Below are positions 1 to 42,797 of a DNA stretch of 42,797 bases, in pieces. The stretch spans positions 1-42,797 of the forward strand of contig JAICXL010000014.1 of NCBI GenBank assembly GCA_025980475.1, in the 5' to 3' direction. The notes under the pieces were generated by a model. It saw nothing but the letters and a program-made list of their open reading frames with translations, ran no database searches and was not told the DNA's origin. Source of the stretch: Nocardioidaceae bacterium. Lineage in GTDB: Bacteria > Actinomycetota > Actinomycetes > Propionibacteriales > Nocardioidaceae. Numbering within the stretch: the stretch's first letter is position 1; each line of letters opens with the position of its first letter. Both the position numbers and the translations under genes were made by a program.

Positions 1-819
1 ACGGCGAACGGTCACGACTTCACGACCGATCCGGCGCGGCACTGAGACGCAGAATGCGCGACGCAGGATGCGCAGGCTTCGCCGAAGCACGAGGACCGCA
101 TCGCGCAGCGGGGCGTAGCCGAAGCCGGCACTCCGGCGTACCGTGGTCGACTGACGTGGGCCGCTTCCGGAGACCCATCCGACGACGATCGATGATCGTT
201 GGAGATCAGCGAAACCACAGGCCAGACGGGGTTTGGCCGATGGACTGTCGTTGTCGGAATTGGCGGCTTCTGGTCCTGCTGTTGCCCCAGTGATGCCCAA
301 GCGGCCGTTCCTGCGGCTCTTCTGGACCCTTGGATTGCGGCTCGCCAAGCCGCCAAGCCGCCAGCCCACGGAGGAGCCCTTGAACTTCGCTGGGTCGCCG
401 GTGCTCAGCGACGAACACGGCGCTCTAGTAGGATCCCGCCCAGCCGTCGTCTTCTGCGGAGCAGCGACCGCCCGCGGGTTGTCGGCGTCGAGCTCCAACT
501 CCTGGTCGTGCTGTTGTCCAGTGATGCCCCACGCCACTTGATCCGAGAACCGAGCCACGGGGACGCGGACACCCATCGCTCGAAGTGGCGGACAACCCCG
601 TACGGCTCCTAGCAAATTCTCCGAGGCCGCCTCTTCCGTTCGCGACGGGCGCGTCCGAAACGCTCGCGGAACCCCTGGCAGCGACTCGGTCGCTTCACTG
701 TGACTGCGCGGGATTTCGACCCGGAGTCAACTTTGTGGGTGTACGGTCTGCGCACTTTGTAACACTTTCGGGTGCTAGGGCCGGTTGCTCGGAGCGCCTC
801 TCGAACTGGGGAGTCTTGG
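1..819. other. Gene-poor leader upstream of the RHS gene
   Basis: No convincing gene is seen here; the short open frames on both strands have poor codon use and no recognisable motifs. The stretch contains an imperfect direct repeat (270-298 and 502-530). Close to the RHS gene are three similar short words, AACTTTG (729-735), CACTTTG (753-759) and CACTTTC (763-769), which could be operator or promoter elements. A Shine-Dalgarno-like GGGGAG lies at 808-813, six bases before the chosen GTG start at 820. Confidence 0.5.
270..530. repeat. Imperfect direct repeat (270-298 / 502-530)
   Basis: Two copies of a roughly 29-base word that begins CTGGTC(C/G)TGCTGTTG and ends CCAGTGATGCCC lie 232 bases apart. 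They agree at about 26 of 29 positions, with one single-base gap. They are on the same strand, in a region without genes. Function unknown; they could be remnants of a duplicated or mobile sequence. Confidence 0.55.
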
Positions 820-3800
820 GTGTGTAGTCAAGCCAGCCGTCGTCGCCGTGCCTCATATCTGCTCTCCCTTGCCGGGGGACTGTCGATTGCCCTCGCCGTC
901 ACCGGTCTACCGACCGAGACGGCCTCGGCGCTGCCGCTGAACGAGGTCGCCACAGCGTCGACAACGGAGGCGCCCACGCAGGACATGGTGCGGCCGGATT
1001 CGGTCTCGGCGATGGTGACGGCGCGGGCGACCGGCGAGAGGGTGGAGGACCTATCGCAACGAACCGAGGAGTCCCAGGTTTTTTCGAACCCGGATGGGAC
1101 GTGGACTTCGGAGTCGGCTCCGGAGCCGGTCCGGGTCCAAGACGGCCATGGTGGCTGGCATGGCATCGACACCACGCTCGTAGCACGTGATGGTGGGTTC
1201 GCGCCAGCCTGGGCGGCCAGTGACCTGGTGCTGTCTGCCGGTGGGGACCGCACGTTCGCCCAACTGACGGCGAAGGGCCACCACCTGGGGTGGAGGTGGA
1301 CCCAGGATCTGCCGGCGCCAGTGGTCAAGGGCAACACCGCGACCTACCAAGGCGTGGCCCCGGGGGATGGGGATCTGGTGGTGACGGCCACCTCGACGGG
1401 CTTCAGCTATGACGTGGTGTTGCATCAGGCGCCGACCGCGCCGGTGGTGTTGACCAGCCCGGTGGACACCGACGGCGCGCAGATCGAGCAGACGAGCGCC
1501 GATGGGGTGGCGATCTCCACCGCGGCCGGGGCGACGGTGGCGGCAGCGCCGCATCCGATGATGTGGGATGCCCAGGTGGATACTGACGGGGAGCCGGTCA
1601 ACGTGCATTCGGTGGCGACGCAGGTGGCGGCGACGGCCAGTGGGGGGCGGGTGAGCCTGTCGCCGGACCAGGGGTTCTTGACTGATCCGGCCACGGTGTA
1701 TCCGGTGACGGTGGATCCGTCGTTCACGACGTATACGACCGGGGATATGTGGCTCGAGAACGTCGACAACACCTCGGCGATGCCGGGCACGGAGTTCTTG
1801 AAGGCGGGCAGCCAGGACGGCGGTACGCACAAGTTCCGCACCTATTTGGACTTCAAGGACAGCGACGCCACCGGCCGCTGGGACGGCACCCATGTGACCT
1901 CGGCGACGCTGCGGTTTTGGAACTACTCTTCGGGGTCGTGTGCCGCCGGCGCGGTCCGGGCCTCGATGGTCACCGAGGGTTGGGCGACTTCGAACCTGAC
2001 TTGGGGCCACCAGCCGACGGTCAGCGGTTCGTTGTATGACGACTATGCCGCGGCGCACGGGGCGACCAACTGTGATCCGGATGATGCCGACTTCAATGTC
2101 ACCAAGATCGTGGACGCGTGGGCGCACGGCACCGCGAACTACGGGATCCGCATCAAGGCGGTCGATGAGACCTCGACGAACACCTACCGGGAGTACCGGT
2201 CGGTCAACTACGACGTCCACCCGGCCTGGCGTCCCAAGCTGATGGTGACCTACAACCGCTACCCGGGCACCGCCAGCGGGCTGACCACCACGCCGGTCAC
2301 CACCTATGCTCCGGTCGGCGGGACCAGCGCCAGCTATACCAACGACACCACCCCGAAGTTCACCGCCCGGGCCACCGATCCCGACGGGGGGACGGTGCAG
2401 CTGAAGTTCGAGGTCCGCGCCAGCGCCTCACCGACCGCGGCACTGCTGGGCACGTGCACCACCGGGTTCGTCGCCGCGGGTTCCAACGCCTCCTGCAGCC
2501 TGGGCGCCGCGTTGGCCGATGACCAGACGGTCGCGGTGCGGGCGAAGGCCTACGACGGCAAGGACTGGGCCGGCGGGTCACTCGGAGATGCTGCGGGTTG
2601 GTCGGGCTGGTCGGCGGTCACTATCGCCGCCGGCAAGCCGCAGCAGCCGGTGATCGGCTGCCCGGGCTATGCGAACGGGTCGTGGACCCAGACCCCACCT
2701 GCTGCTGATGTGACCTGCACCGTGACCGCCACCGGGACCGGCGCCACCGCCGCGGCCTACATCGACACCCAGCTCGGTGACGGCACCGTGACGCGGACCA
2801 AGGTCACCCAGTCCACCGACCCGGCGGTGGCCCAGGCGACGGTCACGGTGCCGAAGGCGCCGGGGGGCTACCAGGTCACCGCGTGGGCCGAATCCCCAAC
2901 CGACGTGGCCTCAGACCGGAGCAGCTTCAGCCTGGGCTACGGCAACTTCGCGATCACCACCCCCACCCCCGACGCTCAGGGCACCGCGACGCTGACCACG
3001 GCGAACACCGTGACGATCAGCGCCGCCGGCCCCCCGGACACCGCCACCACACCGACTGCGGCGCTGAAGTGGCGGATCGCCTCCTCCGGCCAGGACGCCA
3101 CCACCGGCTGGACCACCGACCCGAACGCGGACCTGCACGTCGTCAAGGATCCGACCAGCGGCAACATGGGCGTGACCGGGATCTGGGACACCAGCGGCCT
3201 GGGCCAGGACGCCCAGGGCACGAAGCTGGACGAGCGGGTGCCGGTGCTGCTCGATGTACAGATCTGCCTGGCCTATACCTCCGGGGACGCGTGCTCGTGG
3301 TCGGCCTCCCAGGTCACCGTGCAGCGGGTGCCGCACGCCTTCGGCGACGGCTTCCCCACCGCTGATGCCGGGCCGGGGCAGGTGGCGTTGTGGACCGGGG
3401 AGTTCTCCACCGGGGCTACCGATGTCGACGTCCCCGGCTACACCGGGGACCTGTCGATCAGCCGGGCCTACAACACCTTCGACGGGCCCACGAGCGGTGC
3501 CACAGGGGTGTTCGGGCCCGGCTGGACCACCCAGCTGGACGGTCCTGGTGCCGGGGAGGCCGGCGAACAGCTCGTCGACAGCACCCTGACCGACGGCACC
3601 CTCGCGCTGGTCGACGCCAGCGGTGAGTCCCTGGTCTACGCCCCCGCCCTGCCGGTGGCCCGCCGCTCGACCACCGCCGACCGGCTGACCGCCGGGGACT
3701 ATGTGCCGGTCACCGAGGACACCACCTTGTCCGGAGTGCGGCTCAGCGTCTCCGGCACCGGGCTGGACACTCTGGTCAAGGTCACCGACCCCGACGGCAC

Positions 3801-6800
3801 CGAGACCGTCTTCCAGGCGGTCACCGCCCCTGCAGCGAACTCCGCGGGCGTGTTCGCGCCCGCCTCGGTGACCGAACCCGGTCAAGAAGGTGCCACCACC
3901 TATACCGCCGATGCCGCCGGTCGGGTGACCCGGGTCCTGGCCCCGGTGCCGCCGGGGGTGAGCTGTCCAGACAGTGGGGCGCTGAACCCGGGTTGTCGGG
4001 CCCTGGACCTGTCCTACGACACGACCGGGCACCTGATCAAGGTCGAATTCGACCACCCCGGCACCGGCACCACCGATCTGACCACGGTGGCGACCTACAC
4101 CTACGACGGCACCGGCCGGCTGGTCTCGGCCACTGACTCCAGCCAGCTGACCACCAGCTACGACTACGACTCCCAGGGCCGGTTGTCCAGCCTGACCCCG
4201 CCCGGGCAGGCCACCTTCCACCTGTTCTACGCCGGGGCCGGCAGCGGCAAGCTGCAACGCATCACCCGCGACGCCCCGGTCGACGGCGGCGCGGTCAGCA
4301 CGCTGGCCACGGTGGTCTACGACGTGCCCACCACCGGTGCCGACGGCGCCCCCTCGCTGACCCAGGCCGACGTCGACGCTTGGTCCCAGCCGGCCGCGCC
4401 GACCTACGCCGCGGCGGTGTTCGGGATGAACGACCAGAGTGTCGACCCGGCCAACGTCACTGCCGCCGACTGGCAGTATGCGACGCTGTGGTACACCGAC
4501 GCTCGCGGCTACACCCTCAACACGGCCTCCTACGGTGCCGGCCGGTGGCTGTTGACCGACACCGAGTACGACGACCGGGGCAACCCCGTCCGGGAACTGG
4601 ACACAGGCGACATCGCCGCCATCCAAGACGGCCAGATCCTGCCCGCCGACGCCGGCACCCTGACCAGCTACGCCCCCGTCAAGCAGACCAACACCGACGG
4701 CACCACCACCACGACCGTCCCGGCTGGGGCGCTGCCCAGCGACGCCTACGCCCCGGCCCGTCAGGTGGTGCTCGCCGACGGCAGCACCGACTGGGTGCGC
4801 CCGCACACCCACACCGACTACGACCAGGGCGCTCCCAACGGCGGCATCAATCCCGACACTCACACCGGCTACGGGCTGCCGACCACCACCACGACCACCC
4901 CGTGGCACGTCGGCACCGGCACCGACCTGACCGGCGCGAACACCCTGGCGGTCACGCAGACCGGCTACGACCCGGTCGTGGCCGGTGACCCCTCCGGCTG
5001 GAACCTGGGCCTGCCCACCACCACCACGGTCGTGATGCCGGACAGGGCCGACATAACCACCAGCACGCGCTACGACGCCGACGGCCGGGTGATCGAGACT
5101 CGGCAGCCGAAGTCCAACGGCGCCGACGCCGGCACCCGGCAGACCAGCTACTACACCGCCGGCACCGACGACGCCGCCTGCCAGCACACCGCCTGGGCCG
5201 GCGCGGTCTGCAAGGCCAGCTACGCCGGACCCGCAGCCTCCGGACCGCTGCCGACCACTCGGGCCACCGGCTACAACCAGTGGCTCGAACCCACCACCGT
5301 CACCGACACCGTGGGCGGAGCCGTGGAGCGCGCAACCCACTTGGACTACGACGACGCTGGTCGGCCCACCAAGACCTGGACCACATCCTCCGTCGCCGGG
5401 CCGACCCCGGCGCCCGGCACGGCCATCACCTACGGCCCCGCCTCCGGTTTGCCCACCAAGCAGCAGGCCACCGACAACACCGGGGCCCTCACCGCGGGCA
5501 CCGAGATCACCACCGACTACGACAAGTGGGCGCGCCAGACCGCATACACCCCCGCGCCGGGGGAGACCACCACCACCAGCTACAACGCCGCCGGGAATGT
5601 CGCCCAAGTGGTCGACCCGAAGGGCACCACCACCTATAGCTACGACGGCGAGGGCACCGGCGGCCTCGACGCCGCGGGCAAGGTCGAGCACCGGGGCCTG
5701 CCCACGTCGATGACGATCAGCAACCCCAACGGACCGGCGTTGTCCTTCACCGGCGCCTACGACCCCTCCGGCACGCTGGTCGACCAGACCATGCCCGGAG
5801 GCATCACCCAACGAGTTGCCACCGATGCGGCCGGGCAGGTCACCGACGAGTCCTACTCCGGACAGACCAGCAGCATCAACGACGACGGCACCAGCACCGT
5901 CGACCCCGACGGCGTCTGGGTCGCCTGGTCCCGGGCCTACGACGCCGCCGGCCGCGTCGCGCAGGAGTGGACACCCGACGGCGCCGCCTTCGGCGCCACC
6001 CTGACCACCGGCACGGGGTCCGGGTACTCCCGCGCCTACGGCTATGACCGCGCCGGCCGGCTGGTCCATGTCGAGGACCACACCATCCCCGCCGGCGCCG
6101 GCGCCGGCGCCACCGTCGACGGCAGTACCGGCAGCCTCCCGGCCGGAACGACCTGCCAGACCCGCGACTACGGCTTCGACGCCAACGGCAACCGCACCAG
6201 CCTGACCAGGACCGGCGCCAACGCCGACGGCTCTTGTGCCACCACCGGCGGCACCACCACGAGCTGGTCGTACGACACCGCCGACCGGCTCACCGGCGGC
6301 TACACCTACGACGCCCTCGGCCGCGCCACCACCATCCCCGCCACCGACACCCCCGCCGTCGATGGTGGCAACACCACCGCTGGGAATCTTCAGCTCGGCT
6401 ACTACGACACCGACGCCATCCACACCATCACCCAAGCCGGGCAAACCACCACCTACACCCTCGACGCCACCGGACGCCGGGCCACCTCCACCACCGGACC
6501 CACCGGCGGCACCACCACCAGTACCACCGCGCGGCACTACACCGACGACACCGACAACCCCGGCTGGACCCAAACCACCACCGGTGGCACCACCACGACC
6601 ACCCGCTACGCCGAGTCCCTCGGCGGCGACCTCGGCCTCACCGTCGACGCCGCCACCGGCGACGCCGGCATCGATGTGGTCAACCCCCACGGCGACATCG
6701 TCACCAGCATCGACATCCCCACCGGCACAAGCCCCGCCACCGGCATCGGCGCCTGGGAGAACACCGACGAATACGGCAACCCCCAAACACCCACCGCGAC

Positions 6801-7464
6801 CGGCGCTACACCCACAAGCGCCACCGGCCTCAACTACGGCTGGCTCGGCGGCAAACAACGCGCCACCGACAACACCGGCCTACTGCTTATGGGCGCACGT
6901 GCCTACAACCCAGTCTGCGGGGGCTTCACCTCTCCGGATCCGGTCTTCGGAGGCAACACCACGGCGTATGCCTATCCCCAAGACCCGACAAACAGAGGTG
7001 ACGCAACGGGCTTATCAGACCTAGCGATGCCCGGCGGGGTTGGGGTAGGCATTCCGATCGGTGCGATTGTCGGCGCAGGCGCTGGTGCCGCAGCCATCAC
7101 CTATTTCGTCAAGAACTGGAAGTACCTCGCTACTCACGTTTTGTCAGTTCCGTTGCCTAATGTGAATTCAAGAAGGTCGCGGCAAGACTTTAAGCGCTAC
7201 GCCGTGTACCGGATTGTGTATAGATACCTTGGCCGTTGGCACGTTTACAAGTACGGAATCACCGGGCAAGGAGATCAGTTCGCCCGCCCTAGGAGCCAGG
7301 TGCCAACCTGCGAGGTGCATATGGGCACCAAATGTACTTTCGGCTTCGTCTATCGCAATGTCAATGGATGGTACAAGGCTCGATTGGCCGAGGCGTTTCT
7401 CATTGCCCGATATGCGTGGCACCACGGAACATGTCCGCCGGGACAGTTTTGGAGTTGTCGATAG
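820..7464 (+). CDS. Secreted RHS/YD-repeat polymorphic toxin with DNRLRE domain and URI-like C-terminal tail
   Basis: About 2214 residues. GTG 820 is preferred over the upstream in-frame start (772) because it has a GGGGAG ribosome site six bases upstream and yields a clean signal peptide: RRRR, a hydrophobic core, then cleavage after TASA near residue 36. Order: a DNRLRE-type adhesion module (about 297-478), Ig/FN3-like linkers, a DUF6531-like RHS opening (about 867), many YD repeats (about 1060-1930), and the RHS core (about 2005-2065; ARAYNP, FTSPDPV, NTTAYAYP). The last 150 residues begin with a Gly/Ala hydrophobic segment. They end in a small domain with VYKYGIT, a downstream RPRSQ, LAEAF and paired Cys, resembling GIY-YIG/URI nuclease toxins. 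RHS shells are known to encapsulate C-terminal toxins; nuclease activity here is inferred. The tail is visibly lower in GC than the shell, as expected for an exchangeable toxin cassette. Confidence 0.9.
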   Translation: MCSQASRRRRASYLLSLAGGLSIALAVTGLPTETASALPLNEVATASTTEAPTQDMVRPDSVSAMVTARATGERVEDLSQRTEESQVFSNPDGTWTSESAPEPVRVQDGHGGWHGIDTTLVARDGGFAPAWAASDLVLSAGGDRTFAQLTAKGHHLGWRWTQDLPAPVVKGNTATYQGVAPGDGDLVVTATSTGFSYDVVLHQAPTAPVVLTSPVDTDGAQIEQTSADGVAISTAAGATVAAAPHPMMWDAQVDTDGEPVNVHSVATQVAATASGGRVSLSPDQGFLTDPATVYPVTVDPSFTTYTTGDMWLENVDNTSAMPGTEFLKAGSQDGGTHKFRTYLDFKDSDATGRWDGTHVTSATLRFWNYSSGSCAAGAVRASMVTEGWATSNLTWGHQPTVSGSLYDDYAAAHGATNCDPDDADFNVTKIVDAWAHGTANYGIRIKAVDETSTNTYREYRSVNYDVHPAWRPKLMVTYNRYPGTASGLTTTPVTTYAPVGGTSASYTNDTTPKFTARATDPDGGTVQLKFEVRASASPTAALLGTCTTGFVAAGSNASCSLGAALADDQTVAVRAKAYDGKDWAGGSLGDAAGWSGWSAVTIAAGKPQQPVIGCPGYANGSWTQTPPAADVTCTVTATGTGATAAAYIDTQLGDGTVTRTKVTQSTDPAVAQATVTVPKAPGGYQVTAWAESPTDVASDRSSFSLGYGNFAITTPTPDAQGTATLTTANTVTISAAGPPDTATTPTAALKWRIASSGQDATTGWTTDPNADLHVVKDPTSGNMGVTGIWDTSGLGQDAQGTKLDERVPVLLDVQICLAYTSGDACSWSASQVTVQRVPHAFGDGFPTADAGPGQVALWTGEFSTGATDVDVPGYTGDLSISRAYNTFDGPTSGATGVFGPGWTTQLDGPGAGEAGEQLVDSTLTDGTLALVDASGESLVYAPALPVARRSTTADRLTAGDYVPVTEDTTLSGVRLSVSGTGLDTLVKVTDPDGTETVFQAVTAPAANSAGVFAPASVTEPGQEGATTYTADAAGRVTRVLAPVPPGVSCPDSGALNPGCRALDLSYDTTGHLIKVEFDHPGTGTTDLTTVATYTYDGTGRLVSATDSSQLTTSYDYDSQGRLSSLTPPGQATFHLFYAGAGSGKLQRITRDAPVDGGAVSTLATVVYDVPTTGADGAPSLTQADVDAWSQPAAPTYAAAVFGMNDQSVDPANVTAADWQYATLWYTDARGYTLNTASYGAGRWLLTDTEYDDRGNPVRELDTGDIAAIQDGQILPADAGTLTSYAPVKQTNTDGTTTTTVPAGALPSDAYAPARQVVLADGSTDWVRPHTHTDYDQGAPNGGINPDTHTGYGLPTTTTTTPWHVGTGTDLTGANTLAVTQTGYDPVVAGDPSGWNLGLPTTTTVVMPDRADITTSTRYDADGRVIETRQPKSNGADAGTRQTSYYTAGTDDAACQHTAWAGAVCKASYAGPAASGPLPTTRATGYNQWLEPTTVTDTVGGAVERATHLDYDDAGRPTKTWTTSSVAGPTPAPGTAITYGPASGLPTKQQATDNTGALTAGTEITTDYDKWARQTAYTPAPGETTTTSYNAAGNVAQVVDPKGTTTYSYDGEGTGGLDAAGKVEHRGLPTSMTISNPNGPALSFTGAYDPSGTLVDQTMPGGITQRVATDAAGQVTDESYSGQTSSINDDGTSTVDPDGVWVAWSRAYDAAGRVAQEWTPDGAAFGATLTTGTGSGYSRAYGYDRAGRLVHVEDHTIPAGAGAGATVDGSTGSLPAGTTCQTRDYGFDANGNRTSLTRTGANADGSCATTGGTTTSWSYDTADRLTGGYTYDALGRATTIPATDTPAVDGGNTTAGNLQLGYYDTDAIHTITQAGQTTTYTLDATGRRATSTTGPTGGTTTSTTARHYTDDTDNPGWTQTTTGGTTTTTRYAESLGGDLGLTVDAATGDAGIDVVNPHGDIVTSIDIPTGTSPATGIGAWENTDEYGNPQTPTATGATPTSATGLNYGWLGGKQRATDNTGLLLMGARAYNPVCGGFTSPDPVFGGNTTAYAYPQDPTNRGDATGLSDLAMPGGVGVGIPIGAIVGAGAGAAAITYFVKNWKYLATHVLSVPLPNVNSRRSRQDFKRYAVYRIVYRYLGRWHVYKYGITGQGDQFARPRSQVPTCEVHMGTKCTFGFVYRNVNGWYKARLAEAFLIARYAWHHGTCPPGQFWSCR

Positions 7465-7549
7465 GTATCAAGAGAACCCCAGTTGATTTTCCGTCGCCGT
7501 CAAGTCGAGCCAAGACTGGGTGCGAACACGCTAGCCCGAGGTCGAAGGA

Positions 7550-7816
7550 TTGGCTGCGGTGCGTTCCCCGCCAGCGGCCCAGCCTACCCGGTCGGTAGAC
7601 AGGTGGATTCGCTCAGTTGCGTCCGCCTTTGACTCTTTCGGTACAGTCGCCGATCGTCCTCCATTGGCCGCGGCCATTCGTCCGGGCCACATCCTTTATG
7701 CACACAGAATGCGCGTCAAAGGTGAAGACGACTCCGTTTATCGCGGCACCTCCGCGGTGACAACGTTCGGCCCGGTCGAATGGGATCTAACCGGTGTGGC
7801 CCGCTTGGGCCGCTAA
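7550..7816 (+). CDS. Small hypothetical ORF downstream of the toxin tail (doubtful)
   Basis: An 88-codon frame from TTG with GAAGGA immediately upstream, ending TAA. The second half (RPGHILYAHRMRV, then GTSAVTTFGPVEW) has protein-like composition and GC-rich third positions; the first part does not. It lies 85 bases after the RHS stop on the same strand, where an immunity gene would normally sit. It is short, has an unusual start and matches no family I recognise. It may be a remnant of an older immunity or toxin cassette, or not a gene at all. Confidence 0.3.
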   Translation: MAAVRSPPAAQPTRSVDRWIRSVASAFDSFGTVADRPPLAAAIRPGHILYAHRMRVKGEDDSVYRGTSAVTTFGPVEWDLTGVARLGR

Positions 7817-7837
7817 AGCTCGGGATCGCCGGGCCCG

Positions 7838-8590
7838 CTATTCCCTAACGGACGCGAAATCGAGCCGCACGCGTCGCGATGTGCCCGCTTCTTCCCGGAT
7901 TGCATATGCCTCAGCAAGTAGGCCAAAATCGTCGAGAACCTTTCGAGCGACAGCCATGAGTGGTCTCAGCTCATTGCCGGAGAGATAGAAGCACATCTCT
8001 GGACCTTCTTCCTCAGCGTCGTCAATGTCGCCAGCTTCGCGATTGTCGAGCTCGTCTGCGAAGGCATCAACGACGTCCTCCACGTTCATGGGCCACGACC
8101 CCGCCCGCACGACCAGTGGGACACGGACTTCGAGATCGGAGGGCTCATCCTGTGCTGCGCCCGAGGCAGACTTCTCGAGTAGAGGAGGCCAGGTAACCCC
8201 TGTCAATCTGGTCGACGCTCGCGAGAGAACTTCGTCAACCAGATCTCGGACCGCGCCGCTGACAGGAGACCCCAAGAGCCGGTTCTCGACCGTGGCAGGG
8301 TCCCATTGGAACGTCGCATCTACCCGTACGCCTCGCCTTCTAACGGTGGGTCGCACCAGCGACGAATCAGTCTTAGACTCATCAATCTCGACGACAATGT
8401 GCACCCAATCGGTGTGGCTTTGCGTTTTCCATGCTAGGAATCGTGGGTCATCTTGCAGCGAGGAGATTTCAGCGAAGAGCGATTCATAAACGCCAGCGTC
8501 GCTCAGGCGCATTGCCAGGGCTGGACTCCTCCTGGTGTGGTGCTCCAGCGCGAGGGTCAACCACTTTTCGGGACACGCAGGGTTCCTCAT
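7838..8590 (-). CDS. Hypothetical protein, convergent with the RHS toxin gene
   Basis: About 250 residues from ATG 8590; the frame extends further upstream but that part reads like non-coding sequence. I do not recognise the family. The protein is soluble-looking, with no signal peptide or membrane segment, and has an acidic stretch (DELDNREAGDIDDAEEEG) about two thirds along. Codon use is less GC-biased than in the flanking housekeeping genes, as is common in accessory DNA. It faces the RHS gene tail to tail. Because no clear immunity gene follows the toxin on its own strand, this acidic protein is one candidate, but immunity genes are normally co-directional, so this is weak inference. Confidence 0.7.
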   Translation of the reverse strand: MRNPACPEKWLTLALEHHTRRSPALAMRLSDAGVYESLFAEISSLQDDPRFLAWKTQSHTDWVHIVVEIDESKTDSSLVRPTVRRRGVRVDATFQWDPATVENRLLGSPVSGAVRDLVDEVLSRASTRLTGVTWPPLLEKSASGAAQDEPSDLEVRVPLVVRAGSWPMNVEDVVDAFADELDNREAGDIDDAEEEGPEMCFYLSGNELRPLMAVARKVLDDFGLLAEAYAIREEAGTSRRVRLDFASVRE

Positions 8591-9031
8591 GTGTTCATTC
8601 TGACCTAATCGGGCATGGTGGCAACATGGTATGTGGTCCCGGGAAACGTGAGGAGACCCCTCAGCGTTCATTCGGCGAGCTCGCGGTCGTGATGGTGGCC
8701 TCGCGCCGCCGCGGTCTCGACCCGCAGAACTGACGGCTGGGTCAATGCCTTGGACGCCGACTCAGGGATCTCCGGGGCGGGGCAGAGCCCGTGGGGGTGG
8801 GCTTTGCTTCGGCACCTGGACGAAGTCGGGCCGACGCGAGGGCCGGATGGCTGCCGGGTGGGCGTGTCCAAGAGCGCCATGCCTTGGTTCAGACACCTGT
8901 TCATCCACGCCGACACCCGAGCCGGCCATCTCCAGGGCTCTCTGGCAGAACGGCACCGCCATTTCCCCAAATGGCTACTTCGAAATAGCGGCATCTACCT
9001 ATTCACTTTCAGCGGGACGGATGCCTCTGTC
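8591..9031. other. Intergenic or decayed sequence, no supported gene
   Basis: Open frames exist on both strands, but none has a ribosome site, family motif or consistent codon bias. The stretch leads into a broken DyP-peroxidase fragment and is probably degenerate accessory DNA. Confidence 0.5.
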
Positions 9032-9459
9032 TGCTGGCCCCGGAGCGGCTTCCGCAACACCGCCGCCGCCACGGAGCACACCGGCCAGATACCGCGGAAT
9101 CTGATGGGCACCGCGACGGCACCAACAACCCCGACCTGGGCAGCCCGCTGCGGGAGTCCACCGTGTTGGTCCGCGACCCCGGCTCCTGGATGCACCGCGG
9201 CAGCTACCTGGTGGCCTGCCAGATCCAGGTCCGCCTCGAGAACTGGTTCGAGGATCCCGGGCACGCCTGGGATGCGGTCATCGGCCGTCGCACCAGTGAC
9301 GGCGTGCCGCTGGGAGAACGGGTCGAGCACGACCCGGTCGACCTCGACCTGCGCAAACCGGGCGGGGCGCCGTACATCAGTCCGCATGGGCCCACATCCG
9401 GCCCTGTTCCTCGCCTGGCAAGGCCGACATCCGCCGTGGCTTCGTCCCCAGTTCCGTGA
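9032..9459 (+). pseudogene. DyP-type peroxidase fragment, frameshifted
   Basis: Two adjacent frames carry consecutive DyP-peroxidase segments. The first (9032-9109) reads WPRSGFRNTAAAT followed by PRNLMG, the conserved lead-in to the GxxDG haem motif. The second (from 9106) continues GHRDGTNNPDLGSP, WMHRGSYLVACQIQVRLENW, AVIGRRTSDGVPLGE and HDPVDLDL, all typical of the family. The switch falls exactly at the motif and looks like a one-base deletion. The signal peptide and N-terminal half are missing, and the C-terminal part dissolves after about 9390, so the gene is dead. Intact DyP enzymes use peroxide and haem to oxidise dyes and lignin-like substrates. Confidence 0.75.
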
Positions 9460-9606
9460 TCGTCGGCGATCACGGCATCACCCGGATGCTGATCCCCACC
9501 GCTCTGTGCCCGGCCCGATCACGGCACGTCTTGCAGCCCAGAGAACGTTCCCCCTCGGCGAACCCAACCGGCGAACCTCTACACACCTCATGCAAGCTCG
9601 GTAGTT

Positions 9607-9612
9607 TATATT
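9607..9612 (+). promoter_or_regulatory. Possible -10 element before the relaxase gene
   Basis: TATATT sits in a short AT-rich island (about 9602-9620) that stands out from its GC-rich surroundings, 51 bases before the relaxase ATG. No good -35 is seen at the standard distance. The relaxase ribosome site is probably GGTGGG at 9651-9656. Confidence 0.3.
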
Positions 9613-9663
9613 TCAATCAGTGGATGGGGAGACGCTCGCCGGACGGATTTGGTGGGTGTGACG

Positions 9664-12600
9664 ATGTCCATCCACAAGCTCACCGCGGGGAGTGGGTATG
9701 ACTACCTGACTCGGCAGGTGGCGGCGATGGATGCCACCGACAAGGGCCACGCGGGACTCGCGTCGTACTACACCGAGAAGGGCGAGGCCCCGGGCCGGTG
9801 GGTGGGCTCGGGGATGGCCGGGCTCGACGGCCTGGCGGCCGGAGAGGTGGTTACGGCCGAGCAGATGCAGGCGCTGTTCGGCTCTGGGCACCACCCGCTC
9901 GCGACGGAACGGCAAGCCCAGGTGGTGGCCGAGGCCTCGGTCGAGATGCGTGCCGCGGTGACCGCGCCGGAGACCGGTGGGCGCCGGCCGCGGGGGCGGT
10001 CGCGGCAGACGGTTACGCAGCAGGAGCTGCAGCACCGGTTGCGAGACGCGGCTCGGTTGGGCCGCCCGTTCGCGGTCCACGAGGGCGGGGTGTCGGCCGT
10101 CCGCCGGGAGGTCGCGAAGCGCTTCGCCGCCTTCAACACCGTCGCCGGGCTCCCTGCCGACTGGCCTGTGCCCGCCGACGAACGGGCCCAGATCCGCACC
10201 CAGGTGGCGGTGGAGTTCTTCCGTGCCGAGCACGGTCGCGACCCTGCAGATACCCGCGAGATCGCCGCCACCATCGCCAAGCACTCCCGCCCGGGCCGCA
10301 CGGCGGTGGCCGGGTTCGACCTGACGTTCTCCCCGGTGAAGAGCTTCTCGGTGCTCTGGGCGTTGGCCGATCCGGCCACCGCCGCACGGCTGGAGCAGGC
10401 GCACCAGGCGGCCGTGTCCGAGGCGTTGGCGTTCCTCGAGGAGCGTGCGTTGTTCACCCGCACCGGGCGCGACGGTGTCCGGCAGGTCGAGGTGCGTGGC
10501 CTGGTCGCCGCGGCGTTCACTCACCGCGACTCCCGCGCCGGAGACCCCGACCTGCACACCCACGTGGCGGTGGCGAACAAGGTGCAAACGTTGGATGGGA
10601 GGTGGTTGGCGATCGATGCGCGGGTGTTGTTCAAGGCCAACGTGGCCGCCTCGGAGCTCTACAAAACCGCCTTGGAGGCCCACTGTGCGCAGCTGGGGCT
10701 GCGGTTCACCGAACACCCCAATGCCGATGCCCGCAAGCGGCCGGTGCGCGAGATCGTCGGCATCGACCAGGCTCTGCTGGAGCGGTTCTCCAAGCGGCGA
10801 GCCAGCATCAAGCACCGCCGCGAGGTCCTCGTGGTGCAATTCCAGGACACCCATGGCCGTCCGGCGACGGCGGTGGAGACGCTCAAGCTGGACCAGCAGG
10901 CCACCTTGGAGACCCGGCAGGCCAAGCACTCCCCGCGCAGCCTGGCCGACCAGCGTGCCGCCTGGCACAGCGAGGCCACCGGTGTGCTGGGTGGTGACCG
11001 GCGGCTGCGGCGGATGCTGCGCGTCGCCTTCCACCCAGCCGCGACGAAGCCGGAGCGGGTCGATTCCGCGTGGGTGGCGGCGGCCACCGACCGGGTGGTC
11101 TCTGCGGTGGAGTCCCGCCGGGCGACTTGGCAGGAATGGCATGTCCGCGCCGAGGCGCTGCGCCAGGTCCGCGGCCTCGGCCTGCCCGCGGCCGACCTGG
11201 ACCGGCTGGTGGACCTGCTCGTCGACCAGGTCCTCACCGACCGCTCGGTGCCCATCAGGCGACCGGCCGCGGACGCCATCGCCGAACCGCAGGTGCTGCG
11301 GCGCCGCGACGGCGCCTCCGTCTACACCATCGCCGGCGCCGGACTGTTCACCAGTAGCCGCATCCTGGAGGCCGAACGCGAGCTGGTCGCCGCCGCCGGC
11401 CGCACCGACGGCCACCGGGTGCCGCCTGCCTGTGTCGAGGCCGCGCTGCACGGCGCGGCGGCTGCCGGCGTGGGACTGAACCGGGGGCAGGCAGACTTGG
11501 TGCGGCAGATGGCCACCTCCGGTGCCCGGGTGCAGCTGGGGATCGCGCCGGCCGGATCGGGGAAGACCACCGCCATGCGCGCCCTCGCCGCTGCCTGGAC
11601 CGCCGGCGGCGGCACCGTGATCGGCCTCGCCCCCTCCGCAGCGGCCGCGGACCAGCTCGGCGCCAGCCTGCGCGGCAACCCCGGCACCGGTCAGGAGGCC
11701 GGTCCCGCGGCGGAGACGCTGGCGAAGCTGACCCACGCCCTGACGACCGGAAGGGCGACCGGGACGATGCCCGAGTGGGTCGCGGGGATCGGGCCGCGGA
11801 GCCTGGTGGTGATCGACGAGACCGGGATGGCCGACACCCTCTCCCTGGCCACCACCGTCGGTTACGTGACCGAGCGGGGCGGCAGCGTCCGGCTGATCGG
11901 CGACGACCAGCAGCTGGCCGCGATCGGCGCCGGCGGGGTGCTGCGAGACATCGCCACCACCCACGGCGCCCTGCGGCTGGCGGAGCTGGTCCGGTTCACC
12001 GACGCGGGCGAGGCAGCCGCCTCACTGGCCCTGCGCGATGGCAGACCCGAGGCGCTCGGGTTCTACCTGGACCACCAGCGGGTCCATGTCGGTGACCTGG
12101 CCACCCTGACCGAGCAGGCGTTCACCGCCTGGGCCACCGACCGCAAGGCCGGTGTCGATGCGCTCATGCTGGCTCCCACCCGGGACCTGGTCGCCGAGCT
12201 GAACCGACGCGCCCGCACCCACCGGCTCGACGCCCGCGACCCTGACCCCGGCCGCGGCCGCGGCCGTGGTGGGTTGGTTGGTCGGGAACGCGTGCTGGCC
12301 GACGGCAACACCGCCAGCGCCGGGGACCTGGTGATCACCCGCGCCAACGACCGGCGACTGCGCATTTCGGCCACGGACTGGGTCAAGAACGGCGACCGCT
12401 GGCTGGTCCGCCAGGTCCACGACGACGGCGCGCTGACCGTGCAGCACACCCGTGGCCGTCGTACGGTCCGGTTGCCCGCAGACTACGTGGACCGGGCGAC
12501 GGAGCTGGGGTATGCCACCACCATCCACACCGCCCAGGGCGTCACCGCCGAGGCCATGCACGGTCTGGTCACCGGACAGGAGACCCGCCAGCACCTCTAC

Positions 12601-14178
12601 ACCATGCTGACCCGCGGGAAGGCCGCCAACCACCTCTACCTCCAGGTCGTCGGCGACGGCGACCCGCACAGCCTGATCCGCCCCGAGACCACCCACCCGG
12701 CCACCGCCACCGAAGTGCTCGAACAGGTCCTGGCCCGCGACGACACCGCGACCTCGGCCACCAGCCTGACCCAGGCCCAGACCGACCTCGCCCCCCGGCT
12801 GGCCGACGCCACCGCGCGGTACCTCGACGCCCTCTACGTCGCCGCCGAAACCACCCTCGGCATCGACGCCGGGGCCAGTCTGGACGAGGGCGCCGAGCAG
12901 CTCATCGACGGCCTCACCGACGCACCCGCATGGCCGGCGCTGCGCGCGCACCTGCTGCTGGTCGCCGCGGCCGGCACCGAGCCCCTCGACGCGTTGGCGG
13001 CCACCGCGGGAGGCGAGTTGGACACCGCCCGGGACCCCGCCGCGGTGCTGGACTGGCGACTGGACGACACCGGCATGCGCGGCACCACCCCCGGCCCACT
13101 GCCCTGGCTCCCCGGCATCCCGACCGCCCTCGCCCACGACCCGCAATGGGGCCAGTACCTGGCCCAACGCAGCCAGCTCGTCTCCAGCCTCGCCGACCAG
13201 CTCCGCGACAACATCCGCACCGCCGCGGACACGACGGGCAGGTCGCCGACGTGGCTGACCCCCGGGACGACCCCGGGTATGACCGCCGACCCCGAGGTCG
13301 CTGCCGACATCGAGGTCTGGCGCGCCGCCATGGCCGTCGATCCCGAGGACACTAGGCCCACCGGCGCCCCGCAGCGGCAGAAGGCAGCCGCCAGGTGGCA
13401 ACACCACCTCAACACTAGCCTCACCAGCCACCGCACCCCGGCGCTGGACGAATGGGCACCGCTGCTGCAGGAACTCGTCCCGCAAACCGCGCAGGACGGC
13501 TTCACCCCCGTGCTGGCCGAACGACTGGCCCGGCTGAACCGCGCCGGGCTCCCAGCAGCACGCCTCGCCCGTCAGGTCGCGGCCGAGCGGCCCCTTCCCG
13601 ACGACCACGCCGCCGCCGCGCTGTGGTGGCGGATCACCTCCCGGTGCGACCCCCCGAGCGCCATCGACGAGCCAGGCGACCGGTCCCGTGTCGAGGACTG
13701 GCAGCTACGACTCACCGAGCTCCTCGGCGCCGACCGGGCCACCCGCCTGGAGACCAGCCCCGCCTGGCCAGCCCTGGTCTCGCTGGTCGACCAGGGCATC
13801 CAACGCGGCTGGCGGCTCGAGGACCTGCTCTCACCCGAAACGCAACACCACGGTCCGAACGGACCCGACGCGATGGACGAGGGCGAGGCGATCCTCTGGC
13901 GCACCGCCACCCTGCTGCACCCGCGGCCCACGGAGAACACCGACGACGAGCCACTGCCCGACGCCTATCCGGCAGTGCAGATCGCGGTCCCGGCGCCATC
14001 GGAACCGGTCATCCCCGACCCGTCTCCCGAGGCTGCTCGCGACGAGCCGCGCTGGGCGAAGAACTGGATCTCCGAGCCGGAAATCGTCGAACCAGCGACA
14101 CCGATAACCGCACGAAACGATGAGCCGCCGCTCCGCACACACCGCCCGGACCGTCTCGGTCCCGGCTTGAGTCGCTAA
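9664..14178 (+). CDS. MobF-family conjugative relaxase-helicase (TraA/TraI-like)
   Basis: About 1504 residues, starting at ATG 9664 seven bases after GGTGGG. The N-terminal TrwC-type relaxase has the candidate catalytic tyrosines in SGYDYLTRQVA (about residues 11-20), the FDLTFSPVKSFSVLWALADP strand, and the metal-binding histidines in THRDSRAGDPDLHTHVAVAN (about 286-305). A RecD/UvrD-like helicase follows: Walker A APAGSGKTT (about 628), Walker B LVVIDETGM (about 715), a GDDQQLAAIGAGG motif, and a late helicase motif IHTAQGVTAE (about 956). The long C-terminal tail is low in recognisable domains. Such proteins nick oriT, bind covalently to the strand and unwind it during transfer. The upstream AT-rich sequence may hold the oriT or promoter; no oriT hairpin was identified with confidence. 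Confidence 0.93.
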   Translation: MSIHKLTAGSGYDYLTRQVAAMDATDKGHAGLASYYTEKGEAPGRWVGSGMAGLDGLAAGEVVTAEQMQALFGSGHHPLATERQAQVVAEASVEMRAAVTAPETGGRRPRGRSRQTVTQQELQHRLRDAARLGRPFAVHEGGVSAVRREVAKRFAAFNTVAGLPADWPVPADERAQIRTQVAVEFFRAEHGRDPADTREIAATIAKHSRPGRTAVAGFDLTFSPVKSFSVLWALADPATAARLEQAHQAAVSEALAFLEERALFTRTGRDGVRQVEVRGLVAAAFTHRDSRAGDPDLHTHVAVANKVQTLDGRWLAIDARVLFKANVAASELYKTALEAHCAQLGLRFTEHPNADARKRPVREIVGIDQALLERFSKRRASIKHRREVLVVQFQDTHGRPATAVETLKLDQQATLETRQAKHSPRSLADQRAAWHSEATGVLGGDRRLRRMLRVAFHPAATKPERVDSAWVAAATDRVVSAVESRRATWQEWHVRAEALRQVRGLGLPAADLDRLVDLLVDQVLTDRSVPIRRPAADAIAEPQVLRRRDGASVYTIAGAGLFTSSRILEAERELVAAAGRTDGHRVPPACVEAALHGAAAAGVGLNRGQADLVRQMATSGARVQLGIAPAGSGKTTAMRALAAAWTAGGGTVIGLAPSAAAADQLGASLRGNPGTGQEAGPAAETLAKLTHALTTGRATGTMPEWVAGIGPRSLVVIDETGMADTLSLATTVGYVTERGGSVRLIGDDQQLAAIGAGGVLRDIATTHGALRLAELVRFTDAGEAAASLALRDGRPEALGFYLDHQRVHVGDLATLTEQAFTAWATDRKAGVDALMLAPTRDLVAELNRRARTHRLDARDPDPGRGRGRGGLVGRERVLADGNTASAGDLVITRANDRRLRISATDWVKNGDRWLVRQVHDDGALTVQHTRGRRTVRLPADYVDRATELGYATTIHTAQGVTAEAMHGLVTGQETRQHLYTMLTRGKAANHLYLQVVGDGDPHSLIRPETTHPATATEVLEQVLARDDTATSATSLTQAQTDLAPRLADATARYLDALYVAAETTLGIDAGASLDEGAEQLIDGLTDAPAWPALRAHLLLVAAAGTEPLDALAATAGGELDTARDPAAVLDWRLDDTGMRGTTPGPLPWLPGIPTALAHDPQWGQYLAQRSQLVSSLADQLRDNIRTAADTTGRSPTWLTPGTTPGMTADPEVAADIEVWRAAMAVDPEDTRPTGAPQRQKAAARWQHHLNTSLTSHRTPALDEWAPLLQELVPQTAQDGFTPVLAERLARLNRAGLPAARLARQVAAERPLPDDHAAAALWWRITSRCDPPSAIDEPGDRSRVEDWQLRLTELLGADRATRLETSPAWPALVSLVDQGIQRGWRLEDLLSPETQHHGPNGPDAMDEGEAILWRTATLLHPRPTENTDDEPLPDAYPAVQIAVPAPSEPVIPDPSPEAARDEPRWAKNWISEPEIVEPATPITARNDEPPLRTHRPDRLGPGLSR

Positions 14179-14284
14179 CGGGGTTGCGGACCTCGCCGAC
14201 GCATCAGGTGAGCGGCCAGAGCGCGTTCCCGCAGTTACGGAGCTGAGACCAACAACGGTCCCTCCCGATCCAAGGAGTTCACCC

Positions 14285-14524
14285 ATGTGCCACAAGTTCC
14301 GCACCGCACTCGCCGACGCCGACGGCTCGGCCGTCGACGAAGAGCTGCTCACCATCGCCGAAGCGACCGGCATCCTGCGCACCCCAATCGCCACCTGGCG
14401 CACCGCGGCGTTGTGGTGGAGATCGAGGAACAGCCCCCCACCTCGCGGGGCCAACAGCCACCGGCCGCCCTTGCAACCGCCAAGCGGCGCCGCCAGTCGG
14501 GACCACGGAGGGGGAGGGGAGTGA
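14285..14524 (+). CDS. Small HTH protein, possibly truncated
   Basis: A 79-codon frame from ATG with AAGGAG (14272-14277) seven bases upstream. Residues about 19-40 (EELLTIAEATGILRTPIATW) resemble the first helices of the HTH_17/excisionase DNA-binding fold. After that the sequence turns into Arg/Pro/Ser-rich residues that do not continue the domain, so the end may result from an old frameshift. It ends two bases before the next HTH gene, suggesting a two-gene regulatory pair; possibly an excisionase or control protein for the element. Confidence 0.55.
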   Translation: MCHKFRTALADADGSAVDEELLTIAEATGILRTPIATWRTAALWWRSRNSPPPRGANSHRPPLQPPSGAASRDHGGGGE

Positions 14525-14526
14525 TC

Positions 14527-14751
14527 ATGACAAAACCGGCCGGATCAGCCGCGGGAAACACGGTGTCGCCCCCGACATATCTGACCTTGGAGCAGGTGGC
14601 ACAGATCACCGAGCAGTCGGTCATGACGATCCGACGTCGGATCGCCGACGGCACGTTGCCGGCCTACCGCTTCGGGGGTCGCAACATCCGCATCAAGCTC
14701 GACGATCTCGAAGCCGCCGCCCGGCGCATCCCCAACGCCGGCACCGGGTAG
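14527..14751 (+). CDS. Excisionase-like helix-turn-helix protein
   Basis: 74 residues from ATG 14527, preceded by a very purine-rich ribosome site (GGAGGGGGAGGGGA, 14507-14520) with six bases between. The core (YLTLEQVAQITEQSVMTIRR, then DGTLPAYRFGGRNIRI and KLDDLEAA) is a typical MerR/HTH_17 excisionase domain. Family members assist the integrase during excision or repress transfer genes. It sits between relaxase and integrase, as in many actinobacterial elements. It is complete, unlike the HTH frame just before it. Confidence 0.85.
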   Translation: MTKPAGSAAGNTVSPPTYLTLEQVAQITEQSVMTIRRRIADGTLPAYRFGGRNIRIKLDDLEAAARRIPNAGTG

Positions 14752-14861
14752 GCCCACCGTTGAACCCCCGACCGCTCCACGGTCAGCACTACCATGAAAG
14801 AAGTCAGCGAACGCTGAACCGGCGCCGCGACCTGACAGAGTGGTGGAAGGAGGTGAGGGAG

Positions 14862-15182
14862 ATGGCCGACCATACAGGTCGGGTGCTGTACAAGGACATC
14901 GTTCCCTACGACACCCCCACCTCGCTCACCGCGCTCCGCGGACCTGCCACCGGCATCCTCGAGGTTCCGCTCACCGTGCACTGGGGACCGCGCCGCACGT
15001 TCGACCTCGATGACCCTCGCGACGTGCACGCCGCCTACCGTGCGATCGTGCGCGAAGGCACAACGGCGGTTCAAGAGCAACTGCTCAACGCCGACGTACT
15101 CCGTCGCCTCTGGCCCGAGCTGATGCTGCCGCCGCGATGCCGAAACATCTGGGAAGACCGCTTCCCCGAGCTCGCTGCTTGA
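14862..15182 (+). CDS. Hypothetical partner of the AbiEii-like protein (candidate antitoxin)
   Basis: 106 residues, starting at ATG 14862 because AGGAGG (14848-14853) lies eight bases upstream; the in-frame extension to 14760 lacks such a site. No known domain is recognised. The middle (ILEVPLTVHWGPRRTFDLDD) and the end (NADVLRRLWPELMLPPRCRN) look like a folded soluble protein. The next gene, an AbiEii-type nucleotidyltransferase, begins nine bases after this stop, so the two are almost certainly co-transcribed. The context suggests a toxin-antitoxin or abortive-infection pair with this as the regulatory partner. It does not show the winged-helix look of classic AbiEi, so the role is inference. 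Confidence 0.75.
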   Translation: MADHTGRVLYKDIVPYDTPTSLTALRGPATGILEVPLTVHWGPRRTFDLDDPRDVHAAYRAIVREGTTAVQEQLLNADVLRRLWPELMLPPRCRNIWEDRFPELAA

Positions 15183-15191
15183 TCACCAGCG

Positions 15192-16022
15192 ATGGCTGAC
15201 CACCTCCGCGACACCTCCGGAAGCGTTGCGTTCCAGCGGCACGTCACCACGGTCCTGCTCGACCACATCTCAACGGCGGGGTTCGCTCTCGCAGGCTCCG
15301 GGGCGATCCGCGAGCACGGAATCACACAACGACCGACCAACGACATCGACCTCTTCACAACTGCTGCCACCGGCCCCGAAGCGTTCACGACGGCAGTCGA
15401 AGTGGGGGAGCGGACCTTGCGCGACAAAGGTTACAAGGTGAGTCGGACCCGCTCGACGCCCGAGTTCGCGCGGCTCCTCGTCGAGGCCACCGGTGAGACA
15501 GAGATCAACGACGTTGTGACGGGGATGGCCGTCGAAGTCGACCTGGGCATCGACTGGCGCCGCGAGCCACCGGCGCAGCTTTCCATCGGACCGGTGCTCG
15601 GGCTACGCGACGCCGTTGGTAGCAAGGTCGCCGCCGTCTACTCCCGAGGAGAGGCACGCGACTTCCTCGACGTCGACGCGATCCGCGAGTCGAGACGGTT
15701 CACCGACCCAGAGCTACTCACCCTGGCCAAGGAACATGACCCCGGCTTCGAGGTGGAGACGTTCGTGCAGCAACTGCGTCGCGTGCGCCAGCTCGACCCA
15801 GTCGAGACCACCGAGTACGGCACCGACGGCGAACGCCTCGACCAGATCAAGCTCCGCCTCGGCACGTGGGCGGTCGAACTCCTTGAGTCGCTGCGGCCGC
15901 CGCTGGCACCCCCCGCATCTCGACCGCCGACATCGAGCCCGGCCGACCAGCGGCCGCCGTCCCCGGGCAACGTCGGGCCAGGGTGCACCCGAGACGCCGA
16001 CCCGCGAGGACCGAGCCTGTAG
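15192..16022 (+). CDS. AbiEii/AbiGii-type nucleotidyltransferase (candidate toxin)
   Basis: 276 residues. The nucleotidyltransferase signature FALAGSGAIREHG, then RPTNDIDLF, is present (about residues 31-55), giving the Gly-Ser and DxD metal-binding elements. Downstream, AVYSRGEARDFLDVDAI (about 148-164) matches the conserved Lys/Arg-Asp block of AbiEii proteins. AbiEii family proteins are the toxic halves of type IV toxin-antitoxin phage-defence systems and transfer nucleotides to RNA targets; activity here is inferred. The last 45 residues are Pro/Ser-rich and probably disordered. No strong ribosome site precedes the ATG, consistent with translational coupling to the partner gene nine bases upstream. 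Confidence 0.87.
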   Translation: MADHLRDTSGSVAFQRHVTTVLLDHISTAGFALAGSGAIREHGITQRPTNDIDLFTTAATGPEAFTTAVEVGERTLRDKGYKVSRTRSTPEFARLLVEATGETEINDVVTGMAVEVDLGIDWRREPPAQLSIGPVLGLRDAVGSKVAAVYSRGEARDFLDVDAIRESRRFTDPELLTLAKEHDPGFEVETFVQQLRRVRQLDPVETTEYGTDGERLDQIKLRLGTWAVELLESLRPPLAPPASRPPTSSPADQRPPSPGNVGPGCTRDADPRGPSL

Positions 16023-16091
16023 CCGCATGGGCATCGCGCGCCATTGGTCCGCTTGCGGGAGAGTGCTCGGCTCTTGACTGGTTGTTGAGCA

Positions 16092-16115
16092 TGCACAGGC
16101 CCGCTGGCGTGTGCA
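16092..16115. repeat. Inverted repeat TGCACA/TGTGCA beside the integrase 3' end
   Basis: TGCACA (16092-16097) and TGTGCA (16110-16115) are exact inverted arms around a 12-base loop, in the gap between the converging AbiEii-like and integrase genes. It may act as a weak terminator for either gene. The GTGCA core also occurs in the repeats on the other side of the integrase gene, so a recombinase or excisionase site is an alternative. Confidence 0.35.
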
Positions 16116-16119
16116 CCGG

Positions 16120-17259
16120 TTACGACACTCCGCGCGTCTCACCCTCCGCCATCGTCGACAGCGCTTCGGCGATCTGCGAATGCCGGTCGCTCACGCTGGA
16201 CTGGTAGATCATCGCGGCCTGGGCGGTCGAGTGCCCGCCGCGCTGCTGCAGCTCGCCCACGGTGGCGCCGGTCCGTGCGGCCATCACCAGACCGAAATGA
16301 CGCAGGTCGTGCACACGGACGTCTGGGCGGCCGGCCTGGTTCTTCGCCGGTCCGAACACTCGGTGCAGCGTCGACAGTGCGAGGTAGTCCTTGCCGTTGG
16401 CCGCGGGGAACACCAGTCCGTCCTTGCCGAACGCCGCGTGCTCGGTCAGGTGCTCGCGTAGCGCCGGAAGGAGGTGCGGCGGGATGGTGACCGTCCGGCG
16501 ACCGGCGTCGGACTTCGGCGGGCCGACGAACTTCTGGCCCTTGAGGGTCACCACGGAGTGCCGGACGTGCACGACGCCGGCCTTGAGGTCGAGGTCGGAG
16601 CGGCGCAGCGCGGCCAGCTCGCCGAACCTCAGCGAGCACCAGGCGCCGAGCAGCACCAACGCCTTGTATCGGGCCGGGATGGCCAACACCAGGGCGTTCA
16701 GCTCCGCGACGGTGAGCACCCGTAGCTCCCGCTCCCGCTTCTTCGTCCCGGCACCCTTGATCCGCACCGGGTTGACCGGCACGGCGCCGTCGTCGGCGGC
16801 CTCGCCCATGATCGTGCGCAGCAGCCCGTAGGCGTTTGCGCGGCCGGTCTGGCCGGTGTCGAGGTCGGCATACCAGGACTTCACCAGCGTCGGGGTGATC
16901 GCGGTCAGCGGCAGCCCGGCGAACGTCGGGGCGATGTGCCGGCGCATGATGCCCTCGTACAGCGCGGCGGTCCTGGGCTTGATCTGCCCCGACCTCGAGC
17001 GCATCTGCAGCCACGCCGCGGCGTACTGCCCGAACGTATCCGGCTGGGCCGCCGGCTCGGGCTTGTTGCGCGAGTGCGGGGGAGTCCACGTGCCGGCGTC
17101 GACCAGGCGGCGCTCGTCGACCAGCCACCCTTCGGCGTCCATCTTCGTCTCGAACGTGCCCGCGGCCTTGTGCACCGCGAGGTCAGGGCCGGTGTAGCTG
17201 GCCTGCCAGCGCCCGCTCGGGAGCTTGCGGAGTCGGCCCCAGCCGCGTCTGCTGCCCAT
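16120..17259 (-). CDS. int: Tyrosine-type site-specific integrase
   Basis: About 379 residues from ATG 17259 (GGGTGG five bases upstream); a TTG 11 codons earlier is possible. Order: an AP2-like arm-binding N-terminus (GRLRKLPSGRWQASYTG), a SAM-like core-binding domain (FGQYAAAWLQMRSRSG to about residue 150), then the catalytic domain. Catalytic residues are visible: Arg in CSLRFGELAALR, Lys near GPPKSDAGRR, HDLRHFG, GGHSTAQA and the nucleophile Tyr in AMIYQSS. The architecture is full length for actinobacterial phage/ICE integrases, so it is probably functional. The family cuts and rejoins att sites, often at tRNA 3' ends; the gene reads into the element with its start close to the right boundary. 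Confidence 0.94.
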   Translation of the reverse strand: MGSRRGWGRLRKLPSGRWQASYTGPDLAVHKAAGTFETKMDAEGWLVDERRLVDAGTWTPPHSRNKPEPAAQPDTFGQYAAAWLQMRSRSGQIKPRTAALYEGIMRRHIAPTFAGLPLTAITPTLVKSWYADLDTGQTGRANAYGLLRTIMGEAADDGAVPVNPVRIKGAGTKKRERELRVLTVAELNALVLAIPARYKALVLLGAWCSLRFGELAALRRSDLDLKAGVVHVRHSVVTLKGQKFVGPPKSDAGRRTVTIPPHLLPALREHLTEHAAFGKDGLVFPAANGKDYLALSTLHRVFGPAKNQAGRPDVRVHDLRHFGLVMAARTGATVGELQQRGGHSTAQAAMIYQSSVSDRHSQIAEALSTMAEGETRGVS

Positions 17260-17273
17260 CGATGCCACCCATC

Positions 17274-17304
17274 TTGCACGCGCCGCGTGCAACTACGTGC
17301 AACT
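17274..17304. repeat. Inverted and direct repeats upstream of the integrase
   Basis: TTGCACG (17274-17280) and CGTGCAA (17286-17292) form an exact 7-base inverted repeat around a 5-base centre. The right arm is followed by a direct copy: GCGTGCAACT (17285-17294) and ACGTGCAACT (17295-17304), a 10-base period. The position immediately upstream of int suggests binding sites for integrase, excisionase or an int repressor. Confidence 0.55.
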
Positions 17305-17387
17305 TCAAGGCGTATTAGTGTATTTCAAAGTTCCCTGATGCGCCTATACTGCAGCGTAAACCGAGAATTCACCCGACAGTGAGAGAT

Positions 17388-17410
17388 AGTTCGATCCCTG
17401 CTGCGCCCAC
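17388..17410 (+). other. Possible att site resembling a tRNA 3' end
   Basis: AGTTCGATCCCTGCTGCGCC plus CAC resembles the T-loop, T-stem 3' strand and acceptor 3' strand of a tRNA. The bases upstream do not complete a T-stem, and no cloverleaf is present. This is what an att half-site at the edge of an island inserted in a tRNA gene would look like, next to the integrase. Chance similarity is quite possible, and no second copy was found in the window. Confidence 0.3.
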
Positions 17411-17471
17411 GCTGCGCTCATCCTTGCCCCACTCCTGCGCACATCTCGCCCGTGACGTACACAATGGCGAC

Positions 17472-19901
17472 ATGGTCTCGCTGACACCGGTCGCCGCCCC
17501 GGTCGAGCGCCGCGCCATCGTCGACGACGACGTGGTGGTCCGGGCGACAGGGCTCACCGCCGGGTACGGCGGCACCCCGACGCTGCACGGCGTCGACCTC
17601 GAGGTCCGCCGTGGCGAGCTGGTCGGCATCGCCGGGGAGAACGGCGCCGGCAAGTCGACGCTGCTGCGCTGCCTGGCCGGAGACCTGCAGCTCGACGAGG
17701 GCGTCGTGGAGCTGGCGCCGGGGACTCGTGCCGAGCTCGCCTGGCAGCACGCCGCCCTGTGCGACAACCTGGACATCGCCGAGAACCTGCTGCTCGGCCG
17801 GGAGCACCCGTGGCGCCCGCTCTCGACCGCCCGGACGCACCTGCGCACGTGCAGGCTGCTGGCCGAGCTCGAGCTGGGCACCGAGCTGCGCCCGACCACC
17901 GACCTGGTCGGCCAGCTCTCCGAGGCACGCCGGCAGCTGCTGGCCATCGCCCGCTCCGTCGTGATCGGCCCGGGCCTGCTGCTGCTCGACGAGCCCACCG
18001 CCACCCTCGGCGTCGCCGACACGGCCCGCGTCGAGGCGTTGGTCGGCAGGCTGCGCGACCGGGGCACGACCGTGCTGATGGTCTCCCACGACATCGAGCA
18101 GCTCTTCCGGGTCGCCGGGCGCATCGTGGTGCTGCGCAAGGGCCGGGTGGTGGGCGAGGTGGACCCGGTCAGCGGCCACCCCGACGACGTCGCTGCCCTG
18201 GCGTCCGGGCACGAGATGGACTCCTCCGCGCACCACCAGCTGAGCCGGCTGCACGCGCTCTCCGACCGGCTCGCGTCGGCCGATCCCTCGTCGAGCCCGC
18301 TGCTGATCCTCAGCGCGCTCGGCACCGCGCTGGGCGCCGAGCAGCTGGCCATGCACGTCGCCACGCCCGAGGGCGGGCTGCGGCTCCTCTGCGCCCTCGG
18401 GATCCCGGACGACCTGCGCGACGCGTGGGAGCTGGTGCCCGGCGGAGTGGGGGGAGGACCGATGGGGCTGGCCAGCGCGCACGCCGAGCCTGTGGTGGAT
18501 CCTGACGTCCGCGTCGGCACGGCGTGGCGCCCCTTCCGGGAGCGGCTCTGGCAGCTGCGCATCGCCAGCTCCTGGGCGGTGCCCTTCCACGGCTCCGAAG
18601 GACTGGGCGGGGTGATCACCGTCTTCCGGGACCGGATCGGCAGCCCCACCCGCAGCGAGCTGGACTTGGCGATGCTCTACGGCGGTTATGCGGCCAACGC
18701 CCTGGAGCGCGACCGGCTGGTCGGCGAGCTGACCTCCCGCAACCTGGTGCTCGAGACCATCCGCGAGGTGTTGGAGACGCTCACGGCTCCGCTGCCGATC
18801 GCGGCTGCGCTCGATGCAGCCCTCGGCACCCTCGTCCAAGGGGTGCAGGCTGACGCAGCGGCCGTCTTCACCCGGGAGCACGGCGAGGCCCGGGCCCGGT
18901 GCCTGGCGCTGGTGGGTGCGGGCGGGACGGTCATGTCCGAGGACGAGCTGCTGGCGATGGTGCGCGAGCACGCTCGCGAGGCCGACGGCACCATGACGCG
19001 CTTCCCGGTCGGGACCGGCGGCTGGGGTCGCGCCGTCGGGATGCCCGGTGTGCACGGGATGGACTGGTTGGTCGTCGTCCGCCGGGACGGGCAGGTCACG
19101 GCGGAGACCGGGGCGCTGGTGGAAGACACCGCGCACTCGGTACGGCTGGCCCTCGAGCGCGATCGAGCCCAGCGGGCCGCCCAGGAGACCGGCGCCCTGC
19201 GCCGCTCCCGGGAGCTGCAGCGGGGGTTCCTCGCGCGCCTGTCCCACGAGCTGCGGACCCCGCTGACGGCGATCGGCGGCTACGCCGACACGCTGCTCCA
19301 GCGCGACGTGGTCTGGGACGCCGCGTCGCAGGAGCGCTTCCTGACCCGGATCGCAGACGAGTCCCGCCGTCTCGGCAGGCTGGTCGACGACCTGCTCGAC
19401 CACTCCGCCATCGAGTCGGGGGTGATGCGCCTCCAGCGGGACTGGTGCGACCTGGCCCTTGTCGCCGACGCCGCCCGGGCCTGCGTGTCCGAGGAGGCCC
19501 GGGAGCGCATCCAGGTGGACGTGCCGCGGGACCTGCCACCGATCTGGGCCGACCACGACCGCCTCGAGCAGGTGTTCGTGAACCTCTTCGACAACGCCGT
19601 CAGGCACAACCCGTCACGGACCCGGGTGCGTGTGGGGCTCCGGCCGGCCAACCCCCCTTGCGTGCGGTTCGAGGTCTGCGACGACGGGGTCGGCAAGCCT
19701 GCGGACCTGGCCGGCGCGGGGCGGCGGGGGCGGCACAGCCGGACGGCCGGCGCGGGGCTCGGGCTGTCGATCGCGCGGGCGATCGTCACTGCGCACGGCG
19801 GCCGGATCGCGGTGGAGGACGCGGACCCGGGGATACGGTTCGTGGTCGACCTCCCGGCCGAGCCCGATGACACCGAGCAGACAGTTGAGCAGGATGGCTG
19901 A
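17472..19901 (+). CDS. ABC ATPase-GAF-GAF-histidine kinase fusion protein
   Basis: About 809 residues from ATG 17472 (the frame opens earlier, inside the putative att region). Residues about 15-235 are a sugar-type ABC nucleotide-binding domain: Walker A GENGAGKST (about 55-63), Q-loop AWQHAALCDNLDI, Walker B LLLLDEPTA (about 170) and H-loop VSHD. The signature loop reads LSEARRQ instead of LSGGQ. Two GAF-like regions follow (about 276-406 and 443-556), then HisKA with H-box SHELRTPLTAI (phospho-acceptor about His592), N-box NLFDNAVRHN and ATP-lid GAGLGLSIARA. No membrane segment is seen, so the kinase is cytoplasmic. It overlaps the response-regulator gene by eight bases and precedes a CUT2 transporter whose ATPase shares the ALCDNLDI motif. 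Inference: the NBD docks on the transporter and reports its state to the kinase. The kinase and NBD assignments are firm; the mechanism is hypothetical. Confidence 0.93.
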   Translation: MVSLTPVAAPVERRAIVDDDVVVRATGLTAGYGGTPTLHGVDLEVRRGELVGIAGENGAGKSTLLRCLAGDLQLDEGVVELAPGTRAELAWQHAALCDNLDIAENLLLGREHPWRPLSTARTHLRTCRLLAELELGTELRPTTDLVGQLSEARRQLLAIARSVVIGPGLLLLDEPTATLGVADTARVEALVGRLRDRGTTVLMVSHDIEQLFRVAGRIVVLRKGRVVGEVDPVSGHPDDVAALASGHEMDSSAHHQLSRLHALSDRLASADPSSSPLLILSALGTALGAEQLAMHVATPEGGLRLLCALGIPDDLRDAWELVPGGVGGGPMGLASAHAEPVVDPDVRVGTAWRPFRERLWQLRIASSWAVPFHGSEGLGGVITVFRDRIGSPTRSELDLAMLYGGYAANALERDRLVGELTSRNLVLETIREVLETLTAPLPIAAALDAALGTLVQGVQADAAAVFTREHGEARARCLALVGAGGTVMSEDELLAMVREHAREADGTMTRFPVGTGGWGRAVGMPGVHGMDWLVVVRRDGQVTAETGALVEDTAHSVRLALERDRAQRAAQETGALRRSRELQRGFLARLSHELRTPLTAIGGYADTLLQRDVVWDAASQERFLTRIADESRRLGRLVDDLLDHSAIESGVMRLQRDWCDLALVADAARACVSEEARERIQVDVPRDLPPIWADHDRLEQVFVNLFDNAVRHNPSRTRVRVGLRPANPPCVRFEVCDDGVGKPADLAGAGRRGRHSRTAGAGLGLSIARAIVTAHGGRIAVEDADPGIRFVVDLPAEPDDTEQTVEQDG

Positions 19902-20601
19902 GCAGGGGATCCGCACCAAGGTGTTGATGGTCGAGGACGACCCCAACATCGTCGACCTGATCCGCTCCAACCTCAACGTGCGCGGCTTCGACACGGTCGC
20001 CTCCACCGACGGGCTCCATGCGCTGCGCCTGCTCGAGGTCGAGCAGCCTGACATCGTGCTGCTCGACCTGATGCTGCCCGACGCCGACGGGATGGACCTG
20101 TGCAGGCAGATCCGGGAGCGGTCCACGGTCGGGATCATCGTCGTCTCCGCCCGCGGGGGCGAACGCGACAAGGTGACCGCCCTCAACATGGGCGCCGACG
20201 ACTACCTGACCAAGCCGTTCGGGATCGAGGAGCTGCTCGCCCGGATCAGCGCCACGCTGCGGCGCACCCGCGCCGCGGCCCCGGCCCGGGAGACGACCAG
20301 CGTGATCAGGGTCGGTGGCATCGAGGTCGACCTGAGCGACCAGCGGGTGACCCGGGACGGCGTGCCGGTCCACCTGACCCCGACCGAGTTCGCGCTGTTG
20401 CGCGAGCTGGCCACCAACCCGGGCAGGCTGGTCACGCACGCCCAGCTGCTCCGCCGGGTGTGGGGGCCCGGGTACGAGACCGAGACCGAGTACGTCCGCG
20501 TCTACGTTCGCCGGCTGCGCGCCAAGCTCGAGGCCGACGACAGCGAGCCGTTGATCCTCACCCAGCCGCGCGCCGGCTACCGGCTGGCGTCCGCCGACTG
20601 A
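19894..20601 (+). CDS. OmpR/PhoB-family response regulator
   Basis: 235 residues from ATG 19894, overlapping the kinase stop by eight bases, so translation is probably coupled. The receiver domain (about 8-120) has the acidic pocket VEDD and the phospho-acceptor Asp58 in VLLDLMLPDADG, plus YLTKPF. The winged-helix domain (about 140-233) carries HLTPTEFALLRELATNPGRL and VYVRRLRAKLE, the usual recognition-helix region. It should bind tandem DNA direct repeats. The four GTTCA words starting two bases after its stop, in front of the binding-protein gene, are the natural target. Cognate partner: the ABC-kinase fusion. Confidence 0.95.
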   Translation: MAEQGIRTKVLMVEDDPNIVDLIRSNLNVRGFDTVASTDGLHALRLLEVEQPDIVLLDLMLPDADGMDLCRQIRERSTVGIIVVSARGGERDKVTALNMGADDYLTKPFGIEELLARISATLRRTRAAAPARETTSVIRVGGIEVDLSDQRVTRDGVPVHLTPTEFALLRELATNPGRLVTHAQLLRRVWGPGYETETEYVRVYVRRLRAKLEADDSEPLILTQPRAGYRLASAD

Positions 20602-20602
20602 C

Positions 20603-20649
20603 GTTCACGGTTTGTTCATGTCTGCGGCGAAACGTTCACGGGGCGTTCA
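20603..20649 (+). promoter_or_regulatory. Four GTTCA repeats in two 11-bp-spaced pairs (response-regulator or Pho-box-like site)
   Basis: GTTCA occurs at 20603, 20614, 20634 and 20645. Within each pair the spacing is exactly 11 bases, and the pairs are 20 bases apart, so all lie roughly on one helix face. Eleven-base direct repeats are how OmpR/PhoB-type dimers bind. GTTCAC repeats also match the actinobacterial PHO-box pattern, so PhoP is a rival candidate. The site lies about 105 bases upstream of the binding-protein start. Confidence 0.65.
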
Positions 20650-20754
20650 CGCAAACATCACTAGCCTCAGGAACACCGCGGGGCCGAAGCCGGTCGGGCG
20701 GGGCGGCCGTGCCACACGGTCGGCAACACCTCTGATGCAAAGGGATGATGCAAC

Positions 20755-21993
20755 GTGCGTGCACTCCGCAACGGTTCGCTGGTCGCGGCTCTCTCCGCGA
20801 CGGCCCTCCTCGTGGCCGCATGCGGGAGCGGTGGCTCCGGCAACGCAGGAGCCAAGTCAACGACCGGCTCGTCGAACACCCCGTCGGCCAGCTCCTCCAG
20901 CGGTAGCAGCAGCCCGAACCTCTCGGCGACTTCGTTCACCAACGACTTCTCGGCGATGGCCCAGCTGAAGTCGGTCGCAGCCCAGGGCAAGGGCAAGATC
21001 GCGGTGATCCTGCCGGACACGACCACGTCGGCGCGCTACACCGAGTTCGACGCGCCGTACCTCAAGCAGGCGTTCGCGAAGGCCGGGGTGTCATCGTCGA
21101 ACGTGATCATCCAGAACGCCCAGGGCAGTGACAACACCCAGCTGACCGACGCGCAGTCCGACATCACCAACGGCGCTGCCGTGCTGATCGTCGACCCGCT
21201 CGACGCCGGGGTCGGTGCCCAGATCGAGAAGTACGCCGCCGCGCACGGCGCCGCCTCGATCGACTACGACCGGCTGACCCTCGGTGGCACCCGCGACTAC
21301 TACGTGAGCTTCAACAACGTGGAGGTCGGCAAGTTGATCGGCAACGGCATGGTCTCCTGCGTGCAGCAGTGGGGAGTGAAGAAGCCCAACATGATCGTGA
21401 TGAAGGGCGACCCGACCGACAACAACGCAACGCTCTTCGCCCAGGGCTACATGAGCGTGCTGAACCCGAAGTTCTCCTCCGGCTGGACCAAGGCGGCCGA
21501 GCCGGCCGGCACCTGGGACCCGCCGACGGCGAAGACCGAGTTCCAGCAGGCGTTCACCGCCCACAAGGGCGTCAACTCGGTGCTGGTGCCGAACGACGAG
21601 AACGCCGCGCCGATCATCTCCTACCTGAAGACACTCAACGTCAAGCCGCAGAGCTTCCCGGTCACCGGCCAGGACGCCACGCTCGTGGGCCTGCAGAACA
21701 TCCTGTCCGGCTACCAGTGCGGCACGGCCTACAAGCCGATCTACCTCGAGGCGCAGGCGGCCGCGGCGCTGGCGGTCTACCTCAACGCGGGGCAGACGCC
21801 GCCGACCAGCCTGGTCAACGGCACCACGCAGGACACCAAGGCCCACAAGGCCGTGAAGTCGGTTCTGCTGAAGCCCGAGTGGGTGACCCCGAAGAACATG
21901 GAGAGCACCGTGATCGCGGACAAGTTCGTGCCGGCAGCGCAGCTGTGCAAGGGCAACTACGCGAAGGACTGCTCGAAGTACGGGATCAAGTGA
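20755..21993 (+). CDS. Lipoprotein substrate-binding protein of a xylose/ribose-type ABC transporter
   Basis: 412 residues from GTG 20755, with AAAGGGA nine bases upstream. A lipoprotein signal ends in LVAAC (Cys23), followed by a Ser/Gly-rich tether to about residue 60. The rest is a type-1 periplasmic-binding fold: KIAVILPDTTTSARY, AVLIVDPLDAG, a VPNDENAAPI region, and VTGQDA with a YKPIYLEAQAAA segment, which is closest to XylF-like proteins. The substrate cannot be read from sequence; co-located ligase and oxidoreductase genes leave room for something other than a pentose. It is the first gene of the transporter operon, behind the GTTCA repeats. Confidence 0.93.
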   Translation: MRALRNGSLVAALSATALLVAACGSGGSGNAGAKSTTGSSNTPSASSSSGSSSPNLSATSFTNDFSAMAQLKSVAAQGKGKIAVILPDTTTSARYTEFDAPYLKQAFAKAGVSSSNVIIQNAQGSDNTQLTDAQSDITNGAAVLIVDPLDAGVGAQIEKYAAAHGAASIDYDRLTLGGTRDYYVSFNNVEVGKLIGNGMVSCVQQWGVKKPNMIVMKGDPTDNNATLFAQGYMSVLNPKFSSGWTKAAEPAGTWDPPTAKTEFQQAFTAHKGVNSVLVPNDENAAPIISYLKTLNVKPQSFPVTGQDATLVGLQNILSGYQCGTAYKPIYLEAQAAAALAVYLNAGQTPPTSLVNGTTQDTKAHKAVKSVLLKPEWVTPKNMESTVIADKFVPAAQLCKGNYAKDCSKYGIK

Positions 21994-22775
21994 CCGAAGC
22001 CATGACTGACGACGCCCCGCTGCTCAGGCTGCGGGGCGTCGTCAAGAACTTCGGCCCGGTGCAGGCGCTCCGGGGGGTCGACCTCGACCTCCCGAACGGG
22101 CAGGTCACCGCCCTCGTCGGTGACAACGGTGCCGGCAAGTCGACGCTGATCAAGACCATCTCGGGCATCTGGGGACCCGACGGCGGCGAGATGGCATGGC
22201 TGGGGCAACCCGTCCAGTTCCACTCGCCCAAGGACGCCGCCCGGCAGGGGATCGCGACCGTCTACCAGGACCTCGCGCTCTGCGACAACCTCGACATCGT
22301 GCAGAACATGTTCCTCGGCCGGGAGCTCCTCCAGCGTCGGATGCTCGACGAGTCCGCAATGGAGAAGCGTGCCGCCGCCACCCTCAGCGACCTCTCGGTG
22401 ACCACGGTGAAGTCGATCCGCCAGCCGGTGGGCTCGCTCTCCGGTGGCCAGCGCCAGGCGGTCGCGGTGGCCCGGGCGGTGATGGAGGACGCGCGGCTGG
22501 TGATCCTCGACGAGCCGACGGCGGCCCTCGGCGTCTCGCAGACGGCGATGGTGCTCGACCTCGTGCGTACGCTTCGGGAAGGCGGCATCGCGGTGCTGCT
22601 GATCTCGCACAACCTCAACGACGTCTTCTCGGTCGCCGACCGGGTCGCGGTGATGCACCTGGGCCGGATCGCCCACAGCGGTCCGCTCTCGGAGCTGGAC
22701 ACCCAGGGAGTCGTCGAGCTGATCACCACGGGACAGACATCCGCAGCCCCGGCGGCAGGAAGGCCCCCCCGATGA
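21990..22775 (+). CDS. Single-NBD ABC transporter ATPase (CUT2/sugar type)
   Basis: About 261 residues from GTG 21990, which overlaps the binding-protein stop (GTGA); ATG 22002 is an alternative. Canonical motifs: Walker A GDNGAGKST, Q-loop VYQDLALCDNLDI, signature SLSGGQRQ, Walker B LVILDEPTA and H-loop LISHN. Classic RbsA/XylG ATPases have two such domains in about 500 residues; this one has one. It may homodimerise, or pair with the NBD of the kinase fusion, which has a degenerate signature and the same CDNLDI stretch. It energises uptake through the permease encoded next, with which it overlaps by four bases (ATGA). Confidence 0.95.
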   Translation: MTEAMTDDAPLLRLRGVVKNFGPVQALRGVDLDLPNGQVTALVGDNGAGKSTLIKTISGIWGPDGGEMAWLGQPVQFHSPKDAARQGIATVYQDLALCDNLDIVQNMFLGRELLQRRMLDESAMEKRAAATLSDLSVTTVKSIRQPVGSLSGGQRQAVAVARAVMEDARLVILDEPTAALGVSQTAMVLDLVRTLREGGIAVLLISHNLNDVFSVADRVAVMHLGRIAHSGPLSELDTQGVVELITTGQTSAAPAAGRPPR

Positions 22776-24070
22776 CATCCGCCCCCGGCACCGCCCAGCC
22801 CGAGACCGACGCCGAGACCGACGTCCGCGAGATCGACGTCGCCGAGGCCGGTGTCCTCGCCGAGTCGTTCGGCGACTACGTCCGCGCGTGGCTGAAGCGG
22901 GTGCGTGGCGGTGAGAGCGGCATCCTGCCGGTGCTCGTCGGGCTCGTCGTCATCATCATCATCTTCCAGATCGAGAAGTCGGTCTTCCTGTCTGCAGGAA
23001 ACCTCGTCCTCCTGCTTCAGCAGGGCGCCAGCCTCGTGCTGTTCGGCATGGCCGAGGTGTTCGTTCTGCTGCTCGGGGAGATCGACCTCTCTGCCGGCTT
23101 CGTCGGGGTCATCGGCGGTTTCTTCGCCGTCTGGCTGTCGTCCCAGAAGGGCTGGCCGTGGGGTCCGTCGATTCTCGTGGGCCTGCTGGTTCCGGCGGCG
23201 ATCGGCGCAGCCATGGGGGTATTCGTGGTCCGGCTGCGACTGCCTTCGTTCGTGGTCACGCTGGCCGGACTGCTTGGTTTCCAGGGTGTCCTGCTGTGGC
23301 TCGTGAACACCCTGGGTGGCAAGTCCAGCGGGGGCGTCATCTCGATCGACAACCCGGTCATCGGTGGTCTCGTCGGCAGCAACATGCCGGTCCTCGCCGG
23401 CTGGCTGGTGATGGCGGTGGTGGTCGCCGCATTTGCCGGCCTGCTGGTGTTCGGAGACCGCAGCCGTAGGCGTGCCGGACTCGCGACGCCGCCCTTCGGG
23501 CTGACCATCGCCAAGATCGCCGCCGTCGCGGTCGGCGGGATCATCCTGCTGGTGGTCTGCAACGCCAACCGGGGCCTGCTGACCCCGTTGCGTGGCGTGC
23601 CGTGGGTGGTGCCGGTGGTGATCGCGATCGTGATCGCCTGGACGGTGCTGCTCACCAGGACACGATTCGGGCGTTACGTCTACGCGATCGGCGGCAACGC
23701 GGAGGCTGCCCGCAGGGCCGGCATCAATCTCGGCCGGATGCGGATCGCCTGCTTCGCGCTGTGCAGCATGACGGCGGGCGCTGCCGGCATCGTGTACGCC
23801 TCGAACCTGGGCTCGATCTCCAGCAACGTCAACGGCGGCCAGCTGGTGCTCTACGCTGTCGCCGCGGCCGTCATCGGCGGCACCAGCCTCTTCGGCGGCC
23901 ACGGCAAGATGGTGCATGCGCTGCTCGGCGGGCTGGTGATCGCGACGATCAACAACGGCATGGGCCTGGTCGGCCTGAGCGCCCCCACTCAGTACATCGT
24001 CACCGCGCTGGTGCTGCTCGCGGCGGTCACCGTCGACTCCCTGGCCCGACGCGGACAGGTTGCTGCCTGA
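22772..24070 (+). CDS. CUT2-family ABC transporter permease (XylH/RbsC-like)
   Basis: 432 residues, overlapping the ATPase gene by four bases. An acidic N-terminal region of about 50 residues precedes roughly ten hydrophobic segments, starting at VLVGLVVIIIIFQIE. Family landmarks are GEIDLSAGFVGVIGG, the VRLRLPSFVVTLAG segment, and the cytoplasmic RTRFGRYVYAIGGNAEAARR loop typical of XylH/RbsC permeases that contacts the ATPase. It forms the membrane channel for the substrate delivered by the lipoprotein. The operon seems to pause here: 73 bases separate it from the ligase gene, with a new -10-like element. Confidence 0.95.
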   Translation: MTSAPGTAQPETDAETDVREIDVAEAGVLAESFGDYVRAWLKRVRGGESGILPVLVGLVVIIIIFQIEKSVFLSAGNLVLLLQQGASLVLFGMAEVFVLLLGEIDLSAGFVGVIGGFFAVWLSSQKGWPWGPSILVGLLVPAAIGAAMGVFVVRLRLPSFVVTLAGLLGFQGVLLWLVNTLGGKSSGGVISIDNPVIGGLVGSNMPVLAGWLVMAVVVAAFAGLLVFGDRSRRRAGLATPPFGLTIAKIAAVAVGGIILLVVCNANRGLLTPLRGVPWVVPVVIAIVIAWTVLLTRTRFGRYVYAIGGNAEAARRAGINLGRMRIACFALCSMTAGAAGIVYASNLGSISSNVNGGQLVLYAVAAAVIGGTSLFGGHGKMVHALLGGLVIATINNGMGLVGLSAPTQYIVTALVLLAAVTVDSLARRGQVAA

Positions 24071-24108
24071 CGAGGGGTGGGCGACTCCCGGAGCAGCCGC
24101 GGCGCCGC

Positions 24109-24114
24109 TAGATT
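24109..24114 (+). promoter_or_regulatory. -10-like element before the ligase gene
   Basis: TAGATT lies 19 bases before a strong GGAGG ribosome site (24133-24137), which is six bases from the GTG start at 24144. A transcript beginning about seven bases downstream would have a leader of about 23 bases. No clear -35 is seen. Confidence 0.4.
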
Positions 24115-24143
24115 GAGAAGCCCGACAGTGATGGAGGCCACTC

Positions 24144-25673
24144 GTGATCGTCCCGTTGAGCGTCGCAGACTTCCTCGATCGCGCGCTGGCGGTGTACGCC
24201 ACCCGCACGGGCATCGTCGACGAGCCGGACCAGCCCGCGCCGTCGCTCGGTGAGCTGAGCTATGCCCGGGTCGGGGAGCTCGCCCGGGCGCAGGCTGCGA
24301 AGCTCGACGGGCTCGGCATCGGGTTCGGGGAGCGGGTGGCGTTCGTCTCGCACAACAGCGCCCGCCTGTTCACCTCGTTCTTCGGGGTCTGCGGCTTCGG
24401 CCGGGTGCTGGTGCCGATCAACTTCCGGCTCTCTCCGGACGAGGTGCAGTTCATCGTTGAGCACTCCGGCGCCCGGGTCCTCTACGTCGACCCCGAGCTC
24501 GAGGACGCGCTGGCGGACGTCAAGTGCGAGCAGAAGTTCGTGCTCGGCCACGACGAGGACCTCTACCTGGAGGGCGTCGAGCCGCGGTCGTGGGAGCCCG
24601 ACGAGAACGCGCTCGCCACGATCAACTACACCTCGGGCACCACCGCGCGGCCCAAGGGGGTGGAGATCACCCACCGCAACATCTGGGTCAACGCGGTCAC
24701 CTTCGCCCTGCACGCACGGGTCACCGACCGCGACGTCTACTTGCACACGCTGCCGATGTTCCACGCCAACGGGTGGGGAATGCCGTTCGCCATCACCGGG
24801 ATGGGTGCCGAGCACATCGTGCTGCGGAAGGTCGACGGGGCCGAGGTCCTGCGCCGGGTCGAGCAGCACGGCGTCACCGTGATGTGCGCCGCACCGGCGG
24901 TCGTGAACGCCGTACTCGCTGCTGCGCCCGACTGGGACGGGCCGATCCCCGGACGCGACAAGGTCCGCATCATCGTGGCCGGAGCGCCGCCGCCGACGAA
25001 GACGATCGCGCGCGTGGAGCAGGAGCTCGGCTGGGAGTTCATCCAGATCTACGGCCTGACCGAGACCTCGCCACTGCTGACCATCAACCACCAGCGGGCC
25101 GAGTGGGACGACCTGTCCGCCGAGGAGCGTGCGGCCCGGCTGGTCCGCGCAGGGATGCCGGCCATCGGCGTGTCGCTGAAGGCGGCCGAGTCCGGCGAGG
25201 TGCTGGCCAGGTCCAACGTGTGCCTGCAGGGCTACTGGCAGCAGCCGGAGGAGACCGAGGCGGCGCTGCGCGACGGCTGGTTCCACACCGGCGACGGCGG
25301 CCACCTCGACGACGAGGGCTACCTGACCATCAGCGACCGAAAGAAGGACGTGATCATCACCGGCGGCGAGAACGTGTCCTCGATCGAGGTCGAGGACGTG
25401 ATCTTCTCCCACCCCGACGTAGCCGAGGTGGCCGTGATCGGCGTGCCCGACGAGAAGTGGGGGGAGACAATCAAGGCGCTGGTGGTGAGGACCGAGGGCT
25501 CCGCGCTGACCGAGGACGAGCTGATCAGGTACTGCAAGTCCAAGGTGGCCGGCTACAAGGCGCCGACGTCTGTGGAGTTCCGCGACATGCTCGCCCGCAC
25601 CGCGACCGGGAAGCTGCAGAAGTTCAAGCTGCGGGCGCCCTACTGGGAGGGCCGCCAGCGCCAGGTCAACTGA
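24144..25673 (+). CDS. AMP-forming acyl-CoA synthetase/ligase
   Basis: 509 residues from GTG 24144 with GGAGG six bases upstream. ANL-superfamily motifs are complete and in order: P-loop YTSGTTARPKGVE (about 160-172), the YGLTETSP adenylate motif, WFHTGDGGHLDDEGY, the hinge DRKKD followed by IITGGENVSSIEVED, and the C-terminal catalytic Lys in TGKLQKFKL. Such enzymes activate a carboxylate with ATP and transfer it to CoA. Chain length or ring type cannot be assigned. The position between a transporter operon and an oxidoreductase set suggests that the imported compound, or its oxidation product, is an acid activated to a CoA thioester. Confidence 0.95.
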   Translation: MIVPLSVADFLDRALAVYATRTGIVDEPDQPAPSLGELSYARVGELARAQAAKLDGLGIGFGERVAFVSHNSARLFTSFFGVCGFGRVLVPINFRLSPDEVQFIVEHSGARVLYVDPELEDALADVKCEQKFVLGHDEDLYLEGVEPRSWEPDENALATINYTSGTTARPKGVEITHRNIWVNAVTFALHARVTDRDVYLHTLPMFHANGWGMPFAITGMGAEHIVLRKVDGAEVLRRVEQHGVTVMCAAPAVVNAVLAAAPDWDGPIPGRDKVRIIVAGAPPPTKTIARVEQELGWEFIQIYGLTETSPLLTINHQRAEWDDLSAEERAARLVRAGMPAIGVSLKAAESGEVLARSNVCLQGYWQQPEETEAALRDGWFHTGDGGHLDDEGYLTISDRKKDVIITGGENVSSIEVEDVIFSHPDVAEVAVIGVPDEKWGETIKALVVRTEGSALTEDELIRYCKSKVAGYKAPTSVEFRDMLARTATGKLQKFKLRAPYWEGRQRQVN

Positions 25674-25755
25674 GGTGCGACGCGGCCCGGGTTCCGGTTT
25701 GTCGCCCGACCTGCCGGGTACGCAGTCCCGGCCGAGAGAACCAGAAGGGTGGGCC

Positions 25756-26247
25756 ATGGCCAGCAAGGCTGCAGGACGCAAGCTCAGGTCGAGCAGACAC
25801 AGCCACGTCGCCGGCGCGGAGCACCTGATCGACCGACTGGTCGCCGACGTCGAGCACGGCAGGTTCGAGCGGTCGCTCTCGGGCCTCACTGCGGTGGCCG
25901 CCGCAGTGACGACCGCGGAGATCTACCTCGAGCACTACAAGGCCAGCTTCGGCAACAAGTGGATGTGGAGCCCGATCATCGTCACTCCACCGGTGATGGT
26001 GGCCGGCATCGGTGGCGTGTTCAGCAAGCGCTGGGCCAAGACGGTGCTGCCGATCACCGCCGGGATCTACACCGCCAACGGACTCCTCGGTGAGTACTTC
26101 CACGCCCGCGGCGTGGCCCGCAAGCCCGGCGGGTGGAAGCTGGCCTCCTACAACCTGCCGATGGGCCCGCCGATCTCGGCTCCAGGGCTGATGACCATCG
26201 TCGGCGGGATGGGCCTGCTGGCGGCGCTGCTCCGCCGCGAGAAGTAG
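25756..26247 (+). CDS. Small multi-pass membrane protein of unknown function
   Basis: 163 residues; ATG 25756 is chosen because AAGGGTGGG precedes it closely. A basic N-terminus (KAAGRKLRSSRHSH) is followed by three or four hydrophobic stretches (SGLTAVAAAVTTAEIYL, IIVTPPVMVAGIGGVF, TVLPITAGIYTANGLLGEYF, GLMTIVGGMGLLAALL). No family is recognised. It ends nine bases before the gluconate-dehydrogenase-subunit-3-like gene, so it probably belongs with the oxidoreductase. It might anchor that complex to the membrane or pass its electrons on, although no haem-binding motif is evident. Confidence 0.82.
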   Translation: MASKAAGRKLRSSRHSHVAGAEHLIDRLVADVEHGRFERSLSGLTAVAAAVTTAEIYLEHYKASFGNKWMWSPIIVTPPVMVAGIGGVFSKRWAKTVLPITAGIYTANGLLGEYFHARGVARKPGGWKLASYNLPMGPPISAPGLMTIVGGMGLLAALLRREK

Positions 26248-26256
26248 GCCCCACCG

Positions 26257-26994
26257 ATGCCGGACCTGTCCCAGCCGGACCACCTGCCCAACCTGCGACC
26301 TGACGGAGAACCACCGCACCCGTCGTGGCTGCCCCGCCAACGGCGCGGCAGGACCCCGCAGATGGTCGGGCGATACCCCGACTTCGACGTCTTCGACGCG
26401 GTCGAGACCTGGGACCACGCGACCAGGAAGGTCATCGAGGACCGGATGGCGCTCGCCGGGCGACCGCTGCGGTTCTTCACCCCCGAGGAGGAGCCGACGC
26501 TGCGGGCCTTCTGCGACACGGTGATGGCCCAGGACGACGAGCCACGGGTGCCGGTCGCGGAGTTCGTCGACGACAAGCTCGCCGCCGGTCGGTTGGACGG
26601 CTACCAGTACGCCGACATGCCCGACGACCGGGAGACGTGGCGGCTGGTGCTGGCCGGCCTCGACGAGGCGGCACGTGACCGGTTCGGCGCCGAGGGCTTC
26701 GCTGCTGCGGACCCGACCGGCCGCGAGGAGGTCGTCGACGCCCTCGCGGCCGGGAAGCTCTCCGGCGGCTCGTGGGAGCGGCTGAACGTGACCCGGGCCT
26801 GGAGCGTGGTCATGCACGCCGTCCTCACCGGCTTCTACTCCCACCCCTGGGCGTGGAACGAGATCGGCTTCGGCGGCCCCGCCTACCCGCGCGGGTTCAT
26901 GCGGCTCGGCCCGGTCAGCACGCTGGAGCCGTTCGAGTCGCCCGGCGCCACCCAGGAGGACCCGGTACGCATCGTGGCGGAGGGGGAGGTGTGA
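26257..26994 (+). CDS. Gluconate 2-dehydrogenase subunit 3-like protein
   Basis: 245 residues. The central region (RFFTPEEEPTLRAFCDTVMA, then PVAEFVDDKLAAGRLDGY) and the end (GFYSHPWAWNEIGFGGPAYP) match the subunit-3 family that pairs with GMC flavoproteins. No Tat or Sec signal is seen, unlike many exported relatives, so the complex is likely cytoplasmic. The stop codon overlaps the GMC gene start (TGATG), which strongly supports a two-subunit enzyme. Known relatives act in gluconate dehydrogenases and FAD-dependent glucoside 3-dehydrogenases. Confidence 0.88.
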   Translation: MPDLSQPDHLPNLRPDGEPPHPSWLPRQRRGRTPQMVGRYPDFDVFDAVETWDHATRKVIEDRMALAGRPLRFFTPEEEPTLRAFCDTVMAQDDEPRVPVAEFVDDKLAAGRLDGYQYADMPDDRETWRLVLAGLDEAARDRFGAEGFAAADPTGREEVVDALAAGKLSGGSWERLNVTRAWSVVMHAVLTGFYSHPWAWNEIGFGGPAYPRGFMRLGPVSTLEPFESPGATQEDPVRIVAEGEV

Positions 26995-28679
26995 TGCGTG
27001 ACCTGATTCGCGGCATCCTCAAGGGGGCGGTCGGTCCGGAGGCCAACGACTCCCGCTTCCTGCTGGACGTCCACTCCAGGGACCTGCCGGGCGAGAGCAC
27101 CATGGTCCGCTACGACGACAGCGACGAGGTGGACCTGGTCGTCGTCGGCGCGGGTGCCGGAGGGTCGGTGCTCGCCCAGCGACTGGCCCGTGCCGGCTGG
27201 CGGGTGGTGATCCTCGAGGCCGGGCCGTTCTGGCACCCGGACGAGGACTGGGTCTCCGACGAGGCCGGGTCGCACCAGCTCTACTGGACGCAGAAGCGGA
27301 TCATCGGCGGCTCGGACCCGATCCCGATGGGCAGCAACAACTCCGGCCGGGGCGTGGGCGGCTCGATGGTGCACTACGCGGGCTACTGCCCCCGATTCCA
27401 CCCCAGCGACTTCCACACCCACAGCGTGGACGGCGTCGGCGCCGACTGGCCGATCACCTACGAGGACCTGCGGCCGCACTACGAGCAGGTCGAGCGCGAG
27501 CTGCCGGTGGCCGGCCAGGACTGGCCGTGGGGGCACCCGCACCGCTACCCCTTCTCCCCGCATCCCGTCTCCGAGCAGGGGGCGGTGCTGTGGCGGGGCG
27601 CCATCCGGGCCGGCGTGGAGATGCGGGTCGGGCCGGTGGGGATCGTCAACGGCACCTTCGGCAACAGGCCGCACTGCATCTACCGGGGTTACTGCCTGCA
27701 GGGCTGCAAGGTGAACGCCAAGGCCAGCCCCTACGTCACGCACCTTCCGGATGCGCTCGCCCACCGCGTGGAGATCCGGGCCGACTGCATGGTCGCCCGG
27801 GTCGAGCTCGACGACGCCACCGGCCGGGCCGTCGGCGTGGTCTACCACGACGAGGTGGGTGGGACCGAGCGCCTTCAGCGCGCGCGCTTCGTGGCGGTCT
27901 CCGGTTACTCCATCGAGACACCCCGGCTGCTGCTGCAGTCGACGTCGCGGCGGTTCCCGCACGGTCTGGGCAACAACGATGACCAGGTCGGGCGCTACGT
28001 GATGGTGCAGGGTGCCGCCCAGACCGCGGGCCGGTTCCCGGAAGAGATCCGGCAGTACAAGGCGCCACCGCCGGAGGTCTCGTCGGAGCAGTTCTACGAG
28101 ACCGACCCGGCCAGGGGGTTCGCCCGCGGGTTCTCCATCCAGACGGTAGGCCCGTTGCCGATCACCTGGTCCGAGCACGTGCTGGCCGACGGCCACTGGG
28201 GCCGTGCGCTGCGCGAGTACATGCGCGACTACAACCACTGGGCCACGATCGGGGTGCTCAACGAGCTGCTCCCGCACCAGGACAACCGGGTCACCTTGGC
28301 CGAGGAGACCGATCCCTACGGGCTGCCGGTGGCCAGGTTCGACTTCAGCGTCGGCGACAACGACCAGGCGAACATGGACTATTCGACCAAGGTGATCAAG
28401 GACATCCTCGAGGCGGCCGGCGCCCAGGACGTGCTCACCGTGCACCGTTACGCCCACCTGGTCGGCGGCGCCCGGATGGGCACCAGCCCCGAGAGCAGCG
28501 TGCTGGACGCCAACCAGCGCATCTGGGGCGTGCCGAACGTCTTCTGCAGCGACGGCTCGGTGATGCCCACTCAGGGCTCGGCCAACCCGGCCCTGACGAT
28601 CATGGCGCTGGCGTCGCGGCTCGCGGAGCGGATGGCGTCCGGCCGGGCGATGGACAGCTCCGGTGCCCTAGTCGGCTGA
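26994..28679 (+). CDS. GMC-family FAD oxidoreductase (large subunit)
   Basis: 561 residues from ATG 26994, one base overlapping the small-subunit stop, with GGGGGAGGT just upstream. The FAD dinucleotide fold VVGAGAGGSVLAQRLARAG is near residue 49. The conserved end carries HLVGGARMGTSPESS, NVFCSDGSVMPTQGSANPA and a following LTIMALASRLAERM, typical of gluconate/alcohol dehydrogenase-type GMC proteins. A Cys cluster CIYRGYCLQGC (about 228-238) is a possible iron-sulphur or structural site. It oxidises an alcohol or sugar hydroxyl; the acceptor is unknown. The last 12 bases overlap the convergent MFS gene. Confidence 0.94.
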   Translation: MRDLIRGILKGAVGPEANDSRFLLDVHSRDLPGESTMVRYDDSDEVDLVVVGAGAGGSVLAQRLARAGWRVVILEAGPFWHPDEDWVSDEAGSHQLYWTQKRIIGGSDPIPMGSNNSGRGVGGSMVHYAGYCPRFHPSDFHTHSVDGVGADWPITYEDLRPHYEQVERELPVAGQDWPWGHPHRYPFSPHPVSEQGAVLWRGAIRAGVEMRVGPVGIVNGTFGNRPHCIYRGYCLQGCKVNAKASPYVTHLPDALAHRVEIRADCMVARVELDDATGRAVGVVYHDEVGGTERLQRARFVAVSGYSIETPRLLLQSTSRRFPHGLGNNDDQVGRYVMVQGAAQTAGRFPEEIRQYKAPPPEVSSEQFYETDPARGFARGFSIQTVGPLPITWSEHVLADGHWGRALREYMRDYNHWATIGVLNELLPHQDNRVTLAEETDPYGLPVARFDFSVGDNDQANMDYSTKVIKDILEAAGAQDVLTVHRYAHLVGGARMGTSPESSVLDANQRIWGVPNVFCSDGSVMPTQGSANPALTIMALASRLAERMASGRAMDSSGALVG

Positions 28680-29921
28680 CCCCGCTCCGGACCCGGGTGG
28701 TCCGGGAGGGAGGCGCAGCCCGAGCACCCCGGCGACGGCGACGACCACCGCCCCGAAGCCGAACGCCGCACCGAACGAGCCGTGGTCGACCAGGAAGCCG
28801 GCCAGCACCGGCCCGATCACCGAACCGAGATCGCTGGCCATGTTGAAGATCGCGATGACGGTGCCGCTGCGCTTGCCGGCGACATCGCCGACGAGCGCGG
28901 CAGGGACGGTGCCGAGGAAGGCGGACCCGGCGCCGAAAACCGCCATCGCCACCATCGCGAGCAGGACAGATCCACCGACGCCGAGCAGCGCCAGGCCGAC
29001 GGCGGAGACGAAGGCGCCGGTCACCAGCGCCGGGCGCCGACCGGAGGTGTCCGCCCAGCGCCCGGCGGGCCACATCAGTGAGGTCTGCACGACGGCCGAG
29101 ACCAGGAAGGCCCAGGCGACGAAGGAGTTAGACGTGTGCAGGGCATGGACGAAGAGCAGCGGCACCGCCGCGCTGCGCAGGCCGAAGATGGCCAGCCCGA
29201 CCGCGAGGTTGGTGACCAGGGCGACCTGGTACTCCACCGTCCGGAGCAGCTCGCGCAGCCCTGGACCGGTTGCATCGTCCCGCACCACCGGCGCCACGTC
29301 GGGCGTCGGGGCGGCCCCGGATGAGCGGCGGGTGACGAACACCAGCGCGACGGCGCCCGCCAGGCCGAGCGTGCCCGCGTAGAGGAAGAACGGTGCGCGC
29401 AGCGAGATCCCCAGCGCGGCGCCGCCCGCGGCCGGGCCGACGATCCCGCCCAGCAGGAAGCCGGAGCGGTAGACGCTCATCGCCCGGCCGCGGATCCGCT
29501 GCGCCGCCACGTGCAGCACGATGCTCACCGCCGCGACCCCGAAGACCGCCGAGCCGATGCCGCCGACCCCGCGCAGCACCAGCAGCTGGGAGTAGCTCTG
29601 CGACAGACCGGCGAGGAGGCTGGAGACCGCCACCACCGCCAGGCCGATGACCAGGCTGGTGCGCTCGCCGAGGACGTCCACCAACCGCCCGGCGCCGAGG
29701 CCCGAGAGCAGCCGCATCAGCGCGAACGCCGACACCACGGCCCCGGCCAGCGTGGCGTCGACCCCGAACTCGCTGGCGAACAACGGGATCGCCGGGGCGA
29801 CCACTCCGAAGCCGAGTGCGACGCAGAACGCGACACCACACATCGCGTAGACGTCGGCAGGCAGCCCGGCGCCGGCTCCCGACCGCCTCAGCTGCGGGAG
29901 GGGGAGGGACCGGGGGCGCAC
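28668..29921 (-). CDS. Major facilitator superfamily transporter
   Basis: About 417 residues if translation begins at GTG 29921; ATG 29843 would drop 26 residues but has no ribosome site. About twelve hydrophobic segments are visible. The loop between segments 2 and 3 reads GAGRLVDVLGERTSLV, a variant of the MFS GxLaDrxGrr motif, and the second half repeats it as GRWADTSGRRPALV. The pattern fits drug-type exporters; the substrate is unknown. It is divergent from the NUDIX gene and convergent with the GMC gene, so it is probably an independent unit. Confidence 0.92.
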   Translation of the reverse strand: MRPRSLPLPQLRRSGAGAGLPADVYAMCGVAFCVALGFGVVAPAIPLFASEFGVDATLAGAVVSAFALMRLLSGLGAGRLVDVLGERTSLVIGLAVVAVSSLLAGLSQSYSQLLVLRGVGGIGSAVFGVAAVSIVLHVAAQRIRGRAMSVYRSGFLLGGIVGPAAGGAALGISLRAPFFLYAGTLGLAGAVALVFVTRRSSGAAPTPDVAPVVRDDATGPGLRELLRTVEYQVALVTNLAVGLAIFGLRSAAVPLLFVHALHTSNSFVAWAFLVSAVVQTSLMWPAGRWADTSGRRPALVTGAFVSAVGLALLGVGGSVLLAMVAMAVFGAGSAFLGTVPAALVGDVAGKRSGTVIAIFNMASDLGSVIGPVLAGFLVDHGSFGAAFGFGAVVVAVAGVLGLRLPPGPPGSGAGSAD

Positions 29922-29969
29922 GAGAGCACATGCTGCCACCCCACGCGCCAGCCGTGGCACAGTGGCCGT

Positions 29970-30413
29970 GTGGCCTACACGAGCGAGTACCCGCCGTTCT
30001 TCGTGACCGCCGACGCGGTCCTCCTCGTGCGCGGCGACGAAGGGCCGCTCGCGCTGGTGATCCGGCGCGGCAACCCGCCGTACGAGGGCTCCTGGGCGCT
30101 GCCCGGCGGCTTCGTGGACATCGACGAGGACCTGCGCCACGCCGCGGTGCGCGAGCTCGCCGAGGAGACCGGGCTGCGGGTGACGCAGCTGCACCAGTTC
30201 GGGGCGTACGGCGCTCCAGACCGCGATCCGCGCCACCGCACGGTGAGCGTGGCCCACCTCGCCGTCCTCGCCGAGCAGCTCGAGCCGACTGCCGGGGACG
30301 ACGCCGCGCACGCCGAGTGGAAGCCTGTGGCGTGGCTCCTCGAGGGCGAGCGGCTGGCCTTCGACCACGGCCAGATCCTGCGTGACGCGGTGGAGCGCGC
30401 CGGACTCGCATAG
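29970..30413 (+). CDS. NUDIX hydrolase
   Basis: 147 residues from GTG 29970. The Nudix box is complete: GFVDIDEDLRHAAVRELAEE followed by TGL (G-x5-E-x7-REL-x-EE-x-G-L). The N-terminus (YPPFFVTADAVLLV) and LVIRRGNPPYEGSWALPGG resemble ADP-ribose/NrtR-type Nudix proteins, but there is no C-terminal winged helix at this length. It hydrolyses a nucleoside diphosphate linked to another moiety; the substrate is not assignable. CACAGT six bases before the start could be the -10 of a leaderless transcript. Confidence 0.93.
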   Translation: MAYTSEYPPFFVTADAVLLVRGDEGPLALVIRRGNPPYEGSWALPGGFVDIDEDLRHAAVRELAEETGLRVTQLHQFGAYGAPDRDPRHRTVSVAHLAVLAEQLEPTAGDDAAHAEWKPVAWLLEGERLAFDHGQILRDAVERAGLA

Positions 30414-30416
30414 CCT
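30411..30416 (+). promoter_or_regulatory. -10 element for a leaderless Nif3-like transcript
   Basis: TAGCCT begins at the NUDIX stop codon itself and is separated by six bases from the ATG at 30423. There is no room for, and no sign of, a ribosome site, which is the actinobacterial leaderless pattern. Confidence 0.5.
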
Positions 30417-30422
30417 CGCCCC

Positions 30423-31547
30423 ATGCAGCTCACGGACGTCCTCGACCGGCTGGAGGAGTGGTACCCCGCGCGGTTCGCCGACAGCTGGGACGCTGTCGGC
30501 CTGGTCTGTGGTGACCCCAACGCGGAGGTACGCCGCATCCTGCTGGCCGTCGACCCGGTCGAGGCGGTCGCTGCCGAGGCCGTGGCGATGGAGGCCGACC
30601 TGCTCGTCTGCCACCACCCACTCTTCCTGCGCGCCGTGCACGGCGTCGCCGCCACCACACCGAAGGGCCGGGTTCTGCACCGGCTGGTCGGGAGCGGCTG
30701 CGCGCTCTTCACCGCCCACACCAACGCCGACGCCCCTGCGGGCGGCGTCTCGGAGTCGCTCGCAATCGCGCTCGGCCTGACCGACCTGCGCCCACTCGAC
30801 GCCGCTCCCCGGCCACCACTGGACAAGCTGGTCGTCTTCGCCCCGCGGGAGGCCGCCGAGAGGGTGCGCGCGGCGATCACCGAGGCCGGCGCCGGGCGCC
30901 TCGGCGACTACGACTCCTGCACCTTCAGCTCCGCCGGCGAGGGGCGCTTCCGCCCGCTCGAGGGGGCCAACCCCACCATCGGCTCGGTCGGCTCGCCCGA
31001 GACCGTCGCCGAGGTGCGCATCGAGTCGGTCGTCCCGCGCCCCCTCCGCGAACAGGTCGTCCGCGCGCTGGTCGCCGCCCACCCCTACGAAGAGCCGGCG
31101 TACGACGTCGTCGCCCTGGCCGGGCTCGACGACCCGGACAGGGGATCGGGCCGCGTCGGGAGACTCGTCGAGCCGGTCACCCTGCGCGAGCTGGCCGAGC
31201 GAGTCGGCGCCGTACTCCCCGCCACCGCGCACGGCGTCCGGGTCGCCGGGGACCCCGACCGGCGGGTCGGGACTCTCGCGCTGTGCGGCGGAGCCGGTGA
31301 CTTCCTCCTCGACACCGCGCGCGCCGCGGGTGCGGACGCGTTCCTCACCTCGGACCTGCGACACCACCCCGCCTCGGAGTTCCGCGAGCACGACGGACCG
31401 GCGCTCCTCGACGTCGCGCACTGGGCCGCGGAGTGGACCTGGCTGCCCGTGCTCCGGCAGAGGCTGGTCGACGCGCTGGGCGATACGGTGGAGGTCCGGG
31501 TGAGCACGACGAACACCGACCCATGGACCTTCCGGGTCGACGGGTGA
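30423..31547 (+). CDS. Nif3-like dinuclear metal centre protein
   Basis: 374 residues, the usual length of the long Nif3/YbgI form with an inserted PII-like domain. Metal-ligand regions are visible: LLVCHHPLFL (about 61-70), FTAHTNADA (about 98-106) and, late in the protein, FLTSDLRHHPASEF and LLDVAHWAAEW. The family forms toroidal hexamers with a two-metal site and has GTP cyclohydrolase-like ancestry; the cellular role remains poorly defined. It is followed within 25 bases by the zinc-ribbon protein gene in the same frame, forming a conserved actinobacterial run. Confidence 0.95.
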   Translation: MQLTDVLDRLEEWYPARFADSWDAVGLVCGDPNAEVRRILLAVDPVEAVAAEAVAMEADLLVCHHPLFLRAVHGVAATTPKGRVLHRLVGSGCALFTAHTNADAPAGGVSESLAIALGLTDLRPLDAAPRPPLDKLVVFAPREAAERVRAAITEAGAGRLGDYDSCTFSSAGEGRFRPLEGANPTIGSVGSPETVAEVRIESVVPRPLREQVVRALVAAHPYEEPAYDVVALAGLDDPDRGSGRVGRLVEPVTLRELAERVGAVLPATAHGVRVAGDPDRRVGTLALCGGAGDFLLDTARAAGADAFLTSDLRHHPASEFREHDGPALLDVAHWAAEWTWLPVLRQRLVDALGDTVEVRVSTTNTDPWTFRVDG

Positions 31548-31571
31548 GACGACACAGCCGAGGAGACCGAC

Positions 31572-32315
31572 CTGAAAGCCGACCCGTTTGCCCAGCTGAA
31601 GCTGCTCGACGTGCAGGAGCTCGACTCCCGCATGGACGCGCTTCGCCACCAGCTCGAGACGCTCCCGGAGTCAGCGTCGTTGCGCGAGGCCACCAAGCGG
31701 CGTGGCGAGGTCGACGACGCGGTGCGCGACCTGCGCATCGCCGTGACCGACCTGACCGCCGAGCAGAAGAAGGCCGACGCCGACGTCGAGCAGGTCAAGG
31801 CCCGTCGGGTGCGTGACCAGGCGCTGATCGAGTCCGGATCGGTCGCCGACCCCAAGGCTCTCGAGCGGATGCTGGGAGAGGTGGACTCCCTCAACCGCCG
31901 GATCGGGAGCCTCGAGGACGTCGAGATCGACGTGATGGAGCGGCTGGAGACCGCCCAGTCCGCGCTCGACGAGCGCACCGCCGAGCTCCGCCGCCTCGAC
32001 GAGGAGGTCGCCACGCTGCTGGCCGCCCGCGACCGGAAGGCCGGCGACATCCAGGCCCAGCTGGCCTCGGTGGCGGACGAGCGGAAGGTCACCGCCTCCG
32101 GGGTGCCGCACGACCTGGTCACCCTCTACGAGAAGCTGCGGACGCAGAAGGGCGGCGTCGGCGCCGCGCCGCTGCGTGCCCGCCAGTGCGGCGGGTGCCG
32201 GCTCACCCTGGACGCCTCGATCCTCGGCGAGATCGCCCGGCGCCCGACCGACGACGTGGTCCGCTGCGAGGAGTGCGACCGCATCCTCGTGCGCACCGGC
32301 GAGTCAGGCCTGTGA
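31572..32315 (+). CDS. C4-type zinc-ribbon coiled-coil protein, probably CTG-initiated
   Basis: 247 residues if started at CTG 31572, which has AGGAG (31561-31565) at a six-base spacing and gives the N-terminus LKADPFAQLKLLDVQELD (Leu read as Met). The first ordinary start, GTG 31611, has no ribosome site and would cut conserved-looking sequence. Residues about 20-170 are a long coiled coil (EVDDAVRDLRIAVTDLTAEQ and similar heptads). The end is a zinc ribbon CGGCRLTLD ... CEECDRILVR. Family members are widespread in actinobacteria, and some act as RNA or nucleic-acid binding scaffolds. The stop overlaps the RNase H gene start by four bases. Confidence 0.88.
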   Translation: MKADPFAQLKLLDVQELDSRMDALRHQLETLPESASLREATKRRGEVDDAVRDLRIAVTDLTAEQKKADADVEQVKARRVRDQALIESGSVADPKALERMLGEVDSLNRRIGSLEDVEIDVMERLETAQSALDERTAELRRLDEEVATLLAARDRKAGDIQAQLASVADERKVTASGVPHDLVTLYEKLRTQKGGVGAAPLRARQCGGCRLTLDASILGEIARRPTDDVVRCEECDRILVRTGESGL

Positions 32316-33487
32316 GCACGTGGGCGGGCCGCACGGTCGTCATCGAGGCTGACGGCGGCTCCCGCGGCAATCCCGGCCGGGCCGCCTATGGTGCCGTCCT
32401 CAAGGACGCCGCCACAGGCGAGGTGATCGCCGAGGCCGGCGAGACGATCGGGATCGCCAGCAACAACGTCGCGGAGTACCGCGGCCTCATCGCCGGCCTG
32501 GAGCTGGCCGCGGAGTATGCGCCCGAGGCCGAGGTCGAGGTCCGGATGGACTCCAAGCTCGTGGTCGAGCAGATGTCGGGCAACTGGAAGATCAAGCATC
32601 CTGCCATGAAGCCGCTGGCCATGCAGGCCAACCGGTTGGCACCGGTCGGGACGACGTTCACCTGGATCCCCCGGGAGCGCAACAAGCACGCCGACCGGTT
32701 GGTCAACGAGGCGCTGGACGGCAAGCGCACCGAAGTGGTCACGAGGGGCTCGGGCACCGGATCTGGCAGCGCATCGGGAACCCGCCCGATCACCGAGCCG
32801 GCCCCTGCCCCCCCGAGTCGCGGCTGGGGGCCGGGGGCCGGCACGCCGACGACGCTGGTGCTGGTCCGGCACGGCGCCACCGCCCACACAGCCGAGAAGC
32901 GCTTCTCCGGCGGGCTCGGTGGATCCGACCCCGGGCTGACCGAGGAGGGCCGGGCACAGGTGCGGGCGACGGCGGAGTGGCTGCAGCCGATGGCCCCCGA
33001 GATCGACGCGATCGTGAGCTCGCCGATGCGGCGCACCCGCGAGTCCGCCGAGATCCTCGCCAGCTTCCTCGGCCACGAGGTGGAGCTCGAGGACGGTCTG
33101 GTCGAGATGGAGTTCGGCACCTGGGAGGGGCTGACCTCCGGCGAGGTCGAGCAGCAGTTCCCCGACGAGCTGTCGAGCTGGCTCGGTGACCCGGAGTGCT
33201 CGCCCGGCGGTGGCGAGTCCTTCCGGTCGGTGGAGAAGCGCGTGCTGGCAGGACGGGACCGGTTGTTGTCGTCGTACGCCGGGAAGACCGTGGTCGCGGT
33301 CACCCACGTCACCCCGATCAAGGTGCTCGTGGCCGACGCCCTCCGTGCGCCGCTGGACGCGCTGTTCCGGATGGAGCTCGCCGCGGCGTCGGTCACGGTC
33401 GTGTCCTGGTTCGGCGACGCCGGCGGTGGCCCGACGGCGCACCTGCGGCTCTTCAACGCCCGTCCGACGGGGGCCGTCGTAGGCTGA
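32312..33487 (+). CDS. Bifunctional RNase HI / histidine phosphatase
   Basis: 391 residues from GTG 32312, overlapping the previous stop (GTGA). Residues 1-135 are RNase HI-like: IEADGGSRGNPG, NNVAEYRGL, RMDSKLVVEQM and NKHADRLVNEA supply the four acidic catalytic residues. After a Gly/Ser/Pro linker (about 145-185) comes a phosphoglycerate-mutase-type domain with LVLVRHGATAHT and the second catalytic His in VAVTHVTPIK. The pairing matches mycobacterial Rv2228c-type proteins, which remove RNA from RNA-DNA hybrids and have alpha-ribazole-phosphatase-like activity. Confidence 0.95.
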   Translation: MSTWAGRTVVIEADGGSRGNPGRAAYGAVLKDAATGEVIAEAGETIGIASNNVAEYRGLIAGLELAAEYAPEAEVEVRMDSKLVVEQMSGNWKIKHPAMKPLAMQANRLAPVGTTFTWIPRERNKHADRLVNEALDGKRTEVVTRGSGTGSGSASGTRPITEPAPAPPSRGWGPGAGTPTTLVLVRHGATAHTAEKRFSGGLGGSDPGLTEEGRAQVRATAEWLQPMAPEIDAIVSSPMRRTRESAEILASFLGHEVELEDGLVEMEFGTWEGLTSGEVEQQFPDELSSWLGDPECSPGGGESFRSVEKRVLAGRDRLLSSYAGKTVVAVTHVTPIKVLVADALRAPLDALFRMELAAASVTVVSWFGDAGGGPTAHLRLFNARPTGAVVG

Positions 33488-33509
33488 GCGCAAGCAGGAC
33501 GCTCGAGGC

Positions 33510-33974
33510 ATGGGGGGCGGAATGGGACACGTCGGCGAGACGGTCAGGGACTGGCTGGCACTGCCTTCGACGATCGTGGCGATCGTGCTGCTCGTCGTCG
33601 GCCTGATCGTGGTCGGCATGGAGTCCCAGACGCAGAACTGGGTGTACTACACCGGGGACCGGGTAACCGGCACCGTCGAGGGCGGCATCGTCTACTACAC
33701 GGTGGCCGGCCAGCAGTACACCCAGGACGACCCCGCGCCCGTGCAGCCCCGGAACGGCACGAAGATCAGCGTCTACTACCACCACGGTGACCCGTCGGAC
33801 GCGCTGCTGGAGCACCCCGTGCGGACGGTCGAGCTCTGGGGGATGCTGTCGTGGTTCGTCGCCGCGGGGCTGCTGGTGGTGGCCGCCGCGCTTCGGCGCG
33901 CCTGGTTCGCGCGACGCCGGAGCTCGCAGGCACCTGCGGATCCTCGGTGGTGGCCCACCGGCGAGTCCCGCTAG
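33510..33974 (+). CDS. Small membrane protein, DUF3592-like
   Basis: 154 residues, or 150 if ATG 33522 is used, which directly follows a GGGGGGCGGA stretch. Two hydrophobic segments (TIVAIVLLVVGLIVVGME and MLSWFVAAGLLVVAAALR) flank an extracytoplasmic or cytosolic domain of about 75 residues with VTGTVEGGIVYYTVAGQQY and a KISVYYHHGDPS pattern, as in DUF3592 proteins. Function unknown. It lies 22 bases after the RNase H gene and may share its transcript. Confidence 0.8.
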   Translation: MGGGMGHVGETVRDWLALPSTIVAIVLLVVGLIVVGMESQTQNWVYYTGDRVTGTVEGGIVYYTVAGQQYTQDDPAPVQPRNGTKISVYYHHGDPSDALLEHPVRTVELWGMLSWFVAAGLLVVAAALRRAWFARRRSSQAPADPRWWPTGESR

Positions 33975-33991
33975 GGCGCCGGCTGAACGCA

Positions 33992-34005
33992 CCCCCGCGC
34001 GGGGG
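33992..34005. terminator. GC palindrome, weak terminator candidate
   Basis: CCCCCGCGCGGGGG is a perfect 14-base palindrome 17 bases after the small membrane-protein stop. There is no T-run after it, so termination is uncertain; it could equally be a structural or protein-binding element upstream of the GH59 gene. Confidence 0.3.
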
Positions 34006-34106
34006 CGAGCCACTGCTTTCTTGCGGCATGACCGGATTCGCCCAAACTTCAGCTCCCGTGCCGCGCCTGTGGCAGCATCCACTCGTCCACGGAGGGGAGA
34101 CGACAG

Positions 34107-36308
34107 GTGCTCAGGGGCCTGGCTGCCTGGCTCACCGCTCTCGGGATCTTTCTCGGGTGCTGGGTGGCCGTCGACCAGCCGGCGGCGGCTGCGACCGGGA
34201 CCCCGGTCACCAAGGTCACCGTCGACGGCCGTCATGTCGGTCCACGCTTCTGGGGCGTGGGCGCGATCTCCGGTGGTGGTGGCAACTCCCGCCTGCTCAT
34301 CGACTACCCCGAGCCCGAGCGCTCGCAGATTCTGGACTATCTCTTCCGGCCCAACGACGGCGCCACGCTGCAGCTGCTCAAGCTCGAGATCGGCGGGGAC
34401 TCCAACTCCTCGGTGGGCGCCGAGACGAGCATCGAGCCCTCGCCCGGCCGCCTCGACTGCAACAGCGGCTACGAGTGGTGGCTCGCCGAGCAGGCGGTGG
34501 CGCGGAACCCGAACATCAAGCTCTACGGCCTGCAGTGGGGGGCACCGGGCTGGGTGGCCGGTAGCGCGGGCAGCGCGGGCAGCGCCGGCACCACGGGCAG
34601 CACGGGCAGCACGGGCAGTACCGGCAGCAACGTCAAGGCCCGGCAGCAGGCCCCGCCCGCGTTCACCTCGGACGGCATGGCCGCCAGCTCGGTGAGCCTG
34701 TGGACCCAGGCTGACATCGACTATGTCCTCTCCTGGCTGGACTGCGCCCGGTCGCACGGCCTGACGATCAGCTACCTCGGCGGCTGGAACGAGCGCTTCC
34801 ATCCCACGACCGACGACGCCGGGGTGCTGTGGTACGAGAAGATGCGGGCTGCGCTCGACGCCCACGGCTACCAGGACGTGAAGCTGGTGGCGGCGGACGA
34901 GGTCGGCAAGGAGAAGTGGTCGGTCGCCGACGAGATGGCGGAGGACCCTGCGTTCAAAGCGGCCGTCGATGTCATCGGCGTCCACGACGACTGCGGCTAC
35001 CCACCAGGCGTCGACGGTGACAAGGCACCGTTCGGCTACCACTGCAGCAGCTCGGCCACTGCCCAAGGCCTGCACAAGCCCTTGTGGGCTTCCGAGGACG
35101 GGAAGATGGATGCCGGTGTCGGCGCTGCGACGCTGATGCGGCAGCTGCTCAACAGCTACGACCAGGCCGGGATCACCGGCGTGCTGGAGTATCCGCTGGT
35201 GACCGCGATGGTCGACGACCTGCCGATGGAGAACCGCGGCCTGGTCACCGCCAAGTGGCCATGGTCCGGGCAGTTCACCGTGAACCGCATCGGCTGGTCC
35301 ATCGCCCACATCACCCAATTCGTCCCGCAGGGATGGCACTACGTCCGGGGCGCGAACCGCCGCCTCGGCTCCACCGGCTCGTTCTCCACCTTCGAGTCCC
35401 CGAACCGGCGGCAGTGGTCGTTGGTGGCGCAGAACACCGGTGCCTACAGGGACCAGCACGTCGTCGCGCAGCGACTGCAGGTGACGCTGCGCGGTGGCTT
35501 GGCGCGGCGGAGCGTCCACGTCTGGGCCACGAAGCTGTGGAGCCGCAACCCGGCGAAGTGGTTCATGCATCTGCCTGACGTGCACCCCCGCCGCGGCACG
35601 TTCAGCTACCGGATCCCGCCCGGGTACGCGGTCTCGTTCACCACCCGCCCGAACCAGGTACGCCGGGACGCCACGCGGTCGACGACGCTGGCCGATGCCC
35701 CGGCGGCGCTGCCGACCGCCTGGACCGCCAGCTCTGACGCTACCGGGATGCCCACCTACCTGAGTCCCATCGACGGGGCTTTCCTCTACCAGCCGTGCCT
35801 GGGCGGGCGCAGCGGGTCCTGTCTGGAGCAGGAGTCGACGCAGCAGCCGGTCTACTGGACCGCGCCGAGGACCGGGCCGAGGGTCCCCTACGCCGTCGTC
35901 GGCGACGACACCTGGCGCGACTACCGCGTGGCCAGCGACGTCCTGTTCACCCAACCGGGGTCCGCCGCCGGCGTGGTCAGTCGGTTCACGGGTTTCGGGG
36001 TTCTTCCCGACGCCCACGACAGCCAGCGCTTCGACGGCTACGAGCTGACCTTGGACGATGGCGGCACCTGGACGGTCTACCGCAATTCCAGGACCGACGG
36101 CCGCACGGTGCTCGACACTGGCGCGGTGGCGGCGCCCGGCACCGACACGTGGCACCGATTGGGGCTCTCCGCCTCGGGCCCGACCCTGACCGCGAGCGTT
36201 GACGGTCATCCCGTGGCCACCCTCTCTGAGGCGTCCTGGACGCACGGGCTCGCGGGTATCGAGAGCAACTGGAACCGCGTCCAGTACGACGACGTCACCG
36301 TCGATTAG
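34107..36308 (+). CDS. Secreted GH59 galactocerebrosidase-like glycoside hydrolase
   Basis: 733 residues from GTG 34107 with AGGGGAG seven bases upstream. A Sec signal (LTALGIFLGCWVAV, cleavage near AAAA) is followed by the GH59 TIM-barrel: FWGVGAISGGGGNSRLLIDY, PEPERSQILDYLF, LQLLKLEIGGD and GYEWWLAEQAVARNPNIKLY closely resemble animal GALC. The acid/base Glu is in LGGWNERF (about 229) and the nucleophile in LWASEDGK (about 330). A (Gly-Ser-X)8 tract (residues 152-175) interrupts the barrel between QWGAPGWVA and the helix before the acid/base. The C-terminal third (from about 600) resembles the GALC lectin-like domain. Expected activity is removal of beta-galactose from glycolipids or related glycans outside the cell; the natural substrate is unknown. 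Confidence 0.92.
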   Translation: MLRGLAAWLTALGIFLGCWVAVDQPAAAATGTPVTKVTVDGRHVGPRFWGVGAISGGGGNSRLLIDYPEPERSQILDYLFRPNDGATLQLLKLEIGGDSNSSVGAETSIEPSPGRLDCNSGYEWWLAEQAVARNPNIKLYGLQWGAPGWVAGSAGSAGSAGTTGSTGSTGSTGSNVKARQQAPPAFTSDGMAASSVSLWTQADIDYVLSWLDCARSHGLTISYLGGWNERFHPTTDDAGVLWYEKMRAALDAHGYQDVKLVAADEVGKEKWSVADEMAEDPAFKAAVDVIGVHDDCGYPPGVDGDKAPFGYHCSSSATAQGLHKPLWASEDGKMDAGVGAATLMRQLLNSYDQAGITGVLEYPLVTAMVDDLPMENRGLVTAKWPWSGQFTVNRIGWSIAHITQFVPQGWHYVRGANRRLGSTGSFSTFESPNRRQWSLVAQNTGAYRDQHVVAQRLQVTLRGGLARRSVHVWATKLWSRNPAKWFMHLPDVHPRRGTFSYRIPPGYAVSFTTRPNQVRRDATRSTTLADAPAALPTAWTASSDATGMPTYLSPIDGAFLYQPCLGGRSGSCLEQESTQQPVYWTAPRTGPRVPYAVVGDDTWRDYRVASDVLFTQPGSAAGVVSRFTGFGVLPDAHDSQRFDGYELTLDDGGTWTVYRNSRTDGRTVLDTGAVAAPGTDTWHRLGLSASGPTLTASVDGHPVATLSEASWTHGLAGIESNWNRVQYDDVTVD
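34560..34631 (+). repeat. Eight 9-bp tandem units encoding (Gly-Ser-X)8
   Basis: Eight consecutive in-frame units of the form GGCAGCRCG encode Gly-Ser-Ala three times, Gly-Thr-Thr once, Gly-Ser-Thr three times and Gly-Ser-Asn once. Several units are identical or differ by one base, so slippage could change copy number without breaking the frame. They lie inside the GH59 catalytic domain. Confidence 0.85.
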
Positions 36309-36346
36309 GCTCCCGCACGCGCGCGGAACTCCATTTGGTGTGGGGG

Positions 36347-37126
36347 CTAGAGCTCGGCCACCACCACGTCCAGCACCGGGCCGCTGGCCGTGGGCTTGCC
36401 TGCCTCGACGTGCCAGCCCAGCCGGCTCAGGGCGTCGGCGAAATCCTCCGGCGTGCGCGGCTCGGCTCCGTCCTCGAGCAGGGAGCGCACCAGCCGGCCC
36501 TTGGTCGCCTTGTTGAAGTGGCTGACCACGCTGCGCACGCCGTCGCGCTCCTGGAGCACGCGCACGGTCACGACCCGGTCGGCGAGGTCGCGCGACGCAC
36601 GCCAGAAGGCGGCATAGGTCGAGGAGCGCAGATCGACCAGGAGACCGTCGCGGGCGGCCTCGCGCACGACCGGGTCGAGCACGCCGCGCCAGTGGGCTGC
36701 CACCTTGCCCAGCCCGGGCAGCGTCACGTCGCCGGAAAGCCGGTAGGCCGGGATCGGGTCGTTGGGTCGCAGCAGACCGAAGAGCGAGGACGTGATGAGC
36801 AGTCGTCGCGCGGCGCGCCGGCGGGCCGCGGTGTCGAGGGAGGCGAGGTCGAGGGCGTCGTACAGGACCCCGGAGTAGACGCGGTCGGCCCGCGCCGTGC
36901 GGGCCGTTGTCAGGTCGGCGTTGACCCGGACCTCGTCGGCCTGGGTTGGGCCCAGCCCGAGCACCTCGACCGCCCGTGTCGCCTGCCCGCCGCACAGGCC
37001 GACCAGCGCGGTGAGGGCCTCGGTGCGGGCATCGGTCAGCTCGGGGAAGGAGAGGTGGGCAAGGTTGAGCGGCTTGCCGCGACGCGGTGAGGTCTTGCCC
37101 TCGGAAGGGGGCAGCAGGATCAGCAC
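36347..37126 (-). CDS. yaaA: YaaA family peroxide-stress protein
   Basis: 259 residues from GTG 37126, giving the conserved N-terminus LILLPPSEGKTSP. Further family blocks are RVYSGVLYDALDL, LLITSSLFGLLRPNDPIPAY and VVSHFNKATKGRLVR. In E. coli YaaA limits free iron during hydrogen-peroxide stress, and a crystal structure shows a DNA-binding fold; a similar protective role is assumed here. It converges with the GH59 gene, 38 bases apart, and is divergent from the RNB nuclease gene. Confidence 0.95.
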   Translation of the reverse strand: MLILLPPSEGKTSPRRGKPLNLAHLSFPELTDARTEALTALVGLCGGQATRAVEVLGLGPTQADEVRVNADLTTARTARADRVYSGVLYDALDLASLDTAARRRAARRLLITSSLFGLLRPNDPIPAYRLSGDVTLPGLGKVAAHWRGVLDPVVREAARDGLLVDLRSSTYAAFWRASRDLADRVVTVRVLQERDGVRSVVSHFNKATKGRLVRSLLEDGAEPRTPEDFADALSRLGWHVEAGKPTASGPVLDVVVAEL

Positions 37127-37173
37127 GCGCGCCAAGATACGCAACGATGTCCGTTGGCCTTCGGGGTGGCCAC

Positions 37174-37179
37174 TAGGGT
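37174..37179 (+). promoter_or_regulatory. -10 element for a leaderless RNB-nuclease transcript
   Basis: TAGGGT lies seven bases before ATG 37187, with no ribosome-binding sequence between them. This fits an actinobacterial leaderless mRNA starting at or next to the ATG. Confidence 0.5.
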
Positions 37180-37186
37180 TTCGGCC

Positions 37187-38650
37187 ATGGGGAACCGCAG
37201 GGTCCGGATCGCGGCGGCCGACGGTGGGGTGGCGGCGGAGACGCTGCGCAGGGGCATCGCGACGATCCAGCCCGAGCTGCAGGTCACGCCCGACTTCCCG
37301 GACGACGTGATCGCGACGGCCGAGGCAGCCGCGCGGAACCCGAGGCTGCCCGATCTCGACCGCACGGACATCCCTTTCGCGACGATCGATCCACCCGGGT
37401 CGATGGACCTCGACCAGGCGATGCACCTCGAGCGCGACGGTGACGGCTACGTCGTGCACTACGCGATCGCCGACCTCGCCGCCTTCATCACGCCGGGGGA
37501 CCCGCTCGACGTGGAGGCGAACCGGCGCGGCGAGTCACTCTACGGCGCCAACAGCCTGGTCCCGCTGCACCCGCCGGTGCTCTCGGAGGACGCGGCATCG
37601 CTGCTCCCCGGCCAGGTGCGGCCGGCCTTCCTGTGGACGATCCGGCTGTCCACCTCCGGCGAGCCCGTCGTCGCGCGCGTGGAGCGGGCCCGGGTGCGCT
37701 CTCGCGAGCGGCTGTCCTACGCGGACCTGCAGCAGTCGGGATCCGGTTCGTTGTTCGAGCTGCTGCAGGAGATCGGCACGCGGCGGATGACGATCGAGGC
37801 CGAGCGCGGTGGGGTGAACCTGCCGATGCCCGAGCAGGAGGTCAACGTCTCCGACGGTGTCGCCTGGCTGTCCTTCCGTGAAGTGCTGCCGGTGGAGGAC
37901 TGGAACGCGCAGATCTCGCTGCTGACCGGCTTCGCAGCCGCCCGGCTGATGCTTGACGCCCGGGTCGGGATCCTGCGCACGCTGCCGCCGCCTCCGGAGG
38001 GTGCGGTGGAGCGGTTGCGGCGTACGGCAAAGGCACTGCACGTCTCCTGGCCGGCGGACCAGGGATACCCAGAGTTCATCCGCGGCCTCTCGTCGGCCCG
38101 GCCCAACGAGGCGGCGATGGTCGTCGCGTGCACCTCGCTGCTGCGCGGTGCCGGGTATGCAGGGTTCGACGGGTCGGTGCCCACGCAGCGGGAGCACGCC
38201 GCGCTGGCGTCGCCGTACGCGCACGTCACGGCGCCGCTGCGTCGACTGGTCGACCGCTATGGGCTCGAGTGCTGTGCCGCGATCTGTGCCGGCGCACCGG
38301 TGCCGCAGTGGGTCCGCGACCGGCTGCCGGGGCTGCCGGGGCTGATGCAGGAGTCGGGGCACCGGGCGCACGCCTACGAGAAAGCCGTGGTCGACCTGGT
38401 CGAGGCCGCCACCCTGGTCGGACGGGTGGGGGAGTCCTTCGCGGGCGTCGTGGTCGACGTCGACGGTGAACGCGCTGGCGGTGCGGGCCGTGACGGCGAG
38501 CCCGTGAAGGGTGTTGTCGTCGTACGTGATCCTGCGGTGGAGGCGCACGTGACCACCGAGCGCCCCGACGGGCTGCCACTGGGGGAGGAGGTGTCGGTGA
38601 GCCTCGCCGAGGCCGACCCGGCTACGCGCACGGTCCGCTTCACCTGTTGA
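37187..38650 (+). CDS. RNB-domain ribonuclease (RNase II/R family)
   Basis: 487 residues. The RNB catalytic core is clear: IDPPGSMDLDQAMH (about 66-79) supplies the metal-binding aspartates, then VHYAIADLAAFITPGDPLD, GESLYGANSLVPLHPPVLSE, and the late PYAHVTAPLRRLVDRY motif with its essential Arg. No N-terminal cold-shock domain is present, and the C-terminus is too short for a standard S1 domain, although VVVDVDGERAGG to EVSVSLAEAD may be a reduced OB-fold. This compact form is common in actinobacteria. It degrades RNA 3' to 5'. Confidence 0.94.
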   Translation: MGNRRVRIAAADGGVAAETLRRGIATIQPELQVTPDFPDDVIATAEAAARNPRLPDLDRTDIPFATIDPPGSMDLDQAMHLERDGDGYVVHYAIADLAAFITPGDPLDVEANRRGESLYGANSLVPLHPPVLSEDAASLLPGQVRPAFLWTIRLSTSGEPVVARVERARVRSRERLSYADLQQSGSGSLFELLQEIGTRRMTIEAERGGVNLPMPEQEVNVSDGVAWLSFREVLPVEDWNAQISLLTGFAAARLMLDARVGILRTLPPPPEGAVERLRRTAKALHVSWPADQGYPEFIRGLSSARPNEAAMVVACTSLLRGAGYAGFDGSVPTQREHAALASPYAHVTAPLRRLVDRYGLECCAAICAGAPVPQWVRDRLPGLPGLMQESGHRAHAYEKAVVDLVEAATLVGRVGESFAGVVVDVDGERAGGAGRDGEPVKGVVVVRDPAVEAHVTTERPDGLPLGEEVSVSLAEADPATRTVRFTC

Positions 38651-38665
38651 CCCGGCGCGCCCGGG
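38651..38665 (+). terminator. Short GC hairpin after the RNB gene
   Basis: CCCGG (38651-38655) and CCGGG (38661-38665) can pair around CGCGC, immediately after the RNB stop. The stem is short and there is no T-run, so this is a weak candidate. Confidence 0.25.
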
Positions 38666-38739
38666 CAACCGAAGGCCGCCCCACCCGGCTCTGCAAGGTC
38701 GGCGTCAGGTCATGCGATCTCGAGTTGTTTGTGGGAGGT

Positions 38740-38769
38740 TGTCGTATCGAGGTGGTTGCGTTCGTGGAG
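38740..38769 (+). promoter_or_regulatory. Candidate ECF42-type promoter before YCII gene 1
   Basis: TGTCGTAT (38740-38747), ten bases, then GCGTTCGTGGAG (38758-38769). The same two blocks at exactly the same spacing occur before the second YCII gene (40424-40453). The start codon is 48 bases further on. A TGTCG-type -35 is the known preference of ECF42 sigma factors, encoded here by the gene between the two copies. Confidence 0.75.
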
Positions 38770-38816
38770 TTGGTGAAGGCGGTCATCGGACCGGCCACGA
38801 ACTGAGGAGACGTGTG

Positions 38817-39179
38817 ATGACGCATTACCTGTTGGCCGTTCACGGCCCGGCCGAGCCGGACGAATTCGGCACCTATGGCTCCAGGGAGGAGATGGAGGAG
38901 GCGTTCGCCGCAACCGGCGCCTTCAATGACAGGCTCCACGCCGATGGCTACTGGGTGTTTGCTGGTGGGCTTCAGTCCGCTGCGACGGCGACCGTCGTCG
39001 ACGGTCAGGGTGAGACGCCGGTGATCACCGACGGCCCCTACCTCGAGAGCAAGGAGGTCATCGGCGGCTTCTGGGTCATCGACGCGCCCGACCTCGACGT
39101 CGCGCTGGAGCTCGCCGCCGCGGGGTCCAAGGCATGTCGGGGCAAGGTCGAGGTTCGCCCGTTCGAGGGCCTGGCCTGA
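38817..39179 (+). CDS. YCII/DGPF-domain protein 1
   Basis: 120 residues from ATG 38817, with GAGGAG upstream. The family core is VITDGPYLESKEVIGGFWVI, a variant of the DGPF motif, plus an N-terminal YLLAVHGP strand. These small proteins form dimeric alpha-beta barrels with a conserved His/Asp pocket; their reaction is unknown. They are habitually encoded next to ECF42 sigma factors, as here: the sigma gene begins 25 bases downstream, and a shared promoter motif lies upstream. It was probably the template for, or a copy of, the second YCII gene 1.3 kb away. Confidence 0.9.
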   Translation: MTHYLLAVHGPAEPDEFGTYGSREEMEEAFAATGAFNDRLHADGYWVFAGGLQSAATATVVDGQGETPVITDGPYLESKEVIGGFWVIDAPDLDVALELAAAGSKACRGKVEVRPFEGLA

Positions 39180-39204
39180 GCAGGCCCGACCCGGGGAGTG
39201 ATCG

Positions 39205-40416
39205 ATGCAGGGCGCCACGGCGGTCGTTGAGCGGGTCTTCCGCGAGGAGTACGGCCGGCTGATCGCCTCGCTGGTCCGTCGCTTCGGCGACATCGACGTC
39301 GCAGAGGAGGCGGCCGGCGAGGCTCTCGTGAGCGCCTTGCAGAAGTGGCCGGAGTCCGGCGTGCCTCCCAACCCCGGCGGTTGGCTGACCACGACCGCGA
39401 GGAACCGGGCCATCGACCGCATCCGCCGCGAGAGGCAACGCGATGCCAAGCAGCAGGCCGCCGTTGTGCAGTACGACGACACTCCGCACGAGCCCACGGG
39501 ACCGATCGAGGACGACCGCCTGCGACTGGTCTTCACGTGTTGCCATCCGGCGCTGGCACCGGAGGCGCGGATCGCGTTGACGCTCCGGCTCCTTGGTGGG
39601 TTGACGGTGGCCGAGATCGCACGGGCTTTCCTGGTGCCTGAGACCACGATGGCGCAGCGGATCACTAGGGCTAAGAAGAAGATCGCGGCGGCGAGGGTGC
39701 CCTACCGGGTGCCCGAGGCGGCGGACCTGCCCGACCGGCTCGGCGGTGTGCTGACGGTGCTGTTCCTCGTCTTCAACGAGGGCTACCTGGCTTCGGGCGA
39801 CGGGGACCCGGTACGCGCCGAGCTCACGGCCGAGGCCATCCGGCTGACACGGATCCTGCGTCGGTTGCTCCCCGGGCAACCGGAGATCACGGGCCTGCTC
39901 GCCCTGATGGTGCTCACCGAGGCCCGACGCCAGTCTCGGGTGCGGAACGGGCAACTGGTCCCGCTCGGCGAGCAGGACCGCGCACGCTGGGACCGAGCCC
40001 TGATCGCCGAGGGGCATGACCTGGTCCGCGAGTGTCTCGCGCTCGGCCGGCCGGGCCGCTTCCAGGTCCTCGCGGCGATCAACGCCGTACACACCGACGC
40101 CCCTGCCGCGTCGGACACCGAATGGTCGCAGGTGGTCGCGCTCTACGACCAGCTCGCCCGACTCGACCCGTCGCCGATCGTGGCGCTCAACCGCGCCGTG
40201 GCGGTCGCCGAGCTCGACGGACCCGAGGTCGCCCTCTGCCTGGTTGACCGCTTGCCGTTGACTGGCTACCACGCGTGGCACGCAACCCGCGCCGACCTGC
40301 TCCGCAGGCTCGGCCACAGCGCCCAGGCAAAGGCTGCCTACGACGCCGCGATCGCCGCCACCCAGAACTCCGCCGAGCGCGCCTACCTGAGCAGGAAGCG
40401 AGGCGAGCTGGTCTGA
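39205..40416 (+). CDS. ECF42-type RNA polymerase sigma factor with DUF6596/TPR extension
   Basis: 403 residues, twice the length of a plain ECF sigma. Region 2 spans about 8-80 (FREEYGRLIASLVRRFGDID, TARNRAIDRIRRER) and region 4 about 115-155 (ARIALTLRLLGGLTVAEIAR, TTMAQRITRAKKKI). The C-terminal half begins with FLVFNEGYLASGDGDPVRAE (DUF6596) and continues as TPR-like helices (RAVAVAELDGPEVALCLVDR, AKAAYDAAIAATQNSAERAY). ECF42 members lack a cognate anti-sigma gene and are thought to be controlled through this extension; none is seen here either. It is flanked on both sides by YCII genes carrying matching promoter motifs, so it very likely drives both and, through the first, itself. Confidence 0.94.
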   Translation: MQGATAVVERVFREEYGRLIASLVRRFGDIDVAEEAAGEALVSALQKWPESGVPPNPGGWLTTTARNRAIDRIRRERQRDAKQQAAVVQYDDTPHEPTGPIEDDRLRLVFTCCHPALAPEARIALTLRLLGGLTVAEIARAFLVPETTMAQRITRAKKKIAAARVPYRVPEAADLPDRLGGVLTVLFLVFNEGYLASGDGDPVRAELTAEAIRLTRILRRLLPGQPEITGLLALMVLTEARRQSRVRNGQLVPLGEQDRARWDRALIAEGHDLVRECLALGRPGRFQVLAAINAVHTDAPAASDTEWSQVVALYDQLARLDPSPIVALNRAVAVAELDGPEVALCLVDRLPLTGYHAWHATRADLLRRLGHSAQAKAAYDAAIAATQNSAERAYLSRKRGELV

Positions 40417-40423
40417 GGTGCGC

Positions 40424-40453
40424 TGTCGTATTCACGCGAGTGCGTTCGTGGAG
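40424..40453 (+). promoter_or_regulatory. Candidate ECF42-type promoter before YCII gene 2
   Basis: TGTCGTAT (40424-40431), ten bases, then GCGTTCGTGGAG (40442-40453), identical in sequence and spacing to the copy at 38740-38769. It begins eight bases after the sigma-factor stop and 78 bases before the second YCII start. Confidence 0.75.
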
Positions 40454-40501
40454 AAGGTGAGTGGCAGCTGTCCTGGCTGCCCGTGACAAGAGGAGCTTGA
40501 C

Positions 40502-40879
40502 ATGGCGCTGTACCTGATCGCCTTCAACGACGAGTGGGTCCCCCACCTCACGATGGAGGATGTCCGTGAGAGGGGCGCGTCCGCCAGGGCAGTCATCAAG
40601 GACATGACGACTGCCGGCGTCTTCGTCTTCAGCGATGGCGGTCTGGACGCCTCGACAGTCGTGTGCAGCGTCGACCCGAGCAGCGGTTCGCCCGTGTTCA
40701 CCGACGGGCCGTTCGTCGAGACCAAGGAGCACCTCGGCGGGTTCGCCGTCATCGACGTACCTGACGACGCCGAAGCACGGCATTGGGCGGGCAGGATCGC
40801 TGTCGCGGTCGGCTGGCCGCAGGAGGTACACCGCTTCCCCTCCGGACAGGTCAGCGCCAGCGCGCGGGGCGAGGACTGA
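40502..40879 (+). CDS. YCII/DGPF-domain protein 2
   Basis: 125 residues from ATG 40502, with AGGAG six bases upstream. It carries the canonical motif: VFTDGPFVETKEHLGGFAVI. Sequence outside the motif has diverged from YCII protein 1, so this is an old duplication or a separate recruitment. The duplicated promoter motif predicts that it is co-regulated with the first by the neighbouring sigma factor. Enzymatic role unknown. Confidence 0.92.
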   Translation: MALYLIAFNDEWVPHLTMEDVRERGASARAVIKDMTTAGVFVFSDGGLDASTVVCSVDPSSGSPVFTDGPFVETKEHLGGFAVIDVPDDAEARHWAGRIAVAVGWPQEVHRFPSGQVSASARGED

Positions 40880-40880
40880 T

Positions 40881-40886
40881 TAGCCT
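40881..40886 (+). promoter_or_regulatory. -10 element for a leaderless DinB-protein transcript
   Basis: TAGCCT is followed by six bases and then the GTG start at 40893. The same hexamer and gap precede the Nif3-like gene. No ribosome site is present. Confidence 0.5.
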
Positions 40887-40892
40887 GTCCGC

Positions 40893-41618
40893 GTGCGACG
40901 CTTCGACGACGAAGACCTCACCGGCACGGAGTTCCGCGAGTGCGACCTGAGTGGGGCGCGATTGGTGGGCGTGGTCATGCGGGACGCCGCGATCGACGGG
41001 CTGGTCAGCAACCTGGTGGTCAACGGTGTGGAGGTGACGTCGTACGTCGAGGCGGAGCTCGACCGTCGCCACCCGGTGCGGCTGCTGATCCGTTCCGAGG
41101 AGCCGGCAGACCTGCGCGAGGCTTGGCGACAGCTACGTCAGGCCTGGGCCACGACTGTCGAGAGGGTCCGGTCCATGCCCGAGGGTAGCGAGGAGCGCCG
41201 CGTGGACGGGGAGTGGTCGATGGTCGAGACCATGCGCCACCTCGTCTTCGTGCACGACGCCTGGTTCCGCCGCTGCGTGCTCGGGCGGACCGAGCCCTTC
41301 ACCGCGATGGGACTGGCATCTCCGTTCGTGCCGGATCAGGAAGCGCTCGGGCTCCATGGGACAGCCCAGCCGAGTCTGGACGAGGTGCTCATCGAGCGCG
41401 ACCTGCAGGCGTTGGAGATCGAGGCATGGCTGGCCCAGGTCTCGGCCGAACAACTCGCCCTGCGCGCGCCGGTGCCGGATGACGACAGATGGCCGCCGTA
41501 CGCCAAGGGCCGGAGCGTGCAGCAGTGTGTCGCCACCGTGCTCACCGAGGACTGGGAACACCACGGGTTCTGCGTGCGCGACCTCGACAGGCTGGCACGG
41601 GAGCAGGCTGGGTCCTAG
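40893..41618 (+). CDS. DinB-family protein with N-terminal pentapeptide-like segment
   Basis: 241 residues from GTG 40893. Residues about 5-50 show a pentapeptide-like rhythm (FRECDLSGARLVGVVMRDAA). From about 75 the sequence is a DinB/YfiT four-helix bundle: EWSMVETMRHLVFVHDAWFR and, late, CVATVLTEDWEHHGFCVRDL carry the histidines expected to bind a metal. DinB-like proteins include metal-dependent thiol transferases; the substrate here is unknown. The last four bases overlap the convergent GNAT gene. Confidence 0.9.
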   Translation: MRRFDDEDLTGTEFRECDLSGARLVGVVMRDAAIDGLVSNLVVNGVEVTSYVEAELDRRHPVRLLIRSEEPADLREAWRQLRQAWATTVERVRSMPEGSEERRVDGEWSMVETMRHLVFVHDAWFRRCVLGRTEPFTAMGLASPFVPDQEALGLHGTAQPSLDEVLIERDLQALEIEAWLAQVSAEQLALRAPVPDDDRWPPYAKGRSVQQCVATVLTEDWEHHGFCVRDLDRLAREQAGS

Positions 41619-42106
41619 CGGTGCCATTCCTTGCGGAGCACGCTGTAGAGGTAGCAGTCGTGGTAGGCGCCGTCGCGCCACTGGGCGCCGCGCGTCGTGC
41701 CCTCGCGGGTGAATCCTGCTTTGTCCAGGGCGCGCTGCTCGGGGACATTCTCAACGTCGGTGCCGGCTTCGATGCGGTTCACGGCGGTGTGACGGAAGAA
41801 GAGGTCGACGAGGGCACGCTGCGCCTCTGTTCCCGCCCCGCACCCTCGCGCATCGGGTCTCAGCCAGATGCCAATCATGGGATTTCTCGATTCGGGCGTC
41901 GGTCCCCAGTGCGTCCAGATCCAGGTCACGTCGCCAAGGAGCCTCTTGCCCCTGGTCTCACACACTGCGAGCGCGCCGACCTCGTGCAGCGCCGGGGTTG
42001 GAACCTCCGTGCGCGGTCTGCGCGGGCCGAAGTCGTCGTACGGTGACTCACCTCCGACCAGGTGCAGCAGGTCCTCCTCGGTGACAGGTCGCAGCTCGAT
42101 CTCCAT
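41615..42106 (-). CDS. GNAT-family N-acetyltransferase (RimJ/RimL type)
   Basis: 163 residues from ATG 42106. The acetyl-CoA binding region is IGIWLRPDARGCGAGTEAQR (about 79-98), with the Q/RxxGxG/A signature. The C-terminal NRIEAGTDVENVPEQRALDK and AGFTREGTTRG are standard for RimJ/RimL-type transferases acting on amino groups of proteins, antibiotics or small molecules. The substrate is not assignable. It is convergent with the DinB gene. Confidence 0.93.
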   Translation of the reverse strand: MEIELRPVTEEDLLHLVGGESPYDDFGPRRPRTEVPTPALHEVGALAVCETRGKRLLGDVTWIWTHWGPTPESRNPMIGIWLRPDARGCGAGTEAQRALVDLFFRHTAVNRIEAGTDVENVPEQRALDKAGFTREGTTRGAQWRDGAYHDCYLYSVLRKEWHR

Positions 42107-42236
42107 ACGCGTGATCGTGGCACAGCGCCAGGACGGCGGTCACCGTCACAGTCTGCCGATGCCGCGGGGATCGCGTCCGCGTCGGGTACAACCAGCTCTT
42201 GGAGAGAGTCCACCGCCGCTTCCGGACGGAGCGTGC

Positions 42237-42542
42237 TCAGGGTGTGAAGCGACCCATCCAGCGGAGTCCTCGGCCAACGAGCCGGTTCTGGTGCCAGCCG
42301 TGCTGGACCACGGTCCTGCGCAGCCGTCTGATGCCGTTCCGCGCCCGTACGGCTGAACCCGTGCGGGCCTGGTCCTCGATCTCCCAGGCCCACTTGCTCA
42401 AGGAGTGCGCGCATCGGATGCAGACGACGACCTCGGGGTGGTTGCCGAGATGGACCAGCTTCGTGGGCTCTTGCAGGGTGCCGCAGCACCAGCACTGCGC
42501 CTGGCGTGACTCTTGGCCTTCTACGGCGGCAGGCGTCGCCAT
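42237..42542 (-). CDS. Small conserved Cys-rich protein, unknown function
   Basis: 101 residues from ATG 42542. An N-terminal CWCCG and, 25 residues later, VVVCIRCAHSL provide two Cys pairs suited to a zinc site. The rest (WEIEDQARTG, VRARNGIRRLRRTVVQHGWH, GLRWMG) is basic and looks conserved. No named family is recognised. It could be a small nucleic-acid or protein-binding zinc protein. Confidence 0.75.
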   Translation of the reverse strand: MATPAAVEGQESRQAQCWCCGTLQEPTKLVHLGNHPEVVVCIRCAHSLSKWAWEIEDQARTGSAVRARNGIRRLRRTVVQHGWHQNRLVGRGLRWMGRFTP

Positions 42543-42797
42543 GCTCGTCCTCGCTTCCGACGGCTGATGTCACGAGCGTACGCCGGGCCGTCGAGAACGC
42601 TTGCCAGAACAGATGGGCCTGCAGCCCTGCCCTCCGGGCGGTGGCCGCAGCACCAACGCCTGGCAGGCACCTCCCCGCCAGGAGGCCGTCGGATCCCTCC
42701 TCGGATGCAGCTGAAGCGGGCTGAGCCCCCACTGCGGATGCCCTGCGCTTCAGTTAGCACGGCACTCGGTCCCACTTCGTCCGCTGGTGCCCGGGAT
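42543..42797. other. Window end, no supported gene
   Basis: The last 255 bases contain only overlapping short frames without motifs or ribosome sites. They should include the promoter of the small Cys-rich gene reading left from 42542. Confidence 0.5.

What the first reader, a model, noticed from the sequence alone, without database searches (positions are those of the whole stretch)
17472..19901. A soluble histidine kinase whose input domain is an ABC-transporter ATPase
Seen: one uninterrupted frame runs from a sugar-type NBD (Walker A, Q-loop, Walker B, H-loop) through two GAF-like regions to HisKA/HATPase, with no membrane segment. Known: two-component sensors for ABC transporters usually contact the transporter through separate membrane or binding proteins (e.g. 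BceS with BceAB). Inference: here the sensor may replace or mimic a transporter subunit, so ATP binding or transporter docking itself becomes the kinase input.
Basis: partly seen in the sequence, partly recalled or inferred. Interest (0 to 1): 0.85.

Follow-up and report, generated by a model that had tools for sequence, protein, structure and literature searches.

The report
Sugar-transporter ATPase fused to histidine kinase
A family of actinobacterial signalling proteins has a sugar-importer ATPase joined directly to a histidine kinase and is encoded beside the importer itself, so the importer probably serves as the cell's sugar sensor as well as its entry gate.

Summary
Window 17472-19901 encodes one 809-residue soluble protein: sugar-type ABC NBD, two GAF domains, HisKA, HATPase. 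It is no artefact: I found 39 distinct kinases of this family (window included), each with NBD and kinase in one frame; in a tree all 39 NBDs lie on one side of a 100/99 branch. The usual operon is HK-RR-SBP-NBD-permease. Pointers to docking on the permease: GAFs are reduced or lost in four members while the NBD stays; the Q-loop/permease-contact segment is the best-conserved stretch between kinase and operon NBD, by a small margin; in 13 operons there is no separate NBD gene and the kinase NBD keeps its catalytic motifs. A regulator-type repeat, GTTCAYG-N4-GTTCAYG, lies before the SBP gene and nowhere else in the 2.76-Mb genome. Best reading: the kinase sits on the importer as an ATPase-like subunit and reports its ATP/transport cycle to the regulator, which sets transporter expression. 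Docking, ligand and sign of the response are untested; a co-evolution test gave no docking-specific signal. The window copy has a degenerate signature (LSEAR). Nine paper searches found no description.

The parts
17472..19901 (+). ABC-GAF-GAF-HisKA-HATPase histidine kinase, 809 aa (possible earlier GTG start at 17379)
   Evidence: 38 further family members
17535..18206 (+). ABC nucleotide-binding domain (residues 22-245); Walker A, Q-loop, Walker B, H-loop present, signature degenerate (LSEAR)
18330..19082 (+). two GAF domains (first by Pfam 287-412, just under cut-off; second by model only, about 443-537)
19218..19862 (+). HisKA (583-650, presumed phospho-His H592) and HATPase_c (694-797)
19894..20601 (+). 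OmpR/PhoB-type response regulator; start overlaps the kinase stop by 8 bases
20603..20651 (+). two pairs of 11-bp-phased direct repeats GTTCAYG-N4-GTTCAYG, presumed response-regulator box
   Evidence: only two exact matches in the whole genome, both here; similar box in the same gap of relatives
20755..21993 (+). XylF/ChvE-like sugar-binding lipoprotein (Peripla_BP_4)
22002..22775 (+). separate single-domain XylG-like NBD with intact LSGGQ
22772..24070 (+). GguB-like permease (BPD_transp_2), 11 hydrophobic segments counted, cytoplasmic coupling motif GGNAEAARRAGI

Best explanation
The protein is a histidine kinase whose constant input domain is the ATPase of a monosaccharide (CUT2/XylFGH-like) ABC importer. 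It most likely docks with that NBD on the cytoplasmic coupling loops of the permease in its own operon, as an ATPase-like subunit beside the separate NBD or, in operons without one, as the only operon-encoded NBD. Sugar-loaded binding protein changes the permease; opening, closing and ATP occupancy of the NBD pair then move the helix that leads from the NBD (through GAF domains, or directly in GAF-less members) into the HisKA dimer and set autophosphorylation. The response regulator binds paired 11-bp-phased repeats in front of the transport genes and adjusts their expression. Shown here: fusion, single NBD clade, operon, conserved permease-contact segment, operons without a separate NBD, genome-unique repeat element. 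Inferred: docking, direction of the response, ligand (probably a monosaccharide), and that the regulator binds the repeats.
For: 39 distinct kinases carry NBD and kinase in one frame, found with queries that lack the ABC core (residues 247-576; 225-600). All 39 NBDs are split from 39 transporter/other NBD rows by a 100/99 branch. Transporter genes adjoin the kinase in 33 of 33 loci with enough sequence: 20 with a separate NBD, 13 without; 6 are cut short. NBD-HisKA linker 11, 21, 123 and 123 aa in four kinases against 274-380 in the rest, NBD kept. The contact window (Q-loop and next helix) is 63.5% identical between kinase and own NBD against 38.3% for the domain (17 pairs); the best four of 202 windows overlap it (62.6-67.6%; signature 61.2, Walker A 60.3). 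Control with two other NBDs: Walker A leads (70%), this window 45th of 200. In the 13 operons without NBD the kinase keeps Walker A, LSRG(Q/E), DEP and the H-loop His and the permease its coupling helix. GTTCAYGN4GTTCAYG: two matches in 2.76 Mb, both before the SBP gene, reversed control 0; box score 10-12 of 12 in 16 of 16 RR-SBP gaps of the main group.
Against: No interaction, ATPase or phosphorylation data. The contact window leads by only a few per cent, and its control has two comparisons. A distance test on 30 of the 33 operons does not favour NBD-permease co-evolution: partial rho 0.18 for ABC-permease given HK (0 of 200 permutations reach it) but 0.43 for HK-permease given ABC, as joint inheritance would give. 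Window, L067 and L078 kinases have degenerate signatures and L075, L076, L078 lost the H-loop His, so hydrolysis by the kinase NBD is not a general need. Genomes lacking an operon NBD hold other XylG-like NBDs that could be shared; 10 of the 13 have a complete second transporter next door. The box is absent from the RR-SBP junction of 6 of 6 NBD-less operons tested and not significant in L056; in 6 of the 16 main-group gaps another spacing than 11 scores as well or better.
Confidence: 0.66

Rival explanations
1. The NBD is a free-standing ATP/ADP or dimerisation switch: a soluble energy-charge sensor built from a transporter ATPase that no longer touches the permease.
For: No membrane segment; Walker A Lys kept in 39 of 39 kinases while H-loop His (36 of 39) or LSxG[QE] signature (34 of 39) is lost in some, which fits nucleotide binding without a transport cycle; no docking-specific co-evolution; GAF domains often bind small ligands (recalled).
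Against: A free ATP sensor has no need to keep the permease-contact segment as its best-conserved stretch or to stay next to a transporter in 33 of 33 readable loci; the 13 operons with SBP and permease but no NBD remain unexplained.
Confidence: 0.17
2. A special case of the best explanation: the SBP-permease-kinase set of the NBD-less operons is a pure receptor (a transporter that no longer transports), and the regulator controls a different, complete transporter.
For: In 10 of 10 Jiangella-type loci with a neighbouring complete transporter an element TAAACAAGATGTAAAC (one-base variants in L050 and L054) stands before that transporter's SBP gene. GTTTAYN5GTTTAYG occurs exactly once in each of 7 whole genomes, at that place, reversed control 0. 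In G302, whose second transporter is on another contig, one of five genome matches of the looser GTTNAYN5GTTNAYG is again between ROK and SBP there. Five sister transporters from kinase-less genomes lack it.
Against: The element is in reverse orientation and beside a ROK repressor gene, so it may be the ROK operator. G293 (two matches) and G715 (three matches) show none before their complete transporters; in G154 and G137 the site misses the last base of the pattern; the reversed control itself has one match in four of these six genomes. The kinase NBD keeps its hydrolysis motifs, as a working importer would.
Confidence: 0.35
3. The operon is an ordinary sugar transporter with a chance neighbour kinase; the fused NBD is a relic.
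For: Many main-group kinase NBDs sit on longer end branches than their transporter NBDs (by eye); degenerate signature in the window copy.
Against: Fusion, operon order and contact segment are kept in hosts from several actinobacterial groups and through loss of GAFs.
Confidence: 0.05
4. Misassembly or frameshift joins two genes.
For: None found.
Against: Same join in 38 other kinases, including Conexibacter sp. DBS9H8 (complete genome), Humibacter sp. RRB41 and Jiangella ureilytica.
Confidence: 0.01

Closest known systems
Bce module (BceAB-BceRS, Bacillus subtilis; PMC10314905: abstract and passages read)
   Same: Histidine kinase reads the conformational/ATP cycle of an ABC transporter and the regulator controls the transporter genes
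   Different: BceS is a membrane kinase that contacts BceB through TM helices, with BceA a separate ATPase; here the kinase is soluble and carries its own NBD; the transporter is a sugar importer with a binding protein
PhoR-PhoU-PstSCAB (passages read in PMC6978683)
   Same: ABC importer status is relayed to a histidine kinase; the kinase half here is most like PnpS/PhoR, the regulator like MtrA/PhoB
   Different: PhoR carries no NBD (recalled) and works through PhoU; none of the five operon genes here is PhoU-like
XylFII-LytS and CuaD-CuaS (passages read in PMC10384115)
   Same: Sugar-binding protein of ABC type feeds a two-component system
   Different: There the binding protein pairs with the extracellular part of a membrane kinase; here the kinase has no membrane or extracellular part
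S-component/5TMR transceptors (passages read in PMC11109136)
   Same: ABC-type transporter part related to the input of a histidine kinase
   Different: There the shared part is the substrate-binding membrane fold; here it is the ATPase
XylG/GguA/YtfR NBDs
   Same: Sequence family of the kinase NBD and of the operon NBD
   Different: Kinase NBDs have W before the Q-loop Gln (38 of 39; Y or F in 32 of 32 transporter NBD rows) and continue into a kinase

Membership tests
ABC transporter NBD (ABC_tran) | Pfam ABC_tran above cut-off with Walker A and Walker B | tested here: met
   76.2 bits, cut-off 25; motifs
ABC transporter NBD (ABC_tran) | LSGGQ-type signature | tested here: not met
   LSEAR in the window; LSxG[QE] in 34 of 39 family members
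ABC transporter NBD (ABC_tran) | Assembles with a permease | not testable with these tools
   Only indirect: contact segment and NBD-less operons
HisKA histidine kinase | HisKA plus HATPase_c with phospho-His, N, G1, G2 boxes | tested here: met
   Pfam; boxes seen in the alignment, (box names recalled)
HisKA histidine kinase | Cognate response regulator adjacent | tested here: met
   Response_reg and Trans_reg_C
Bce-type module | Membrane kinase with TM helices | tested here: not met
   No TM segment by hydropathy
Bce-type module | BceB-type permease | tested here: not met
   Permease is BPD_transp_2/GguB-like
CUT2 sugar importer operon | Peripla_BP_4 SBP, sugar NBD, BPD_transp_2 permease | tested here: met
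   every equivalog score shown is below its cut-off, so the sugar is not assigned

The most novel reading that the evidence does not exclude
A sugar ABC importer has become a two-component receptor: in Jiangella-type operons binding protein, permease and an NBD-kinase fusion form one complex with no other ATPase, so the kinase is both the transporter's motor and its signalling output, and ATP turnover during sugar binding directly gates histidine phosphorylation; its regulator switches a second, complete importer.
Probability: 0.38. Interest if true: 0.9.

Novelty: new variant of a known kind. Interest (0 to 1): 0.77.

Why it matters
Transporter-coupled kinases such as BceS and PhoR sense transport through multi-protein contacts that are hard to study. 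A kinase with the transporter ATPase built in makes the question 'does the ATP cycle of an importer set kinase activity?' testable with purified protein and point substitutions, and GAF-less members (486 aa in Conexibacter) give a minimal version. It would also be a new way to build a sensor from an importer.

Tried and rejected
Misassembly/frameshift: rejected by 38 other family members. Plasmids: the tblastn search reached its 5000-record limit; 0 of the 5000 counted records covered 80% of the query at one place. Viral contigs: 2 stretches matched a pattern, none encodes a relative. Whole-protein search in 98 genomes, own included: the best match outside the own genome has 138 bits and covers residues 25-247, against 1771 bits for itself, so no full-length copy was seen in these 97 relatives (its match list is cut).

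Hits left out of the 39: L073 (truncated kinase without its ABC part), L072 (same contig as L052), and 24 weaker hits checked for ABC in frame: L057 and L038-L040, L079-L095, L100-L102 are other histidine kinases or show no kinase match; none has ABC in that frame. The remaining weak hits were not checked. The 39 were picked by a strong match to the kinase half plus an ABC match, so 'one frame' is partly by selection; the complement is that no strong, untruncated kinase-half match without ABC was seen in the fetched loci.

Co-evolution by distance correlation gave no docking-specific signal (30 of 33 operons, L047, L071 and L074 left out). Motif decay (0 of 13 NBD-less against WIN, L067, L075, L078 of 20 with NBD) is suggestive only: few independent events. 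Ligand from neighbours: no consistent catabolic gene among those scanned; PfkB beside L056, ROK in L046 and L054, riboflavin genes after three loci. tRNA and Rfam scans of the window found nothing. AlphaFold of the whole kinase: pLDDT 78.9 but pTM 0.39, so domain arrangement is not used; Foldseek lists NBD folds such as FtsE and LptB. A profile search of solved structures returned 650 sequences; the 60 shown are ABC proteins. Paper searches for such a fusion: none found in the listings; one search was left unused. Only openly licensed PMC papers are held, so this is not proof of absence.

Full report
What is there. The frame at 17472-19901 is open throughout and encodes 809 residues. Pfam finds ABC_tran, one GAF_2 just under its cut-off, HisKA and HATPase_c; among the 17 members of alignment A1 GAF_2 matches 17 and GAF 16. 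The AlphaFold model (pLDDT 78.9, pTM 0.39) shows the NBD (about residues 20-230), alpha-beta domains at the two GAF positions and a continuous helix 544-609 into the HisKA domain. No stretch looks membrane-spanning. Downstream, in the same direction, lie a response regulator (19894-20601), a sugar-binding lipoprotein (20755-21993), a separate NBD (22002-22775) and a permease (22772-24070); kinase/regulator and NBD/permease reading frames overlap. Profile scores place the transporter near XylFGH/GguAB/ChvE, but those shown are below the equivalog cut-offs, so the sugar is not assigned.

Is it more than one odd gene? With residues 247-576 (linker and GAFs) as query, 16 other genomes of 393 in the class matched at E below 1e-30. 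The same profile in a phylum sample of 396 gave 3 more family members; its three weaker hits have no ABC in frame. In total 39 distinct kinases, window included, have NBD and kinase in one frame. Named hosts include Humibacter sp. RRB41, Jiangella ureilytica, Streptomyces spongiae, Conexibacter sp. DBS9H8 (complete genome) and actinobacterial MAGs labelled Streptosporangiaceae, Acidimicrobiales and Solirubrobacterales. In 97 relatives of the window's genome (genus to order) no full-length match was seen.

Single clade and what is constant. In a tree of 78 ABC domains (39 kinases; 31 transporter NBDs, one partial row left out; 8 further ABC rows) all 39 kinase NBDs are separated from the rest by a 100/99 branch. 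Four kinases have short stretches between NBD and HisKA: 11 residues (L078), 21 (L077), 123 (L075, L076), against 274-380 in the others. L075, L076 and L078 form one clade and L077 groups with L064, which has GAFs, so GAFs were lost or reduced at least twice while the NBD stayed. In the model of the Conexibacter protein (pLDDT 83.7) the NBD runs by one helix (232-277) into the kinase. The NBD, not the GAFs, is the constant input.

Catalytic state. Of 39 kinases all keep Walker A Lys and the Asp-Glu of Walker B; 36 keep the H-loop His (lost in L075, L076, L078); 34 have LSxG[QE], the exceptions being the window (LSEAR), L067 (LTAAE), L078 (LNLGE), L071 (LAGGE) and L105 (FSGGQ). The eroded cases with a readable operon (window, L067, L075, L078) all have a separate NBD with intact motifs; L076 is cut off before that point. 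A mixed NBD pair would then have one complete and one incomplete ATP site, as in known asymmetric ABC proteins (recalled).

Docking evidence. In 17 operons with both proteins the window around the Q-loop and the following helix, where NBDs meet the permease (recalled), is 63.5% identical between kinase and NBD against 38.3% for the domain; the four best of 202 windows overlap it (62.6-67.6%), ahead of the signature (61.2%) and Walker A (60.3%) by a small margin. As control, between the window's NBD and two other NBDs Walker A leads (70%) and the contact window is 45th of 200; two comparisons are few. Permeases keep a coupling motif in the operons where that part was read. In the 12 Jiangella-type operons permease GSNAS(G/A)ARRAGI and kinase GLC(D/E)DLD depart together from the GG(N/S)/ALCDNLD forms that the second, complete transporter keeps where present; L104 shows similar changes. 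This is at most two events. A distance test over 30 operons did not show a docking-specific link (partial rho 0.18 for ABC-permease, 0 of 200 permutations as high, against 0.43 for HK-permease).

Operons without an NBD. Of 39 loci, 20 have a separate NBD beside SBP and permease, 13 do not (L044-L055 and L104; SBP and permease are adjacent), 6 are cut too short. Ten of the 13 (L045-L054) have a complete SBP-NBD-permease set nearby; L044, L055 and L104 show no second transporter in the 15-19 kb fetched. L074's NBD frame is broken. L071 has a two-domain RbsA-like NBD and its SBP after the permease. In G293, G302 and G715 four XylG-like NBDs elsewhere each have their own SBP and permease; a fifth, L111, has a permease but no SBP hit; weaker NBD matches were not checked. 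So the kinase NBD is the only operon-encoded ATPase for 13 permeases, though borrowing cannot be excluded.

Regulatory circuit. The RR-SBP gap of the window holds two pairs of 11-bp-phased repeats (20603-20620, 20634-20651). The exact pattern GTTCAYGN4GTTCAYG, and also the looser GTTNAYGN4GTTNAYG, match the 2.76-Mb genome only there, with 0 matches of the reversed control. The pattern was derived from these gaps, so its presence is not independent; its absence elsewhere is. All 16 main-group gaps score 10-12 of 12, reached by 0 to 3.7% of 300 crude shuffles each; in six of them (L058, L060, L062, L064, L065, L068) another spacing scores as well or better, so the 11-bp phase is not shown everywhere. 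L105, L106 and L071 also score 10-11; L056 is not significant. In six NBD-less loci tested no box lies at the RR-SBP junction. Instead a related element stands before the SBP gene of the ROK-linked complete transporter in 10 of 10 loci that have one nearby, is the only match in each of 7 whole genomes, and recurs before a similar transporter on another contig of G302, one of five matches there. G293 and G715 do not show it before their transporters, and the reversed control has a match in four of the six genomes of that search. The element is reversed and next to a ROK gene; five kinase-less relatives lack it, but their ROK proteins are only 33-42% identical, so a ROK operator is not excluded.

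Mechanism. I commit to a transporter-mounted kinase: binding protein and permease feel the sugar, the NBD-kinase feels the permease through its contact segment and ATP site, and the regulator adjusts transporter genes. It works like a Bce module, but is not a member: kinase topology and permease type fail that test.

Noticed in passing
window 9649-17292: TrwC-type relaxase, AbiEii-like nucleotidyltransferase and tyrosine integrase lie directly upstream of the kinase operon; the operon, not seen in 97 relatives, may sit at the edge of a mobile element. No obvious attachment repeat among the direct repeats of 20 or more bases listed (20 of 21 families shown).
   Followed up: partly
L058 16318-18458, L059 17297-18682, L070 17052-17738: Riboflavin biosynthesis genes (Lum_binding, DHBP_synthase/GTP_cyclohydro2, RibD_C) follow the transporter in three loci; ligand hint or chance synteny.
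   Followed up: no
L075 6289-9129: A second Peripla_BP_4 protein and a GAF-GAF-HisKA_3 kinase follow the GAF-poor ABC kinase operon.
   Followed up: no
L126 and L127 (G302, G293): A box-like element (GTTCAYKKGATGTTAATG) stands in similar surroundings in both genomes; none of the transporter, kinase or ROK queries matched in these 3-kb loci.
   Followed up: partly
window 32186-33484: RNase H-like domain fused to a histidine phosphatase, a fusion recalled as usual in actinobacteria.
   Followed up: no
window 772-7464: Large protein of 2230 aa with RHS repeat matches.
   Followed up: no
L074 11406-12255: NBD of the operon is split over two frames: assembly error or a decayed gene.
   Followed up: no
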